This document shows, in pieces, positions 1 to 64,000 of a stretch of 64,000 nucleotides of DNA; positions within the stretch are counted from its first letter, which is position 1; the number at the start of each line of letters is the position of its first letter. The stretch is from Candidatus Borkfalkia faecipullorum (GTDB lineage Bacteria > Bacillota > Clostridia > Christensenellales > Borkfalkiaceae). Where the stretch lies: contig DXFX01000009.1 in the NCBI GenBank assembly GCA_019114245.1, forward strand, positions 42,888 to 106,887, in the 5' to 3' direction. The notes under the pieces were generated by a model. The model did no database searches. It saw only the letters and a program-made list of their open reading frames with translations, and was not told the DNA's origin. A program made the translations under genes and the position numbers.

Positions 1-3000
1 TCATCCAGTCCATGCCCGCGGCAAAGCTTTCCCGCGGTTCCAGGCCGAGAATGACCATCGAGCGGATCTGCTGGAAGGCGAGGTGCGTGTTTTTGCTCAG
101 CGTCTTGAACCAGATATCCTGCGCTTTCAGGAGCATCTCTTTGTACGTTTCTCGTTTGTTTTCCGATTTTCCCGGCATATATTTGGCGGCGCAACGCTCG
201 TCGAAGATCTCGACGTTGAAGGACAGCTGGTCCAGCCCCGCCTCGCGCATCTTGCGGATGCCCTCTTCGTCGCAGGGGAGGATCATGGCGTACACGTCCG
301 CGCCGTCGGGGTACTTTTCCCCTTTGGTGACGTTCTTGATGATTTTGATGATGGAAACCACCTTGTCGATGGTGGCGGCGTTCTGGGCGGGGGACTGTCC
401 GCCGATGAGGAAGTGCCGCAGGCGGGAAGTTTCGTGGTCAGCCCAGTGCCTGCGCACCACTTCTTCGATGGATTGCAGGTCGATGCCGTTGTCGGGGTCG
501 CGCTCGATGTTGCAGAACTTGCACTCTTTCTTTCGGTCGCCCGCCTTGTAGATACAGCTGTTGGTCACGTGTACGCGCAGCCTGTCCGTGGAGAGATAGG
601 CGACCTGGCTGTACAAAAATCCCTTGGACGTCCTGTTGTTTGCCAGCGGATCCTGCGGATAAAAGCGGATCTCGCAGAGCTCGTTGCCGTAGTAGGAGAG
701 AAAATACTTTCCCTCACGCACGTCGATGCGGAAGGGGGAAAAGTCCTGGAATTTGTTGCTCAGCGGCGCGTTGATGACCACCCCGTGCAGTTTTTCGCCG
801 AATTGCAGGTCTACCGCGTCGTTGGTGGCGGGGCGCAGTCCGCCGTGCTGTCTGCGCGCCTCTGCGGAAACGTTCACCCCCTGCGTCAGCAGGGCGATCT
901 TCAGCGCCAGCAGGGACTGGGCGGAAACTTCTCCGCCCGCGGCGATCTCGCAGATCTTTTCCTTGAATTCCGCCATGGGCTCGCACACGCATTCGTCCAG
1001 ATTGACGCCGCCGTCCTCGTTCGCCCAGCAGATGTTGGTGCGGAACACGAGTCTGTAAAAGTGCGCGTTGTCGTCCAGCTTGCACAGTTCGCGCGGGAGG
1101 GGCCTGTATCCGTCCGCTTCGGGAAAGCACAGTTTTCCCGGCAGCGCCTTGCTCTGGTATCCGAGCAGGACGCCCTCGCCCGATTCCGCCTTTTTCGCCG
1201 CGTTCACGGCGTTGAAAACGTGCAGGGCGTGCGTCTCGTCGCCCGTGTAGTTGTAAGAATAGTTGGAGTATTCCACGCGCAGTCCGTCCAGGTACTTCGC
1301 GTAGTTTGCGGCCTTTTCGCCGTCCTTCCACGCCGCGAGGTTGATCTCCTGCAGGGAGGGGAAGCCCTGTTCGGCAAGCGCGCGGTTGACTAGTGCAGAG
1401 GACGCCTGGAAACGGCAGTTGACTTCCAGAAGTTTCACTTCGTCCCCGTAGATCATGCCGTCTATGCCCAGAATGCCGCGGTAGCCTTCGGCGCGGATCT
1501 TTTCGCACAGCGCGGCGCAAAGTTCCTTGAATTTTGCAATGTGCCTGCCGTTCACCCTGTTTTCGGGTTTGTCGTCAAGGCAGGCCAGGCGGTCGTACTC
1601 CACAAAATCGGCGCCGCGGTACATCAGCCGCTTCACGCTGCTCGAATTGTCCGCCTTTTCGTAGTCCGCCCGCATGATCTGTATGGAGCCCGGCGCAAAG
1701 AGGACGCCGTCTTTAAAGAGAATGGCGTGCAGATTGACGGGCACGTTGTCCTCGCGGTAGACGGAAAAGAGCATACGCTTGTCCTCGCCCGTAAAGTTCT
1801 TGAACAGCTCGCTGTTTTCCCGCGTCATGATGTAGGTGCCGTTTCCGCCGCTGGCGATGGGGCGCTGTAAAATAAATTTATGCCCTTCTTCCTCGCGCAC
1901 GCCCAAAAGTTTGCATACGGTGGCATATTTGCAGTCCGCAACGCTGCCTTCGGCAACGTCCAGAAGGGCGCCTTTCAGCCCCTTTTCGTCGCAGAACCTG
2001 TGAAATTTCTGCTTGTCGCTGAGGGTGTCGAGCACGCCCTTTGCGTTCACGCAAATGTAGCGTTCGCCCAGCGCCTCGCCCAGCGAAACGCCGTTGTCCC
2101 GCGCGCTGTGCACGTTGTAGTAGGCGCTCTGGTTGTAAAAGTAAAACCGCGCGCGTGGATGGCTGTTGGCAAGCGCCACCGCGCGGTCGAAGAGAAACTG
2201 GTCCTGCTCCTCGCTGATCTTGTTGTGATCCACGCGGCGGGAGGATCCCTCGTCGCACAGGGCAAACAGATTTTTGCGCTCGTCCGTCTCCCCGAACAGC
2301 GTCACCGCGCCCGCAAACATGCTCCCCGTCTGGCCGATGTCGGAAAGCCGCGTGCCGATCCACACAAATTCTCCGTCGCGGATCTCCGCGCGCTTGATGT
2401 ATTCGTTGTACACCCGCTCGGTCACGTTGATGAGCTCGCGCGCGGCGGGGTTGAAGTTGTAATCGATGCTGTACGCGTTGGACTGGTGGGATAAGTTTTC
2501 GACGATCTTGTCAAAAGCGGTGCGAAGTTTTTCTTCGGGGAAGCTGCCTTCCGCGTATCCCTTGCCGCGCAGGCTTTCCCAGGCGAGTTCGTTGGTGCGC
2601 TTTGCATTTTTTTCCGTCCAGAGCCATCTGGTCAGTTCCTGGAGGAATTTGTTGATGTTCCCGCCGTAGGCTCTGCCCGCAAACACGGGCAAAATGCTTA
2701 AATTTTCGGCAGGGGAGCCCTCGCTGCGCAGCCGCTCGCGGCGCAGAAGTTCGTTGCACAGCATCAAAAGTTCCTTGCGCACCTGGTCGTCCGCGTTGTA
2801 AAACATCTTGCTCAGCTTGTCCGTGCCGCTGAGGACGGGGGTGCAGAAATCGTCGTTGATGACGATGATAAATACGCGCGTCTTTGCGATCGCGCGGCAG
2901 GACGCCTGTTCAAAATCCACCCCGTCGTTGCACAGGGGCGCGCAGAAGGGGACGAGCTCCGCATGATTGCAGCACAGGAGATTGTAGTACAGGATCTGCG

Positions 3001-3102
3001 CCACGGCGCCGCCCATCGCCTTCATGCCGCGGTAGCAGATAAACACGTTTTTGTTGGGATTGTTGAGTTTTTTGTCGATCTCTTCCAGATAGAAGTTGCT
3101 CA
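1..3102 (-). CDS. Multidomain protein, 3' end beyond window: TIR-like + ATP-grasp-like + radical-SAM-like domains
   Basis: Hand translation of the reverse complement from ATG at 3102 stays open to base 1 (1034 codons). N-term MSNFYLEEIDKKLNNPNKNVFICYRGMKAMGGAVAQILYYNLL...RVFIIVINDDF...DDQVRKELLMLCNEL is TIR-like. Middle: KFILQRPIASGGNGTYIM...GYRGILGIDGMIYGDEVKLLEVNCRFQASS is ATP-grasp-like. C-term: TNSCIYKAGDRKKECKFCNIERDPDNGI...HFLIGGQSP...GLDQLSFNVEIFDERCAAKYMPGKS is radical-SAM-like. Absent from the ORF track because it runs off the edge. Confidence 0.85.
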
Positions 3103-3291
3103 TGCTGCGGCCTCCGTATTCTTTCATATATTTTATCATATCTCCCCGCTTTTTGCAAGTTTTATCATAATATGACAATTTTTATTTTCGTTCTCCCGTT
3201 CTGTCGTTTTTTCGCGGGAAAATCCCCTGAAAAAGATCTGTTTTTGCCCGCGAAAGAGCCGCGCTTTCTCGTGCAAAAACGGGGAGCAGGT

Positions 3292-3320
3292 TTGACATTT
3301 ACGGAAAATTGTGTTACAAT
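3292..3320 (+). promoter_or_regulatory. Sigma-A-like promoter (TTGACA - 17 bp - TACAAT)
   Basis: TTGACA 3292-3297, TACAAT 3315-3320, 17-bp spacer, upstream of the PfkB kinase gene. Confidence 0.75.
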
Positions 3321-3422
3321 AAAAATATTGAAAAGATGCCTTCGGCATCGCCGCGGGAAACGCGATGCGTGCCTGCGGAGAGATCAAAAAATGCCGCAAA
3401 AAACGGGCGGCGGAGGTTTTTT

Positions 3423-4322
3423 ATGATTTTATGCGTCGGTGAAATTCTCGTCGATATGATCGGAACAAACAGGGACGGTTCGTTCTTTTACGAGCGCAAA
3501 GCGGGCGGCGCGCCCTTCAACGTCGCGTGCGGCGTAAAGCAGTTCGGCGCGCAGAGCGCGTTTGTCGGATGCGTCGGCGACGACATCATCGGCAACTTTC
3601 TGGAAAAGTTTGCCCGCGCCCGCGATCTGGACGTCCTGCTCCTGAAAAGGGACGAAACCCGCAACACCACGCTCGCCTTTGTCGAACTGGACGAGCAGGG
3701 CGAACGCTCTTTCTGCTTTTTCCGCAAAAACACGGCGGACTATATCCTCCCCGAGGTGGACGAGGAGACCCTCGCCAAATCGGACATCGTGCATATCGGC
3801 TCCCTCATGCTCAGCGAAAAGGAGGGCAGGGAGTACGCAGGGCGCCTCGCGCGCCGCGCGCGGGAAGCGGGCAAGCTGGTCAGCTTCGACGTCAACTTCC
3901 GCACGGACATCTTCCGCGACGAGGCGGAGGCCGTGCGCCTTTATAAAGAACAGATCGCCCTTGCCGACATCGTCAAATTCTCCGAGGACGAGGTGGATAT
4001 CTTCACGAAAGAATACGTACATTCTCTCTCGGATAAGCTCGTGTGCGTGTCTTTGGGGGCGCGCGGCAGCGAATGGCGCTTCGGCGGAAAGAACAACATC
4101 GTTCCCGCCATCCGCGTAAAACCCGTGGACACCACGGGTGCGGGCGACGCTTTTTATGCGGGCATGCTTGCAAAGCTGGACGGCGTTGCGCGAGAACAGT
4201 GGACGGATGAGTTTTTAAACAAGGCGTTTGCCTTTGCCAACGTCTGCGGCGCGCTCAACACGCTCGGGCGCGGCGCCATCGACAATCTTCCCACTCTCGC
4301 ACAGGTGGAGGAAAAACTGTAA
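3423..4322 (+). CDS. PfkB-family carbohydrate kinase (fructokinase-like)
   Basis: MILCVGEILVDMIG...RKAGGAPFNVACGVKQFGAQSAFVGCVGDD...VDTTGAGDAFYAGML. ATG at 3423 preferred over the ORF start at 3309, which lies inside the promoter. Confidence 0.93.
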   Translation: MILCVGEILVDMIGTNRDGSFFYERKAGGAPFNVACGVKQFGAQSAFVGCVGDDIIGNFLEKFARARDLDVLLLKRDETRNTTLAFVELDEQGERSFCFFRKNTADYILPEVDEETLAKSDIVHIGSLMLSEKEGREYAGRLARRAREAGKLVSFDVNFRTDIFRDEAEAVRLYKEQIALADIVKFSEDEVDIFTKEYVHSLSDKLVCVSLGARGSEWRFGGKNNIVPAIRVKPVDTTGAGDAFYAGMLAKLDGVAREQWTDEFLNKAFAFANVCGALNTLGRGAIDNLPTLAQVEEKL

Positions 4323-4374
4323 CAAGCGCAGTCAATTTCTTTTCGTCTGAAAGGGAATGCGCGATCGGAAACAG

Positions 4375-4404
4375 AGAGGGCGGCCGTGCGGCCGCCCTCT
4401 TTTC
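4375..4404 (+). terminator. Rho-independent terminator
   Basis: agagggcggccg-tg-cggccgccctct followed by tttt. Confidence 0.8.
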
Positions 4405-4582
4405 TTATTGATTGCAGCCGCCTCCGCAGGTTTTGCGGGGGCGTTTTTTTTGTAAAAGAGCGCCGCGCGGCTCGTTTGAGAGGGGAAAAACGCTCAGAAG
4501 CGACCTTTTTTGACAAGGTTATCCGTTATTTTTCGCCCGCAATGTGATAAGATGCGGAAAAAGCCCTTCGGGAGAGGATACA

Positions 4583-6901
4583 ATGCGGTTGCGGTTCAGA
4601 TACGGATATAAGACGGCGCTCGTCTACTTTGCAGTGTTTGCGGGGATGGTTCTGCTCAATTTCACCATGCGTTCCTTTGAACCTTTTTCCCTGCCCCTGT
4701 TTGCGGCGGCGCTCACGTGCGGATTTCATCCGCTGGCGCTGGCGGGAATGTACATATTGGCGGGCGGCCTGTCGCTGTTGGCGGGGTTCAATGCGTTTAT
4801 CGTCTTTCTGATGCAGGGGATCTTTCTGGGCGCCGTCTTTTTTGTGTACGAGCGCACGGGCAGGTCCATGCGCGCGGAATTCGGGCTGTGGTGCGCTCTG
4901 GCGCTTCTGCCCTTTTTGTGGCGGTTCGGGGGGTACGTATATGCCGATTACGTGCAAAGCGCCCTCGTTTCGGCGGCCATTTTCCTGCTGTGCCTGCTCT
5001 TTTTGGGGGCGGGGCGCAGTTTGCTGCTGCACGCGGGCAGGCGCCGCCTGTCCCCGGAAGAACTCATCTTTCTGGCGGCAAGCGTCGCCGCGGTCGGGGT
5101 GGGGTTGTACAACTGTCTGGGGGAAAATGTCTATCAGTCTGTCGCCCTTTTCCTCATTTTGCTCTCCTGCGCACTGCTGCGCAGCGCGTCCGCCGTGTTC
5201 TGCGCGCTGGTGCTGGGCATCGCGCCCTCCGTCTGCAGGAGCGTTTCGTCCATGTCGCCCGATCTGTACCCCGTCGCGGCCTTTTCCCTTTGTGCGGCGG
5301 CGGCCCTCTTGCTGCTGCGCGCGGGCAAGCTCCCCTGCGCGCTGGGCGCCTTTTTTGCGGACGTCTTGCTGCGCACTCTCTCCTGCCTCGCGGATACGGG
5401 CATGGAAGGGCTTACGCGGATGCAGTTTTACCTCACCTTGCTCGTGCCGCTCGTTCCCTGTCTGCTGTTTGTCTTTCTGCCCGAAACTCTGCTCCGCCGC
5501 GGTGCGCGGACGATCCGCCTGTACGGCGAGCGCCGCCTCACCCGCACCAGCATCGACAGGAACCGCGCGGAAGTGGGGGAACGGTTGTTTGAAATGTCTG
5601 CGGCCTTTCGGGAGATCGAAAACGCCTTTTACTCGTTTGCCGCCGAGCAGACGTTTGCGGGGGCGCCCGCTCTGTTGGCGGAACAGGTGCGCGCGGAGGC
5701 GTGCGCAAACTGCGAAAAGCTCTCTTCCTGCGATCAGAAAACGGACGGCGGACTTTTGCGGCTGACGGAAGTGGGCTGCGAGAAGGGGAAAGTGAGCCTG
5801 ATCGACCTGCCGGGGGCGCTTTCTGCGGAATGTCCCAATCCCGCGGGGCTGCTGTTTTCCCTCAATCGGGTGCTTGCGGAATACCGTCGGGAGGCGCTGG
5901 AAGCGGAAAATGCCGCCGCCGCGCGGGAACTGTTTGCCAAACAGGCGCGCGCGGTGGCGGACCTTTTAAAAGATCTCGCCGTGCGGCAAAGTGTCCCCAC
6001 GGGCGCCAACGTGCAGGCGGAGCAGGAGATCCAGGCCGCGCTGGGGAGTGCGGGCATCCCCTGCGACGAAGTGTTTGTTTTGGGGGAAATGCCCGAAATT
6101 TACCTTACCGTATGCGGAAATTATGCGCAAAGGCGCATTTGCGCCGCCCTTTCCCGCGCCATGGGAAAGGAGTATACTCTCTCCGCGCGGCGCAACGTGT
6201 GTGCGGACAAATACGTCTACGTCCTGCGCCCCACGCCCGTGTACGATGCGGCGTTCGGCGTGGCCTCCGCCACTAAGGAAGGGGAAAGCGCCTGCGGCGA
6301 TACCACTTCCGTGCTGCGCATCGACGAGCGCAATTTTCTCTGCGCCCTTGCGGACGGCATGGGCAGCGGCGGGGAGGCGCGCTCCCTTTCGGACGCCGCG
6401 CTCAATCTGGTGGAAAGCCTCTTCCGCGCGGGTATGGCGGGGGAAACCGTCCTGCTCACCGTCAACAGGCTCCTGTCTTTCCGCAAAGGGGAGGGGTTTG
6501 CCTGCCTGGACGTCGCCACGGTCAATCTGGATACTGGCAGGGCGGACATCGTAAAGGCGGGTTCGCCGCTCGCCTTTCTCATCACCCGTTCCAAAGTGGA
6601 AACGCTGGAAAGCGATTCCCTCCCGCTGGGCATTCTCGAAGGGGTGCATCCCACCACCCTCACGCGCACGCTGTCGGACGGGGACGTGCTGGTTTTTCTC
6701 AGCGACGGGATCTCTTCGGCATTCGGTTCGGGGACGGACGTCGCACAGTTTTTGAGTCAGAAGATCGCCGCCAACCCGCAGGCGCTGGCAGATTCCCTGC
6801 TTGCCGAGGCGCTCGCGCGCAGCGGCAGGGCGCAGGACGACATGACTGTGCTTGCCGTGCGCCTCTTCTCGCGCACGCCCACGACGGTGGAGGGGAGCTG
6901 A
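4583..6901 (+). CDS. spoIIE: Stage II sporulation protein E-like (membrane domain + PP2C/SpoIIE phosphatase)
   Basis: Hydrophobic N-terminal half; C-terminal SpoIIE/PP2C motifs FLCALADGMGSGGEARSLSDAALNLVESL, VLVFLSDGISSAFG and QDDMTVLAVRL. Confidence 0.88.
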   Translation: MRLRFRYGYKTALVYFAVFAGMVLLNFTMRSFEPFSLPLFAAALTCGFHPLALAGMYILAGGLSLLAGFNAFIVFLMQGIFLGAVFFVYERTGRSMRAEFGLWCALALLPFLWRFGGYVYADYVQSALVSAAIFLLCLLFLGAGRSLLLHAGRRRLSPEELIFLAASVAAVGVGLYNCLGENVYQSVALFLILLSCALLRSASAVFCALVLGIAPSVCRSVSSMSPDLYPVAAFSLCAAAALLLLRAGKLPCALGAFFADVLLRTLSCLADTGMEGLTRMQFYLTLLVPLVPCLLFVFLPETLLRRGARTIRLYGERRLTRTSIDRNRAEVGERLFEMSAAFREIENAFYSFAAEQTFAGAPALLAEQVRAEACANCEKLSSCDQKTDGGLLRLTEVGCEKGKVSLIDLPGALSAECPNPAGLLFSLNRVLAEYRREALEAENAAAARELFAKQARAVADLLKDLAVRQSVPTGANVQAEQEIQAALGSAGIPCDEVFVLGEMPEIYLTVCGNYAQRRICAALSRAMGKEYTLSARRNVCADKYVYVLRPTPVYDAAFGVASATKEGESACGDTTSVLRIDERNFLCALADGMGSGGEARSLSDAALNLVESLFRAGMAGETVLLTVNRLLSFRKGEGFACLDVATVNLDTGRADIVKAGSPLAFLITRSKVETLESDSLPLGILEGVHPTTLTRTLSDGDVLVFLSDGISSAFGSGTDVAQFLSQKIAANPQALADSLLAEALARSGRAQDDMTVLAVRLFSRTPTTVEGS

Positions 6902-6963
6902 AAAAATTCTCCCGCAGGCGGGCGCCGCATTGAAAAAATCCCTGTTGAGGGAGGGACAAACCA

Positions 6964-7683
6964 ATGACGACACAATTTTTGGGGGCGGTCCTCTTGCCCT
7001 ATCTGGCGATCGCCGCGGCGGCGCTGTTGCTGGGCAAATACGGCGGCAGGGCGCGCGGGCTGGTTGTGCGCTGGGTGTTTGCGCTGATGCTGTCTGCAGG
7101 CATCGCAAAGCAGATCGTCGCCGTGCGCACGGGCGTGTGGCATACGATGGTGCCGCTGCATTTTTCTTCCACCTTTTACCTGACGGTGGGCTGTTCGGTG
7201 TTTGCAAAAAATTTTCTGCGCCGTGCGGGGCAAAGTCTCTTGTTTGTCAGCGGGGTTCTGATGACGGTCGTACTCTTTGTCGATCCCGTCGCGGTGCTGG
7301 GCGAACCCGCGCTCGTGTTTACTTCGCACATCCGCGCTCACGGGTATTTCTTTCACATGGCCGCGGCGTTCCAGATGTTTGTGCTCCTGTTTTCGGGGGA
7401 ATTGTCTTTGGGCCGGTACGATGCGCATATCTTTGCGCTGTTTGTCGCCGCTTGGTGCGCTCTCGCCATTCCGGGGGCCTTTTATTTTCGCATCAATTTC
7501 ATGGGGATCCTCGTCTCTTACATCCCCTTGCTGGAACGGCTCCGCCTCGCCGCAGGCACTCCGCTCTATCTCACAGTCTGTTATTCGCTGCTCGTCTTAT
7601 CGGTGTACGCATTTTTGTTTGTCTGCAAAAAGCTGTCACGTATGCCAGTTTTTCGTGCAAAAAGCGCACTCTACGGAAAGTAG
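6964..7683 (+). CDS. YwaF-like integral membrane protein (TIGR02206-type)
   Basis: Multi-TM protein of 239 aa with MVPLHFSSTFY and HIRAHGYFFHMAA histidine-containing segments. Confidence 0.6.
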   Translation: MTTQFLGAVLLPYLAIAAAALLLGKYGGRARGLVVRWVFALMLSAGIAKQIVAVRTGVWHTMVPLHFSSTFYLTVGCSVFAKNFLRRAGQSLLFVSGVLMTVVLFVDPVAVLGEPALVFTSHIRAHGYFFHMAAAFQMFVLLFSGELSLGRYDAHIFALFVAAWCALAIPGAFYFRINFMGILVSYIPLLERLRLAAGTPLYLTVCYSLLVLSVYAFLFVCKKLSRMPVFRAKSALYGK

Positions 7684-7737
7684 AGCTTCTTTTTTGAAGA
7701 GTAGAGGGGCAGATTTGAAAAGTAGAACGCTTTTTTT

Positions 7738-7768
7738 CCGCAAGTGCTTGAAAACTTGCGGATTTTTT
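7738..7768 (+). terminator. Rho-independent terminator
   Basis: ccgcaagt-loop-acttgcgg followed by atttttt. Confidence 0.7.
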
Positions 7769-7908
7769 CATACAATACCATACGGTAAGAAAAGGCAGTC
7801 CTTGTGCAAGCGTTTCACATGCGGAAAGGGCGGTTTTTTGACTGAACAGAAAAAATTCCGCCGCGCGGTGGCATTGCCCCGCGCGGCGGCCGAAAAAAGG
7901 AGAACCAT

Positions 7909-8796
7909 ATGCAGGAGTATGTATTGTGCTGCGGTTCCACCGCAGACCTGACGGCAGAGCGGCTGCGCGAGAGGAACATCGAATACATTCCCTTTCATTT
8001 CAGTCTGGACGGCAAGGAATACACGGACGATCTGGGAAAGAGCATATCTTATCCCGAATTTTACGCCGCCATGGCGCGCGGCGCGATGACGCGTACCTCG
8101 CAGACAAACACGGACGAGTTTTTGCAGGCGTTTACCCCCTGGCTGGAAGAGGGCAGGGACGTGGTGTACGTTTCCCTTTCTTCGGGAATTTCCGGGACGT
8201 ACAACGCCGCTCTCCTCGCGGCGCGCACGTTAAAGGAAAAATTCCCGCAGAGGAATGTGTATATCGTCGATTCACTGGGGGCGTCTTCGGGGTACGGGCT
8301 TCTGATGGAGGAGCTCGCCGACCTGCGCGATAACGGCATGGGCGCGGAGGAACTTGCCCGCCGTGCAGCGCAGATGCGGCTGTTTGTGCATCACTGGTTT
8401 TTCTCCACCGACCTCACGTATTATGTGCGCGGTGGCAGGATCTCGCGCGCCATGGGCTGGTTCGGCACGGTGCTGCGCATCTGTCCGCTCCTGAACATGG
8501 ATAACCTCGGCAGGCTGATCCCCCGCCGCAAGGTCCGCACCAAGCCGCGGGTCATCCAGGAGATCGCCCGCACCATGTGCGAGCACGCGCAGGGCGGAAC
8601 GGCTTATTCGGGCCGCTGTTATATTTCTCATGCGGATTGTCTGCAGGATGCGCTTGCTGTCAGGGAGCAGGTGGAGGAACGCATTCCCGCACTGCGCGGC
8701 AAGGTGCAGATCTTCGACATAGGCACAACCATCGGGGCGCATACGGGCCCCGGCACCGTCGCCCTCTTCTTTTTGGGGGACGAGCGGAAAGACTGA
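7909..8796 (+). CDS. DegV family protein (fatty-acid-binding-like)
   Basis: STADLTAERLRERNIEYIPFHFSLDGKEYTDDLG..., MTRTSQTNTDEFLQAF, VYVSLSSGISGTYNAA, IGAHTGPGTVALFFLG. Confidence 0.92.
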   Translation: MQEYVLCCGSTADLTAERLRERNIEYIPFHFSLDGKEYTDDLGKSISYPEFYAAMARGAMTRTSQTNTDEFLQAFTPWLEEGRDVVYVSLSSGISGTYNAALLAARTLKEKFPQRNVYIVDSLGASSGYGLLMEELADLRDNGMGAEELARRAAQMRLFVHHWFFSTDLTYYVRGGRISRAMGWFGTVLRICPLLNMDNLGRLIPRRKVRTKPRVIQEIARTMCEHAQGGTAYSGRCYISHADCLQDALAVREQVEERIPALRGKVQIFDIGTTIGAHTGPGTVALFFLGDERKD

Positions 8797-8921
8797 AAAA
8801 TTTTTAAAAAAAGCCGCCTTTTCTCCCGAATATGGGAGAGGGGCGGCAGATCTCGCAGACAGGGCGCACGGGGGATCGCAAAAGAGAAAAGTCTGCGGGA
8901 AATACTTTAAACGTAAGGCGG

Positions 8922-8953
8922 AAAGTCCGGGTGATCCCCCGGACTTTTTTTTT
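8922..8953 (+). terminator. Rho-independent terminator downstream of DegV
   Basis: aaagtccggg-tgatcc-cccggacttt followed by a T tract. Confidence 0.85.
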
Positions 8954-9091
8954 CTTTAAAACGATAAGGGAAAAATCTTTGTAAAAATAAGGGAAAACGA
9001 GGGGGCGTTTTCCGTGAATTAAAGTTTTTTAACGGAAAAATTACTTCTCCTCTTTTTATTTTGTTAATCAAATAAACATTAAAATTAATGA

Positions 9092-9119
9092 TTGACAAAG
9101 AAAAAAATACTTTTATAAT
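9092..9119 (+). promoter_or_regulatory. Sigma-A-like promoter (TTGACA - 16 bp - TATAAT)
   Basis: TTGACA 9092-9097 and TATAAT 9114-9119, both perfect hexamers, upstream of the large ABC/GH region. Confidence 0.75.
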
Positions 9120-9184
9120 GGAAGTACGAAGTGTGATCCGAAAAAAGACAGCTTTAACATTAAGATATACATTAAAGAGGGAAA

Positions 9185-9387
9185 ATGAAAAAATATACAT
9201 AATGATGGCTTTGCTCCTGGCGCTTTTGCTGTCGGGATGCGGGGAGAAATCGGCGCCCGTTCCCGTCCCTGCACCGGAGGGAGACTATTTTGTTCAGCTG
9301 GCGCAGGAATCCGTCGATCTTCTGGCGGGGCAGGAAGATGCGTACCGAAAAACGCTTGCAAGTATGCAGGTTTTTATAATAATATGA
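9185..9387 (+). pseudogene. Frameshifted short lipoprotein gene
   Basis: RBS (gaggg) + ATG 9185 reads MKKYT-stop. One extra A in the A6 run gives MKKIYIMMALLLALLLSGCGEKSAPVPVPAPEGDYFVQL..., a typical lipoprotein signal peptide and lipobox. Confidence 0.5.
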
Positions 9388-9396
9388 GGAGGGGTT

Positions 9397-12012
9397 ATGA
9401 TCAAAACAAGACAAAAATGGATGTTTGCGGTCCTGCTGATCGTTTGTCTGTCTTTGTGGATCGCCGCGTGCGAAAAGCCGACGGAAACAAAGCCGACATC
9501 GCTCAGCATCGCCAACAAAGAGGCGCTGACGGCGGAATGGCTGCTTGGTGATGCGGACAGAACGGTGGAGGTCTCTATGGAGCCCGATTCGTTCACGGCG
9601 GAAAACACGCAGATCACGGTCACGTCGGGCAACACCGCCGCGGTGGAAGTGTCGGGCATGACGCTCAAAGCGGTGGGCGCGGGTACCTCCGTCATCACCG
9701 TTTCGGCGGGAGAGCTGAAAGACGAGGTCACCGTCACGGTGAAACCTGTTCTCAGCGGCGTCAGCATCACAAACAAAGAGGCGCTGACGGCGGAATGGCT
9801 GTTCGGCGGTGCGGACAGGACGGTGGAAGTCTCTCTGACTCCCGATTCGTACACAACGGAAAACACACAGATCACGGTCACGTCGGGCAACACCGCCGCG
9901 GTCACAGTGTCGGGCATGACGCTCAGAGCGGTGGGCGCGGGCACCTCCGTCATCACCGTTTCGGCGGGAGAGCTGAAAGACGAGGTCACCGTCACGGTGA
10001 AACCTGTTCTCAGCGGCGTCAGCATCACAAACAAAGAGGCGCTGACGGCGGAATGGGTCGAAGGGGACGCGGACAGGACGGTGGAGGTCTCTCTGACGCC
10101 CGATTCCTTTACGTTGGAAAATACGCAGGTCACCGTCACGTCGGCAAACCCCGAAGTGGTGGAAGTATCGGGCATGACGCTCAAAGCGGCGGGAGCGGGC
10201 ACTTCCGTCATCACCGTTTCGGCGGGAGAGTTTACGGACACGGTGGAGCTGACCGTTCGCCCCGCACTGGAATCCGTTCAGGTGAGCAATAAGGATGCGC
10301 TGACGGCGCAGTGGATCATCGGTTCGCAAGATCGTACGGTGGAAGTTGCGCTTTCGCCGAGTGAATATTACAATACGCAAAACACGCAGATCACCGTGAC
10401 GTCGGAAAATCCCGACGCGGTGGAAGTGTCGGGCATGACGCTCAGAGCGGTGGGTGCGGGCACTTCCGTCATCACCGTTTCGGCGGGAGACAAGAACGAT
10501 ACCTTTACGGTCAGCGTCGAGATCGGAGCTCCGCAGATCACGGTCGCAAAAGAGACGATCGAAGTGCTGCAGGATACGCCCGCATATCTGCTGGAAGGGG
10601 TCACGGTCAAGTCCTGCGACGGAAGCGATCTGAAAAGCTCCCTTTCGGTGGAGCTGTCCGACCCGGACAAAATGACTTACTCGTTTGAAAACCTCACCGT
10701 TTCCGAACCGGGCGCCTACACCGTGACGTTTACCGTTTCGGATCCCCGTGACGCTTCCAAGACGGCGAGCAAGACGGTGGACGTGGACGTTTACAGAAAG
10801 ATCTTTACCTGGCAGGACAACACCTGGACGGTCGGCAACGAGATGAGGCCGAATACGGAACAGACGGTTGCCGGCAGCAATACAGGATTTACCATTGCGC
10901 AGTTCAATCTCAGTCCTTCCACGCTCTATTATGCGGAGGCGGTGTACACCGTCGGCGATCCGCACGGCAGCCGCGTGATCGGAATGGGGCATTTTGCGGA
11001 GGGCAACACTTCCCGCTGGCTGGCGATGTGCGTGGACCGCGGAGACAGAAACCATAAAGCCAAGGACTTTGATACGACGGACGGCAAGAGCTGGGATCTG
11101 AACGAGTATGATACGTACGGCAGGTTCTGCGCTTATTCTTACCAGATCGCCAATTACAGGGGCATCCCTGACAAGGATGCGGGCGTGGTCAAGTACGCGA
11201 TCGCGCGCAGCGGCGATTACTTCTATGCGTTTGTCAACGATACATATGTGTGCTGCGTCTCCCTGGAATACTACCGCGATCAGCCCACGCTTCCCGGCAT
11301 TTTCGGACACGCGATGGATACGACGGTGCTTTCCTCGATCGTCTATTTCGGCGGAGAGCAGGCGCAGCAGAAGCTGGATTCCCTGCTGGCAGACGGTTCG
11401 CAGATGGGCGCGCATGTTCCCGCTGACTGGGCAGCCGCTTCCCTCAACGACAATCTGAAAATCAACCCTATCAGCGAAACGCGCGGTCTGAATTACGATT
11501 ATACGGATACGATGTCCGATTTCAACAACGGAATGGCGGGCCCGTACCTGTATCTGGACGGCGATTTCACCTTCTCGTGGGAATATAAAAACACGGGCAT
11601 CGGGGACACGGCGAACAAGCGCCGCATGATCCTGGAAGTCAGAAACTTCCTGTACGGGGCGGAGATCGTGCAGTTCGGCGCCGATCTTGCAAACAACAAA
11701 TACCTCCTCAACGTCTCCCAGAAAGAGAGCTGGTGGGAGCAGACGGCGAACTTCCCCGACGAGGAAAAGGGTACGCGTTATACCATTTCGCGCCGCGTGA
11801 TGGACGGTTATGACGAGTACACGATGACGGTGCAGTCTCTGGATGATCCCGATCTTACGTTTACGCGCACCGTTCAGTGGGACGGCAAAAACAGCGCGGG
11901 AGGTGTGGCAGACGACAAGGTGGGCAGGCCCGTCCTGTTTGTATGGCACAACTACTTCACGTCGGGCGAGTATTCCAACATCACCTGGAGCATCGACGAC
12001 GCGCAGGCTTAA
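9397..12012 (+). CDS. Secreted lipoprotein with four BIG2-like Ig repeats and a C-terminal carbohydrate-recognition-like region
   Basis: LLIVCLSLWIAACEKP lipobox; four repeats of ALTAEW...DRTVEVS...NTQ(I/V)TVTS...VSGMTL(K/R)A(V/A)GAGTSVITVSAG, then a large beta-rich C-terminal region. Confidence 0.8.
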   Translation: MIKTRQKWMFAVLLIVCLSLWIAACEKPTETKPTSLSIANKEALTAEWLLGDADRTVEVSMEPDSFTAENTQITVTSGNTAAVEVSGMTLKAVGAGTSVITVSAGELKDEVTVTVKPVLSGVSITNKEALTAEWLFGGADRTVEVSLTPDSYTTENTQITVTSGNTAAVTVSGMTLRAVGAGTSVITVSAGELKDEVTVTVKPVLSGVSITNKEALTAEWVEGDADRTVEVSLTPDSFTLENTQVTVTSANPEVVEVSGMTLKAAGAGTSVITVSAGEFTDTVELTVRPALESVQVSNKDALTAQWIIGSQDRTVEVALSPSEYYNTQNTQITVTSENPDAVEVSGMTLRAVGAGTSVITVSAGDKNDTFTVSVEIGAPQITVAKETIEVLQDTPAYLLEGVTVKSCDGSDLKSSLSVELSDPDKMTYSFENLTVSEPGAYTVTFTVSDPRDASKTASKTVDVDVYRKIFTWQDNTWTVGNEMRPNTEQTVAGSNTGFTIAQFNLSPSTLYYAEAVYTVGDPHGSRVIGMGHFAEGNTSRWLAMCVDRGDRNHKAKDFDTTDGKSWDLNEYDTYGRFCAYSYQIANYRGIPDKDAGVVKYAIARSGDYFYAFVNDTYVCCVSLEYYRDQPTLPGIFGHAMDTTVLSSIVYFGGEQAQQKLDSLLADGSQMGAHVPADWAAASLNDNLKINPISETRGLNYDYTDTMSDFNNGMAGPYLYLDGDFTFSWEYKNTGIGDTANKRRMILEVRNFLYGAEIVQFGADLANNKYLLNVSQKESWWEQTANFPDEEKGTRYTISRRVMDGYDEYTMTVQSLDDPDLTFTRTVQWDGKNSAGGVADDKVGRPVLFVWHNYFTSGEYSNITWSIDDAQA
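9523..10500 (+). repeat. Four near-identical Ig-encoding repeats with an exact 258-bp period
   Basis: gcgctgacggcg recurs at 9523, 9781, 10039 and 10297, all spaced exactly 258 bp. Confidence 0.95.
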
Positions 12013-12130
12013 CAGAAAAAAAGCCGCTTTTCCCGCCGCGGGCGGGAAAAGCGGTGAAAAATACCAGACTGTAAACAGTCCGCCGCACGCGTCGTGCTGT
12101 TCAGAAATTTATCAATAGAAGGAGTTGAAA

Positions 12131-13948
12131 ATGAAAACTTTTTGGAAAAGGATCGTATCCGTTCTGATGTGTCTCGCCCTTGCGGCCGCACCGATCCTGA
12201 TGACTGCCTGCTCACCCAAGCAGTCCGGAGGCGGAGAGGAAAAATCGGAATACACCGTCGTTTACGATCTGAACTATGAAGGTTCTACCAACAGGACGGT
12301 CACCGTCTCCGCGGGAACGCGCGCCACAAACTGGAAGCCGTCCCGTGCCGACTACGATTTTATTGCATGGTACACCGAACCCGAATGCACCACGAAATTC
12401 GATTTTTCGCAGTACATCAATGCGGACACCCATATCTATGCGAAGTGGGAAAAGCAGGCCGCGCAGTATACCGTGACTTTCGATTTCAATTACAGCGGCA
12501 AGGGTGAACCCGCCGTCGTCAAAGTGACGGAAAACGAAAAGATCGCCGAGCAGTATCTGCCCACGAGCCCGAGGCTGGGCATGGAGATCTCCGGCTGGTT
12601 CGAGGACGCCGATTGCACGTTGGCATGGAACATGGACAGAGACGTCGTCACGGAGGACATCACTCTCTATGCGGCGTACGAAACGGATGCGAGCATTCCC
12701 CGCAATCCTGACGGCTCCATCAAGTATGAAAACGTGGTCGTCAACTTCTGGGTCGGCTCCAACTTCGGTTACGATGCTTACCTGAAGTCCCTGGTCAACC
12801 GCTTCAACAGCGAGAACACCGGCAAGATCCGCATCGATATGACTTTCAGCGGAAATCTCGTGCAGAGCACGACGGCCCTGCGTATGCAGCAGATGCCGGG
12901 AATGAACGCAGGTTACACAGGCTATTATTCCGTAGAGGAAGTTTACGATTTTGCCGGCATCGAGTATTCCCGTTCCGATTACTTTGAACAGGCTTCCCGC
13001 GATAGCTATGTCGGCGGAAAGATGTATTCCGTACCCGTCATCATGGGTGCGCCCTTCTTCGTGTACAACAAGACGCTCATGCAGAAATATGCCGAAAACG
13101 GCGCTCTGCCCACCAATTATTCCAAACTGAGCGCTCTGCTCACCAAGGCGTACAACGGCGAGATCGGCTCCAACGCTTCTTTCAAAACCGTTCTCACCAA
13201 CCGTTCCTGGACCTTCAAAGAGGCGCCCAGCTACGTCGCATTCCTCCAGAACGGCGCAGACTATTACGTGTACGAAAACGGCTCCTTCGTCAACAAGTGG
13301 AGCGATTCCGCCGTGTATGCAAACGCGGTGAAGGCGATGCAGAATACGTACGATCTGTTTGGCGAAGGCGGCGCTCTGCACGGCTCTTCCAACGGATTTG
13401 ACAGCGAGTACACGGACGACAACGCCATCAACCAGGTCAAAAACGGAAACGCGCTTCTCGGTCTGGTCAACATTGCCGCCACCATCGCTCCCCGCGCAGC
13501 CGACATTTCTTCTCTGGGCATCCTGCCTCTGAGCGGTCTGTTTACGGACAACACGGACGCGCAGTCGCAGCAGGTCCCCGTACATACCGTCGGATTGCAG
13601 TTCTACAAGGCGAAGGACGTTTCCCTGGTCGAGCTTGCAGCCGCGGCAGAGTTTGCCGATTTTGTCAGCCGCAACTCGGCGGGCTTCGGTGAATCCGGCT
13701 GGTATCCGATGCGCAAATCGGCGGCGGAAAATACTTCCTTCACCAAATCCTCCAATGCGGTCGCCAAGATCGTTTTGCAGACGGGCGATCCCGAAAACTT
13801 CCGTTCGCTGGACGGATTTGTCAACGGCAAGAGCATCTTCAACGTCACGGCGGCGGAAAGTTACATTGTCCCCGTTCTGGAAGGTTCTGCAGAGGTCGGA
13901 AAGGCGGTAGAGGATCTCATGGCCGCCATCAACGGACAGCTGCTGTAA
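12131..13948 (+). CDS. Extracellular solute-binding lipoprotein (ABC sugar type) with two N-terminal InlB B-repeat-like modules
   Basis: LMTACSPKQSG lipobox; two InlB-like modules (YTVVYDLNYEGS...YAKWEK; YTVTFDFNYSGKG...LYAAYET), then VVNFWVGSNFGYDAYLKSLVNRFNSEN... typical of SBPs. Confidence 0.82.
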   Translation: MKTFWKRIVSVLMCLALAAAPILMTACSPKQSGGGEEKSEYTVVYDLNYEGSTNRTVTVSAGTRATNWKPSRADYDFIAWYTEPECTTKFDFSQYINADTHIYAKWEKQAAQYTVTFDFNYSGKGEPAVVKVTENEKIAEQYLPTSPRLGMEISGWFEDADCTLAWNMDRDVVTEDITLYAAYETDASIPRNPDGSIKYENVVVNFWVGSNFGYDAYLKSLVNRFNSENTGKIRIDMTFSGNLVQSTTALRMQQMPGMNAGYTGYYSVEEVYDFAGIEYSRSDYFEQASRDSYVGGKMYSVPVIMGAPFFVYNKTLMQKYAENGALPTNYSKLSALLTKAYNGEIGSNASFKTVLTNRSWTFKEAPSYVAFLQNGADYYVYENGSFVNKWSDSAVYANAVKAMQNTYDLFGEGGALHGSSNGFDSEYTDDNAINQVKNGNALLGLVNIAATIAPRAADISSLGILPLSGLFTDNTDAQSQQVPVHTVGLQFYKAKDVSLVELAAAAEFADFVSRNSAGFGESGWYPMRKSAAENTSFTKSSNAVAKIVLQTGDPENFRSLDGFVNGKSIFNVTAAESYIVPVLEGSAEVGKAVEDLMAAINGQLL

Positions 13949-13958
13949 CAGGAGGCTT

Positions 13959-15962
13959 ATGAAAATATCCGCAAAAAAACTGGCTGCGGCACTGATGGCG
14001 GGAAGCATTGCGCTGACCGCCGTCGGCTGCGGCCCGACAGAACAAAAACCCGCACCGAAGCCCGATCTGAACAGCTGGAACGTCACATCCCCTGACGGGA
14101 CGATCGACGTCCGCATCGGCATGGACAGCGCGGGTGCGCTGTACTACACGGTGCAGAAAGGGGACGTCGCGGTGGTGGACCAGTCGACGCTCGGCTTTGC
14201 GGTCGCAGAGGACGATCTGAGTTTTCTCACCTTTGAAGGAGAAAAGACAGAGCGCGTCACGGGCTCGTACGACAACGTTACGGGCAAACGTTCCCACGTG
14301 GAATACGATTGCAACCAGACGACCCTCACTTTCAAGGCGTGGCAGTTCTATCTGGACGTCGTCATGCGCGCCTACGACGACGGTTACGCCTTCCGCTACG
14401 CCATCCGCGGCGTGGACGGCGGGGAAGGCACGCTGACCGTGGAAGAGGAAAAGACAGAGTTCGCTCTGCCGGAAAATTCCGTCGTGTGGTCGCAGCCCTA
14501 TGTCACCAACAAGGCGACGGGCAAATTCTTCTCCTACGAGGAAGCGTATGTGCGCCGCAAGGCGAGCAACCTTGCGGGCAAGATCATCTCCATGCCCATG
14601 CTGTATCAGGCAGGGGAATCGGAAGTGTATTCCCTCATCACCGAATCCGAGCTCATCGGCAGCGGCTTTTACGGCTCCTTCCTGGAAGAGAGCGAGGAAA
14701 AAGAGGGGACTGGCATCTTACAGACGGTTCGCACCCCCGCGACCGCACTGGAAACGGACAACGTCGTCTCTTACCCGTTTGAGTCTCCCTGGCGCGTCGG
14801 CATCACGGGCGACATGAAGACGGTCATCGAGAGCGAATTGGTCGAAAAAGTGTACGACGATGCCGAATATTGGAAACCGGACGACTACGACAGCCTGACC
14901 GCCGAAGAACAGGCCACGTACGATTATTCGTGGGTGGAACCGGGCGTCACGGCGTGGAACTGGCTCAGATACACGGGCAGCGTCGGCCAGAACGACTGGG
15001 ATCTGCAGATCAGCTATGTGGACCTCGCCGCGGAGATGGGCTGGAAATACACCATTCTGGACGGCGGCTGGAGTGCAGGAAGCACGTTCAATACGGCGGG
15101 TTTGACAAAATTCTGCGAATACGCCGCCCAAAAGGGCGTCAAAGTGCTGGTATGGTGCGATGCGCTCGTCGATTTCAGCAACGGCGTCGAAAGCCTGCTC
15201 TGCTCCAAGCTGGATCAGTGGAAGAGCTGCGGCGTGGCGGGCATCAAGATCGACTTCTTTGACGGACAAAACGCCAACGCCCCCAAATTCCAGGGCGAAG
15301 ACATCGATATGATCAAATGGTACGAGACCATTTATCAGGAAACGGCGCGCAGACAGATGATCGTCAACTGCCACGGCGCCAACAAGCCTACGGGCGAACG
15401 CAGGATCTATCCCAACGTCATCAACCGCGAAGCGATCCGCGGCAACGAGATGAGGAACATAGACAGCTCCGTCACGGTCAACTCCATGTTCACGCGCGGC
15501 GTGCTCGGCTCCTGCGATTTCACGCCCGTCGTCACGCCGAGGAGCTCGGGAATGACCATGGGACAGCAGATGGCGCTCGCCGTCCTGTACGAATCGGGCA
15601 CGCCCTCCATGGCCGATTATGCCGATACCTACAGGGACGAGCTGATCAATAATTTTTATAAATCCGTTCCCGCCGCGCGCGACGAGACGGTTTACCTGTG
15701 CGGATTGCCGGACGAGTACTACTGTGCCGCCGTCCGCGTGGGCGACGAATGGTTTGTGGCAGGCATCAACGGAATTTTGGAAAGCCAGGCAACCATCGAT
15801 TTCTCTTTCCTCGGAGAGGGAAGCTATACGGCAGAATTTTTCACCGACGCAGAAGGTGCGAAAACGGTGGAAAAACAGACAAAAACCATCACTTCCGCCA
15901 CCAAGGAAACGGTTTCCATGGCGAAAAACGGCGGATTCGTGTATCATCTCACCAAAGTCTGA
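13959..15962 (+). CDS. Glycoside hydrolase family 97 (SusB-like alpha-glucosidase/galactosidase) lipoprotein
   Basis: AVGCGPTEQ lipobox; WNWLRYTGSVGQNDWDLQISYVDLAAEMGWKYTILDGGW, VLVWCDA, GIKIDFFDGQ, VNCHGANKPTGERRIYPNVINREAIRGNE. Confidence 0.9.
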   Translation: MKISAKKLAAALMAGSIALTAVGCGPTEQKPAPKPDLNSWNVTSPDGTIDVRIGMDSAGALYYTVQKGDVAVVDQSTLGFAVAEDDLSFLTFEGEKTERVTGSYDNVTGKRSHVEYDCNQTTLTFKAWQFYLDVVMRAYDDGYAFRYAIRGVDGGEGTLTVEEEKTEFALPENSVVWSQPYVTNKATGKFFSYEEAYVRRKASNLAGKIISMPMLYQAGESEVYSLITESELIGSGFYGSFLEESEEKEGTGILQTVRTPATALETDNVVSYPFESPWRVGITGDMKTVIESELVEKVYDDAEYWKPDDYDSLTAEEQATYDYSWVEPGVTAWNWLRYTGSVGQNDWDLQISYVDLAAEMGWKYTILDGGWSAGSTFNTAGLTKFCEYAAQKGVKVLVWCDALVDFSNGVESLLCSKLDQWKSCGVAGIKIDFFDGQNANAPKFQGEDIDMIKWYETIYQETARRQMIVNCHGANKPTGERRIYPNVINREAIRGNEMRNIDSSVTVNSMFTRGVLGSCDFTPVVTPRSSGMTMGQQMALAVLYESGTPSMADYADTYRDELINNFYKSVPAARDETVYLCGLPDEYYCAAVRVGDEWFVAGINGILESQATIDFSFLGEGSYTAEFFTDAEGAKTVEKQTKTITSATKETVSMAKNGGFVYHLTKV

Positions 15963-16131
15963 TCTTCTTTTGTCCCCGTAAAACGGGGCGCAAGGCAAGT
16001 GAACGGCCGCTCTCCCGCGGGTGCGGGAGAGCGGTAAAACGCCGCACATTCTGCGGAAACGCGGGGAAACGCCCCGCGGCGCGCCGCGATCGGAAAAATT
16101 GCGGCCATCAAACATTTTAAGGAGTTCCGGA

Positions 16132-17589
16132 ATGAAAAAGAAACTTTTAAGCCTGATCTTTGCGTTCGTCTGCATTTTCGCGTTTGCGGGATGCGGCAGA
16201 GGCACAACTCCCTCCGGCGGCGACGGCTCGGGAACCATCAAAAACCCCTGGTGGACGACGGAAGGAACGCTGGAACAGGAAGACGGAAAAGTCGTCTTTG
16301 ACGAAGTGGAGATCGATCTGACGACGGTCGTCAACGGCGAGGACCTCGCGGCGTTCAACCAGATCATAGCGCAGTTCAACGCAGAGTACAGGGGAAAGAT
16401 CTCCGTCATCTCCACGTCCGTCAACCAAGCTAACTTTGAAACCACCGTGGCGCAGCAGATCGCCAACGATTCCAATGCGCCCGACCTCATCATGTCCCAC
16501 CAGAAAGGGCATAAATCTTTTGTGGAAAACAAGCTCATCCAGCCCTTCAACGAGACGATGGAACAGTCGGGCATCGAGATCAGCCTCAACGACTACGCGG
16601 CAGGGCTGGCACAGTACAGCAACCTCGGGTATGAAGGGTACACCTTCGGCATCCCCGCCGACGCGCAGAGCATGGTCATCTATTATAACAAGAATATGCT
16701 TGCACGGTACGGCAACAAGCTGCCCCAGACGCACGCCGAACTCATCGAGCTGTGCGACGAGGTCGCTCAGGCGGAAAACATCAAGCCGATCGCCGTATCC
16801 ACCAGCCTGGAATTCTTCCCCGATTATGTTTTCCCGACGGCCATCGTGCAGAACGGCGGATCGCTGTACGATACGGAAAACTACTACGCAAACTGGGCAA
16901 GCGATCCCGCAAATCTGCAGGCGTTCAAGGACGCGGCGCAGTCCTTGCGCGATATTTTCTACCACACCCCCGCTCTGGCTGACCTGAACAAGGGCGAATC
17001 GGAAGCTCTCAACAACTTCCTCAACGATAAGGCGCTCTTCTATTTCGGTATGCCCTGGAATCTCAATTCCCTTGTGGAATCTTATGCGCAGGGCCACGGC
17101 AACCTCACGATGGATGCGGTCAAGGAAAACTACATCGGTGCGGCCTCCGTTGCCAATATGTTCGCTCTGGAAAGCGGCACCGAGGACGGCAACAAGATCT
17201 TCGGGGATTCGCATTTCTTTGCCATGAGCAAGACGGTCACCGACGTCAATAAGAAAGCGGCGATCTGCGAGTTTATCAAATGGTTTACGCAGACGGGTTC
17301 GGTCGGCGCCGCATGGGCGGAAGCGGGACATATCAGCGCTTCCACCATCATCGCCAACACGGCCGAATACACGGAAAACAGCGTCGTCACCGATTATATC
17401 ACCCGGTTCTATCCCGACCTCAACTACTTCGTGTGCGCGGGAAATACTCCTTATTACAGCGACATGGCTACCCAGATGCGCGCCCTGTTCGTCGATCTGA
17501 TGGCGGAAAGCACGGGCGCCAAGGACGAGGCGATCATCACTTCCGCGCAGGACGACCTGAACGCGATCATCGACTTTATTCTGATGTGA
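16132..17589 (+). CDS. Extracellular solute-binding lipoprotein (ABC sugar type)
   Basis: MKKKLLSLIFAFVCIFAFAGCGRG lipobox; LAAFNQIIAQFNAEYRGKISV...ANDSNAPDLIMSHQ. Confidence 0.9.
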   Translation: MKKKLLSLIFAFVCIFAFAGCGRGTTPSGGDGSGTIKNPWWTTEGTLEQEDGKVVFDEVEIDLTTVVNGEDLAAFNQIIAQFNAEYRGKISVISTSVNQANFETTVAQQIANDSNAPDLIMSHQKGHKSFVENKLIQPFNETMEQSGIEISLNDYAAGLAQYSNLGYEGYTFGIPADAQSMVIYYNKNMLARYGNKLPQTHAELIELCDEVAQAENIKPIAVSTSLEFFPDYVFPTAIVQNGGSLYDTENYYANWASDPANLQAFKDAAQSLRDIFYHTPALADLNKGESEALNNFLNDKALFYFGMPWNLNSLVESYAQGHGNLTMDAVKENYIGAASVANMFALESGTEDGNKIFGDSHFFAMSKTVTDVNKKAAICEFIKWFTQTGSVGAAWAEAGHISASTIIANTAEYTENSVVTDYITRFYPDLNYFVCAGNTPYYSDMATQMRALFVDLMAESTGAKDEAIITSAQDDLNAIIDFILM

Positions 17590-17590
17590 T

Positions 17591-18616
17591 ATGGATGCAA
17601 TGACCGAAAAAAAGCGGCTTGAGATGAAACGCAGCAAGCGGCGGGAAGGTTTTCTCGCCCTTGCTCTCATCAGCCCGTATCTGGTCGTATTTCTGCTGTT
17701 TACGCTCATCCCGTTTTTGCTGGGATTTGTCTTTTCCTTCATGCGTTACAACCCGTACACGCCCGAGGAAAACAGCTTTTACGGCTTCAACAACTACATC
17801 AATATCTTTAACTTCGATCTTCCCATTTCCAAGTCGTTCTGGGAATCGTTTACCACCATGCTCGTGTTCGACGTCGTGGCGGTGCCCTGCCTGATCGTCA
17901 TTCCGCTTGCGCTCGCGTATTTCATCAATATGCACCCGCCCGGATATAAAATTTTCCGCGCCATCATTTTCCTGCCCAGCGTGGTTTCCATCACCATCGT
18001 CGGCATCATTTTCGGAAATATGTTTGCAAGCAACAGTTCGGGGCTCATCAACGCGTGGCTGAACACGGAGATCAAGTGGCTGGCGGGCAAGCCGTGGGCA
18101 GGGGACACCCTGCGCTGGCTGGTCATGCTCATCGCCAGTATCTGGTGGCAGACGGGCACCAACTTCGTCATCTTTTCGGGGGCGCTGCGCAACGTGCCGC
18201 AGTCCCTGTACGAGGCTTGCGAAATGGACGGCGGCAGCCGCTTCCAGCGCATTCTGTACGTCACGTTGCCGGGCATCCGTTCGGCAGTCGCCATCTGCCT
18301 GTTCAATACCCTCATCGGGTACCTCAATCTGTACGGCCAGCCCTTCGTCCTCAATGAGATCGACAACGAGTCCATTCTCGTGTCTCCCATGATGTTCATA
18401 CAGAAGTATCTGTCCGGCGGACTGGTCTATGCGCGGCAGACGGGTTACATCTGCGCCTGCGCCATTATTTTCGGATTGTTCGTCATGCTGTTCAGCGTAC
18501 TGGAGCGCCGCATCATGGCGGAACGCAAGCGCAAGAACGTCTATACGGAAAACTGCAAAAAATACTTTGCAAACAAACAGGCTCTGAAAGGGGAAGGAGG
18601 GGAACGGCATGAGTAA
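17591..18616 (+). CDS. ABC sugar transporter permease (MalF-like)
   Basis: Six-TM protein with the EAA-type motif LYEACEMDGGSRFQRILYVTLPGIR; overlaps the next gene. Confidence 0.93.
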   Translation: MDAMTEKKRLEMKRSKRREGFLALALISPYLVVFLLFTLIPFLLGFVFSFMRYNPYTPEENSFYGFNNYINIFNFDLPISKSFWESFTTMLVFDVVAVPCLIVIPLALAYFINMHPPGYKIFRAIIFLPSVVSITIVGIIFGNMFASNSSGLINAWLNTEIKWLAGKPWAGDTLRWLVMLIASIWWQTGTNFVIFSGALRNVPQSLYEACEMDGGSRFQRILYVTLPGIRSAVAICLFNTLIGYLNLYGQPFVLNEIDNESILVSPMMFIQKYLSGGLVYARQTGYICACAIIFGLFVMLFSVLERRIMAERKRKNVYTENCKKYFANKQALKGEGGERHE

Positions 18617-19523
18617 GAGAAGGCGCACCAAGTCCGAACGCACGCGTTTCCGCGAAAAGCTGATCTCCTTCATCGTCCTGCTCGTGGTCTCCGTCGTGTG
18701 GATCATTCCGCTGCTGTATATGATCGGCACTTCTTTCAAGTCCGATCTGGAATTGCAGCTGCACCCGGATACCCTTTTCCCCACGTCCTGGAGCGAGTGG
18801 ACGATCGAACACTACTACGGCTTTATCGTCCGCGAAGGCAAGATCGACAATATGCCCATCTGGATGCTCAACTCCCTGTGGTCCACGCTCGCGACGGTGG
18901 GGCTGACCGTGCTGGTCGACCTCCTCACGGCGTACGCCGTGGTGTTTCTCAGGTTCAGGGGCAAGGGGACGTTCATGAAGTTCCTGCTCCTGTGGATGGC
19001 GGTGCCTTCCGTCATCGGTACCGCGCCCTCGTTTGCGCTGTACTCCTCCATCCGCAACGCCCTCGACATCACGGGCAACACGGAAACGTACATTTACATT
19101 TATTTCTGGATCATTCTGCCCGGAATCACGGGGATCTTCAATATGCTTCTCATGCGCAACTTTTTCGATTCCATCCCCAAGGACATCATCGACAGCGCAA
19201 AGAGCGACGGGGCAAGCAATTTTGCCATTTTCAGGCGGGTGGTCTGCCCGCTGGCAAAATCCACCATCATGCTCATCATTCTGTTCACGTTTACGGGCAG
19301 CTGGAACAACCTCCTCTGGCCGCAGCTGCTTCTTGCGGGCGGGGATTCGTATTGGAACACCATCACGGTCGCCCTCACGGGTTATACGGGCGGTTCGGCA
19401 TGGGGCGCCAACGGCGTTGCCATGGCAACAAGCGTCTTTGCTCTCATCCCCATTTTTGTGGTGTTTGTCATTACGCAGAACAAGATGATCGACGGGCTCG
19501 CGACGACGGGCGTAAAAGGATAG
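18609..19523 (+). CDS. ABC sugar transporter permease (MalG-like)
   Basis: IIDSAKSDGASNFAIFRRVVCPLAKSTIMLIILFTFTGSWNNLLWPQLLL. Confidence 0.93.
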   Translation: MSKRRRTKSERTRFREKLISFIVLLVVSVVWIIPLLYMIGTSFKSDLELQLHPDTLFPTSWSEWTIEHYYGFIVREGKIDNMPIWMLNSLWSTLATVGLTVLVDLLTAYAVVFLRFRGKGTFMKFLLLWMAVPSVIGTAPSFALYSSIRNALDITGNTETYIYIYFWIILPGITGIFNMLLMRNFFDSIPKDIIDSAKSDGASNFAIFRRVVCPLAKSTIMLIILFTFTGSWNNLLWPQLLLAGGDSYWNTITVALTGYTGGSAWGANGVAMATSVFALIPIFVVFVITQNKMIDGLATTGVKG

Positions 19524-19532
19524 GAGAACGGT

Positions 19533-21296
19533 ATGAATACAGCAGGCGAACAGAACGCAAAGCAGGCTTTTTTGTCCTTGCAGAACCTGGAAAAAATTTA
19601 TCCCAACGGCGAAAAGGCGGTGTACAACTTCAATCTCGACATCGAAAAAAACGAGTTTCTGGTCATCGTCGGGCCGTCCGGCTGCGGTAAAACGACCACG
19701 CTGCGCATGGTGGCGGGGCTGGAGGACATCTCTTCGGGGGATATTTTCCTGGAAGGGGAGCTGCTCAATTACAAGCCCTGCAAGGACAGGCGCATGGCCA
19801 TCGTCTTTCAGAGCTATGCCCTGTACCCGCAGATGAAGGTGTTCGACAACATTGCCTTCCCGCTCACCATCAACCGTTACGAAGCCCCCGTGACCGACGA
19901 ATGTCTGCAAAGCTGTTTCCTGCTGAGGTCGCTGATGCGGGAGACGGACGCGCAAAAGCTGTTTGAAATTTTGTGCGGCATTCTCGGCGGCAAGGGCGGC
20001 GCACGCGCAAAGGCGGAAAGCCTTGCGGAAGTGTTTTCTCTCACCTATGAATGCGCAAAGCGGCTCATCGCCCTTTGCAAAAAATACAAGAAACAGAGCG
20101 CGCAGCAGCTGCTTTCTCAGAAAGAGCAGATCTTCGCGGAATGGGAGGCGCAACTCGGCGCCTGGGAGAGCGCCGAGCGTGGCGCTTTGCAGCAAAAAGG
20201 CATACACGTAGACGAAAAATTCTGCGAACTGGACGAAAACGGCGCCGTAAAAATGCAGATGCGCAAGCTCACGCCGTACGAGATCAAGGTCAAGGTGTAC
20301 GAGACGGCGGATAAGCTGGATCTGACGCCTTATCTCGACAAACTGCCCAAGGAACTGTCCGGCGGACAGATGCAGCGCGTGGCGCTGGGCAGGGCGATCG
20401 TGAAAAACGTTCCCATCTTTTTGATGGACGAACCGCTTTCCAACCTCGACGCAAAACTGCGCCTGACCATGCGCAGCGAGATCGTCAAGCTGCACAACCG
20501 CATCCACGCCACCACCATCTACGTCACGCACGACCAGACGGAGGCGATGACGATGGCGTCGCGCATCGTCGTCATGTCCAAGGGCTTTGTGCAGCAGATC
20601 GGAACGCCCGAAGTCATCTACAACGATCCCGCCAACATCTTTGTGGCGCGGTTTATCGGTTCGCCCTCCATGAACGTGTTCAACGCAAAATTCGAGAGGG
20701 CGTCCTCCCGTTTCCGCTTCGGAAGTTTGGAGATCGCCGCGGGCAAGGACTTTGCGCAGCGCTGCGCCGAATTTTACAAGAGAAAGGAAGCGGAGCTTTC
20801 CGCCATGCTGGACAATTTCGACGAGGCGGCGCACGAATCCATGCTCAAACTTCTCTCCGTGACGGGAGAATATGCGGAAAAGCGCCGCAAAACAGCGGAA
20901 AAAAACAGTCTGTGGGCAAACCTGAAGCGTCGGGTGGCAAAGTCCCCCGCGCAGGACAGATATGCGTTTGAGCGCGAAGTCTGCGCCCGCAAACTCGAAG
21001 AAGTCCGCTGCCGTCTGGATTCCGACTGCGAACTGACGCTGGGCATCCGCCCGGAAAACCTGCGCATCCGTATGCACGGGGCAGGGGAGACGGAAAAGAA
21101 CGCGGTCACGGTGCGGCCCACCGTCTGCGAACTGCTGGGCGGAGAATACAATATCCATTTCGACTACAACGGCATGGGCATGGTCGGGCAGGTAGACGCC
21201 AAAAACAAAATTTCGCCGCAGGACGAGATCGACGTCCTGTTCCCGGCGGAGGACGTGTACGTATTCGACCCGATCACGGGCGACAGGATCAGATGA
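19533..21296 (+). CDS. ABC sugar transporter ATPase (MsmX/UgpC-like) with two large insertions
   Basis: Walker A GPSGCGKTTT; Q-loop VFQSYALYPQMKVFDN; signature LSGGQMQRVALGRA; Walker B IFLMDEPLSNLD; H-loop VTHDQTEAMTM. 587 aa, far longer than the usual ~370. Confidence 0.92.
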   Translation: MNTAGEQNAKQAFLSLQNLEKIYPNGEKAVYNFNLDIEKNEFLVIVGPSGCGKTTTLRMVAGLEDISSGDIFLEGELLNYKPCKDRRMAIVFQSYALYPQMKVFDNIAFPLTINRYEAPVTDECLQSCFLLRSLMRETDAQKLFEILCGILGGKGGARAKAESLAEVFSLTYECAKRLIALCKKYKKQSAQQLLSQKEQIFAEWEAQLGAWESAERGALQQKGIHVDEKFCELDENGAVKMQMRKLTPYEIKVKVYETADKLDLTPYLDKLPKELSGGQMQRVALGRAIVKNVPIFLMDEPLSNLDAKLRLTMRSEIVKLHNRIHATTIYVTHDQTEAMTMASRIVVMSKGFVQQIGTPEVIYNDPANIFVARFIGSPSMNVFNAKFERASSRFRFGSLEIAAGKDFAQRCAEFYKRKEAELSAMLDNFDEAAHESMLKLLSVTGEYAEKRRKTAEKNSLWANLKRRVAKSPAQDRYAFEREVCARKLEEVRCRLDSDCELTLGIRPENLRIRMHGAGETEKNAVTVRPTVCELLGGEYNIHFDYNGMGMVGQVDAKNKISPQDEIDVLFPAEDVYVFDPITGDRIR

Positions 21297-22273
21297 GCAC
21301 GAAAAACGTAAGCTTGAAGGCGATCGCCGCGCAGATGAACGTTTCGATCAACACCGTCTCGCACGCGATCCGCGACATGGACGACGTCTCCGAAGCATTG
21401 AAGCTCAAGATCCGCAAAAAGGCCATCGAAATGGGGTATATGCCCAATCATGTGGCGCAGCACCTCAAAAGGGACGAAAAACCCGTGGTGGCCATCCTCG
21501 TGGATTCCTTCACAAACCTGTATTTCAACACTTTCAGCAACGAGCTGACGAAACTTCTGTACGAGCGTAAGGAGTTCGATTTCATGATCCTGTACGCGGG
21601 CCAGCTCAAATGCGAAGTCATCAAACAGTGCGTTTTGCTGCGCGTCGACCTGGTGGTCACCCACCTCGAACCGGACGCCGAAACGCTGGAATTTGCCAAA
21701 CTCAACAACATTCAGATGGTTTTCGTGGGCAGCAGTCACTTCTTCAACGACGTGGACACGGTGGCGATCGACAACCAGATGGGCTGTTCGCTTGCCGCGC
21801 GCTATCTCCTCAACTTTCACGAATGCAAAAAGTTTCTGTACGCGGGCGTCAATTATTTCCTTTCCGAGGAGCGGTTCAACATTTTCCGCAGCGAATTGCA
21901 GTCGCTCAGCGACGATTGCGACGTCCGCTATTTCAACTCGGACGAGGAGGACGTGCGCGCGCTGTACACCTGCATTTCCCAGGGATACCGCAACGTGTTT
22001 TTCTACAACGACAGGCTGGCGTACGAGCTTTTGGGCAAGCTGGACAGCATCGCCATCAACATCCGCCGCATCTATCCCGATCTGCATCTGGTCGGGTTCG
22101 ACGGGTTGTGCGAGTGCGTCGCGGGCCTGAAACAGATCTCCACCATCAAGATCGATTTTCCCGAATTTGCGGAAAAGACGTACGAGGTCATCAAAAAGCG
22201 CCTCGAACAGCCCTCGGCGCCCATGCAGCAGATCGTGCTGAAAGTCACTCTGCACCAGAGGAGGAAGGACTGA
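21293..22273 (+). CDS. LacI-family transcriptional regulator
   Basis: VSLKAIAAQMNVSINTVSHAIRDMDDVSEALKLKIRKKAIEMGYMPNHVAQHL; 4-nt ATGA overlap with the upstream ATPase gene. Confidence 0.92.
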   Translation: MSTKNVSLKAIAAQMNVSINTVSHAIRDMDDVSEALKLKIRKKAIEMGYMPNHVAQHLKRDEKPVVAILVDSFTNLYFNTFSNELTKLLYERKEFDFMILYAGQLKCEVIKQCVLLRVDLVVTHLEPDAETLEFAKLNNIQMVFVGSSHFFNDVDTVAIDNQMGCSLAARYLLNFHECKKFLYAGVNYFLSEERFNIFRSELQSLSDDCDVRYFNSDEEDVRALYTCISQGYRNVFFYNDRLAYELLGKLDSIAINIRRIYPDLHLVGFDGLCECVAGLKQISTIKIDFPEFAEKTYEVIKKRLEQPSAPMQQIVLKVTLHQRRKD

Positions 22274-22313
22274 CCTTCCTAAAAAATCCCGCGCGCGGGA
22301 ACGGACAAGAGAA

Positions 22314-23918
22314 ATGCAGACACAAAACGCTGAAAATTTATCCGATCTCGGCGTGATGCTGGATTGTTCGCGGGGGGCGGTGTACCGCCTTTCCGCCCTC
22401 AAACAGTTTGTGGACGAGATCGCCGAAATGGGCTATACCTCCCTGCAGCTGTATTCGGAGGACGTGTACGCCGTCGCGGAGGAACCCTATTTCGGTTACC
22501 TGCGGGGCAGATACTCCGCCGGGGAGATCCGCGAGCTGGACGCCTACGCCGCGGAAAGGGGAGTGGAGCTCATTCCCTGTATCCAGACGCTGGCGCACCT
22601 GTCGGGGATTTTCCGTTGGGACGAGTACGCCTGCTGCAACGACACGGACGACATTCTGCTCGTCGGCGAAGAGCGCACCTATCAGCTTCTGGACAGGCTC
22701 TTTGCATTCTGCGCGCAGAATTTCCGCAGCAGGAACGTCAACGTCGGCATGGACGAAGCGCATCGGCTGGGGCTGGGGAAATACCTGGAAAAGCACGGCC
22801 TGCGCGACAGGTTTTCCATTCTGCGCGATCACCTCATCAAGGTCTGCGCCATTGCGCAGAAATACGGCTTTCAGCCCATGATGTGGTCGGATATGTTCTT
22901 TTCGTCGGCCAATCACGGCGATTATTACGGCCCCGCCGTCCCGCCGGGTGCGGACGAACTGGGCATTCCGTCCGAGTTGAAAGTCATTTACTGGGACTAT
23001 ATGCGGCGCGGGTACGACAAGTACGACGCCCTTCTCAAAGGCCACCTGCAATTCGGCAGGGAAGTGGTCTTTGCGGGCGGCGCGTGGGCGTGGTTCGGCT
23101 TTGTCCCGCACAACGCTTACAGCATCGCGGCCGCAAGAGAGGCGCTCCGCGCCTGCTCGGACAACGGCGTCCGCCGCGTCTTTCTCGCCCTGTGGAAGGA
23201 CGACGGGTCGGAAAGCTCCCTGTGGTCGGCGTTGCCTACCCTCTTTGTAGCGGCGGAATATTACCGCGGGAATTTTGACGACGCTTCTGTTTCCGCGGCT
23301 TTTTCCGAGCGGTTCGGCGTTACGCTGGAAGAGTTTCTCTGTGCGGAGGACGCGGACGGGCGGGGCGGGATCTGCAATCCGTCCAAATACCTGTTTTACG
23401 CCGATCCCTTTTTGGGGATCTTTGACAGGACGGTGGACGAAAAATACGCAGACGTATATAAAAAAACGGGACAAAAACTGCGCAAATTGTGCCGCGGCAG
23501 GTTTGCGGAAATGTTCCGTACGCTGGCAGACCTGTGTCGGTTTATGGAAATCAAATATGCCCTGGGCTATCGCGTGCGCAAGGCCTATCGGGAGGGCGAC
23601 AGGGCGGCTCTTGCTGCACTTTCGGAGGACTTTGCGAGGGCGGAAATTCGCCTTCGCGCCTTTATAAAGAGTTTTACCGCGCAGTGGAACAAGGAGTGCA
23701 AACCTTTCGGGTTTGAAAAGCACGACATCCGCCTGGGCGGATTATTGCAGCGGCTGCGCCATTGCCGCAGCAGGCTGAGAGAATACACAGAAGGGAAAAC
23801 GGCTTGCATAGAAGAACTGGAAGAGGAGATCTTACCGTTCAGAAAGGGTCAGAAAGACGGGGAAGCGCTGGACTATAACAACTGGCTTTTCTCGTCCGTG
23901 ATCAAGCCGGGCTTATAA
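22314..23918 (+). CDS. Glycoside hydrolase family 20-like (beta-N-acetylhexosaminidase-like) protein
   Basis: FVDEIAEMGYTSLQLYSEDVYAV...YAAERGVELIPCIQTLAHLSGIFRW...NVNVGMDEAHRLGLG (catalytic DE-like pair). Confidence 0.75.
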   Translation: MQTQNAENLSDLGVMLDCSRGAVYRLSALKQFVDEIAEMGYTSLQLYSEDVYAVAEEPYFGYLRGRYSAGEIRELDAYAAERGVELIPCIQTLAHLSGIFRWDEYACCNDTDDILLVGEERTYQLLDRLFAFCAQNFRSRNVNVGMDEAHRLGLGKYLEKHGLRDRFSILRDHLIKVCAIAQKYGFQPMMWSDMFFSSANHGDYYGPAVPPGADELGIPSELKVIYWDYMRRGYDKYDALLKGHLQFGREVVFAGGAWAWFGFVPHNAYSIAAAREALRACSDNGVRRVFLALWKDDGSESSLWSALPTLFVAAEYYRGNFDDASVSAAFSERFGVTLEEFLCAEDADGRGGICNPSKYLFYADPFLGIFDRTVDEKYADVYKKTGQKLRKLCRGRFAEMFRTLADLCRFMEIKYALGYRVRKAYREGDRAALAALSEDFARAEIRLRAFIKSFTAQWNKECKPFGFEKHDIRLGGLLQRLRHCRSRLREYTEGKTACIEELEEEILPFRKGQKDGEALDYNNWLFSSVIKPGL

Positions 23919-24006
23919 TGCGGCGGGCGCTTTGCCGCCGCAAGGCGGAAGCGGACTGCCCTGTCGGCAGACGCTTGCGGCGCTGTTCTGTTATCGGGAG
24001 GAGATT

Positions 24007-24918
24007 ATGAAATTGGACTTGCCGGGCAAGAGAAGTCAGCCCGATCCCTATGTCATAAAGGCAGACGGGAAATATTATATGTATGCGACGCACGTCGAAG
24101 GGGTTCAGCTGTATGTGAGCGGCGACAAGCTTCATTGGGAGTTTGCGGGCTTTTGTTACGTGCGGGAAGGGTACAAGGAATACTGGGCGCCTGCCGTGGC
24201 GTACATCGACGGAAAATATTATCTGTACGTATCCTGTATGCCCGCCGACAGTGCGGACGATCACAGCCAGAGGCTGATCGTTGCGGTCAGCGAAACGCCG
24301 CAGGGGCCGTTTGCCTATTGCCGCGATTTGGTCCCGCCCTTTTCCATCGACGCGCACGCGGTGCAGAGCGGCGGGGAATGGTTCCTCTTTTACTCGACAA
24401 ACGATTACAACGCGGCGTGTGCGGGAACGCTCGTCGTCGTGGACAAAATGCTTTCCCCCACGCAGGTGTGCGGCCATCCAAAAGCTGTGGTCCGCCCCAC
24501 GATGGACGAAGAGATCTTCATGCGCGACCGCTTTGAAAAGGGAAAGGACTGGTACACCGTGGAGGGCGCCTTTTATTTCCGCAAGGGGGACTGGCATTAC
24601 ATCACCTATTCGGGGAACTGTTATAAAAGCCCGTATTATTACATAGGGTATGCCCGCGCCCGTACTGCGGAAACGGACCTGACAAAGATCGATTTTGTAA
24701 AATACCCGAGCGATCTGGAATATCGCCCTCTCCTTTGCAGAAACGAGAAGGAGAGCGGCACGGGCCACAACTGCATTCTGGAAGAGGACGGCAGATACTA
24801 TATGTTCTATCACGGCAGGGACAATGGCGCGGACGGCGAGGAGGACGCGGAGACGCGCACCTGCCGTATGTGCGAGATCTCTGCGGAAAACGGTATCCTT
24901 ACCGTGACCGCGCGCTGA
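24007..24918 (+). CDS. Glycoside hydrolase family 43-like protein
   Basis: QPDPYVIKADGKYYMYATH..., YWAPAVAYIDGKYYLYVS, FSIDAHAVQSGGEWFLFYS, YTVEGAFYFRKGDWHYITYSG. RBS gggaggag upstream of ATG 24007. Confidence 0.85.
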   Translation: MKLDLPGKRSQPDPYVIKADGKYYMYATHVEGVQLYVSGDKLHWEFAGFCYVREGYKEYWAPAVAYIDGKYYLYVSCMPADSADDHSQRLIVAVSETPQGPFAYCRDLVPPFSIDAHAVQSGGEWFLFYSTNDYNAACAGTLVVVDKMLSPTQVCGHPKAVVRPTMDEEIFMRDRFEKGKDWYTVEGAFYFRKGDWHYITYSGNCYKSPYYYIGYARARTAETDLTKIDFVKYPSDLEYRPLLCRNEKESGTGHNCILEEDGRYYMFYHGRDNGADGEEDAETRTCRMCEISAENGILTVTAR

Positions 24919-25015
24919 GGAATACTGCTCAGCTTTGTACAAAAATTAAGATACGTACCCCTGTTTTTGCGACAAAATTACGAAAATTTTCGGCGGAACG
25001 GGTGAAAAAAAGCTT

Positions 25016-25182
25016 ATAAAAAGAGGGACAGGCAGAAATGATATGCACCTCCAAAAGTTAGACACTTTTGGAGGTGTATATTTTTATGAGAAAAAAGGGA
25101 ACAAAGAACAAAAATTATAATTTAATTAAATATTGTCCAAACTTTGGGGTTCACTTCAGAAAGCCTGTCCCTCTTTTTATAA
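25016..25182. terminator. Terminator hairpin split by a 120-bp insertion
   Basis: ataaaaagagggacaggc pairs perfectly with gcctgtccctctttttat. Removing 25039-25158 plus one TSD copy leaves gggacaggc-agaaa-gcctgtccc + T tract. Confidence 0.75.
25039..25158. mobile_element. IS3-family-derived MITE / internally deleted IS (120 bp) with 4-bp TSD (gaaa)
   Basis: Left end TGATATGCACCTCCAAAAGTTAGACA; right end (reverse complement) TGAAGTGAACCCCAAAGTTTGGACA. Flanked by gaaa at 25035-25038 and 25159-25162. Retains an orfA-like start (MRKKGTKNKNYNLIK...). Confidence 0.75.
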
Positions 25183-25204
25183 TAAAGTTTTTTATCGATG
25201 CCGC

Positions 25205-26224
25205 TCAGGTGGAGGAGCGGACAACGGTTTTGGAGCGTATGTAGATCAGGCGGCTGCGCTGCATGGGGTCGTTGATGCGTTCGAGCAAAATGGTGATCAG
25301 CCTCTTTCCCATCGCAATTTTGTCCACGTTGAAGGTGGTCAGGGGCGGGTTGCTCGTCTTGGTCTCCGCCACGTTGTCAAAGCCCGTCACCCGCACGTCG
25401 TCGGGTACTTTTTTCCGCATCAGGCGCAGCGCTTCCAGCAGGGAGAGGGCAATGGTATCGTTGGCGGCGATAAAGCAGTCGGGCAGGGCGGGCAGTTGCT
25501 GCAATGCGTCCCGCAGTTCCTTTGCGTTCCCGTAGGGGAAGGTATCCTTGTTCAATATGCTGTAACGCAGGTCCGCTTCCAGGCCGCAGAGAAACATCGC
25601 TTCCCGCATTCCCAAAAACCGCTCGTAAAAGGAGCGGCAGTGCCTGTAATCTCCCACAAATCCGAAGGTCTTGCATCCCTCGTTGCGGATGAGATCCATG
25701 CAAAGGTACTTCACGGCGTCGGCGCTTTCGGGCAGAATGATGTCGTAATTGCCGCGCAGGTCCTGGCTGAGCAGCGGAAAATCCAGAAACACGACGGGGT
25801 AGCCCAGGTCGGTCAGCGTGGGCAGGATGTCCGGCTCGAAAAATTCGATGCAGATGATGCCGTCGATGCGGTAATTGTTGAGGTAGTTTGCAAGCTTTGT
25901 GAAAGAAGAGGAGCTGGACAGGGTAAACTGAATGAGCTCAATGTCGTAATCGGCGAGCATGGTCTCTATCCCGCGCATGAGCACCACATAATAGTTGATG
26001 TTCAAAATCAGGCGGGAGGAGAGCACGAGAATTTTTTTGTGGGTCAGGGCAGATTCGGCGGTCGCCACCGTGCCGTAACTCTTGTATCCCATTTCCACGG
26101 CGGCGTTGAGCACCGCGTTGCGCGTGCGGACGGGCACATACTTCCCGTTCAGCGCCTTGGAAACGGTATTGCGCGACAGTTTGAGCGCGTCTGCAATGTC
26201 CTGAATGGTCACTCCTTTTTTCAT
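25205..26224 (-). CDS. LacI-family transcriptional regulator
   Basis: MKKGVTIQDIADALKLSRNTVSKALNGKYVPVRTRNAVLNAAVEMGYKSYG; sugar-binding C-terminal domain. Divergent from the permease operon. Confidence 0.93.
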   Translation of the reverse strand: MKKGVTIQDIADALKLSRNTVSKALNGKYVPVRTRNAVLNAAVEMGYKSYGTVATAESALTHKKILVLSSRLILNINYYVVLMRGIETMLADYDIELIQFTLSSSSSFTKLANYLNNYRIDGIICIEFFEPDILPTLTDLGYPVVFLDFPLLSQDLRGNYDIILPESADAVKYLCMDLIRNEGCKTFGFVGDYRHCRSFYERFLGMREAMFLCGLEADLRYSILNKDTFPYGNAKELRDALQQLPALPDCFIAANDTIALSLLEALRLMRKKVPDDVRVTGFDNVAETKTSNPPLTTFNVDKIAMGKRLITILLERINDPMQRSRLIYIRSKTVVRSST

Positions 26225-26353
26225 GGCTTTTTACCCCCTTGGAAACAGGATAGCATACCTCCCCGCAAATGTCAAATTAAACGCGGTAAATGCACAAATT
26301 TTTCGGTCTGTTTTTTACATTTGCACAAAAAATCGCCTAAAAATTGTGCGTGT

Positions 26354-26382
26354 ATTGACTTTTGGGGCAGAAGAATTATAAT
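26354..26382 (+). promoter_or_regulatory. Sigma-A-like promoter (TTGACT - 17 bp - TATAAT)
   Basis: TTGACT 26354-26359, TATAAT 26377-26382, in the divergent region between LacI and the permease gene. Confidence 0.75.
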
Positions 26383-26413
26383 GGAGACAAAAAAAGAAAG
26401 GAGGGGGTTTTGT

Positions 26414-27388
26414 ATGACGGAAACGTCGGTTGCCGAAGGTGCCGCGGCGGTGGAGAGCAGCCCGTTCAGGCTTCGCATGAAAGGGTTCCGCAAGAGGCTG
26501 CGCCGCAACTGGGTGCTGCTGTGTTTTATGATCCCGGCAGTGGTCGTGACGTTTTTATTTTGCTATCTGCCCATTTACGGTGTGCTGATCGCATTCCAGG
26601 ACTTTATGCCCGGAGATTCCATCTTGTCGGACACGACCATCTGGATCGGCTGGAACAATTTTGAGCGATTCTTTTCCGACTATCAGTTCTGGCCTCTGAT
26701 GCTCAACACCTTTTTGCTGTGTATCATCGGCTTTGTCATCGGGTTTCCGCTTCCCATCATCGTGGCGCTGATGCTCAACGCCATGAAATCGAAGAGGGGA
26801 GCCAAAGTGTTGCAGACCATTTTCAACGCGCCGCACTTTATTTCATTGGTCGTCATGGTAGGTATGCTGTATCTGTTTTTCGGCAGGTACGGCCTGGTCA
26901 ACAACATAGCCGAAGCGCTGGGAGGGGAACGGTTTTCCTATTTCCTGTCCGAAAATGCGTTCAGGCCCATGTACATTCTTTCCAGCAACTGGCAGGACTT
27001 CGGCTGGAGCGCCATCATCTACATCGCGGCGCTCTCCAACGTCGATCCCGAACAGCACGAGGCGGCGGTCATCGACGGGGCGTCCCGCTTCCAGCGCATT
27101 CTGCACATCGATTTTCCCGCCATTTCCACCATTGTCAGCGTCATGCTGATCATGTCCATCGGCGGGCTGATGGGCGTCGGTTATGAAAAGGTGCTTCTGA
27201 TGCAGACGGACGGCAACCTCGCCAAGAGCGAGATCATCGCGACGTACGTCTATAAAAAGGGTCTTACGGGCGTTCCCGATCAGGGATATGCGACGGCGAT
27301 CGGCCTGTTCAATTCCGTCATCAATGTGGTTCTGCTGGTCATCGCCAACACGACGTCCAAAAAGTTCTCCGAAAATTCGCTGTGGTAA
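26414..27388 (+). CDS. ABC sugar transporter permease (LplB-like)
   Basis: RRNWVLLCFMIPAVVVTFLFCYLPIYGVLIAFQDFMPG...EAAVIDGASRFQRILHIDFPAI; RBS before ATG 26414. Confidence 0.92.
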   Translation: MTETSVAEGAAAVESSPFRLRMKGFRKRLRRNWVLLCFMIPAVVVTFLFCYLPIYGVLIAFQDFMPGDSILSDTTIWIGWNNFERFFSDYQFWPLMLNTFLLCIIGFVIGFPLPIIVALMLNAMKSKRGAKVLQTIFNAPHFISLVVMVGMLYLFFGRYGLVNNIAEALGGERFSYFLSENAFRPMYILSSNWQDFGWSAIIYIAALSNVDPEQHEAAVIDGASRFQRILHIDFPAISTIVSVMLIMSIGGLMGVGYEKVLLMQTDGNLAKSEIIATYVYKKGLTGVPDQGYATAIGLFNSVINVVLLVIANTTSKKFSENSLW

Positions 27389-27401
27389 GGGGGGGGACGT
27401 C

Positions 27402-28301
27402 ATGGAAAAAACTCTTGTCAGAAACAAACGCAGGGAAAGCAGGGGCGACCGCGTCTTTTACGCGGTAAACCTGACCATTCTGCTCCTTCTCGCCGCCATC
27501 GTTCTCTATCCGCTGTATTTTATCGTCATCGCCTCCATTTCCAATGCGGATGCAGTGCTGGGCGGCAGAGTGTATCTCTACCCCGTGGACATCACCCTCG
27601 TGGGCTATTCCAAGATCATCGAGCGCACGGACGTGTGGCTGGGCTATCTCAACACCATCATCTATACCTTCCTGTCTACGGTCATCAGCCTGTTCGTCAC
27701 CATTCTGGCGGGCTGGGCGCTCAGCCGCAAGTCCCTTCCCTTCCGCAAGTTCTTTATGGTGTTTTTTATCATCACCATGTTCTTCGGCGGCGGGCTCATT
27801 CCCTTTTACAATGTGGTCAGCTCGCTGGGACTTCTCGACAGTATGTGGGCGATCATCCTTCCCTCGGCGCTTTCGGCGTGGAACCTGTTCATGACCAAAA
27901 CTTTCTTTGAAGTGGGCATTTCCGAAAGCATGATCGAGGCGGCGGAGATCGACGGCGCAGGTCAGGTACGTACCTTCCTTTTCGTGGTTCTGCCCCTGTC
28001 CAAGGCGATCATGGCGGTCATGGCGCTGTACTATGCGGTGGGGCAGTGGAACAGCTATTTCAACGCAATGATCTTTTTGCAGACGGAGGAAAAGTATCCT
28101 TTGCAGCTCGTCCTGCGCGAAATTCTCATCGCGTCGGAAACGACGACGGGCGGCAGCGGAGAAACCATTCTCGAACAGTACAGGCTTGCCAACCAGCTCA
28201 AATACGTCTCCGTCATCGTCTCCAGCCTTCCCGTCATCGTGCTGTACCCGTTCGTGCAGAAATACTTTGCTCAGGGCGTCATGATCGGGTCTTTGAAGTA
28301 A
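27402..28301 (+). CDS. ABC sugar transporter permease (YtcP-like)
   Basis: VILYPLYFIVIASISNADAVLGG...MIEAAEIDGAGQVRTFLFVVLPLSKAIMAVMALYYAVGQWNSYF. Confidence 0.92.
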   Translation: MEKTLVRNKRRESRGDRVFYAVNLTILLLLAAIVLYPLYFIVIASISNADAVLGGRVYLYPVDITLVGYSKIIERTDVWLGYLNTIIYTFLSTVISLFVTILAGWALSRKSLPFRKFFMVFFIITMFFGGGLIPFYNVVSSLGLLDSMWAIILPSALSAWNLFMTKTFFEVGISESMIEAAEIDGAGQVRTFLFVVLPLSKAIMAVMALYYAVGQWNSYFNAMIFLQTEEKYPLQLVLREILIASETTTGGSGETILEQYRLANQLKYVSVIVSSLPVIVLYPFVQKYFAQGVMIGSLK

Positions 28302-28370
28302 TCAAAAAAGAAAGGGGAACGCGGCACAAGCCGGCTCGCCGCACCCCGTTTAAAAATCAAGGAGGAAAAA

Positions 28371-30056
28371 ATGAAACGCATTCTTACAGTCTGTATCGCG
28401 GCTGCCTTGCTTATGAGCATGAGCGCCTGCGGCGGCGGCGGGGATAACCGCGAAAACAATTCCGTGGACTCCCTCGTTTCCCAGTACGGTTATCAGTGGG
28501 AAGATACGTCTGCGCCCATTCTCAACGAACAGGGCGCCGCTGACCTCACGTTCAACGTGTATTCTTCCAAAAACGCGTCCGCACTCGACTACAACGACAT
28601 GAAGATCATGCAGGATCTGTACGCGTCCACCAACGTCAAAGTGAATTGGGAAAACGTGTCCGAATCCGTCTATGCTTCGCAGAAAAACCTGATCTTCGGC
28701 AACACCAAGGACCGCCCCGACGCAATCTACCATGCGGGCATGAGCGCGGGCGAGATCATCCGCTACGCGGAGCGCAAAGTGCTCCTGCCCGTCAGCGACT
28801 ATCTGGAATATATGCCCAACTTCGCCAAGATCCTGGAAGAGAGGCCGGACATCAAAAACCAGATCACCAACGTGTCGGACGGAAAGATCTATGCGCTCCC
28901 GCGCATCGAGGAAATGGGGCTTTTGCAGCACCCCAACCTTCTGTTCCTCAATAAAAACTGGACGGCCCAGGCCATCAAGGCGGGCGCCGTCAGCGGCATC
29001 TCGGAAGCCGATCTCAAAGACGGCCTTTCCCTCACCGCCGACCAGATGGAGGACATCCTCACCTATTTCAAGACCAACGACATGAACGGCAACGGCTCCA
29101 ACGACGAGCGTCCCCTCAATTTCGTGTACAACAACTGGCAGGGGAACCAGTGCGACCTGTACGGAATGTTCGGCATCAACGATAATCTCGAACACCGCGT
29201 TGTCATCGACGGCACCGTGACGTACATCGTTCTGGACGATCGCTTCAAGGAAGCGACCAACTACATCTCCGGCTGGGTGGAAGACGGACTCATCGACATG
29301 GTATCTTTTGAACAGTCGCAGGATAACTTCCTCGCCAACGGCAAGGGGCTGGAAATGTACGGCGCCTTCTACTGGTGGGAGAGCGAAACGGTGGTCAGCA
29401 ATCCGGAAAATTACATTGTCTGCGAACCTCTGACGGGCCCGCACGGCGATCAGACCATCTGCGTTTCCAACAACCCCGAAGTGGGCACGGGCGAACTGGT
29501 CATCTTTGCGGACTGCCCCAACGTGGAAGTGCTGCTCACCTATTTCGACCGTTACTATGCGCCCGAAGTTTCCGCGCAGATCAACTACGGCGCCATCGGC
29601 GTCGCGTTTGAAGAGGAAAAGGACGCAGACGGGATGCTCGTTCCCAAGGATCCGCCCGCAGGCGTGACGACGGACGAACTGCGCCTGCAAAACGCGCCCC
29701 TCGGCATCATCTATCTTTCCGATTACGCGTGGGAGAACGTCGTTCACATGGAACCGCGCGCCCGGCTGAGAAAGGAACGTCTGGAAAAATATGCGACGCC
29801 TTTTGTCGCCGAAAACGTGACGCCCGTTCCCAACCTGCAATTCACGCTGGAAGAGCTGAACGTTCTGAGCAACTATGAGACCAACGTCAACGATTATATC
29901 CGCACCAACCTCATCAAGTGGCTGACGCAGGGCGGGGTGAGCGATTCCGACTGGACGAGCTTCAAATCCCAGCTGACGGGAAAGATCGGCATCACGCAGA
30001 TCCAGAAAGTGTACCAGGACGCATACGACAGGTATGAAGCCGAACAATCGGCATAA
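28371..30056 (+). CDS. Extracellular solute-binding lipoprotein (YtcQ/LipO-like)
   Basis: MKRILTVCIAAALLMSMSACGGGGDN lipobox; long SBP architecture adjacent to LplB/YtcP permeases. Confidence 0.9.
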   Translation: MKRILTVCIAAALLMSMSACGGGGDNRENNSVDSLVSQYGYQWEDTSAPILNEQGAADLTFNVYSSKNASALDYNDMKIMQDLYASTNVKVNWENVSESVYASQKNLIFGNTKDRPDAIYHAGMSAGEIIRYAERKVLLPVSDYLEYMPNFAKILEERPDIKNQITNVSDGKIYALPRIEEMGLLQHPNLLFLNKNWTAQAIKAGAVSGISEADLKDGLSLTADQMEDILTYFKTNDMNGNGSNDERPLNFVYNNWQGNQCDLYGMFGINDNLEHRVVIDGTVTYIVLDDRFKEATNYISGWVEDGLIDMVSFEQSQDNFLANGKGLEMYGAFYWWESETVVSNPENYIVCEPLTGPHGDQTICVSNNPEVGTGELVIFADCPNVEVLLTYFDRYYAPEVSAQINYGAIGVAFEEEKDADGMLVPKDPPAGVTTDELRLQNAPLGIIYLSDYAWENVVHMEPRARLRKERLEKYATPFVAENVTPVPNLQFTLEELNVLSNYETNVNDYIRTNLIKWLTQGGVSDSDWTSFKSQLTGKIGITQIQKVYQDAYDRYEAEQSA

Positions 30057-30081
30057 AAAATAAACAATAAGGAGAGGAAAA

Positions 30082-31914
30082 ATGAAAAAGATTCTTGCGA
30101 TCGTCATGGCATTGCTGCTGTGCACGGCTGTGTTTGCGGCCTGCGGCGGCAAGGGCGGCGAAAATACCGCTCCTACGCTGGAAGGCGTCAAGGACACGGC
30201 AAGCGTGGAGGCGGGCAGCGAATTCGACGCCCTCGCGGGCGTTACGGCGACGGACGCCGAGGACGGAGACCTCACTTCGGCAATCGTCATCAGCTCCACG
30301 CCCGAGCTGACCTTCACAAACGGCAAAACCACGCCCTCCACGCCCGGCAACTACGAACTGACGTATGCCGTCACCGATTCGGGTGCGCTCACGACGGAGG
30401 CATACTGCACGCTGACGGTCACCCGTCAGACGCAGCAGGAGACCGAATACCTGAATTTTGATTTCGACAACGATCTGCAGCCCGAAAGCCACGGCTGGGA
30501 GGGCAGCATCGGCGGTTCGGCGCAGGGCACGGCGGCTCTGCAGGAAGGCGCTTACGTGTTCGACGTCACCAATCCCGGCGGCGGCGACGGAGACGTCAAA
30601 CTCGCCAAGGCGGGCTTTGCGCTCAAAGCGGCGGATTACAAGATCAAAGTCTGGGCAAAATCCACGGCGGAAACGTATGCGCACATCCTGGCGCGCGATG
30701 AAAACGCTGAGGGCTGGAGCACGTTCGGCGGCGAATACAACGTCCGCATCGGCACAAAAATCTCCGCCCTGGAAATGAACTTCACCTCCGCAGGCGAAGG
30801 CAGCGCGGAACTGCTCATCCATATGGGCAAGATCACGCCCAACCCCAACAATCCCGACGATACCACGCCCGAAGCGTTCAAAGTGACCATCGATAAAATC
30901 GAAATTTACGAGATCACGGGCACGGAAAGTTACACGGAACTGTACGGCAATGACTTTGCCGAAGGCGTTGCCGACGTCACCGTCTCCGCGGGCGACGGCG
31001 CGGCCGCAAGCGTTGCGGAAGCGGACGGCGCGGCGCAGGTCAATATCACCCGCTATCCCAACGGCGGCGGCGTGTGGAGCATCAAGACGGACGTCCTGCT
31101 CGACGGCGTCACCATCGAAAACGGCGTCAAATACCAGTACAGCATGAAAGTCACCGCGCAGAACGCGCAGGCAGGCGAACTGCTGGTGGAAAGCAAGGCG
31201 CAGGCGGACAAAAACCGCGCAAACTTTGCAAGCATCTCCCTCGAAGCGGGCGAAACCAAGACGATCACAGGCACCTTCACTTCCGGCGTCTCCGTCTCCG
31301 ACCCCGTCTTCCGTTTCCAGATCGGCAACGCGTCCGCGGGCGTCACGTCCAACACGCTGACCATCGACGACGTGTCCTTCGGCAAACTGACGGGCGACAA
31401 ACAGACCGTCAAGACGACCGACCGCTTTATGGCATACGGCAGGGGATCGGAAAACGAGACCAATCCCGACTATCTGTGGGATACCTTCAACGGCACGGAT
31501 GAGGACAACGAACTCGGCGTCGGCACCATCTGGACGGAGGGAGGCAGCCTGTTCTACCGCATCGACCAGGGCGGCACCACCGACTGGCACAACAAACTGT
31601 TCTTCGGCTACACGGTCAACCCGATGGTGCTGGAAGCGGACAGCTATTACACCATCCGCCTGACCATCAAGGCAGATAAACCCGTCTCGGGCACGCTGGT
31701 TCTCAACACCTTGGGCAGCTGGGCACCCCGTCTGACGCAGGCGCTCGACATCACCACGGAAGAGCAGACCTTTGAATTCAAGACAACGGATACCTTTGTT
31801 CTGGATATGGAATTTGAACTCCTGTTCCAGTTCGGCTCCGCCGCTCTCGCCGAAATGGGCGAAGTGACGCTGGAGATCTCCGAGCTCGTCATCCTGCAGA
31901 GCAAAGTAGCTTAA
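30082..31914 (+). CDS. Secreted lipoprotein with DUF5011-like Ig domain and CBM-like beta-sandwich modules
   Basis: AVFAACGGKGG lipobox; GVTATDAEDGDLTSAIVISSTPEL...GNYELTYAVTDSGA (DUF5011-like), then repeated carbohydrate-binding-like segments. Confidence 0.72.
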   Translation: MKKILAIVMALLLCTAVFAACGGKGGENTAPTLEGVKDTASVEAGSEFDALAGVTATDAEDGDLTSAIVISSTPELTFTNGKTTPSTPGNYELTYAVTDSGALTTEAYCTLTVTRQTQQETEYLNFDFDNDLQPESHGWEGSIGGSAQGTAALQEGAYVFDVTNPGGGDGDVKLAKAGFALKAADYKIKVWAKSTAETYAHILARDENAEGWSTFGGEYNVRIGTKISALEMNFTSAGEGSAELLIHMGKITPNPNNPDDTTPEAFKVTIDKIEIYEITGTESYTELYGNDFAEGVADVTVSAGDGAAASVAEADGAAQVNITRYPNGGGVWSIKTDVLLDGVTIENGVKYQYSMKVTAQNAQAGELLVESKAQADKNRANFASISLEAGETKTITGTFTSGVSVSDPVFRFQIGNASAGVTSNTLTIDDVSFGKLTGDKQTVKTTDRFMAYGRGSENETNPDYLWDTFNGTDEDNELGVGTIWTEGGSLFYRIDQGGTTDWHNKLFFGYTVNPMVLEADSYYTIRLTIKADKPVSGTLVLNTLGSWAPRLTQALDITTEEQTFEFKTTDTFVLDMEFELLFQFGSAALAEMGEVTLEISELVILQSKVA

Positions 31915-31975
31915 AAAAATTACGGAAAAACGCCGCGGCGGTATCCGCCGCGGCGCAAACAGTGAGGCAGGGATT

Positions 31976-33379
31976 ATGGAATACACGCTGAAACAATCGA
32001 ACAACTACCTCCTAACGCACGCAGGGCGCATCAATATGCAGTACCGCCCGCGTTATCACTTCGCGCCGCCCGTCGGCTGGATGAACGATCCCAACGGCGT
32101 CTGCTATTTCCGCGGCGCCATGCACGTCTTTTACCAGTACTACCCGTACGACAGCTGCTGGGGCCCCATGCACTGGGGGCACGCCTACACGCGGGACAAC
32201 TGCGTGTTTCACCACTGCAAAGTGGCGCTTGCGCCCGACCGCGCGGACGAGAGCGGCTGTTTTTCGGGCGGGGCGATCGTCAATAAAGACGAGCTGGTGC
32301 TGATGTACACGAAGCACTATGAAACCGCGGACGAGAAACTGGAAACGCAGGGCATGGCATATTCGTCGGACGGCGTGCATTTTTCCAAGCGGGAGGCTCC
32401 CGTCATCGGCACGGCCGACCTTCCCGAAGGGGTAAGCAAACAGGACTTCCGCGATCCCAATCCCGTGCGCATCGGCGGCGAATATTTTATTTTCGTCGGC
32501 TCCAAAAGCGAGAGCGGCGGGGGGCTCGTCCTCGTGTATTCTTCTGCGGACGGAAAGAAATTCCGTTACAGAAACAAGATCAGCTCTCCCTATTTCGGCG
32601 AGATGGGGGAATGCCCCGACTTTTTCACGCTGGACGGCAAGGACGTGCTTCTCGTCTCGGCGGTCAACCTGAAAGAGGAGGGGACCCGCTTCAAAGGCTG
32701 CAATTCCAGCCTGTATCTGGTGGGGAAATTCGACCCCGCGACCTGCACTTTTGAGACAGAGCATTGCGACGAGATCGACTGCGGCCACGATTTTTACGCG
32801 CCCCAGACCTGTCTGGACGGGGAGGGGCGGCGCATCATGGTCGCCTGGATGGAAATGTGGGGGAAGGAATACTTCCTGCACAAGGCGCACCACGGCTACA
32901 ACGGCGCCCTCACCTATCCGCGCGTGCTCTCCGTTCAGGACGGGCTGCTGTACCAGACGCCCGCGCCGGGCGTGGAAAAGTACCGCCGCGCGGCCGACCT
33001 TTCGCAGGCGGTCTCCAAGTGCCTCGATTTCACTGCCGTCCTTTCCGAGGGCGGGTACGTCGGCATCGGCAACGCGTCGGACGGGGAGGACAGGATTCTT
33101 TTCGGCTTGCGCGGCGGCCGCCTGTACATGGATACTTCCCGCATGAAAAACGCCCCGCAGGGAGTGCGCGTCTCCAAATTCACGTACGGGCAGGAAGTGC
33201 GCGTGCGCGTGCTTTCGGACGTCTCTTCGCTGGAAGTGTTTGCGGACGGCGGAAAGGAAACCTTTACCGAACGCCACTATTTCGACGGCGAAAAGGTGTG
33301 CATCCAATCCTCGGGCGTGCGCTTTGAAGAGTGTTACGAACTGGACATCCCGCAGGAAGATTTCACGATTTTAGGGTGA
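31976..33379 (+). CDS. Glycoside hydrolase family 32 (fructan/sucrose hydrolase)
   Basis: YRPRYHFAPPVGWMNDPNGVCYFRGAMHVFYQYYP...GPMHWGHA...CFSGGAIV...QDFRDPNPV...GECPDFF. Confidence 0.95.
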   Translation: MEYTLKQSNNYLLTHAGRINMQYRPRYHFAPPVGWMNDPNGVCYFRGAMHVFYQYYPYDSCWGPMHWGHAYTRDNCVFHHCKVALAPDRADESGCFSGGAIVNKDELVLMYTKHYETADEKLETQGMAYSSDGVHFSKREAPVIGTADLPEGVSKQDFRDPNPVRIGGEYFIFVGSKSESGGGLVLVYSSADGKKFRYRNKISSPYFGEMGECPDFFTLDGKDVLLVSAVNLKEEGTRFKGCNSSLYLVGKFDPATCTFETEHCDEIDCGHDFYAPQTCLDGEGRRIMVAWMEMWGKEYFLHKAHHGYNGALTYPRVLSVQDGLLYQTPAPGVEKYRRAADLSQAVSKCLDFTAVLSEGGYVGIGNASDGEDRILFGLRGGRLYMDTSRMKNAPQGVRVSKFTYGQEVRVRVLSDVSSLEVFADGGKETFTERHYFDGEKVCIQSSGVRFEECYELDIPQEDFTILG

Positions 33380-33501
33380 CGTATATTCAATTTTTTGCGC
33401 AAAATCGGCAAAGGATCGCTTTGCGGAGCGGCCGTGTGCGCGGGGCGCGGCCCTGCGCAGGGGCAGCTCTTTGCCGCGCACTTTTGCAAGGAGGAAAAAA
33501 G

Positions 33502-35265
33502 ATGATAAAGAAAAGGATGGTATTGGCGCTGGCGCTCTGTCTTGCGCTGATCGCCTCGCTGATCTCGGGCTGTGTCGGAACAGAGCAAAATCCGAATGCC
33601 GAGTACACGGTCAGCTTTTCTTATAACTATTTCACGTTCGACGAAGTCCCCGCCAGGCAGACGGTCAAATACGGCGGGAAAGTGACCAAACCCGCGGACC
33701 CCGTGCGGGAGGGCTACGAGTTTTTGGGCTGGTTTACCGACGAAGATTCCACAAAAGAGTGGGATTTCGGCAAGGACACGGTCACGGGCAGACTGGTGCT
33801 GTATGCGGGCTGGGCGGCGGACATCCGCGGCGAGATCGTCTATCCCGACGACGACAAGGATTTTTCCTCGCTCACCACGCCGGGCAGCCAGGAAGCCGCT
33901 TACGAGTACAAGACCTTTTTCCTGCCCGAAAAGGACGGGACGCGTCAGCCGTATGTGGGCGATCTGATGCCCTATTACGAGGACGGCGTCTATTACTTCT
34001 ATTACCTTAAAGACGGCGGCGATTCGTACAACCATTCCGTGTATCTGGTGACGACGCGCGATTTCCTCACCTATGAGGAACAGCAGGAACCCGTCCTCGA
34101 ATCTTCCAGGAGCGGCGGCGCGCAGGACAACTGGATCGGCACGGGCTCCGTCGTCAAGGTAAACGGCACCTATTACTTTTTCTACACGGGCCACAACGGC
34201 TCCTCCACGATGGAGTATCAGGAAAAGATCATGGTCGCCAGAAGCGACAATCTAACTTCCTTTGAAAAGGTGGCGGGCTGGGAGATCGTTCCCGACCCCG
34301 ACCTCGGCCAGAAGCGCGATTTCCGCGACCCGCAGGCGTATTACGATGAAAGCACGGGCAAGATCGTGCTCACGGTCACCGCAAGCAAGAGCGGCGTCGC
34401 CCGCGTGATCAAATACACGCTGAATGCCGATCTGACGGGCGCCACCTACGACGGCGTCATCTATACCAACCAGTCGGGCGGATTTTTCAACCTCGAATGT
34501 ACGGATACCTTCCGCATCGGGGACAAGTGGTACCTCACCTATTCCGCGCAGGACGATACCCTGTGGTATGCCGTCGCGGACAACAGGTACGGGCCGTACC
34601 AGCCCGCAAAGCGCATCGACGGAAAGCTGTTCTATGCCGCAAAGCACGTAGAGGACGGTAAAAACAGCTACATGGTCGGCTGGGGACGCCGCTCGGGCTC
34701 TCCTTCCTCCACGCAGGAAGTTTCCGCATGGGCGGGCAACGTCGTCGTGCAGAAAATTTCCGTGACGGAGAGCGGGGACCTGCTTCTGGAACCCCTCGAT
34801 TGTATGGAAGAACTGTTCGTCAACCGCCGCGCGCTCCTGGTGAAAGGGACCACGGCAAAAGTGGAAGCAGGGGAAGAGATCGTCTATCAGGACGTGTTCA
34901 ACTGCTACGAAAGGTTCATGATGCAGGGCGATTTCACTTTCAGCGGAGAGGGTTCGTTCGGCTTTGCGTTCGATTACAACGGCAGTGCGGAAAAATACAA
35001 GATGATCCGCTTCCGCCCGGACAGAAACGTGGTGGAACTCGTCTTTAACGAAGGGAGCACGGCCATCACCGAAACGGCGCTTTCGCTGGGCGCGGGGAGG
35101 GATTATTCCTTCACCTACATCCAGGAAGGCTCTGTGGGCGTGCTGTACATCCGCGGCGCCTGCTCGCTGACCGTTCGCCTCTACGGCTGCAGCGGCAAAC
35201 CCATCAAACTGTTTGCGGAAAATAACAGCGTCAAATTCACAGCGCTCAGGCAATACACCGACTGA
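33502..35265 (+). CDS. Secreted lipoprotein: InlB-like module + clan-J beta-propeller (GH32/GH43-like)
   Basis: ASLISGCVGTEQ lipobox; YTVSFSYNYFTFDE...YAGWAAD (InlB-like); DLMPYYEDGVYYFYYL...KRDFRDPQAYYD (RDP-type motif). Confidence 0.8.
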   Translation: MIKKRMVLALALCLALIASLISGCVGTEQNPNAEYTVSFSYNYFTFDEVPARQTVKYGGKVTKPADPVREGYEFLGWFTDEDSTKEWDFGKDTVTGRLVLYAGWAADIRGEIVYPDDDKDFSSLTTPGSQEAAYEYKTFFLPEKDGTRQPYVGDLMPYYEDGVYYFYYLKDGGDSYNHSVYLVTTRDFLTYEEQQEPVLESSRSGGAQDNWIGTGSVVKVNGTYYFFYTGHNGSSTMEYQEKIMVARSDNLTSFEKVAGWEIVPDPDLGQKRDFRDPQAYYDESTGKIVLTVTASKSGVARVIKYTLNADLTGATYDGVIYTNQSGGFFNLECTDTFRIGDKWYLTYSAQDDTLWYAVADNRYGPYQPAKRIDGKLFYAAKHVEDGKNSYMVGWGRRSGSPSSTQEVSAWAGNVVVQKISVTESGDLLLEPLDCMEELFVNRRALLVKGTTAKVEAGEEIVYQDVFNCYERFMMQGDFTFSGEGSFGFAFDYNGSAEKYKMIRFRPDRNVVELVFNEGSTAITETALSLGAGRDYSFTYIQEGSVGVLYIRGACSLTVRLYGCSGKPIKLFAENNSVKFTALRQYTD

Positions 35266-35273
35266 GCATCTTA

Positions 35274-35314
35274 AAAAACAGCGGAGCGTATAAAAATTAC
35301 GCTCCGCTGTTTTT
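35274..35314. terminator. Rho-independent terminator
   Basis: aaaacagcggagcgta-taaaaat-tacgctccgctgtttt. Confidence 0.88.
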
Positions 35315-35501
35315 CGGTAAGGCAGGCGGAAGCTACGGAAAAAATCGGGCCTCCCGCCTGCTTTCGGTTTTCCCTATGGAAGGCGTTCTGTACAAAAAAC
35401 GCACGCACGTCATCTTGCTTTTGTGACGATTTTGCGCGCATTTTTGCCGCGCGGGCGGCGCAGATACGCGCAAAAGAAAGGGGAAAAGTATGCAATTTAC
35501 G

Positions 35502-35540
35502 GCGAGGGCCGTCCGCATATCGCGGACGGCCCTCGCTTTT
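35502..35540 (+). terminator. Strong hairpin with T tract
   Basis: gcgagggccgtccgc-atatc-gcggacggccctcgc followed by tttt. Confidence 0.75.
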
Positions 35541-35628
35541 GTAAAACCTGCACGGTTGTAAAGAGTCATGTTTGAAAAACCTGTTACGGTTGTAAAATGT
35601 CAGGTCTGAAAAAACCTGTCACGGTTTT
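35541..35628. repeat. Short tandem-like repeats aaaacctg(c/t)nacggtt(gtaaa), ~35-bp period
   Basis: aaaacctgcacggttgtaaa, aaaacctgttacggttgtaaa and aaaacctgtcacggttttt, spaced ~35 bp. Confidence 0.7.
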
Positions 35629-35729
35629 TCCGCGCCGTTCATCGGCACGGCAAGTTTGCGGTATTTGCCCGGGGAGATCCCCATAAATTTGTGGAAGGTG
35701 TCTTCCTTTTCCCACCCGCCCGTGACCAT
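35619..35729 (-). pseudogene. Truncated C-terminus of an AraC-family regulator
   Basis: Minus-strand translation MVTGGWEKEDTFHKFMGISPGKYRKLAVPMNGAEKP-stop matches the last helices of AraC HTH domains; no upstream remainder in frame. Confidence 0.6.
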
Positions 35730-35760
35730 CCGATTTTAAGAAAATCCGCCCCCGAAGGTT

Positions 35761-35853
35761 TGAAGTGAACCCCAAAGTTTGGACAAAAATTTAATTAAAT
35801 TGTTTGGTAATGAGTTCGGTATTGCACCGGGCTCATTCCTTTTAATTTGCGAG
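35761..35853 (-). mobile_element. IS3-family remnant: transposase C-terminal codons plus right inverted repeat
   Basis: Minus-strand RKLKGMSPVQYRTHYQTI-stop, the typical IS3/IS150 OrfB C-terminus; end sequence tgaagtgaaccccaaagtttggacaa matches the MITE right end at 25134-25158. Confidence 0.85.
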
Positions 35854-35856
35854 AAA

Positions 35857-37110
35857 TTATCTGTTGTGCCGCTTGCGGTATTCGTTGGGCAGACAGTCGG
35901 CGTACTTTTTAAAGACGCGCGAAAAATGGCTCTGGGAAGAAAAACCGAGGTACGCGCTGATGGCGGCGGCCGATTTGTCCGTATAGCGCAGGAGCCGCTT
36001 GGCTTCCCTCGTCTTTTCTTGCAGGATAAAATCCACGAGATTTTCGCCCGCTTCCTGCTTGAATTTTACAGACAGGCGGGAGCGGCTTAAAAAGAGCGCC
36101 TTTGCGATCTCCTCGATGGAGACGGGTTCGGAAAGGTGGTGATGAATGTAATTCGTCACGTCCAGAACCAGTTTGGAAGGGGTTTTCCCGAGGCGCAGTT
36201 TTTCCACCTGTTCGGTGTAATCGAACAGCATATGGTATTGCAGGTTGGTGATGCGTTCCAAATCGCCGAGCAGCTCGCATTTCTGGATATAGGCGTCGCT
36301 AAGCGAAAGGGCGTCGCTGACGTCCATGCCGCCGCGAATGGCGGCGCGGGAAACGAGGGTGGCGGTCACGATAAAGGTATTTTTGGATTGCCGCAGCTGG
36401 TCGGAGGCCAGTACGCCCGCACGGACGGCGGGTATATCCGAAATCCATTCCTTCAGGGCGGCGGTATCGCCGCGGCGCACAAAGTTCATGATCGTCTGTT
36501 CGAGGGCGAGCGTATTGTGGACGTTGAACTGTTCGTAATAGCGTTCGGGCGGGGTGTCGTAATCGGCGTTGGCGCGCTGGCTTTCCAACTGCTCTTTCAG
36601 CTCCTGCTGTTCGGAATCGTAGATGCGGATGTCGCTCAGCCCCAGTTTTTCCCCGTTCATGATATAATTCATCGTGCAGAGGATCTGCAGAATGCTGTCC
36701 AGGGGCATGGGAATGATATTTTTCATGCCCGCAATAAAATCGTTTGTCTCGTCGGCGGAAACGTCGCAGCGGAAGGCGAGCTCTTTCAGAGCCTGGTCGC
36801 TGTTTCTGGTCTGTATGGAGGGGCCGATGACGATTTTCCGCCCGTCGCCGTTCACCACGCCGTAGTAGTGAAAGTGCGGCGTGATAAAATACCCGATGTG
36901 GGACGTGATGGATAAAATTTCTCCCGTGAAGGCGGTCAGCGGGTCGGCGGGCAGGTCTACCACCGAGTGATAGTAGACGAGTTCGCCCTCCCGATAGATG
37001 CGGATGGGAACGCCCGTAAGGTTGCCTATGACGTTGCAGAGATATTGATAATCTGTGTTTTTCATGGGAAAACCTCCAAAGATAAAACAATTATAACGCA
37101 AATAAAACAA
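35857..37110 (-). CDS. AraC-family transcriptional regulator
   Basis: C-terminal LVLDVTNYIHHHLSEPVSIEEIAKALFLSRSRLSVKFKQEAGENLVDFILQEKTREAKRLLRYTDKSAAAISAYLGFSSQSHFSRVFKKYADCLPNEYRKR. Confidence 0.93.
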   Translation of the reverse strand: MFYLRYNCFIFGGFPMKNTDYQYLCNVIGNLTGVPIRIYREGELVYYHSVVDLPADPLTAFTGEILSITSHIGYFITPHFHYYGVVNGDGRKIVIGPSIQTRNSDQALKELAFRCDVSADETNDFIAGMKNIIPMPLDSILQILCTMNYIMNGEKLGLSDIRIYDSEQQELKEQLESQRANADYDTPPERYYEQFNVHNTLALEQTIMNFVRRGDTAALKEWISDIPAVRAGVLASDQLRQSKNTFIVTATLVSRAAIRGGMDVSDALSLSDAYIQKCELLGDLERITNLQYHMLFDYTEQVEKLRLGKTPSKLVLDVTNYIHHHLSEPVSIEEIAKALFLSRSRLSVKFKQEAGENLVDFILQEKTREAKRLLRYTDKSAAAISAYLGFSSQSHFSRVFKKYADCLPNEYRKRHNR

Positions 37111-37176
37111 ATGTGCAAGACTTTGCTCGAAAAATAAGGTATAATGGCGGTGTAAAATGCAAAAGGAGTCTTTCGT

Positions 37177-39615
37177 ATGGATGTAAAGCAGCTTTTATCG
37201 GTGCTGACGGCGGAGGAAAAGGCGGCGCTCGTTTCGGGAACGGATTTCATGTACACCAATCCCGTGCCGCGGCTGGGGATCCCTTCCCTGCGCACGTCGG
37301 ACGGGCCGCACGGCCTGCGCGTGCAGTCGGAGGGCGGGGACAACGGCGTGACGGGGAGCGAGCCTGCCACGGCGTTCCCCACGGCGGCGACGGTCGCGTG
37401 CAGCTGGAATCCGCAAAACTCCCGCCTGATCGGTCAGGCGATCGGCAGAGAGGCGCACAGATACGGCGTTCATGTGCTGTTGGGACCGGGCGCCAACATC
37501 AAGCGCAATCCCACGGCGGGGCGCAATTTCGAGTATTTTTCCGAGGATCCGCTGCTGGCGGGAAAGATGGCGGCGGCGCAGGTAGAAGGGGTGCAGAGCG
37601 AGGGCGTGGGCGCGTGCGTCAAGCACTTTGCCCTGAACAATGCGGAAAATTACCGCTTTATGGGGGACAGCATCGCCGATCTGCGCGCCGTGCGCGAGAT
37701 CTATCTGAAAGTGTTTGAAATCGTCGTCAAAGAGGCTCACCCTGCCGCCGTGATGTGCGCGTACAACAAGATCAACGGGGAATACTGTTCGCAGAACAAG
37801 CGGCTTCTCACCGACGTTTTGCGCGGAGAATGGGGGTTCGGCGGACTTGTGATGACCGATTGGGGCGCCATGCACGACCGCATCGCGAGCCTGAAAGCGG
37901 GGCTGGATCTGGAAATGCCGGGCGATACCGCCATCTGCCGCAAATGGATCGAAGAGGGCATACAGAGCGGCGCGCTGCCCGTGCAGGAGCTGGACAAGGC
38001 GGCGGAAAACGTGCTCCGCCTCGTGGAAAAGTACGCTGCAGCAAAGGCGGACGACTGCGATTTTGAAGAGAACGACGCCCTCGCCTGCAAGGTGGCAAAG
38101 GACAGCGCCGTATTGCTGAAAAACGACGGCATTCTGCCCCTCTCGGAGGGAGAAACGCTGTTTGTGTGCGGCGATCTGTTTGAAAAAATGCGCTACCAGG
38201 GTGCGGGCAGTTCGATGATCAATCCCGCAAAGCTCACCTCTCCGAAGCAGGCGTTCGGGGAAGCGGGAATCCGCTTCGTGTATGCGCGCGGGTATGCCGA
38301 AAGCAGCTTGCAGACGCAGCAGAAGTACATCGACGAGGCGCTGACCCTCGCGCAGGGTTTTGATAAGGCGCTCGTCTTTGCGGGGCTCACAGACATCGCC
38401 GAGAGCGAGGGCTGCGACCGCGAGACCATGTCCCTGCCCGAAAACCAGCTTGCCCTCATAGACGCGCTCGTCGCGGCGGGGAAAAAGGTGGTGCTGGTGC
38501 TGTTCGGCGGATCCCCCGTGGAGCTTCCCTTTGCGGATAAGTTGAGCGCCATTCTGGATATGTATTTGCCCGGACAGTGCGGCGGAAAGGCGTGCGCCGA
38601 CCTCCTGTTCGGCAGGGCAAACCCCTGCGGAAAACTTGCCGAAACGTGGCCGATGACGTACGCGGACGTCCCCTTCTGCGATGCATTCAGCAAGACGAAA
38701 AACGAGGTTTACAAGGAAAGCGTCTTTGTCGGGTACAGGTACTACGTCACGGCGGGAAAACAGGTGCGCTATCCCTTCGGGTACGGCCTCAGCTACACTT
38801 CCTTTGCGGTCTCGGACGGGGAGCTGGAAGAGGGGACGGACAGCGTTTCTCTCTCCTGCACGGTGAAAAATATCGGGAAGCGCGACGGCGCGGAAGTGGT
38901 GCAGCTGTATGTGAAGGCGCCGCAGGGGAAACTGTTCCGCCCCGAACGCGAACTCAAAGCCTTTGCCAAGGTGTACCTGAAAGCGGGGGAGAGCAAGCGC
39001 GTGAAGCTCTCTGTCGCAAAGGACGATCTAAGGTATTACGACATCGCCGCAAAGGACTGGAAATTGCAGGGCGGCGAGTATTTCTTTTTGCTGTGTTCGG
39101 ACGCAAATTCCGTAACCGTTTGCAAAAATCTGTACATCGCGGGGGAAGAAAGCGCCCCGTATGAGGAAGAAGTGCTGCGCGCGTATTGCGGCGTGCATCC
39201 GGAACGCGTGAGCGATAAACTCTTTGAAAAGATGAGCGGGATCACCCTTCCTTCGCTGCCGAAGATCAGGCCCATTACGCTGGAAAGCCGCTTTTCCGAT
39301 CTCGGAAAAGCGGGATTTTTGGGGAAGATCCTCCATGCCGCCGTGCTCGGCGTGGCGGACGGACAGATGAAGAGGGCGAAAAAACTGCCCGAGGGCAGCG
39401 AACGGGACAACAAGATCAAGGGCGCGCTCTTTCTGAAAAGGATTTTGGAAAGCAATTCCCTCATTTCCATGAGCATGAGCGCGGGGAAGTCCTTTCCGTA
39501 CAACGTGGCGCAGGGATTTATGTATCTCTCTAACGGAAAGTTTTTCAAGGGGATCAGGTGTTTCTGCACAAAAATCAAGGTTTCGGCATTGCCGAAAGAC
39601 AGGGAGGAAAAATGA
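37177..39615 (+). CDS. Glycoside hydrolase family 3 (beta-glucosidase-like)
   Basis: [64 protein letters not shown], fibronectin-III-like C-term. Confidence 0.95.
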
Positions 39616-39616
39616 T

Positions 39617-41494
39617 ATGACAAAGGGAAAGATCCTGAGCGGCAGAATTTTTGACAGCCGCGTGCATTCGGGAAACGTGACGGGCAAGGAAAAGTGGCTG
39701 GGGTATCTGCTGGGGCCGTGCGGCGCGCTCCTGCTGAATGCGGTGCTCGCCACCTATCTCAACGTGTATTATACGGACGTTCTGCACCTGACAACGGTGT
39801 GGGGCGGGCTGTTTCTCGTGGTGTTTCCGCTCGTTTCCAAGGTGATAGACGCCGTTACCAACGTCGTCATGGGGTACATTATCGACCGCACCAGGACAAA
39901 ACAGGGCAAAGCGCGCCCCTGGCTGCTGCTGTCCGCGCCCCTGCTGTTTATCACGGGGCTCCTGCTGTTCACGGTGCCGGACGCGGGGGAAACGGTGCAG
40001 GTCATCTGGGTCATGCTCTCTTACAACCTGTTTTATTCCTTTGCGTACACCATTTTCAACATGAGCCACAACCTGATGGTTCCGCTCTCGACGAGGAACA
40101 CCATGCAGAGGGGCGGCCTTTCGGTCTTTAACCAGATCGCGACCATCATGATGAGCGGCATTCTCGTCGCCCTCGTCTTTCCCATGGTCATCCGCCCGCT
40201 GATGGGCGTCGATCAGGTCAACTGGATCGTCGTCATGGGTATCCTGTCCGCACTCGCTCTGCCGCTCACCCTTCTGGAATACTATTTCACAAAGGAACGC
40301 GTCACCGAGGAGCAGTCGGGGGGCGAGGAGCGCAAGATCCCTTTCCTCACCCAGCTGAAGATCGTGCTTACCGACAGGTACATGATCGTCATGTTCGTGT
40401 ACTTTCTCATCTACACCTTCGCTTCGTCCCTGAAAAATCTCGGGCTCGTGTATTATTGCGACAACGTGCTCGGCACGTACAACGACGGGATCACGCAGAC
40501 GCTCGTCTCCGTACTCGGCGGCATCCCCATGGGCATCGGCATTTTTGCCGTCTGGCCGCTGGCAAAAAAGCTCGGAAAGAGAAACCTCACCCTGCTCGGC
40601 TTTCTCCTGTACGCGGCAGGGAGCGGGATCTGCTGGGCGGCGCCCGAAAACCTCGTCGTCGTGCTCATCGGCCAGTTTATCAAAAACATCGGCGGCCTGC
40701 CCTGCGCCTACGTCTTTATGGCTCTGTTTGCCGACGGGTTGGACCATATCGAGTGGAAGAGCGGCATCCGCTGCGACGGCACGGCCATGTCTGTCTATAA
40801 CATCATCGCGGTGGCGATCGTCGGCGTGGCGACGTCCGTATTCAACGCCATGCTCTCCGCAGGCGGGTACGTCGCTCCCGAAATCGTCGACGGCGTCACG
40901 GTCGCTTACGAGCAGTCGGCGGCGGTGAAGGGCCTTATCACCTTTGCCTTTGTCGGGCTGGAAACGATCACGGGTCTCATCCTTGCGGGGCTCTTGGTGT
41001 TCCTGTCCGTGGAAAAGACCATCTCTCGCAAGCATGAAGTCATCCGCGCCCGCCAGAAAGCGGCGTGCGAGGCCAGGGGAGAGGAGTGGGTCGCTCCCGA
41101 AGTGCAGGCCGTGCGGGACGAGGAAATGTTCCTTGCCGAAAGCGAGGAGATCTTTGTCCGAGAACTCAAGGAACGCTGCGGCAAAAAGGGACTTGATTTT
41201 GAAAAAGAATTGCAGCAACACAGGGCCGAAGTGACCGCCAAACGCGAAAAGACGTTGGAAAAGCGCCGTGCCGCGCAGGAAAAACAGGCGGAAAAACAGC
41301 GCGCCTGCGAGGAAAAGGCAGCCGCCCGCCTCGCCGCCATGACGGAGGAACAGCGCGCGAAAAAAGAAGCGCGAGACAAGGCACGTGCGGAACGGGAAGA
41401 AGCTTTCTGGCAAAAGGAAAAAGCCGCGGGAGAGATGTATTATCGCAAGATACAGGCTCAGCTTGCGCAGCACGCGCAGGAGAAATCGGAGTAA
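39617..41494 (+). CDS. GPH-family (MelB-like) sugar:cation symporter with long charged C-terminal extension
   Basis: [34 protein letters not shown]...[31 protein letters not shown]; last ~150 aa are K/E/R/A-rich and helical. Confidence 0.9.
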
Positions 41495-41584
41495 GGAAAT
41501 GAAAGGAACAACGGAGTTTGAAACCATCGGAATGTTGCGGCAAGAGCGGAGGCGCAGCCGCTCGTCGGCAGGGGAGGAAGAAAT

Positions 41585-44152
41585 ATGATCGCAGTCAATT
41601 TGAGGACGGAATACCTGAAAGACCCCCTGGGAACAGACCTGCAGAACCCTCGGCTGTTCTGGAACTGCGAGGGCGGGAAAAGGCAGACAGCCTACCGCAT
41701 TCTCGCGCAGACGGAAGGGAAAACGGTCTGGGACAGCGGAAAGGTATCCTCGGAACGGATGCGGGCCGCCTATCCAGAGGCGCTTTCCTCCCGCCAGCGG
41801 GTGGAATGGAAGGTGCAGCTGTGGGACGAGACGGACGCCGCGGGGGAGTGGTCGGAGCAGGCCTTTTTTGAGACGGGTCTGCTCTCTGCGGGCGACTGGA
41901 CGGCAAAGTGGATCAGCGGCAATTACCGCGTCAACAGGAAAAAGCGCTATCCCGCAGACTGTTTCCGCAAGGTCTTTTCCGTTTCCGACGTGCGCAAGGC
42001 GCGCCTGTACGTCACCGCCTGCGGGTTGTATGAGGTGCATATCAACGGCAGGCGTGCAGGGAATTTCGTGCTCGCTCCGGGGCATACCGATTACACAAAG
42101 CGCATCCAGTACCAGACGTACGACGTCACTTCGCTGATAAAAGAGGGCGAAAACGCGCTCACCTGCGAACTGGCGGACGGCTGGTACCGCGGCAGCTGCG
42201 GCGCGTGGGGGCTGAAAAACCAGTACGGAACGCAGACAAAGCTACTCCTTCAGCTGGAAGTGTACGGGGCGGACGGAAGCTGCACCCGCATCTGTTCGGA
42301 CGAGAGCTGGCAGTGGAGCAACGACGGCCCCGTCCGCTTTGCGGACAACAAGGACGGGGAGATCGTGGAGGCCTCCCGCACCCCTTCTTACGGCGGGAGG
42401 GCAAAACTTGCAAAGTGCAAAGTCGTACCCGTCTCGTCGGACAACGTGCCGCTCACCGAGCACGAAAGGTTTTCTTCTCCCGGGCTCATCGTAACGCCCG
42501 AGGGCAAAAAGGTGCTGGATTTCGGGCAGAACATCGCGGGATACGTGCAGTTTACCCTGCGCGCCGCGGCGGGGCGCAAACTCAAACTTCGCTTCGGAGA
42601 ACTGCTGGACGATCGGGGAGAATTCACGCAGAAAAATATCCAGTGCGCCAACAAAAAGCGCACCAGGGTAACGCCCTTGCAGCAGATCCTGTACACCTGC
42701 AGGGAGGGCGTCAACGAATATAAGACCAAGTTTGCCATTTTCGGATTCCGCTATGTCCTCGTGGAAGGGGATGCGGATTGGAAAGCGGAGGATTTCACGG
42801 CCATCGCCGTGTATTCGGACATGGAGCAGACGCTTTCCTTTTCCTGTTCGCACCCGCTCATCGCGCAGTTTGTCAAAAACACGCTGTGGTCGGCAAAGAA
42901 CAACCACGCAGACGTTCCCACCGATTGCCCCACGCGCGAGCGGCACGGCTGGACGGGAGACGCGCAGATCTTTGTCAACACGGCGACCTATCTGTTCGGT
43001 TACGGAGCGTTTGCGCGCAAGTACATAGCGGATATGTGGGACGGTCAGCACAGAAACGGCTGTTACCGCCAGATCTCCCCGAAGGGGGGCGTGGATTTTT
43101 ACATGAACAACATGGACGGTTCGGCGGGCTGGTCGGACGCGGGCGTGCTCATCCCGTACAGGCTGTGGACGCAGTACGGCGACGATCGCATCCTGCGCGA
43201 ACATTACGAGTCCATGAAAAAGTACGCTCTGTTCAAAATCAGGGCGCTGGGCAAGTGGTATCTCACCGCTCTGCCGACGGGCGTGGGATTCAGGTACAGG
43301 AAATACATCTCCAATTACGGGCAGTCGTACGGAGAATGGGCGGAACCTGCGGACGTCAATGCCTTCCGCATTTCCGATTTCATCTGTCCGCACCCCGAGG
43401 AAACGACGGCTTACGTCGTCTACCTGCTCGGACACATGGAAAAAATCGCCGCCGTGCTCGGAAAAAGCGAGGACGAAAAGCTGTACAAAAAGTATGCCGA
43501 GCGGGCAAAACTCGGCTATCAGAAGCTTGTCGGAACAAAAAAATTTTCTCTGGATACCGACCGTCAGGCCAAGCTCGTGCGACCGTTGTATATGCGGCTT
43601 TTGACCGAAAAACAGACTACGTATGCCAAAAATCGGCTCATAAAGGCGCTGGACAACTACGGCTGGCGGCTGGGAACGGGCTTCTTGTCCACGCCGTTTA
43701 TTCTCTATGTTCTTGAAGAGATGGACACGGAATATGCCTACCGTCTTTTGGAAAACGAGCAAATGCCCGGATGGCTGTTCATGCCGAAAACGGGCGCCGA
43801 CACCGTGTGGGAAAGCTGGGAAGGCCCGAAGGCACAGGGCGGCGTCGCCTCTCTCGATCACTATTCCAAAGGGGCGGTGTGCGAATGGCTGTTCTCCGAA
43901 ATGTGCGGCATACGAGTGGAGGGGGAAAACCGTTTTGTGCTCGCGCCCAAACCGGGCGGCAGCGTCACCTCCGCGCGGGCGGAATATCGCAGCATTTACG
44001 GGAAAATTTCCTGCGGCTGGGAGCGGCAGCAAAACGCGGTGCGGTTTTCGGTTTCCGTCCCGTCCAACACGACGGCAACGTTTATTTTCCGCGGCGAACG
44101 CAAACAGCTTGCGCCGGGGGAGTATGTCTTTGAGGAACAGACAAAGAAATAA
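41585..44152 (+). CDS. Glycoside hydrolase family 78 (alpha-L-rhamnosidase)
   Basis: LRTEYLKDPLGTDLQNPRLFWNCEG...ARLYVTACGLYEVHINGRRAG...DFGQNIAGYVQF...DVPTDCPTRERHGWTGDAQIF. Confidence 0.95.
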   Translation: MIAVNLRTEYLKDPLGTDLQNPRLFWNCEGGKRQTAYRILAQTEGKTVWDSGKVSSERMRAAYPEALSSRQRVEWKVQLWDETDAAGEWSEQAFFETGLLSAGDWTAKWISGNYRVNRKKRYPADCFRKVFSVSDVRKARLYVTACGLYEVHINGRRAGNFVLAPGHTDYTKRIQYQTYDVTSLIKEGENALTCELADGWYRGSCGAWGLKNQYGTQTKLLLQLEVYGADGSCTRICSDESWQWSNDGPVRFADNKDGEIVEASRTPSYGGRAKLAKCKVVPVSSDNVPLTEHERFSSPGLIVTPEGKKVLDFGQNIAGYVQFTLRAAAGRKLKLRFGELLDDRGEFTQKNIQCANKKRTRVTPLQQILYTCREGVNEYKTKFAIFGFRYVLVEGDADWKAEDFTAIAVYSDMEQTLSFSCSHPLIAQFVKNTLWSAKNNHADVPTDCPTRERHGWTGDAQIFVNTATYLFGYGAFARKYIADMWDGQHRNGCYRQISPKGGVDFYMNNMDGSAGWSDAGVLIPYRLWTQYGDDRILREHYESMKKYALFKIRALGKWYLTALPTGVGFRYRKYISNYGQSYGEWAEPADVNAFRISDFICPHPEETTAYVVYLLGHMEKIAAVLGKSEDEKLYKKYAERAKLGYQKLVGTKKFSLDTDRQAKLVRPLYMRLLTEKQTTYAKNRLIKALDNYGWRLGTGFLSTPFILYVLEEMDTEYAYRLLENEQMPGWLFMPKTGADTVWESWEGPKAQGGVASLDHYSKGAVCEWLFSEMCGIRVEGENRFVLAPKPGGSVTSARAEYRSIYGKISCGWERQQNAVRFSVSVPSNTTATFIFRGERKQLAPGEYVFEEQTKK

Positions 44153-44199
44153 AGGATTTTGCGGCTTTTCGGTCTGTAAAAGCGGTTATGTTTCAATGG

Positions 44200-44242
44200 C
44201 AAAGGAAGAGGTTTATCCTGCGGATTAACCTCTTCCTTTTTT
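44200..44242 (+). terminator. Rho-independent terminator downstream of GH78
   Basis: aaggaagaggtt-tatcctgcggatt-aacctcttcctttttt. Confidence 0.88.
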
Positions 44243-44859
44243 ACGGTGGCGCAGAACGAGATTCTCTGATTTTTCAGATTATTACATAAATAATGTTGTA
44301 AAAAGAGATATAATCAAGATTCGGGGGATAAAATCCTGTCTGTCGGGCGCTGCAGACGTCGTATCAAGGACAAGAGCACGATTTTTGTAGGAAAGAAACA
44401 AAACGGTCGCGGAAAATAAAAAGAAACGTTGTAGGAAAATCGGGTAAATTCACTTTGGTATCCGCGGCGGCGGTCAGAAGAGCGGTTTCACGTTTTTTGC
44501 GTATAGCAAGCAAAAGAAGTTGTGAGATGTTCTGTCGAAGAAGAGGAAGGGATCCCCCCCAGGGGCGTTGAGCGGATCCCAAGAGCGTGCAAGCCATTGT
44601 GCGGCCTGTCGGTACGGCAAGCGGGAAATGCTTTAAAGGAGAGAAAAATTTTCAGCATTTTATTGCGAAACGTGAAATTATATGATAAAATAAATTCAGC
44701 GTGAGTTTGTAGCGTTTCAAGGAATCGGGAAAGATGTTGTGTGAGGATATGGAAAAACTGAACAGGGACGGGTTCGGGGAACTACGGGTGCGGAGATGCG
44801 GCAAAATGCGGCGGAAAGGCCGTACAACGTAGTGGATTCGGACGACCGTTCAGAGAGAA

Positions 44860-44890
44860 AGCCGAAGCAAAAATGCTTCGGCTTTGTGAA
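44860..44890. terminator. Hairpin agccgaagca-aaaa-tgcttcggct in the leader of the LRR gene
   Basis: Near-perfect 10+ bp stem; only a short T tract. Confidence 0.45.
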
Positions 44891-45084
44891 ATCGGAAAAA
44901 AAGGACGAGTAAAACTTCGCTTTGTATCAGGTTGCCGGAAACACTTGCAGCAGGGACATCGTTTCCGTTTCCGAAGAAAGAGGAAGTGAAAATATTTGCG
45001 GAAAAATATCGTGTCTTTAGAGACAGGAAAATTTCGGCAGGAGAGTTTCTCAGGGTAAACCGAGCTTTTTTTGGGGGCTGTTTT

Positions 45085-48000
45085 ATGGAATTGCAAAATC
45101 TTATCGGGAATATTATAAAAAACAATAAAACGGAGCTGTTTGCAGATCCGATAGCTTTTCTGGATACGGTCCGCAAAGAGTGCAGGAGCGAACAGGATGC
45201 CATCAAGTATATTCAGCTGAAAGTACTGCTCTGTTTGAACGGAAAGTTTATCCAATCTCTCTACCTTTCGGTAAAAGACGGCTCTTATTGCAATGTCATC
45301 GAAAGTTTGTCTGCCTTTTATGACGCGCAAAATATTTCTCCCCGCGTCTATGCGTACTTTATTTACGTTGTCCTGAAAGGTTGCGGCGTGGCGGCGGACA
45401 GAGCGGAGTGGTTCGATCCGCTGCAAGATACTCTGGATGAAAGGAGCGTGCCGAAAGAAAATAAGACTTTCGGAGTGGGCGCATATGCGGAAGATCTGTC
45501 CGAGTTTTGCGCAGGGGAAAGGAGCGATTCTTTAAAAAAGTTTACGGGGCGCAGGGCCTTGGTCACTGTTCCCTGCGGATACAGGACGATCGAAAGGGGC
45601 GCTTTTGCGCACCATCGGGAGATCCGATGGCTCACCGTACCGGATACCGTTGTCTGCATTCAGGAGGAAGCGTTCGGGGACTGCGGAGAACTGGAAACAG
45701 TCGTCCTTTCTTCATCTCTTTCGGAAATTCCGGACAAGTGCTTTTATGATGCAGGAAAACTGGCTCTTGTCATTGCTCCCAACGTCAGATCTGTAGGGCA
45801 GAAGGCGTTTTACAGGAGCGGCATTTCCAACTACAAAAAGATAGGGGGCGGTCCCGAAAAAATAGGGGCGTTTGCATTTTTCGGGTGCAAAAAGCTGAAA
45901 AATATCGATCTGAGCAGGTGCAGATCGGCAGAGCGAGGCGCTTTTTCGGAATGCACGGAGATCAGAACGTTGAAGCTGAACGACGGCATCCGTCTGGAAG
46001 CGGGACTTCTTTCCCTCTTTTCCAAGGATGCGGCATCTTTCCGATCTTGCGGGTATCATCTGGAAGAGATCACATATGTCTGTGAACGGGGAGAGATCCC
46101 TGCGGCATTGTTTGCGGGACTTGGTTGCGTCAGAAAGATCACCGTTGAGGGAAAGGTCAAAAAAATCGGGGAAAGAGCTTTTGCGGACTGTTCCGCGCTG
46201 AGTGAGCTCTGTATGGATTTTGTCGGGCAGGAGATCCCGCACGGCGCGTTCCTCAATTGCGGAAGCATGGTCCGCTTCCCGGATTTCCCGATGGTCGGAA
46301 AAATCGGCAATTCCGCCTTTGCGGGCTGTTCTTCCCTGAAAACGCTGTGTTTCGGGACAACTGTCCGTACGGTCGGGGAAGGTGCTTTTTCGGGCTGCGC
46401 GCAGTTGCAGAACCCCGGCCTGTCTTTCGAGAGCGGCGAGATCGCCGAGGAATGCTTCAGCGGCTGTTCTTCTCTGAAAGAGATCTCCCTGGAAAAGGTC
46501 AGGATCATCGGGCGCGGGGCGTTTGCAGGCTGTGCGTTCGGCAGGGGATTGTCCCTTTCGGCCGCAACGGAATTTGTAGGGGAAGGCGCTTTTCGGAATG
46601 CCGAGATCGGAGGAGTTTTGGAACTCCCTTGCCGTGCCGCGTTCGGCAAGCTGGCTTTTGAGGGAGTCAGGGGGGTGCGGGATCTCGTCTTGCACTCCGC
46701 ATCCCTCCGCGACAGGGAAGGAAGATCCCTGCAGATATACGAGCTGTTCGCGGAGAACATGGAAACGTTCAACAGCCGTTACGAGGGGATACAAAACGTC
46801 AAAATTTCCGCAGACGGAATCGGCGACGGGGCGTTTATGGGCTGGAAGAACCTCAAAAAAGTACTCGTTGCCGCCCCGATCGACAGGATCGGAAAAAATG
46901 CGTTCAGAAACTGTACGTCGCTGGAAGGCGTAAAGATCAATGCCGATCAAGTGCAGATCGGGGAATCCGCTTTTGCAGGCTGTGCGTCGCTGCGGCGGCT
47001 GAAAACCTCTGTCAAAAGCGAAAAAGAGAGAGATCTTGACCTGTCGGGAGTACAGTTTATCGGCCGCCTTGCATTTGAAAGCTGTCCCTTTGAAAGTATT
47101 TTCATCCCCGCTTCCTGTAAAGCGGAACAGGAGGCGTTTGCCTCCTGCGTACAGCTGAAAGAGATCGGTATCGATTGCAGCACGGGGGAAGTTCCCAAGC
47201 CGCCTTATTTTTATTTCGCAAAGGACAAGGAGGAGTTCAACACCCGATTTGAGGGGTGCCGCAAGGCTGTTTATTACAATTTCCGCTCCGTTCCGGAAGG
47301 GTTTTTTGAAGGTTTCAGAAATTTACGGGAGATCGGTTTTGTCGGAAACGTCGAACAGATCGGCCGCGCGGCTTTTTCCGCATTGCCGTCTCTGGAACAG
47401 GTCAGCGGATGTTATATCGGGACGTCGCTGCCGGAATCATCCTTTGAAAACTGCGCCAACCTTGTCGGAATCTTCGCCGCGGAAAAGGTGAAAGAAATAG
47501 GTCCGCGTGCCTTTAAAGGCTGCACATCTCTGACAGCTCTCTCTTTCGGGACCGTCGGAGAACTCGGCGATTCCGCTTTTGCCGAATGCTCCTCTTTAAG
47601 CAGGATCGAGGGGAATTTTATCTGCCGTACGGTCGGGGCGTATGCCTTTTCCGGATGCAGAAAGCTTGAGGATTTTTCCTTCCTTTCCGATGCCCGCGAA
47701 GCGGGCGCGTATGCCTTTGAAAATTCTTCGATCGGCGCCTTTCCAAAAACTCTCGGGTATATTGCGCGCGGCGCATTCAAAAACGTCAGTTTGGGCAGCG
47801 TCGTTACAATTCCTGCCGGGGTCCGCTTTGAAAAGGGCGCTCTGGAGGGAATCGCCGATTTTAAAACGCTCGTGTTGGAAGAGAAATGCGTCACAGACCG
47901 TGCGGGGGAGGATTTCCCCCTGTATCAGCTTTTTGACGATTCTTTGGCCGCGTTCAATGAAAAATATTTTCAGCTCGTCAACGTCAAAATCAAAAAAGGT

Positions 48001-51000
48001 CTGGCGGCGGAACAATTCCGCGGCTGGAAAAAGATCCGCAAAGTGCTCATAGAATCGGGCGGCGGGACGGAAATCCCCGTTTCCTGCTTTGACGGATGTG
48101 AAAGCCTGGAAGGGGTCAAGGTCGCGGGGCCGCTGCTCGGAATAGAACGTTTTGCGTTCAGAAACTGCAATATGCTCAAACGCCTGAAAACGGGCGGGGC
48201 GGAGGAAGATGCGGATGTTTCCCTTCGTCAAACGCAAAAGATCGCGGAAAATGCCTTTGAAAACTGTCATTCCGTCCGTACGATCTCATTTACGCTGAAA
48301 AGCGTTTCGGACGGCGCGTTCCGCGGCTGCGACGGGGCAGAGACGGTAAAAGTATGGCTGGACGAACCGGAAAAATGGATGGAAAGAAGAATCTGTTCCG
48401 TCTTTGCGGAAGAAAAAGATTTTGGGGCCGCGTATCTGAATCTGAAGAACGTAGAGGCGGAAAATGTGCAAATTCTGCCTTCCGGCCTGTTTTCCGGCTG
48501 CAAAAACGTCAGGCAGATCGTCTGCAACGGAAGGACGGAACAACTCGGCCCCGCAGCTTTTCAAGGCTGTTCGATGCTGGAAACGCTGCGCCTGGATTTT
48601 ACGGGAAAGGAACTGCCTGCGCACTGCTTTGAGGATTGCGGCGCGCTGTCCGGCGCAATGCGATTTGAAAATGTAGAAAAGATAGGCGAAGCCGCCTTTA
48701 AAAATTGCGGCAGGATCACCGAGATCGTTTTCCCCTCACAGGTGAATGTGCTGGGCGAAGAATGTTTTATGAACTGCAAAAATCTGCACTCCCTGCAGAT
48801 GGAGTTTACGGGAACCGAACTACCTGCAAACTGTTTTGCCCAATGCAGGGCGCTATCCTGTCCTCCCGAGTTGAGGAATACGGAGGAGATCCATGCGCAG
48901 GCATTTGCGGGCTGTGATGCGATCGTTCACCTCTGTATCGGGGCAGTGAAAGAAGGTCGCCTCGAAACTTTATTTCAGGATTCCTTTCAAAAGATCAGGT
49001 CTGTCGAATATGTGTCCCCTTACATTCCCGATAACTTTTTCAAGGGAATGACCGCTCTCGAAAAGATAGTGTTCAGGAAGCGGATCGTCAGGATCGGGAA
49101 CGGCGCTTTTTACGGGACAAAGTCGTTGAAAGAAGTCGGAAATCTTGAGGGTGCGGAAAGTGTAGGCAGATATGCTTTTGCTCACAGCGGGATCGAAAAG
49201 ATCAGGTTTACAGACGCTCTGGAACAGATCGGGGTGGGAGCGCTGGCGGGATGCAACTGCCTGCAGACAGCGGAAATGCCCGCGTGCTTCGATCGTTTCG
49301 GAAGCCTTTTCGATTGGAAACAAGGGCCCGGAACAAAAGAGATTGTTCAGAAGCATTCGGACAGAGAGAAAAAATACTATCTTCCCTCCTCCCTGCGCAA
49401 GGTCATCATCGCGGGCGGGCAGCTTTCGGAAGGGGCTTTCAGCGGGGTCGGGTGCGACGTTGAAGTGCGCTTCGCGCCGCAGGAGATCCCGAACGATGCG
49501 TTTTACGGATTCAGGGGGCGTCTGGACATCGACGTCTCGCAGGTTCGCACGGTCGGGGAAAACGCTTTCGGCTGCGTAAAATTCGGGGATCAAAGCATGG
49601 AACTGCCCGCCGTCGTTTCGATAGGCCGCTGTGCCTTTGAAGGTGCGCAAATGAAGGCTTTGGCGTTGGGAAAGGAGATCCGAAGCATTGCGGAGGATGC
49701 CTTTGCCCGCGCGGAGATCGAAAAGCTGCAGATTTCGGAAAACGAGTTTTACACTGCGGAAAATTCTCTGCTTGTCGCCGAAAAAAGCGGCAAGCTCCTG
49801 TATGCGGGCAAGGGGATCTCGGGAGAGGTTTCTCTCGGCGGCCGCGTGACAGAGATACAGGCGCACGCATTCGGAGACTGTAAAGGCCTTACCTGTATCC
49901 GCGTCGGGGATGCCGTGCAGATCGGAGAAAGAGCCTTTGAAAATTGCAGCGGACTGCTCTCTCTCGTCATTTCGGAGAAAACGCAGAAGATGGGCAGGGG
50001 CGTCTGCGAGGGTTGCGGAAACATTGTCTATCTCGAACTTCCCTTTTTGGGAGAAAGTGCAGACATACCGTATGCGCTGGATTACGTTTTCGGAGAAACG
50101 GGAGCGGGTAAACGGGCAGACGTCGCAGTCAGGGGCGGAAAGATCGCGCAGGGCGTCTTCCGTACAAATAAAAAGGCGGAATACGGGAAAATCGATCTTT
50201 CGCATACCGATTGCGAAGAGCTTTGCGAAGATTCTTTCCGCAATGCGGACATCGGAGAGCTGATCCTGCCCGATTCGCTGAAAACTGTACGGGAGGGCGC
50301 TTTCGGTGCGACAGTCGCAGACCGCGTTCTCTTTGCGGGGACAGATCCCCTCGGCAATATAGCGGTCACAGAGGATTGTATTTATTCCGCGGATACGTTG
50401 GTTTACAGATTTAAAAACTGCGACCTGCTGAATATCCGCGGAGGGACGAAACGGATCGGTAAGGATGCGTTTGATGTCAATGCGCGGGCGGAGAAACTTG
50501 TCCTTGCCGATGCGGAGATGCTCAGCGGCGAAAACCTTGCCGCCGTAAACGCCCTGGAGGGAGTTTCCGTGCTGGAAGTTTGGGCGGAGGTATCCGTGCC
50601 TTTCCATGAGCTGTTCAAAACTTTCTGCCGCGGCCTTACTTCTGTCACATACGGCGGAAGCGATTCCTGTGACGGTATGTTCGGCGGGCTGGAGAGTCTG
50701 ACGGAACTTCTGTCGCCGAATATCAGAGTCCTCAAAAACGGTTCTTTCGGGGGCTGCGGCAAACTGACGTTTCTGCCGTCCTTCCGAAAGTTGGAGGTCA
50801 TAGAAAAGGGCGCGTTTGACGGAATGCCCGAAATCAGCCTTCTGTATATCCCGGAAACCATTCAGACGATCGATCCCGAGGTGTTTGACGATGTGTCCGT
50901 CGGGCATCTCGTTGTCGGGGACAACCAAAACTATCGCTGCGAAGGCGGTATTCTTACCGACAGGCGGCGGACGGTCCTGTATGCGGAAAAAGAGATCAAA

Positions 51001-51660
51001 GGGAACGTCTGCCTCGACGGGGCGTCGGAGATCCGCAAGTCTGCATTCAAAAATTGCAGATCTCTGACGGGCGTAAAGGCGGATGTGCTCCTTGCGATCG
51101 GCGACAATGCCTTTGAAGGCTGCAAAAAACTCAGTTCTTTCGAGGTCATGGATTGCAAAAAAATAGGTCGGGAGGTGCTGCACGGGTGCAGGGCGCTCTC
51201 CGCTTTGCGGCTTCCTTACATCGGGCCTTCCGAAGACGTCGGCCGCAATATTCTCTATTTGTTTTCCCCCGATGAGGCTGTCAAAGCCGGGCAAATGCCC
51301 GCAGAGTCCGACATTGCGAAATATCTGCCGCCCGCGCTCAGGAAGGTAACGCTTTATCGGCAGAAGGTGATCGACGGAACGTTCAGCGGGTGCGCAAAGC
51401 TCTCCGAGATCAAACTGTCGGAGCGGACGCAGGAGATAAGTTCCATGTCTTTCAGCAAGTGTATCGGCCTGAAATATCTGGTCATTCCCGATTCCGTACA
51501 GAAGATCGGCGATTTTGCGTTTGCGGGCTGCGATTACGGCCTTGTAACGGAGCTTGCCGATAAGAAGCAGGAGGCGATGTTCTCCAAAAAATGGGACGTC
51601 ATCAAAAACGGATTCCTCGGCTTAGGTACCAAAAGAGTAAAGGTGAAATACAGGAGATGA
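45085..51660 (+). CDS. Giant LRR_5/BspA-type leucine-rich repeat protein, no evident signal peptide
   Basis: Dozens of IG(E/N/R)xAFxxCxxLxxIxL repeats (e.g. KIGERAFADCSALSELCMDF). From MELQNLIGNIIKNNKTELFADPIAFL the N-terminus has no secretory signal. Start codon uncertain (ORF open from 44932). Confidence 0.88.
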   Translation: MELQNLIGNIIKNNKTELFADPIAFLDTVRKECRSEQDAIKYIQLKVLLCLNGKFIQSLYLSVKDGSYCNVIESLSAFYDAQNISPRVYAYFIYVVLKGCGVAADRAEWFDPLQDTLDERSVPKENKTFGVGAYAEDLSEFCAGERSDSLKKFTGRRALVTVPCGYRTIERGAFAHHREIRWLTVPDTVVCIQEEAFGDCGELETVVLSSSLSEIPDKCFYDAGKLALVIAPNVRSVGQKAFYRSGISNYKKIGGGPEKIGAFAFFGCKKLKNIDLSRCRSAERGAFSECTEIRTLKLNDGIRLEAGLLSLFSKDAASFRSCGYHLEEITYVCERGEIPAALFAGLGCVRKITVEGKVKKIGERAFADCSALSELCMDFVGQEIPHGAFLNCGSMVRFPDFPMVGKIGNSAFAGCSSLKTLCFGTTVRTVGEGAFSGCAQLQNPGLSFESGEIAEECFSGCSSLKEISLEKVRIIGRGAFAGCAFGRGLSLSAATEFVGEGAFRNAEIGGVLELPCRAAFGKLAFEGVRGVRDLVLHSASLRDREGRSLQIYELFAENMETFNSRYEGIQNVKISADGIGDGAFMGWKNLKKVLVAAPIDRIGKNAFRNCTSLEGVKINADQVQIGESAFAGCASLRRLKTSVKSEKERDLDLSGVQFIGRLAFESCPFESIFIPASCKAEQEAFASCVQLKEIGIDCSTGEVPKPPYFYFAKDKEEFNTRFEGCRKAVYYNFRSVPEGFFEGFRNLREIGFVGNVEQIGRAAFSALPSLEQVSGCYIGTSLPESSFENCANLVGIFAAEKVKEIGPRAFKGCTSLTALSFGTVGELGDSAFAECSSLSRIEGNFICRTVGAYAFSGCRKLEDFSFLSDAREAGAYAFENSSIGAFPKTLGYIARGAFKNVSLGSVVTIPAGVRFEKGALEGIADFKTLVLEEKCVTDRAGEDFPLYQLFDDSLAAFNEKYFQLVNVKIKKGLAAEQFRGWKKIRKVLIESGGGTEIPVSCFDGCESLEGVKVAGPLLGIERFAFRNCNMLKRLKTGGAEEDADVSLRQTQKIAENAFENCHSVRTISFTLKSVSDGAFRGCDGAETVKVWLDEPEKWMERRICSVFAEEKDFGAAYLNLKNVEAENVQILPSGLFSGCKNVRQIVCNGRTEQLGPAAFQGCSMLETLRLDFTGKELPAHCFEDCGALSGAMRFENVEKIGEAAFKNCGRITEIVFPSQVNVLGEECFMNCKNLHSLQMEFTGTELPANCFAQCRALSCPPELRNTEEIHAQAFAGCDAIVHLCIGAVKEGRLETLFQDSFQKIRSVEYVSPYIPDNFFKGMTALEKIVFRKRIVRIGNGAFYGTKSLKEVGNLEGAESVGRYAFAHSGIEKIRFTDALEQIGVGALAGCNCLQTAEMPACFDRFGSLFDWKQGPGTKEIVQKHSDREKKYYLPSSLRKVIIAGGQLSEGAFSGVGCDVEVRFAPQEIPNDAFYGFRGRLDIDVSQVRTVGENAFGCVKFGDQSMELPAVVSIGRCAFEGAQMKALALGKEIRSIAEDAFARAEIEKLQISENEFYTAENSLLVAEKSGKLLYAGKGISGEVSLGGRVTEIQAHAFGDCKGLTCIRVGDAVQIGERAFENCSGLLSLVISEKTQKMGRGVCEGCGNIVYLELPFLGESADIPYALDYVFGETGAGKRADVAVRGGKIAQGVFRTNKKAEYGKIDLSHTDCEELCEDSFRNADIGELILPDSLKTVREGAFGATVADRVLFAGTDPLGNIAVTEDCIYSADTLVYRFKNCDLLNIRGGTKRIGKDAFDVNARAEKLVLADAEMLSGENLAAVNALEGVSVLEVWAEVSVPFHELFKTFCRGLTSVTYGGSDSCDGMFGGLESLTELLSPNIRVLKNGSFGGCGKLTFLPSFRKLEVIEKGAFDGMPEISLLYIPETIQTIDPEVFDDVSVGHLVVGDNQNYRCEGGILTDRRRTVLYAEKEIKGNVCLDGASEIRKSAFKNCRSLTGVKADVLLAIGDNAFEGCKKLSSFEVMDCKKIGREVLHGCRALSALRLPYIGPSEDVGRNILYLFSPDEAVKAGQMPAESDIAKYLPPALRKVTLYRQKVIDGTFSGCAKLSEIKLSERTQEISSMSFSKCIGLKYLVIPDSVQKIGDFAFAGCDYGLVTELADKKQEAMFSKKWDVIKNGFLGLGTKRVKVKYRR

Positions 51661-51664
51661 CTTT

Positions 51665-52363
51665 ATGGAACAGAATTATGCGCAGTTCGACCTGATCGTT
51701 TTTCTCGATCACAGGTCTTTGGCGGAGGCAGATCTTTCCTTTCTTGACGGGATCGATGATTCAAAGACGAAAGTCAGGGTCATGACAAGGGAGGTCGCCC
51801 TGTTCAACGATCGTTATAAGAACATGGCGGATGCGGAAAAGAAAAAAGTTTTCAAAGAGAAAAAGGTGGACCTGCTGAACAGGCTCATCGGCGAAAACAA
51901 GCTCAGGTTTCTGGGCGCGGCAGACGAGCAGGATCCCGAGTATCATCTTCTGGCGATCCTGGTCGGGAAGTATTATCGGCAAAACGTTTTGCTCATCACA
52001 AACGATGCGGAAAAGGCAAAACCGTTTTTGCCGCTGATCCCCGTATACGAGGTGTTCGGGCAGGTGCTGAAAATTATTTCTCTGACGGATACCGCAACGG
52101 AGTACGCATTTGAAGACAGCCGCAAAGCCTTGGCAAAATTGTCGGCAGCGGGGGAGAGCGCGCCGTCCGCAACGGACGTTGCGGAACCCGCAAAAGAGGA
52201 AGAAGACCGCACCGCAGAGGCGCGGGAAGAGCAGAACGCCGAAACCGCGGGGCAGGACGATGCGGAAAAAAACGATCCTGACGGCGAAGAAGGCGGAAAA
52301 GCGGAAACTTTGGAACCGTCCGGAAGCAGAGAGGATCAGCCCGACGACGAATTTGATTTTTAA
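51665..52363 (+). CDS. PIN-like domain protein with acidic low-complexity C-terminus
   Basis: YAQFDLIVFLDHRSL...NVLLITNDAEKAKPFLPLIPVYE resembles a PIN fold beginning (hhhLD) and end (LITND); acidic tail. Starts 4 nt after the LRR stop. Confidence 0.55.
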   Translation: MEQNYAQFDLIVFLDHRSLAEADLSFLDGIDDSKTKVRVMTREVALFNDRYKNMADAEKKKVFKEKKVDLLNRLIGENKLRFLGAADEQDPEYHLLAILVGKYYRQNVLLITNDAEKAKPFLPLIPVYEVFGQVLKIISLTDTATEYAFEDSRKALAKLSAAGESAPSATDVAEPAKEEEDRTAEAREEQNAETAGQDDAEKNDPDGEEGGKAETLEPSGSREDQPDDEFDF

Positions 52364-52374
52364 AGGAGGGATTT

Positions 52375-53115
52375 ATGAGCAATTCTTATCTCGGCGATGA
52401 TGATTTGATTTTCAACACTTCATCGAGAATACCTGTGTGTCTTTGTATCGATACGAGCGGCTCGATGGATCAGTACGACGATACGGATACGAGCCGGATC
52501 GAACGCGTGAAAAAGGGCGTCGCTCAGTTTTATGCGGAATTGCGGGAGAACGATCTTACAAAATATTCCGCGGAAGTTGCGATCGTGGGGTTCAGCACTA
52601 CACCTTACATAGTGCAGGATTTCAAGACGATGGATCTCGTCGACGCCGCTTCGGTCAACCTTATCCCGCACGGGAAAGGAGATCTGGGGAAGGGCGTCCT
52701 GAAAGCGCTGGAATTGCTGCAGGGCCGCAAGGAATCCTATAAGAGAAACGGCATCGATTATTACCAGCCGTGGCTGATCATCATGACGGACGGGCGGCCG
52801 ACGGGCGAAGAAAACACGATGGCAGACCTCAGACAGGCACAGCAGAAAGTCACGGAAATGGAAAAAAGCAAAAAACTTACGGTCATCCCCGTCTTTATCG
52901 GGAGGACGGAAGGCGATTCCGAGTTGAGCGAGATCGATTCCAAGGCCGATAAATACCTTTCCGGATTTTCCCAAAAGAATGCGCCGCTGCAGCTCAGCTC
53001 GGGCGAAAAGTTCAGCAGGTTTTTCGAATGGCTGGGGAAGAGCGTCAGCATCGTGACAAGCGATTCGGACGTCGAACTCGATTTTGCAGATCTCACGGAC
53101 TGGGACGAAATTTAA
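52375..53115 (+). CDS. vWA (TerY-like) protein, copy 1
   Basis: YLGDDDLIFNTSSRIPVCLCIDTSGSMDQ (MIDAS DxSxS), WLIIMTDGRPTGEE, FFEWLGKSVSIV, C-term DLTDWDEI. Confidence 0.9.
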   Translation: MSNSYLGDDDLIFNTSSRIPVCLCIDTSGSMDQYDDTDTSRIERVKKGVAQFYAELRENDLTKYSAEVAIVGFSTTPYIVQDFKTMDLVDAASVNLIPHGKGDLGKGVLKALELLQGRKESYKRNGIDYYQPWLIIMTDGRPTGEENTMADLRQAQQKVTEMEKSKKLTVIPVFIGRTEGDSELSEIDSKADKYLSGFSQKNAPLQLSSGEKFSRFFEWLGKSVSIVTSDSDVELDFADLTDWDEI

Positions 53116-53130
53116 AGAGAGGGTACACTT

Positions 53131-53880
53131 ATGAGCAAATATTTAGGAGAAGACGATCTGATACTCAATACATCCTCGAGGATCCCTGTCTGTCTGTGTA
53201 TCGATACTTCCGCTTCTATGCGGCGCGTTATCGACGGCACGGGCAGGGATACAGGCGAAACAGAGTTTGTGGACGGAAAACTCTGGAGGATCGTTGAAGG
53301 CGGAAAAAACCTTCTCGACAATATGAACGAGGGCTTGGAGGCGTTTTATAAAGCGATCAACAGCAACGAACAGGCAAAGCTTTCCTGCGAACTCGCCGTC
53401 GTCACTTTTGACGACGAAGCGCGCGTTTTGGAGGATTTCGGCACTCTGGATAAGAAACGGCCGGTCAGGATCAGTGAAACGGGGGACAATACCGCTCTCG
53501 GAGAGGGGATCTCCCTTGCGCTGAAACTCCTGGAAACCAGAAAAAGAGAATATCGGAAAAACGGCGTGGATTATTACCAGCCCTGGCTTGTCATCTTTAC
53601 CGACGGGGACGCATCGGACAGCGTCGCCGAGGCACGGCAGAAAATCAGGAGCCTGGAAGAGGAGAAAAAACTGACCGTGTTTACGTTTGCCCTGTCGGAC
53701 GATGTGAACATGAAAGCTCTCGGCGAACTTTCGAGGAGAAGGCCCATTTCTCTGAAAACCGACAAACTGGAGGAGTTTTTCGAGTGGCTCGGCAAGAGCG
53801 TCAGCACCGTTTCCATGTCGCAGGTCGGCGAGAAATTAAAGCTGGATACCTCAGGCATGGACGATTGGGCAGAAATTTAA
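53131..53880 (+). CDS. vWA (TerY-like) protein, copy 2
   Basis: YLGEDDLILNTSSRIPVCLCIDTSASMRR, WLVIFTDGDASD, FFEWLGKSVSTVSMSQVGEKLKLDTSGMDDWAEI. Confidence 0.9.
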   Translation: MSKYLGEDDLILNTSSRIPVCLCIDTSASMRRVIDGTGRDTGETEFVDGKLWRIVEGGKNLLDNMNEGLEAFYKAINSNEQAKLSCELAVVTFDDEARVLEDFGTLDKKRPVRISETGDNTALGEGISLALKLLETRKREYRKNGVDYYQPWLVIFTDGDASDSVAEARQKIRSLEEEKKLTVFTFALSDDVNMKALGELSRRRPISLKTDKLEEFFEWLGKSVSTVSMSQVGEKLKLDTSGMDDWAEI

Positions 53881-53968
53881 GGGAAAACACGAAAAAGCCC
53901 GTTTTTTGGCAAAAATTTTTGCAGAAAATACGGGAGAATCAGGAAACGTAAGAATCAAAGGAGTTACA

Positions 53969-54640
53969 ATGAGCAATCAATTTTTGGGAGAAGACGATCT
54001 TGTGCTGAATACCGCTTCCAGGATCCCTGTGTGCCTTTGTCTGGACGTGAGCAGCAGCATGATGGGGTGCATCGGCGAGCTGAACAGCGGCGTCAACGAG
54101 TTTTACCGCGCTGTGAGAAGCAATGAAGCGGCGAGGCAGTCCTGCGAAATCGCGGTCGTAACATTCGGGTCGGACGTAAAGGTCGTGGAAGATTATTCTT
54201 CGGTAGATACGAAAGAACCCGCGGCAATGCAGGCGTACGGCGGAACGGCCATGACGGAAGGGACGGAAAAAGCCCTGGAAATTCTGGAGAAAAGGAAAGA
54301 ACAGTACAAGCAGAACGGGATCGACTATTACCAGCCCTGGCTCGTCATCATGTCGGACGGCGAACCGAACGACCCCGCCACGTTAAAGAAGGTTCAGGAG
54401 AAGATCAGACAGCTGGAAGCGGACAGAAAACTCGTCGTGTTTGCCATAGGCATCGGCAGCGGGGTAAATATGGATATTATGGACAACTTCTCCAAGAGGA
54501 AGGCAAAAAAATTAAAAGGATACAAATTTGAAGACTTTTTTGAATGGCTGGGGAAAAGCGTTTCCATCGTTTCCCAATCTCAGGTCGGCGAAAAAGTAAA
54601 ACTGGATACGTCCGGAATGGACGACTGGGCAGAAATTTAA
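53969..54640 (+). CDS. vWA (TerY-like) protein, copy 3
   Basis: FLGEDDLVLNTASRIPVCLCLDVSSSMMG, WLVIMSDGEPND, FFEWLGKSVSIVSQSQVGEKVKLDTSGMDDWAEI. Confidence 0.9.
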   Translation: MSNQFLGEDDLVLNTASRIPVCLCLDVSSSMMGCIGELNSGVNEFYRAVRSNEAARQSCEIAVVTFGSDVKVVEDYSSVDTKEPAAMQAYGGTAMTEGTEKALEILEKRKEQYKQNGIDYYQPWLVIMSDGEPNDPATLKKVQEKIRQLEADRKLVVFAIGIGSGVNMDIMDNFSKRKAKKLKGYKFEDFFEWLGKSVSIVSQSQVGEKVKLDTSGMDDWAEI

Positions 54641-54654
54641 AGGAGGACAAAAAC

Positions 54655-55389
54655 ATGAGCGACTTTTTTGGCGAAGACGATTCTGTCGAAAAAAACAATT
54701 CTTATATCGGGGACGACGATCTCATCACAAACACATCGAGCAGGCTGCCCGTCTGCCTTTGTCTGGATATTTCCGGCTCCATGAAGAAAAATGACGCCAT
54801 CTCTGCGCTGAACGAGGGCGTCGAAGCCTTTTATCAGGCGATCAGGGAGGACGAACAGGCCCGCAATTCCTGCGAGATCGCCGTGATCACTTTCAACAGC
54901 GAAGTCAAGATAGCGGAAGAATTTTCCACGGTCGATAAGAAGGGGAAAGTTCATTTTACGGCGGAGGGAGGAACGGCCCTGGCTCATGCGGTCAACAGGG
55001 CGCTGGATCTTCTGGAAGAACGCAAAAATTCGTATAAGGCCAACGGCGTGGACTATTATCAGCCTTGGCTTGTGATCATTACGGACGGAAAACCCGGGGA
55101 TCCGGAAGACATTCCGCAGGCGCAGAGCAGGACAAAAAAACTGGCGGAAGAAAGAAAGCTCACGCTGTTCCCCATTGCCGTGGGCAGCGACGACAACGAG
55201 GAAAAATACAGGCAGGTCATGGATGTCCTCAACGGGTTCAGCAACAAATCGGCAAAACATCTGAAAGATCTCAAATTTTCCGATTTTTTTGAATGGTTGG
55301 GCAAGAGCGTTACCATCGTGTCGGCCTCGAAGGTCGGAGATAAAGTCAGGCTCGATACGACAGGCATGGACGATTGGGCGGAAATCTGA
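54655..55389 (+). CDS. vWA (TerY-like) protein, copy 4
   Basis: YIGDDDLITNTSSRLPVCLCLDISGSMKK, WLVIITDGKPGD, FFEWLGKSVTIVSASKVGDKVRLDTTGMDDWAEI. Confidence 0.9.
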   Translation: MSDFFGEDDSVEKNNSYIGDDDLITNTSSRLPVCLCLDISGSMKKNDAISALNEGVEAFYQAIREDEQARNSCEIAVITFNSEVKIAEEFSTVDKKGKVHFTAEGGTALAHAVNRALDLLEERKNSYKANGVDYYQPWLVIITDGKPGDPEDIPQAQSRTKKLAEERKLTLFPIAVGSDDNEEKYRQVMDVLNGFSNKSAKHLKDLKFSDFFEWLGKSVTIVSASKVGDKVRLDTTGMDDWAEI

Positions 55390-55406
55390 TCACGGACGAA
55401 TGCGGT

Positions 55407-56726
55407 ATGAGTAAAGAATGGTTTTTGAATTATGGCGAATTGGCAGGGAAAAGCCACCTTTCCCGAAAAATTCCCTGTCAGGACAGAGCGCTGTGCAGAC
55501 AGGGGAACGGAGTGACCGTCGCCGTCCTTTCGGATGGCTGCGGAAGCTCCCCGATCTCTCAATACGGATCGCAGGTGACCACGGAATGCCTGTGCAAACT
55601 CTTTATCGAAGAGTTTGACGCGATCCACAGCGCGCAGATCCTCACCTCCAGAAAAATGATCGTAGACGCCATTGTGCTTTCCCTGTACGGATTTATTCGC
55701 TCCAACGGGGAAATTTTCAGCGCATACAAAGCGGAAAACATTGAAAAATACAACGAGTTTACCCAAAAGAGAAGCGAGGAAGAGTTTTTTCTGGATGCAC
55801 TCAATGCCACCGCGCTGTTTGCCGCCGAAAAAGAGGGCGAGTATATCATCGGCCAGATCGGGGACGGTGTGATCGGCGGCGTTGTTCGCAATCGTTTGAA
55901 AATCATCATGGAAGAAAAAAAAGAGGGGGAAATCAACGGGACGTTTTATCCTGCCAACATCTATACTCTCGCGCTGAAAAATCCGGATTGGTACGGTTGC
56001 GCACAGTTTCAGCTGAAAAAACCGAAAAATACGGATGTTTCCGCGTTTATTCTCACTTCAGACGGGGTGGATTCCTTTTTCGATCTGCGCGTCCCGTTCC
56101 AGAAAAAATACACGACCGGCGTGGATAAATTGTTCAGATGCACGGTGGAAGCTTCCTCTTTTGAGGAATCCAAGGCGATTCTGGACGAACAGTTTTTACC
56201 AGCCCTGGTCAACGGTTCGAGGGCGATGGACGATTGCAGCGTTGCCGTCATCGTCAGGAAAGATTATTTTATCGGGCAGGACGGGTACGCCGTTACAATG
56301 TATGAAAGGCCGAAAGAGGCCGCAGAACAATCTCCCGCAGAACAATCTCCCGCAGAGCAATCTCCCGTAGACGCAAAAACCACCGTTTCCGAAGGCCGGA
56401 CGCCGGAATGCGCGCAGAACGTGTGGTACGGGGAATTCGGAGAGGAATACCTCGGGCTGGAACAGAGGATCCGCGAACGGATCGGTGAAGAAGCCGAAGG
56501 AGTATTGGAAAAACTCGGGAAAACGGAGGGAGAAGCCGCTCATAAAATGGAGGTGATGCGGATGTATGCCTCTGTCCTGGACGCCATAGCAACGTTCGGC
56601 TGTTTCGATTTCGACCCGACGATCCATGACGAAAGGATCTTCGGAGAGATCTACGACATGGACGCGGGGATCTCCTGCAAGCCTGCAGACACCGCAGAGG
56701 GAAAGTACAGCATTTATCGGGAATGA
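55407..56726 (+). CDS. PP2C-like serine/threonine phosphatase
   Basis: GKSHLSRKIPCQDRALC...VTVAVLSDGCGSSPISQYGSQVTTE...GQIGDGVIGGV...FILTSDGVDSFFD...MDDCSVAVIV follow the PP2C motif order. Confidence 0.85.
   Translation: MSKEWFLNYGELAGKSHLSRKIPCQDRALCRQGNGVTVAVLSDGCGSSPISQYGSQVTTECLCKLFIEEFDAIHSAQILTSRKMIVDAIVLSLYGFIRSNGEIFSAYKAENIEKYNEFTQKRSEEEFFLDALNATALFAAEKEGEYIIGQIGDGVIGGVVRNRLKIIMEEKKEGEINGTFYPANIYTLALKNPDWYGCAQFQLKKPKNTDVSAFILTSDGVDSFFDLRVPFQKKYTTGVDKLFRCTVEASSFEESKAILDEQFLPALVNGSRAMDDCSVAVIVRKDYFIGQDGYAVTMYERPKEAAEQSPAEQSPAEQSPVDAKTTVSEGRTPECAQNVWYGEFGEEYLGLEQRIRERIGEEAEGVLEKLGKTEGEAAHKMEVMRMYASVLDAIATFGCFDFDPTIHDERIFGEIYDMDAGISCKPADTAEGKYSIYRE
56321..56365 (+). repeat. 15-bp tandem repeat (cgcagaacaatctcc x3) encoding EQSPA repeats in the PP2C protein linker
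   Basis: Direct reading: cgcagaacaatctcc / cgcagaacaatctcc / cgcagagcaatctcc. Confidence 0.95.
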
Positions 56727-56729
56727 GTT

Positions 56730-58886
56730 ATGTTCACTAAGGAAAAAATCAAAGACGTACGCGCTTTTTTGAACAGTTTTGACAGAATTTTTATCGACGA
56801 AACCTTATTGAAAAACGACAGTGCTTCGGAACGGCTTGCGGAAATTCTGAAAGAAAATCTTTTAAAAAAGCATTGCATTGTCCTCAACGAAAAGACGTTG
56901 AGATCCGGGATCAGCAAGGCGCTGATCAAAAAACTTCAGGATCAAGACCTTCTCCTGGTCAAGGACGGAGTGCACATCATCACGCTCAATACCTCATACT
57001 GCAATGCGGCGGCGGAACTTTCCAAAAGAAAGCATTACAAAATGCTCCTGATCTCCAACGATGCACAGGAAAGTCTGGCGTTTTTAAAGCTGGATTACGA
57101 TGACAACCACGTCAACGATCTCGGCGCCTGCGGAATAGATCCTGCAGGATTGTTTTCCTATGTGTATCAGCCTCCCGAAGAGCGGATCCTCTTTACCGTT
57201 ACGGCAAATGCGGAAACGGAATCTTTACAGTTGCTCTTTTACAAAACGCTTGCCGGCGGAGCCGTAAAAATCCTGTATCCTGCGGACGATCCGAAAACGC
57301 AGGCCGGAATGAAGGGGAAGGGAGTATTTGAATATTCTTCCACAAAACGGGAACTGTTCGAGTCTGACCTCGTCCAATTTGTTGCAAAGTATCGGGGCAG
57401 TCAGATCGCATCCTCCAAATGTGATTTTTACCTGGAAAAGGAACAGCATTGGTCTGTACAGCCCGCAGGGTCTTCTCTGACGGCAAAAATCATTCAGGAG
57501 GGGGATCTCCCTTCTCCCGTTCCTCCTTCTGCCCCGGAAGGCCCCGCACGGGAGACGCCGAAAGGGGAAAAGTATCCCTATTACGGCGGCCAGCCGACCA
57601 AACTGACCACGGACAGCATCATCGAAGTGGAAGAACCTGTCGAAGGCGCCGTATTAAAGACGAGAGAGGGAAACTCGATCCGTCTGGTGAAAAAACTCGG
57701 GGCAGGCGGGGAAGGTGTAGTCTATGCCACCGACCGGCCGAACATCGTCTGTAAAATTCTGAACAACAGGGCCGGCACCAATCTCACGAGAAACAAGAAA
57801 GAAAAGATCGAGTTTATGACCCGGCACCCGATCAGCCATCCGCTTGTCATCTGGCCGCTGAATGCGGTCTATACACAGGGCAATGTCTTTGTCGGTTTTA
57901 CCATGAAAGCGGTCAAGGGGATCGAACTGAAAGCATTGATGGATCAGATGAAATACAGGGACGGAAGCCTTTCCTGCGAGTTCGGGATTTTCAATCTGGA
58001 CAGGACGCAGATTATCCGCATGATCATTTCCATTCTGGAAACGCTCTGTTTTTTACATGAGCGGAATATCATCATCGGCGACATAAAGATGGAAAATTTC
58101 ATGATCATGAACAGAGATCCGTCCAAAGTTTATTTTGTCGACTGCGACAGCTATCAGGTGGGACGCTTTCAGGCAACCAAAGTAAGCGCGGGGTTTGTTC
58201 CGCCCGAGCTGGCAAACAAAAAAGTGGACCTGGTCTACAGGACGTTCAGTAACGAATATTATGCTCTTTTTGCCCTGCTTTTCATGATCTTGCATAAAGC
58301 GGTCAAACCGTATTCGCAAAAAGGCGAGGCAATGGAAATGACTGAGGAACAGAGGGCCGGGGCAGGTATTTTTCCCTACTTTCTCAATGCGGAAAAAACT
58401 GTTCTCCATGCCCCCAACGGCTACCCTTCCCCCAACTGGTCTCACCTGCCGGGGTATATCAAAAAGGCGTTTTGCAGTATGGGGCAGAGAAACGGGGATC
58501 ACTTTGCAGCAGAAAAAAGATATACGGCTCAGGAGTGGTTAAAACTTTTTCGGGCATATGATAAGGATCTGCAAAACGGAAAGCTCGCCGCAAAGGACAG
58601 AAGGTGCAATACAGGTGTTTTCGGGGCGGCGGAAGAGCCGATCGATTATGCGGCCGTCGACCTCAAAATCAGCTCGATCGTTACAAAACTGATGAGCGAC
58701 GTTTCGCTGAATGAGCTTATCAGAAAATCTTTCCTCTCTGCCAGGAGAAAAGAGGCGGCGGACAGGATCGGCCTGATCGAAAAAACGTTGAGAAAAACCG
58801 TCGAGTATAAGGACAGCAATTACAGGTTTATTCTCAAAAAGAATCTGGGTTGTTATTATTCCGTGGAGTTCAGCTATAAGGAATAA
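56730..58886 (+). CDS. PIN-like domain fused to a Ser/Thr protein kinase
   Basis: N-term SFDRIFIDETLL...KMLLISNDAQESLAFL (PIN-like). C-term VKKLGAGGEGVVYAT (P-loop), ERNIIIGDIKMENFMI (catalytic loop), VYFVDCDSYQVG (DFG-equivalent), VPPELAN. Confidence 0.85.
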   Translation: MFTKEKIKDVRAFLNSFDRIFIDETLLKNDSASERLAEILKENLLKKHCIVLNEKTLRSGISKALIKKLQDQDLLLVKDGVHIITLNTSYCNAAAELSKRKHYKMLLISNDAQESLAFLKLDYDDNHVNDLGACGIDPAGLFSYVYQPPEERILFTVTANAETESLQLLFYKTLAGGAVKILYPADDPKTQAGMKGKGVFEYSSTKRELFESDLVQFVAKYRGSQIASSKCDFYLEKEQHWSVQPAGSSLTAKIIQEGDLPSPVPPSAPEGPARETPKGEKYPYYGGQPTKLTTDSIIEVEEPVEGAVLKTREGNSIRLVKKLGAGGEGVVYATDRPNIVCKILNNRAGTNLTRNKKEKIEFMTRHPISHPLVIWPLNAVYTQGNVFVGFTMKAVKGIELKALMDQMKYRDGSLSCEFGIFNLDRTQIIRMIISILETLCFLHERNIIIGDIKMENFMIMNRDPSKVYFVDCDSYQVGRFQATKVSAGFVPPELANKKVDLVYRTFSNEYYALFALLFMILHKAVKPYSQKGEAMEMTEEQRAGAGIFPYFLNAEKTVLHAPNGYPSPNWSHLPGYIKKAFCSMGQRNGDHFAAEKRYTAQEWLKLFRAYDKDLQNGKLAAKDRRCNTGVFGAAEEPIDYAAVDLKISSIVTKLMSDVSLNELIRKSFLSARRKEAADRIGLIEKTLRKTVEYKDSNYRFILKKNLGCYYSVEFSYKE

Positions 58887-59303
58887 GGTACGGCGGGTGC
58901 CGAAGGGAAGGCTTGTCTGCGCATAGGAAGAAGGCAATTTTCTTTCTGAGCCCTTTACGGCCGCAGCGCCCGTACCGCGCCCGTAAAGAGAAAACTGCGG
59001 AAAGAGAGAGAAAGCGGCGTACGGTCAGTTCCTTTTTTCGGACAGCGTCAACTGGTGCGTTTTCCTGTTTTGCGGACAATTCCTCAAACGCATCCGCAGA
59101 GTATTTTTGGAACCAAAGGTTTTTTTGACGGCGCTGTAATTATAAAAATTTACGGGAAAGGTAAGTCTTTCAGCGGTCATTCACGGTGCAGGGGCTAATA
59201 AATGTTTTTCAATACAGCGGCATTCAGATCGGCCGTGACAGGGAAAACAGAAGTTAAAAATCTGTCTTCGTGAAGAAAAATTTTGTAAATCGGTGTTTTG
59301 TCA

Positions 59304-59346
59304 AAGCAGGCGGCGCGAGGGCATATTGCCCTCGCGCCGCCTGCTT
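59304..59346. terminator. 20-bp perfect-stem hairpin at the end of the convergent 59348-60043 gene
   Basis: aagcaggcggcgcgagggca-tat-tgccctcgcgccgcctgctt. Confidence 0.7.
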
Positions 59347-59347
59347 G

Positions 59348-60043
59348 TCAGCGGAAAAAACCGTAAAGACATTTTCGTATTTCCGTGCTGTAACTTCCCG
59401 TTCCGAGGCCGAGTTCTAAAAGTTCTCCCGCATACTTTATTTCGGCGCTTTTCAGCATTTGGTAAATTTTTTCGGGCAATCGGAGCTCGTCTATGGGGGA
59501 GAGAAATTTTTTAATGACGGGATCATCGATTTCTAACAGATCGGCGCGGGTGCTGCAAGGCGCCCCGAATTCATCTTTACCGTTAATGCGAAAGACGTCA
59601 GAAATCTTTTTGTATTCGATTGCCGTCAGATCTTCCCGTAAAAATTTTGAAAAACAAAAGGCACCGAGAAATTTGCAGCAAGTCGGGCTGTCGTCTGTAT
59701 CATACGGGTCGATTTGAAAAGCTAACCGAAAAGGATGAAATCCTTCTTTGTCTCGTTTTTCCATTATCTTTTTATGAGAGGGGCTTACGCAGAATTCTTT
59801 TATATAGGTCTCATCCAAGCTTTTAAAATTTTCCCACAAATTATCTTCCATGCCATGTTCCATACCGTTCATATATACGAACCAGGCACCGACTCCTGCG
59901 GCACCGAAATCGTCAAGTTCTGCCAAACTGCGCCTATAACCTTTAAATTTGGTACCGATCGCTTTGTTGATCATGTCGGTATAGCTGTGCCCATAGATAA
60001 GATCTCCTGCTGTCAGTGTCTTCATACTTTTTCTCCCTTTCAA
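59348..60043 (-). CDS. Uncharacterised protein with C-terminal RNAP alpha-CTD-like helix-hairpin-helix segment
   Basis: DELRLPEKIYQMLKSAEIKYAGELLELGLGTGSYSTEIRKCLYGFF resembles the alpha-CTD pattern LSxRxxNxLKxAxIxTxxELL. Start may be 60025. Confidence 0.6.
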   Translation of the reverse strand: MKGRKSMKTLTAGDLIYGHSYTDMINKAIGTKFKGYRRSLAELDDFGAAGVGAWFVYMNGMEHGMEDNLWENFKSLDETYIKEFCVSPSHKKIMEKRDKEGFHPFRLAFQIDPYDTDDSPTCCKFLGAFCFSKFLREDLTAIEYKKISDVFRINGKDEFGAPCSTRADLLEIDDPVIKKFLSPIDELRLPEKIYQMLKSAEIKYAGELLELGLGTGSYSTEIRKCLYGFFR

Positions 60044-60046
60044 GTT

Positions 60047-60883
60047 TCAGGTGATTTGTACTGTTTTAGAAATTCCTTGTTCGGCGGCAAGGCGGATTCC
60101 GTCAACAAAAAACGAATATTTTTCGGCGTTTTTTATTTTTTTCAGGATTTGTATACACTTATCAAATTCATTTAAATTACGGTACAATTCTGATAATATC
60201 AGCAGATCTTTATCTTCCATTGTCTGAAAATAAGGCAATATCTGTTTGCAGAAAAGGAGATATTTTTCTGTATCGATCTGCGGGAAATACTTCATTTCCG
60301 GATGATCTGTTTTCAGGGAACCAATGCCAAACCAGGTGTCTGCCTGTCGTTTTCTTTCTGCTTCGCTTGTGTTCGGCGGGCAATTAGAAGAAACAGGCAG
60401 AGGACGATGGTATGCCTGCCAAAGGTGTATCACCATTTGCTTTTGCAGGAATTTTCTTTCTTCCTCGGAAGGCTCTGCGGGGAAGCTGAGTCCGAATGAT
60501 AAAGCATCTTTCCAAAACTGTGCAAAGAACAGCCCTCGATTGCGCGATTCTGAACCGTAAGCAGAGCCGATTCCGTTTATCGTACCGTACAATCGGTCTT
60601 TTTTTGGCAGGCCCCGGCAAAAAGCGGTAGGATCGATGGCATCGTTGCGATCATCTTCCGCAATTCTGCGCTCTTCAAGATATTTCTGTTCAAAAAATTT
60701 TTTGCATTTGGGACATCGGGTGATCCGAAGATGGCTATGCAGAGGGATACCATATGTCCCGATTTGTGTGCCGTCTGAATAAAAGATCGAACTATAAACA
60801 GAATAACTTGCGGTTTCCGATCCCCAAAATGGATTTTTACAAAAGGGGCATTGGTATTCCGGCAACGGGGAATTGAACAGCAT
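60047..60883 (-). CDS. Uncharacterised zinc-ribbon protein
   Basis: EYQCPFCKNPFWG...ITRCPKCKKFFEQKYLEER: two CPxC-type knuckles. Confidence 0.65.
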   Translation of the reverse strand: MLFNSPLPEYQCPFCKNPFWGSETASYSVYSSIFYSDGTQIGTYGIPLHSHLRITRCPKCKKFFEQKYLEERRIAEDDRNDAIDPTAFCRGLPKKDRLYGTINGIGSAYGSESRNRGLFFAQFWKDALSFGLSFPAEPSEEERKFLQKQMVIHLWQAYHRPLPVSSNCPPNTSEAERKRQADTWFGIGSLKTDHPEMKYFPQIDTEKYLLFCKQILPYFQTMEDKDLLILSELYRNLNEFDKCIQILKKIKNAEKYSFFVDGIRLAAEQGISKTVQIT

Positions 60884-60894
60884 ACTCTTTGTCC

Positions 60895-61233
60895 TTAACG
60901 ATAAATTTTGTCGAGGAGTTCAGAAAGCCGATTTACAAGTTCGCCTTTATCGGAAGGGCAGGGGAGAGAGGAAGTCAGTACGCTTTGCAGAATAAATTCC
61001 CTTTCATTCAGGGAGAAACGCTTGCCCTGTAAATAAAAGCCTTTAGAGGTTTTGATGATAGGGTACCCTATCTTTTTCAAAAAAGCAATGTTTCGGCAAA
61101 CTGTTTTTCTGTCGCACGGAAAAATTTCCGAAAGATCGCGCGCAATTTGACTCTGCGTGAGAGGATGCGTTTCATCGCTTTCGCTTTCTAAAATTTTCAG
61201 GATCAGTAGTATGAGATATTTTTTCGGCTGCAT
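60895..61233 (-). CDS. Small HTH (WYL/DeoR-N-terminus-like) regulator
   Basis: KYLILLILKILESESDETHPLTQSQIARDLSEIFPCDRKTVCRNIAFLKKIGYPIIKTSKGFYLQ. Confidence 0.75.
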   Translation of the reverse strand: MQPKKYLILLILKILESESDETHPLTQSQIARDLSEIFPCDRKTVCRNIAFLKKIGYPIIKTSKGFYLQGKRFSLNEREFILQSVLTSSLPCPSDKGELVNRLSELLDKIYR

Positions 61234-61571
61234 TTTTAACTCCTCATTCTTATTATAGCATACTTATAGTACCAAAAATCGCCCATGGAATGCTTAAAAA
61301 TATCAGCCGAATTTTTCGGCTAAATTTATTTTAGCAAATATAAACAATGAATGCAATAATATGGCAAAATTAATTGATTTTGATATATTTTTGTGTGTTT
61401 TGTAGAAAAAAAATTTCGTTTGCAACTCTTGGTTTGTAATATCTTGTTTACCGATTATGCCGTGCAATGAATTACACGCAAGAACCATGGATATCCACAC
61501 CATTCAGACAGTGTTTAAGAGATTGTTTTCGGATCATCATGAGCTAAGATACACGTTTAATACCAGTAAGA

Positions 61572-61640
61572 AAGAGTGCGTTCAAAATGGAAACCTAAAA
61601 ATATTTATCGCGTCAAAGCAGCCGAAATTCAATGAAAAAA
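61572..61640 (+). repeat. Diverged direct repeat, copy A (partner at 62551-62620)
   Basis: aaagagtgcgttcaaaatggaaacctaaaaatatttatcgcgtcaaagcagccgaaattcaa vs aaagagtgcgctcaaaatagaaactaaaaaataattatcgaaccaaggtagccgaaaattcaa. Confidence 0.85.
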
Positions 61641-61698
61641 ATCGAATCAACAGCTTTATAAATTTGAGACAAAAGGTTACTGTATTTTTTATAAAATT

Positions 61699-61736
61699 AA
61701 GCTGGCTGAGCTTTTATTGCTCAGCCAGCTTTAAAA
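61699..61736. terminator. Hairpin terminator
   Basis: aagctggctgagc-ttttatt-gctcagccagctt, A/T-rich flanks. Confidence 0.75.
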
Positions 61737-61737
61737 T

Positions 61738-61977
61738 TTAGTCATGCAATGTCCCTCTATCGAACAGCGGCGAGGTAAAGAACTCCGCCAAGCTTATATC
61801 GAAGCCTTCACAAATGGCGTAGAGTGTTTTCATCTTGACTGAGCGGCTACGCTTTTTCTTAATCGACGTCAGAGTTGACTGCGGCACTCCACTCTTTTCA
61901 AACAGAGCATATTTTGTCATATTTCTCTCAATACAGAGCTGTTCTATTCTTAAAGCTATTGCATCCTCCAAAAGCAT
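61738..61977 (-). CDS. XRE-family HTH regulator
   Basis: RIEQLCIERNMTKYALFEKSGVPQSTLTSIKKKRSRSVKMKTLYAICEGFDISLAEFF. Confidence 0.9.
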   Translation of the reverse strand: MLLEDAIALRIEQLCIERNMTKYALFEKSGVPQSTLTSIKKKRSRSVKMKTLYAICEGFDISLAEFFTSPLFDRGTLHD

Positions 61978-62096
61978 ACTGCTAACCTCTACACTACGTG
62001 TTTATAGTTAGTAGTATAAAATTTTTAATATTTTATTTACTGCTATGTGTAGCATATTTGCTATTTAACCTAATAAATGTTATCATATCCAATGAT

Positions 62097-62537
62097 ATGG
62101 TAATCTCATTTTGCGGGCATCGGGAGTTTACTCCGGATGCAGAGAAAGAAAAAACTATAATAGATCTCCTATTAAAATATGCTGAAACAGAACAAGAAGT
62201 TATCTGTTACACGGGCGGATACGGCGCTTTCGACTGGTTTGCCGCCTCCTGCATAAGAAAAGCGCAGACGTTAGCCAAAAATATAAGGAATTGCCTTATT
62301 ATTCCATACATTACCGTCTCCTATCTTGACAGAATTAAAATTCACAAAGAAAAATTTAACGAAATAATCTATCCTCCACTTGAAGACGTGCCGCCTAAGT
62401 TTGCTATCATCCGCCGAAATGAATGGATGGTTGACAACAGCGAACTTTTGATAGCCCATGTAAAATTCAGTTGGGGCGGCGCCGGCAGAACATTGGAATA
62501 TGCAAAGAGAAGAGGAATGGAAATAATATTTATATAG
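62097..62537 (+). CDS. SLOG-like (YspA/DUF1273-type) Rossmannoid protein
   Basis: MVISFCGHREFTP...VICYTGGYGAFDWFAASCIRKAQTL...NEWMVDNSELLIAHVKFSWGGAGRTLEYAKRRGMEIIFI. Confidence 0.8.
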   Translation: MVISFCGHREFTPDAEKEKTIIDLLLKYAETEQEVICYTGGYGAFDWFAASCIRKAQTLAKNIRNCLIIPYITVSYLDRIKIHKEKFNEIIYPPLEDVPPKFAIIRRNEWMVDNSELLIAHVKFSWGGAGRTLEYAKRRGMEIIFI

Positions 62538-62550
62538 AATAGAAAGCACT

Positions 62551-62620
62551 AAAGAGTGCGCTCAAAATAGAAACTAAAAAATAATTATCGAACCAAGGTA
62601 GCCGAAAATTCAAATACATA
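62551..62620 (+). repeat. Diverged direct repeat, copy B
   Basis: See copy A at 61572. Confidence 0.85.
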
Positions 62621-62630
62621 AAATATATTA

Positions 62631-62664
62631 AAACAGAGCATACGCCGTTATGTACTCTGTTTTT
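62631..62664. terminator. Hairpin terminator
   Basis: aaaacagag-loop-ctctgttttt. Confidence 0.65.
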
Positions 62665-62758
62665 ACACACTCATAGTGATAAAATATCTCCACCACTCTT
62701 GCTTTATTATACCATTTTTGTTATAATATTTTATATAAACAACATTAGGAGTTAAATA

Positions 62759-63931
62759 ATGGCAAACACCAATCTTTCAGAGGCTAAAAATGCTAAAAAT
62801 GATGAGTTTTATACTCAATATGCAGATATTCAGAAAGAAGTAAATGCTTATATAGAATATGATCCAGATGTGTTCAGAGATAAGACCATTTTGCTACCCT
62901 GCGATGATCCTGAATGGAGCAATTTTACAAAATTCTTCGCTCAAAATTTTGAAAATTTTGGCATTAAAAAGCTTATCAGTACAAGTTATGCCTACGATAA
63001 AAAAAGAGTAAAAGGTCCTTATCAGCTTTCTTTTTTTGAAGAAAAATCACCGAAATATGACAAAAGTAAGACAAAGTCGCACGGTAAAATATTTACTTTA
63101 ACACGGGATTTAAACAATTCAGGCAAGATAGATATCGATGACCTTGAATGGAATTATCTTAAAGGCGATGGAGATTTTCGGAGCGAAGAGGTCAAAAAAC
63201 TTCGTGACGAAGCAGATATTATAGTAACTAACCCTCCCTTCTCTTTATTTAGAGAATTTTTGGATTGGTTGATAACTTCAAATAAAAAGTTTCTTATTAT
63301 TGGCAATAAGAACTGTGTTACATATAAAGAAGTTTTCCCCTTGATTATGGGAAACAAACTATGGTCGGGTAGAACTGAATGGAGCGGAGGACTATGGTTT
63401 GAAACAAAAAATCTTCTTGACGTTGATAAGGTTATTGACGGGATGCACATGAAAAATGTTTCATCGGCTTGGTTTACAAACATGGAACATGGTCGTCGCC
63501 ATCAACCCCTTCAACTTATGACAATTGCAGACAATATTAAATATAGTAAACATAAAGAAATAAGGGAAAAAGGATATCCGCATTACGATAATTATGATGC
63601 CATTGAAGTTCCTTATACTGACGCTATCCCTAGTGATTATGACGGCATTATGGGCGTGCCTATTTCTTTTTTGGAAAAATTTTGCCCAGAACAATTTGAA
63701 ATTTTAGGAGCAACCCAGAGAGGTTGCCATGATAAAGTTCCAGATACAAAGAAATATGATAATTACTGGGAAGTTACACAAAAAGGGCTGAAAACAGGAT
63801 CTTCGGGTGGCAAAACTAATGAAAATGCAAATTTAGAACAGAATGACGGAAAACATAATTATTTTATAAATAATGAAGGTCACATTATTCAATCGGCCTA
63901 TCAAAGAATTTTTATCCGTTTTAAGAGGTGA
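62759..63931 (+). CDS. EcoRI-like adenine-specific DNA methyltransferase
   Basis: NLSEAKNAKNDEFYTQYADIQKEVNAYIEYDPDVFRDKTILLPCDDPEWSNFTKFF...DIIVTNPPFSLFREFLDWL (NPPF catalytic motif). Confidence 0.88.
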   Translation: MANTNLSEAKNAKNDEFYTQYADIQKEVNAYIEYDPDVFRDKTILLPCDDPEWSNFTKFFAQNFENFGIKKLISTSYAYDKKRVKGPYQLSFFEEKSPKYDKSKTKSHGKIFTLTRDLNNSGKIDIDDLEWNYLKGDGDFRSEEVKKLRDEADIIVTNPPFSLFREFLDWLITSNKKFLIIGNKNCVTYKEVFPLIMGNKLWSGRTEWSGGLWFETKNLLDVDKVIDGMHMKNVSSAWFTNMEHGRRHQPLQLMTIADNIKYSKHKEIREKGYPHYDNYDAIEVPYTDAIPSDYDGIMGVPISFLEKFCPEQFEILGATQRGCHDKVPDTKKYDNYWEVTQKGLKTGSSGGKTNENANLEQNDGKHNYFINNEGHIIQSAYQRIFIRFKR

Positions 63932-63936
63932 TATTT

Positions 63937-64000
63937 ATGAAAACAACACTTAGAACTGACATGACCGTCGAAGATATTTGTAAAGGGTTTGTATATAATG
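63937..64000 (+). CDS. 5' end of a following gene (possibly DUF262/GmrSD-like), runs off window
   Basis: ATG at 63937 after a ribosome-binding-like gaggtgat: MKTTLRTDMTVEDICKGFVYN.... Family suggested only by context and a short N-terminus. Confidence 0.4.
   Translation, partial: MKTTLRTDMTVEDICKGFVYN

What the first reader, a model, noticed from the sequence alone, without database searches (positions are those of the whole stretch)
45085..58886. Candidate undescribed signalling/defence system: giant cytosolic LRR + PIN + four vWA paralogs + PP2C + PIN-kinase
Eight consecutive same-strand genes with very short gaps. TerY-like vWA + PP2C + kinase triads are known around tellurite-resistance (Ter) systems. 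Here the triad is expanded to four vWA proteins, linked to two PIN-like domains and a giant LRR protein with no visible signal peptide, and no TerC/TerD/TerZ gene is in the window. The layout suggests a phospho-regulated intracellular sensor (LRR) coupled to a possible RNase (PIN) effector.
Basis: partly seen in the sequence, partly recalled or inferred. Interest (0 to 1): 0.92.

Follow-up and report, generated by a model that had tools for sequence, protein, structure and literature searches.

The report
LRR-equipped four-vWA TerY-P phosphosignalling operon
An eight-gene bacterial operon combines a kinase, a phosphatase and four metal-binding vWA proteins, a layout related to a known anti-phage signalling module, with a giant intracellular leucine-rich-repeat protein and two apparently dead RNA-cutting (PIN) domains, so it looks like a rare variant of that module and not a new kind of system.

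Summary
Eight + strand genes at 45085-58886 (gaps 3-88 bp) encode a 2191-aa BspA-type LRR protein without signal peptide or TM helix, a PIN-like protein, four TerY-like vWA proteins, a PP2C phosphatase and a PIN-kinase. It is a variant of the TerY-P triad, not a new kind. In 82 related loci from many phyla the kinase lies with a vWA and a PP2C in nearly all, and 76 have a fused and/or stand-alone PIN, so the PIN link is general. Distinctive here: four vWAs that arose once and are kept in three genomes (vWA1 always lacks the MIDAS Thr), the giant LRR, and reversed gene order. A congener (G569) keeps all eight genes on two contigs; LRR and PIN1 evolve 2-4 times faster than the vWAs. The 'PIN RNase effector' reading is weakened: acidic residues intact in most fused PINs of the family (57-60 of 66) are broken in both window PINs. 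TerD is absent from the genome. Small LRR_5 genes accompany such triads in Coriobacteria and Treponema. By-product: vWA and stand-alone PIN proteins share a C-terminal GWxE(I/L) tail, suggesting a common docking site. Defence is likely by analogy with TerY-P but untested.

The parts
45085..51660 (+). Giant BspA-type LRR protein, 2191 aa, no signal peptide or TM helix; N-terminal ~150 aa without Pfam match
   Evidence: LRR_5 E=6.5e-203, 18 stretches; no hydrophobic segment; N-terminus no Pfam match; colinear homologue of >=1955 aa, 55% id, in congener G569 and 2443-aa homologue in G570, 23% over 1891 columns
51665..52363 (+). PIN1: stand-alone PIN-like protein (fold at 9-140) with long acidic disordered tail ending DDEFDF; catalytic acid E2 missing, D4 not kept in the G569 copy
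   Evidence: hhalign vs family PIN profile 90%; AF2 pLDDT ~91 in core; Foldseek plausible hits PIN domains of EST1A/SMG6 and Thermus (weak E-values); residue table
52375..53115 (+). vWA1: TerY-like vWA, MIDAS Thr replaced by Gly in all three genomes; tail TDWDEI
   Evidence: VWA_2 E=2e-11; residue table; tree
53131..53880 (+). vWA2: TerY-like vWA, intact MIDAS, tail MDDWAEI
53969..54640 (+). vWA3: TerY-like vWA, intact MIDAS, tail MDDWAEI
   Evidence: 35-48% identical to plasmid vWA proteins in the listed hits
54655..55389 (+). vWA4: TerY-like vWA, intact MIDAS, tail MDDWAEI
   Evidence: PADLOC TerY weak E=0.0046
55407..56726 (+). PP2C-type phosphatase with the four aspartate motifs present
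   Evidence: PP2C_2 E=2.3e-22; motifs located
56730..58886 (+). Kinase with N-terminal degenerate PIN (about 1-125) and beta-sandwich (about 130-230) before the kinase domain (about 317-625); lacks the treble-clef C-terminus of many relatives
   Evidence: Pkinase E=4.2e-11; hhalign vs PIN profile 95%; AF2 mean pLDDT 68, Foldseek gives only Ig-like matches for the sandwich and no PIN match; catalytic motifs; PIN residues
44663..44691 (+). Promoter-like site upstream of the LRR gene (TTGCGA-17-TAAAAT, extended -10)
   Evidence: consensus scan; number of sites not above shuffle expectation, so weak

Best explanation
This is an accessory TerY-P-type phosphosignalling operon of the PIN-kinase kind. 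The PIN-kinase and PP2C set the phosphorylation state of a complex assembled through the four vWA proteins, three with intact metal-dependent (MIDAS) ligand sites and one altered. The LRR protein, the fast-evolving cytosolic component, most likely recognises or scaffolds the trigger or substrate. The two PIN domains no longer look catalytic and most likely serve as binding or docking modules. The output is most likely a stress or anti-invader response through phosphorylation, not RNA cleavage. Shown: gene content, domain make-up, conservation, ancient vWA quadruplication, loss of PIN acids, faster evolution of LRR and PIN1. Inferred: complex formation, LRR as sensor, defence role.
For: Kinase, vWA and PP2C co-occur in nearly all of 82 related loci across phyla, 76 with a PIN. 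All eight genes conserved in G569, four vWA+PP2C+kinase in G570. vWA quadruplication single and old, 100/99 clade. MIDAS, kinase and PP2C catalytic residues retained except MIDAS Thr of vWA1. PIN acids broken. dN 0.35-0.37 for LRR and PIN1 against 0.08-0.15 for vWAs at similar dS. LRR_5 with such triads in Coriobacteria and Treponema; in Slackia it is the only LRR_5 gene of the genome. A TerY-P system protects against T7-like phages (PMC7699616). Patchy: 2 of 40 genomes of the genus. Downstream neighbours include an EcoRI-type methylase and an SRA domain.
Against: No experiment. The defence role rests on analogy; the SRA/methylase neighbours may be unrelated. PADLOC models barely match. Fast LRR evolution also fits relaxed constraint. 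G570 LRR is on another contig and PIN1 was not found there. Most related triads lack an LRR_5 gene within the fetched flanks. dS is above 1, so the rates are rough. The PIN alignment in the helices is uncertain.
Confidence: 0.55

Rival explanations
1. One reading: an LRR sensor activates a PIN ribonuclease effector through the kinase/phosphatase switch (abortive infection).
For: PIN linkage is general to the family, and fused PINs elsewhere keep the acids (D1 60/66, E2 57/66, D3 58/66, D4 60/66); PIN fold of PIN1 supported.
Against: Window kinase PIN lacks E2 and D3, the G570 copy lacks all four; PIN1 lacks E2, and its G569 copy also has D4 changed to N.
Confidence: 0.15
2. A metal or tellurite stress-response (Ter) system whose vWAs sense metals.
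For: vWA proteins similar to TerY-like plasmid proteins; MIDAS sites in three of four.
Against: No TerD in any of the three carrier genomes although the search rings in control genomes; no Ter gene in the operon.
Confidence: 0.08
3. Host-cell regulation: the kinase/phosphatase pair controls an internal LRR scaffold or surface functions, with no defence role.
For: The genome has several giant LRR_5 proteins at C51 with signal-like N-termini; the left neighbours are polysaccharide-degradation genes.
Against: Present in only 2 of 40 genomes of the genus, so not housekeeping; the operon LRR has no signal peptide and a different N-terminus.
Confidence: 0.17
4. Decaying relic or assembly artefact.
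For: Draft assembly of 114 contigs; two degenerate PINs.
Against: All ORFs intact, same genes and order in an independent genome, dN well below dS in every gene.
Confidence: 0.03

Closest known systems
TerY-P triad (Anantharaman et al. 2012; Gao et al. 2020, active against T7-like phages)
   Same: TerY-like vWA, PP2C and Ser/Thr kinase in one operon
   Different: Four vWAs instead of one, PIN instead of OB-fold or zinc ribbon on the kinase, stand-alone PIN, giant LRR, reversed gene order; PADLOC TerY/STK_OB models only weakly matched. Primary papers were not readable here; features taken from PMC11090510 and PMC7699616
PIN-kinase / vWA / PP2C loci found here (Fusobacterium, Megasphaera, Selenomonas, Bacillus, Coriobacteria and others)
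   Same: Homologous kinase (mostly 25-38% identical over the kinase domain), vWA and PP2C; frequent fused PIN plus stand-alone (sometimes HTH-bearing) PIN upstream
   Different: Those mostly have order kinase-vWA-PP2C with one or two vWAs, catalytically intact fused PIN, no giant LRR
Type III-A CoCoNuT operons with TerY-P and duplicated vWAs (PMC11090510)
   Same: TerY-P with duplicated vWA, one of which lacks the MIDAS Thr; an LRR element occurs on an associated ATPase
   Different: No McrB GTPase, McrC, coiled-coil, HEPN or helicase component in the operon here
MoxR-vWA ternary conflict systems (PMC7159879)
   Same: vWA-centred multi-protein conflict logic; PIN domains among effectors
   Different: No MoxR AAA+ ATPase and no VMAP here; kinase/phosphatase core instead

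Membership tests
TerY-P triad | TerY-like vWA protein with MIDAS | tested here: met
   Pfam VWA, similarity to plasmid vWA proteins, MIDAS intact in vWA2-4; vWA1 lacks Thr. PADLOC TerY only E=0.0046 for vWA4
TerY-P triad | PP2C-family phosphatase | tested here: met
   PP2C_2 E=2.3e-22; Asp motifs at 42, 152, 218, 275
TerY-P triad | Ser/Thr-type kinase linked in the same operon | tested here: met
   Pkinase E=4.2e-11, spacing 3 bp to PP2C, catalytic motifs
TerY-P triad | Kinase C-terminal zinc ribbon or OB-fold | tested here: not met
   No zinc-ribbon or OB match in the window kinase, though many relatives have a treble clef. So filed as a TerY-P-like variant, not a canonical member
TerY-P triad | Anti-phage activity | not testable with these tools
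   Reported for a TerY-P system (PMC7699616); no assay here
Ter tellurite-resistance system | TerD-family gene | tested here: not met
   No PF02342 match in G000, G569 or G570; control genomes rang
CoCoNuT | McrB GTPase/McrC and coiled-coil or HEPN components in the operon | tested here: not met
   None of the eight proteins nor the five downstream ORFs matches
Catalytic PIN ribonuclease | Four conserved acidic residues | tested here: not met
   Window kinase PIN lacks E2 and D3; PIN1 lacks E2; alignment-dependent
MoxR-vWA ternary system | MoxR AAA+ ATPase | tested here: not met
   No AAA+ protein in the operon

The most novel reading that the evidence does not exclude
An intracellular LRR-based immune receptor of bacteria: the giant, fast-evolving LRR protein recognises invader proteins and signals through a kinase/phosphatase switch with four specialised vWA adaptors and pseudo-PIN docking modules, tied together by a shared C-terminal GWxE(I/L)-type tail.
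Probability: 0.2. Interest if true: 0.85.

Novelty: new variant of a known kind. Interest (0 to 1): 0.55.

Why it matters
A TerY-P system protects against phages, but how such triads sense and act is not explained in the papers read here. A natural variant that has lost PIN catalytic residues, quadrupled its vWAs with one fixed MIDAS change, and gained a giant LRR separates the parts and makes sensor, switch and effector testable. The GWxE(I/L) tail shared by unrelated vWA and PIN proteins gives a concrete interaction motif to test. An LRR receptor wired to a phospho-switch would also resemble eukaryotic intracellular immunity in logic.

Tried and rejected
PF00481 search of the genome: no hit, because the phosphatase is PF13672. 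PIN1 search in viral contigs: nothing; in G570: nothing, which at this divergence shows little. Kinase search in phages: nothing. Close relatives in 150 family and 396 order genomes: none of comparable identity. Empty-site analysis: orthologues of the left neighbour are followed by different genes in each relative, so no clean insertion site. A regex screen for LRR neighbours failed and was replaced by a profile. PIN counts use a profile built partly from the same N-termini; independent Pfam support is 15 of 20.

Full report
Observation. The eight ORFs are real, intact and on the + strand with gaps of 3-88 bp. Pfam identifies the LRR (LRR_5), all four vWAs, the PP2C and the kinase. The LRR protein has no signal peptide or membrane segment by hydropathy, unlike the other giant LRR_5 proteins at contig C51 of the same genome, whose N-termini look like secretion signals. 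The two PIN assignments need profile methods: neither hits Pfam, but hhalign against the PIN domains of related kinases gives 90% (PIN1) and 95% (kinase N-terminus). The PIN1 model is confident in its core, and its plausible structural matches are PIN domains of EST1A/SMG6 and a Thermus protein, with weak E-values. The kinase N-terminus model is poorer (mean pLDDT 68) and shows an extra beta-sandwich at about 130-230 that matches only Ig-like folds, so its PIN label rests on the profile comparison.

What it belongs to. The vWAs are 35-48% identical to vWA proteins on plasmids of many bacteria in the listed hits. A scan of about 85,000 species genomes with the kinase family gave 79 loci. With three plasmid loci, all 82 have the kinase and nearly all also have a vWA and a PP2C; 76 carry a PIN, fused to the kinase, stand-alone, or both. 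Pfam independently finds PIN_4 in 15 of 20 fused N-termini. The usual order is (PIN)-PIN-kinase-vWA-PP2C. This matches the TerY-P triad as described in PMC11090510 and PMC7699616, except that those kinases carry a C-terminal zinc ribbon or OB-fold. The window kinase lacks such a C-terminus, so I file it as a TerY-P-like variant. Whether PIN-kinase triads have been described I cannot say: the 2012 and 2020 primary papers are not held.

What is distinctive. (a) Four vWAs. In a tree of 103 vWAs the 12 from the window genome, G569 and G570 form one clade (100/99), with vWA1 and vWA4 orthologous across all three genomes and vWA2 and vWA3 across window and G569. vWA1 lacks the MIDAS Thr in all three, and these are the only Gly at that position in the set. 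(b) The giant LRR. G569 keeps it directly before PIN1 and vWA1 on contig C91 and the rest on C49. G570 has a 2443-aa colinear LRR homologue (23% over 1891 columns) ending 154 bp from a contig end, while its vWA1 ORF starts 168 bp from another contig end; adjacency is suggested, not shown. (c) PIN catalysis. D1, E2, D3 and D4 are kept in 57-60 of 66 fused PINs, but the window kinase lacks E2 and D3 and PIN1 lacks E2. (d) Rates: dN 0.354 (LRR), 0.365 (PIN1), 0.237 (PP2C), 0.162 (kinase), 0.08-0.15 (vWAs), at dS 1.0-1.9.

LRR association elsewhere. Two Coriobacteria (Slackia L078, Thermophilibacter L084) have a small LRR_5 gene, an acidic ORF, PIN, kinase, vWA and PP2C in a row. In the Slackia genome that is the only LRR_5 gene, and Thermophilibacter has one other. 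Treponema loci have LRR_5 genes directly after the PP2C. So LRR_5 joins TerY-P-type loci more than once, although most related loci lack it.

Shared tail. Of 104 vWA ORFs, 83 end in W-x-x-[ILMV] near the C-terminus, as do 14 of 37 stand-alone PINs, against 0 of 78 PP2C, 1 of 103 kinases and 39 of 3184 other ORFs; 13 of 714 among long non-overlapping neighbours. Consensus is GWxE(I/L); window vWAs end TDWDEI or MDDWAEI. Clustering at 60% identity leaves 10 of 28 PIN clusters with it throughout. Since vWA and PIN are unrelated, a common binding partner is the simplest reading. PIN1 of the window ends DDEFDF and lacks the Trp.

Context. The cassette is patchy: 2 of 40 genomes of the genus. Left are glycoside hydrolases and a sugar transporter; right, GC falls to 0.34-0.46 with an SRA-domain gene, an HTH gene and an EcoRI-type methylase. 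This hints at a defence or mobile region but proves nothing. TerD is absent from all three carriers.

Verdict. A real, conserved, rare variant of TerY-P with a plausible intracellular LRR receptor or scaffold. Defence by phospho-signalling is the best guess; the PIN RNase step is unlikely in this lineage.

Noticed in passing
loci L002-L114, vWA and stand-alone PIN C-termini; window vWA ends at 53115, 53880, 54640, 55389: Shared C-terminal GWxE(I/L) tail on unrelated vWA and PIN proteins; coriobacterial acidic ORFs start with MxKI(V/I)GW.
   Followed up: partly
window 59348-63931: Low-GC block with SRA-domain gene (59348-60043 -), unknown (60047-60883 -), HTH_11 (60895-61233 -), 179-aa ORF (61998-62537 +) and EcoRI-type adenine methylase (62759-63931 +).
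   Followed up: partly
L057, L062, L053, L048, L002 upstream of the kinase: Stand-alone PINs in many loci carry an N-terminal Cro-like HTH and degenerate PIN acids, as if they were regulators.
   Followed up: partly
L063, L085, L098, L103 (Bacillaceae): Two PIN-kinase/vWA units in tandem with a gene between; in L063 that 402-aa protein (12928-14136) ends NARDWDSL and has no Pfam match.
   Followed up: no
L035:5117-8383: Directly downstream of the G569 cassette is a 1088-aa protein with HTH_3, List-Bact repeats and LRR_5.
   Followed up: no
L037:6604-9763: Downstream of the G570 cassette lie a MORN-repeat protein and at least two paralogous ~205-aa proteins weakly like FtsK gamma.
   Followed up: no
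G000:C51:1-54000 (L129-L131): Cluster of giant LRR_5 proteins (971-3331 aa) with signal-like N-termini elsewhere in the genome.
   Followed up: no
L011 (viral contig), L003 and L004 (plasmids): Related kinase/vWA genes lie on a viral contig and on plasmids beside transposases, so the module appears mobile.
   Followed up: no
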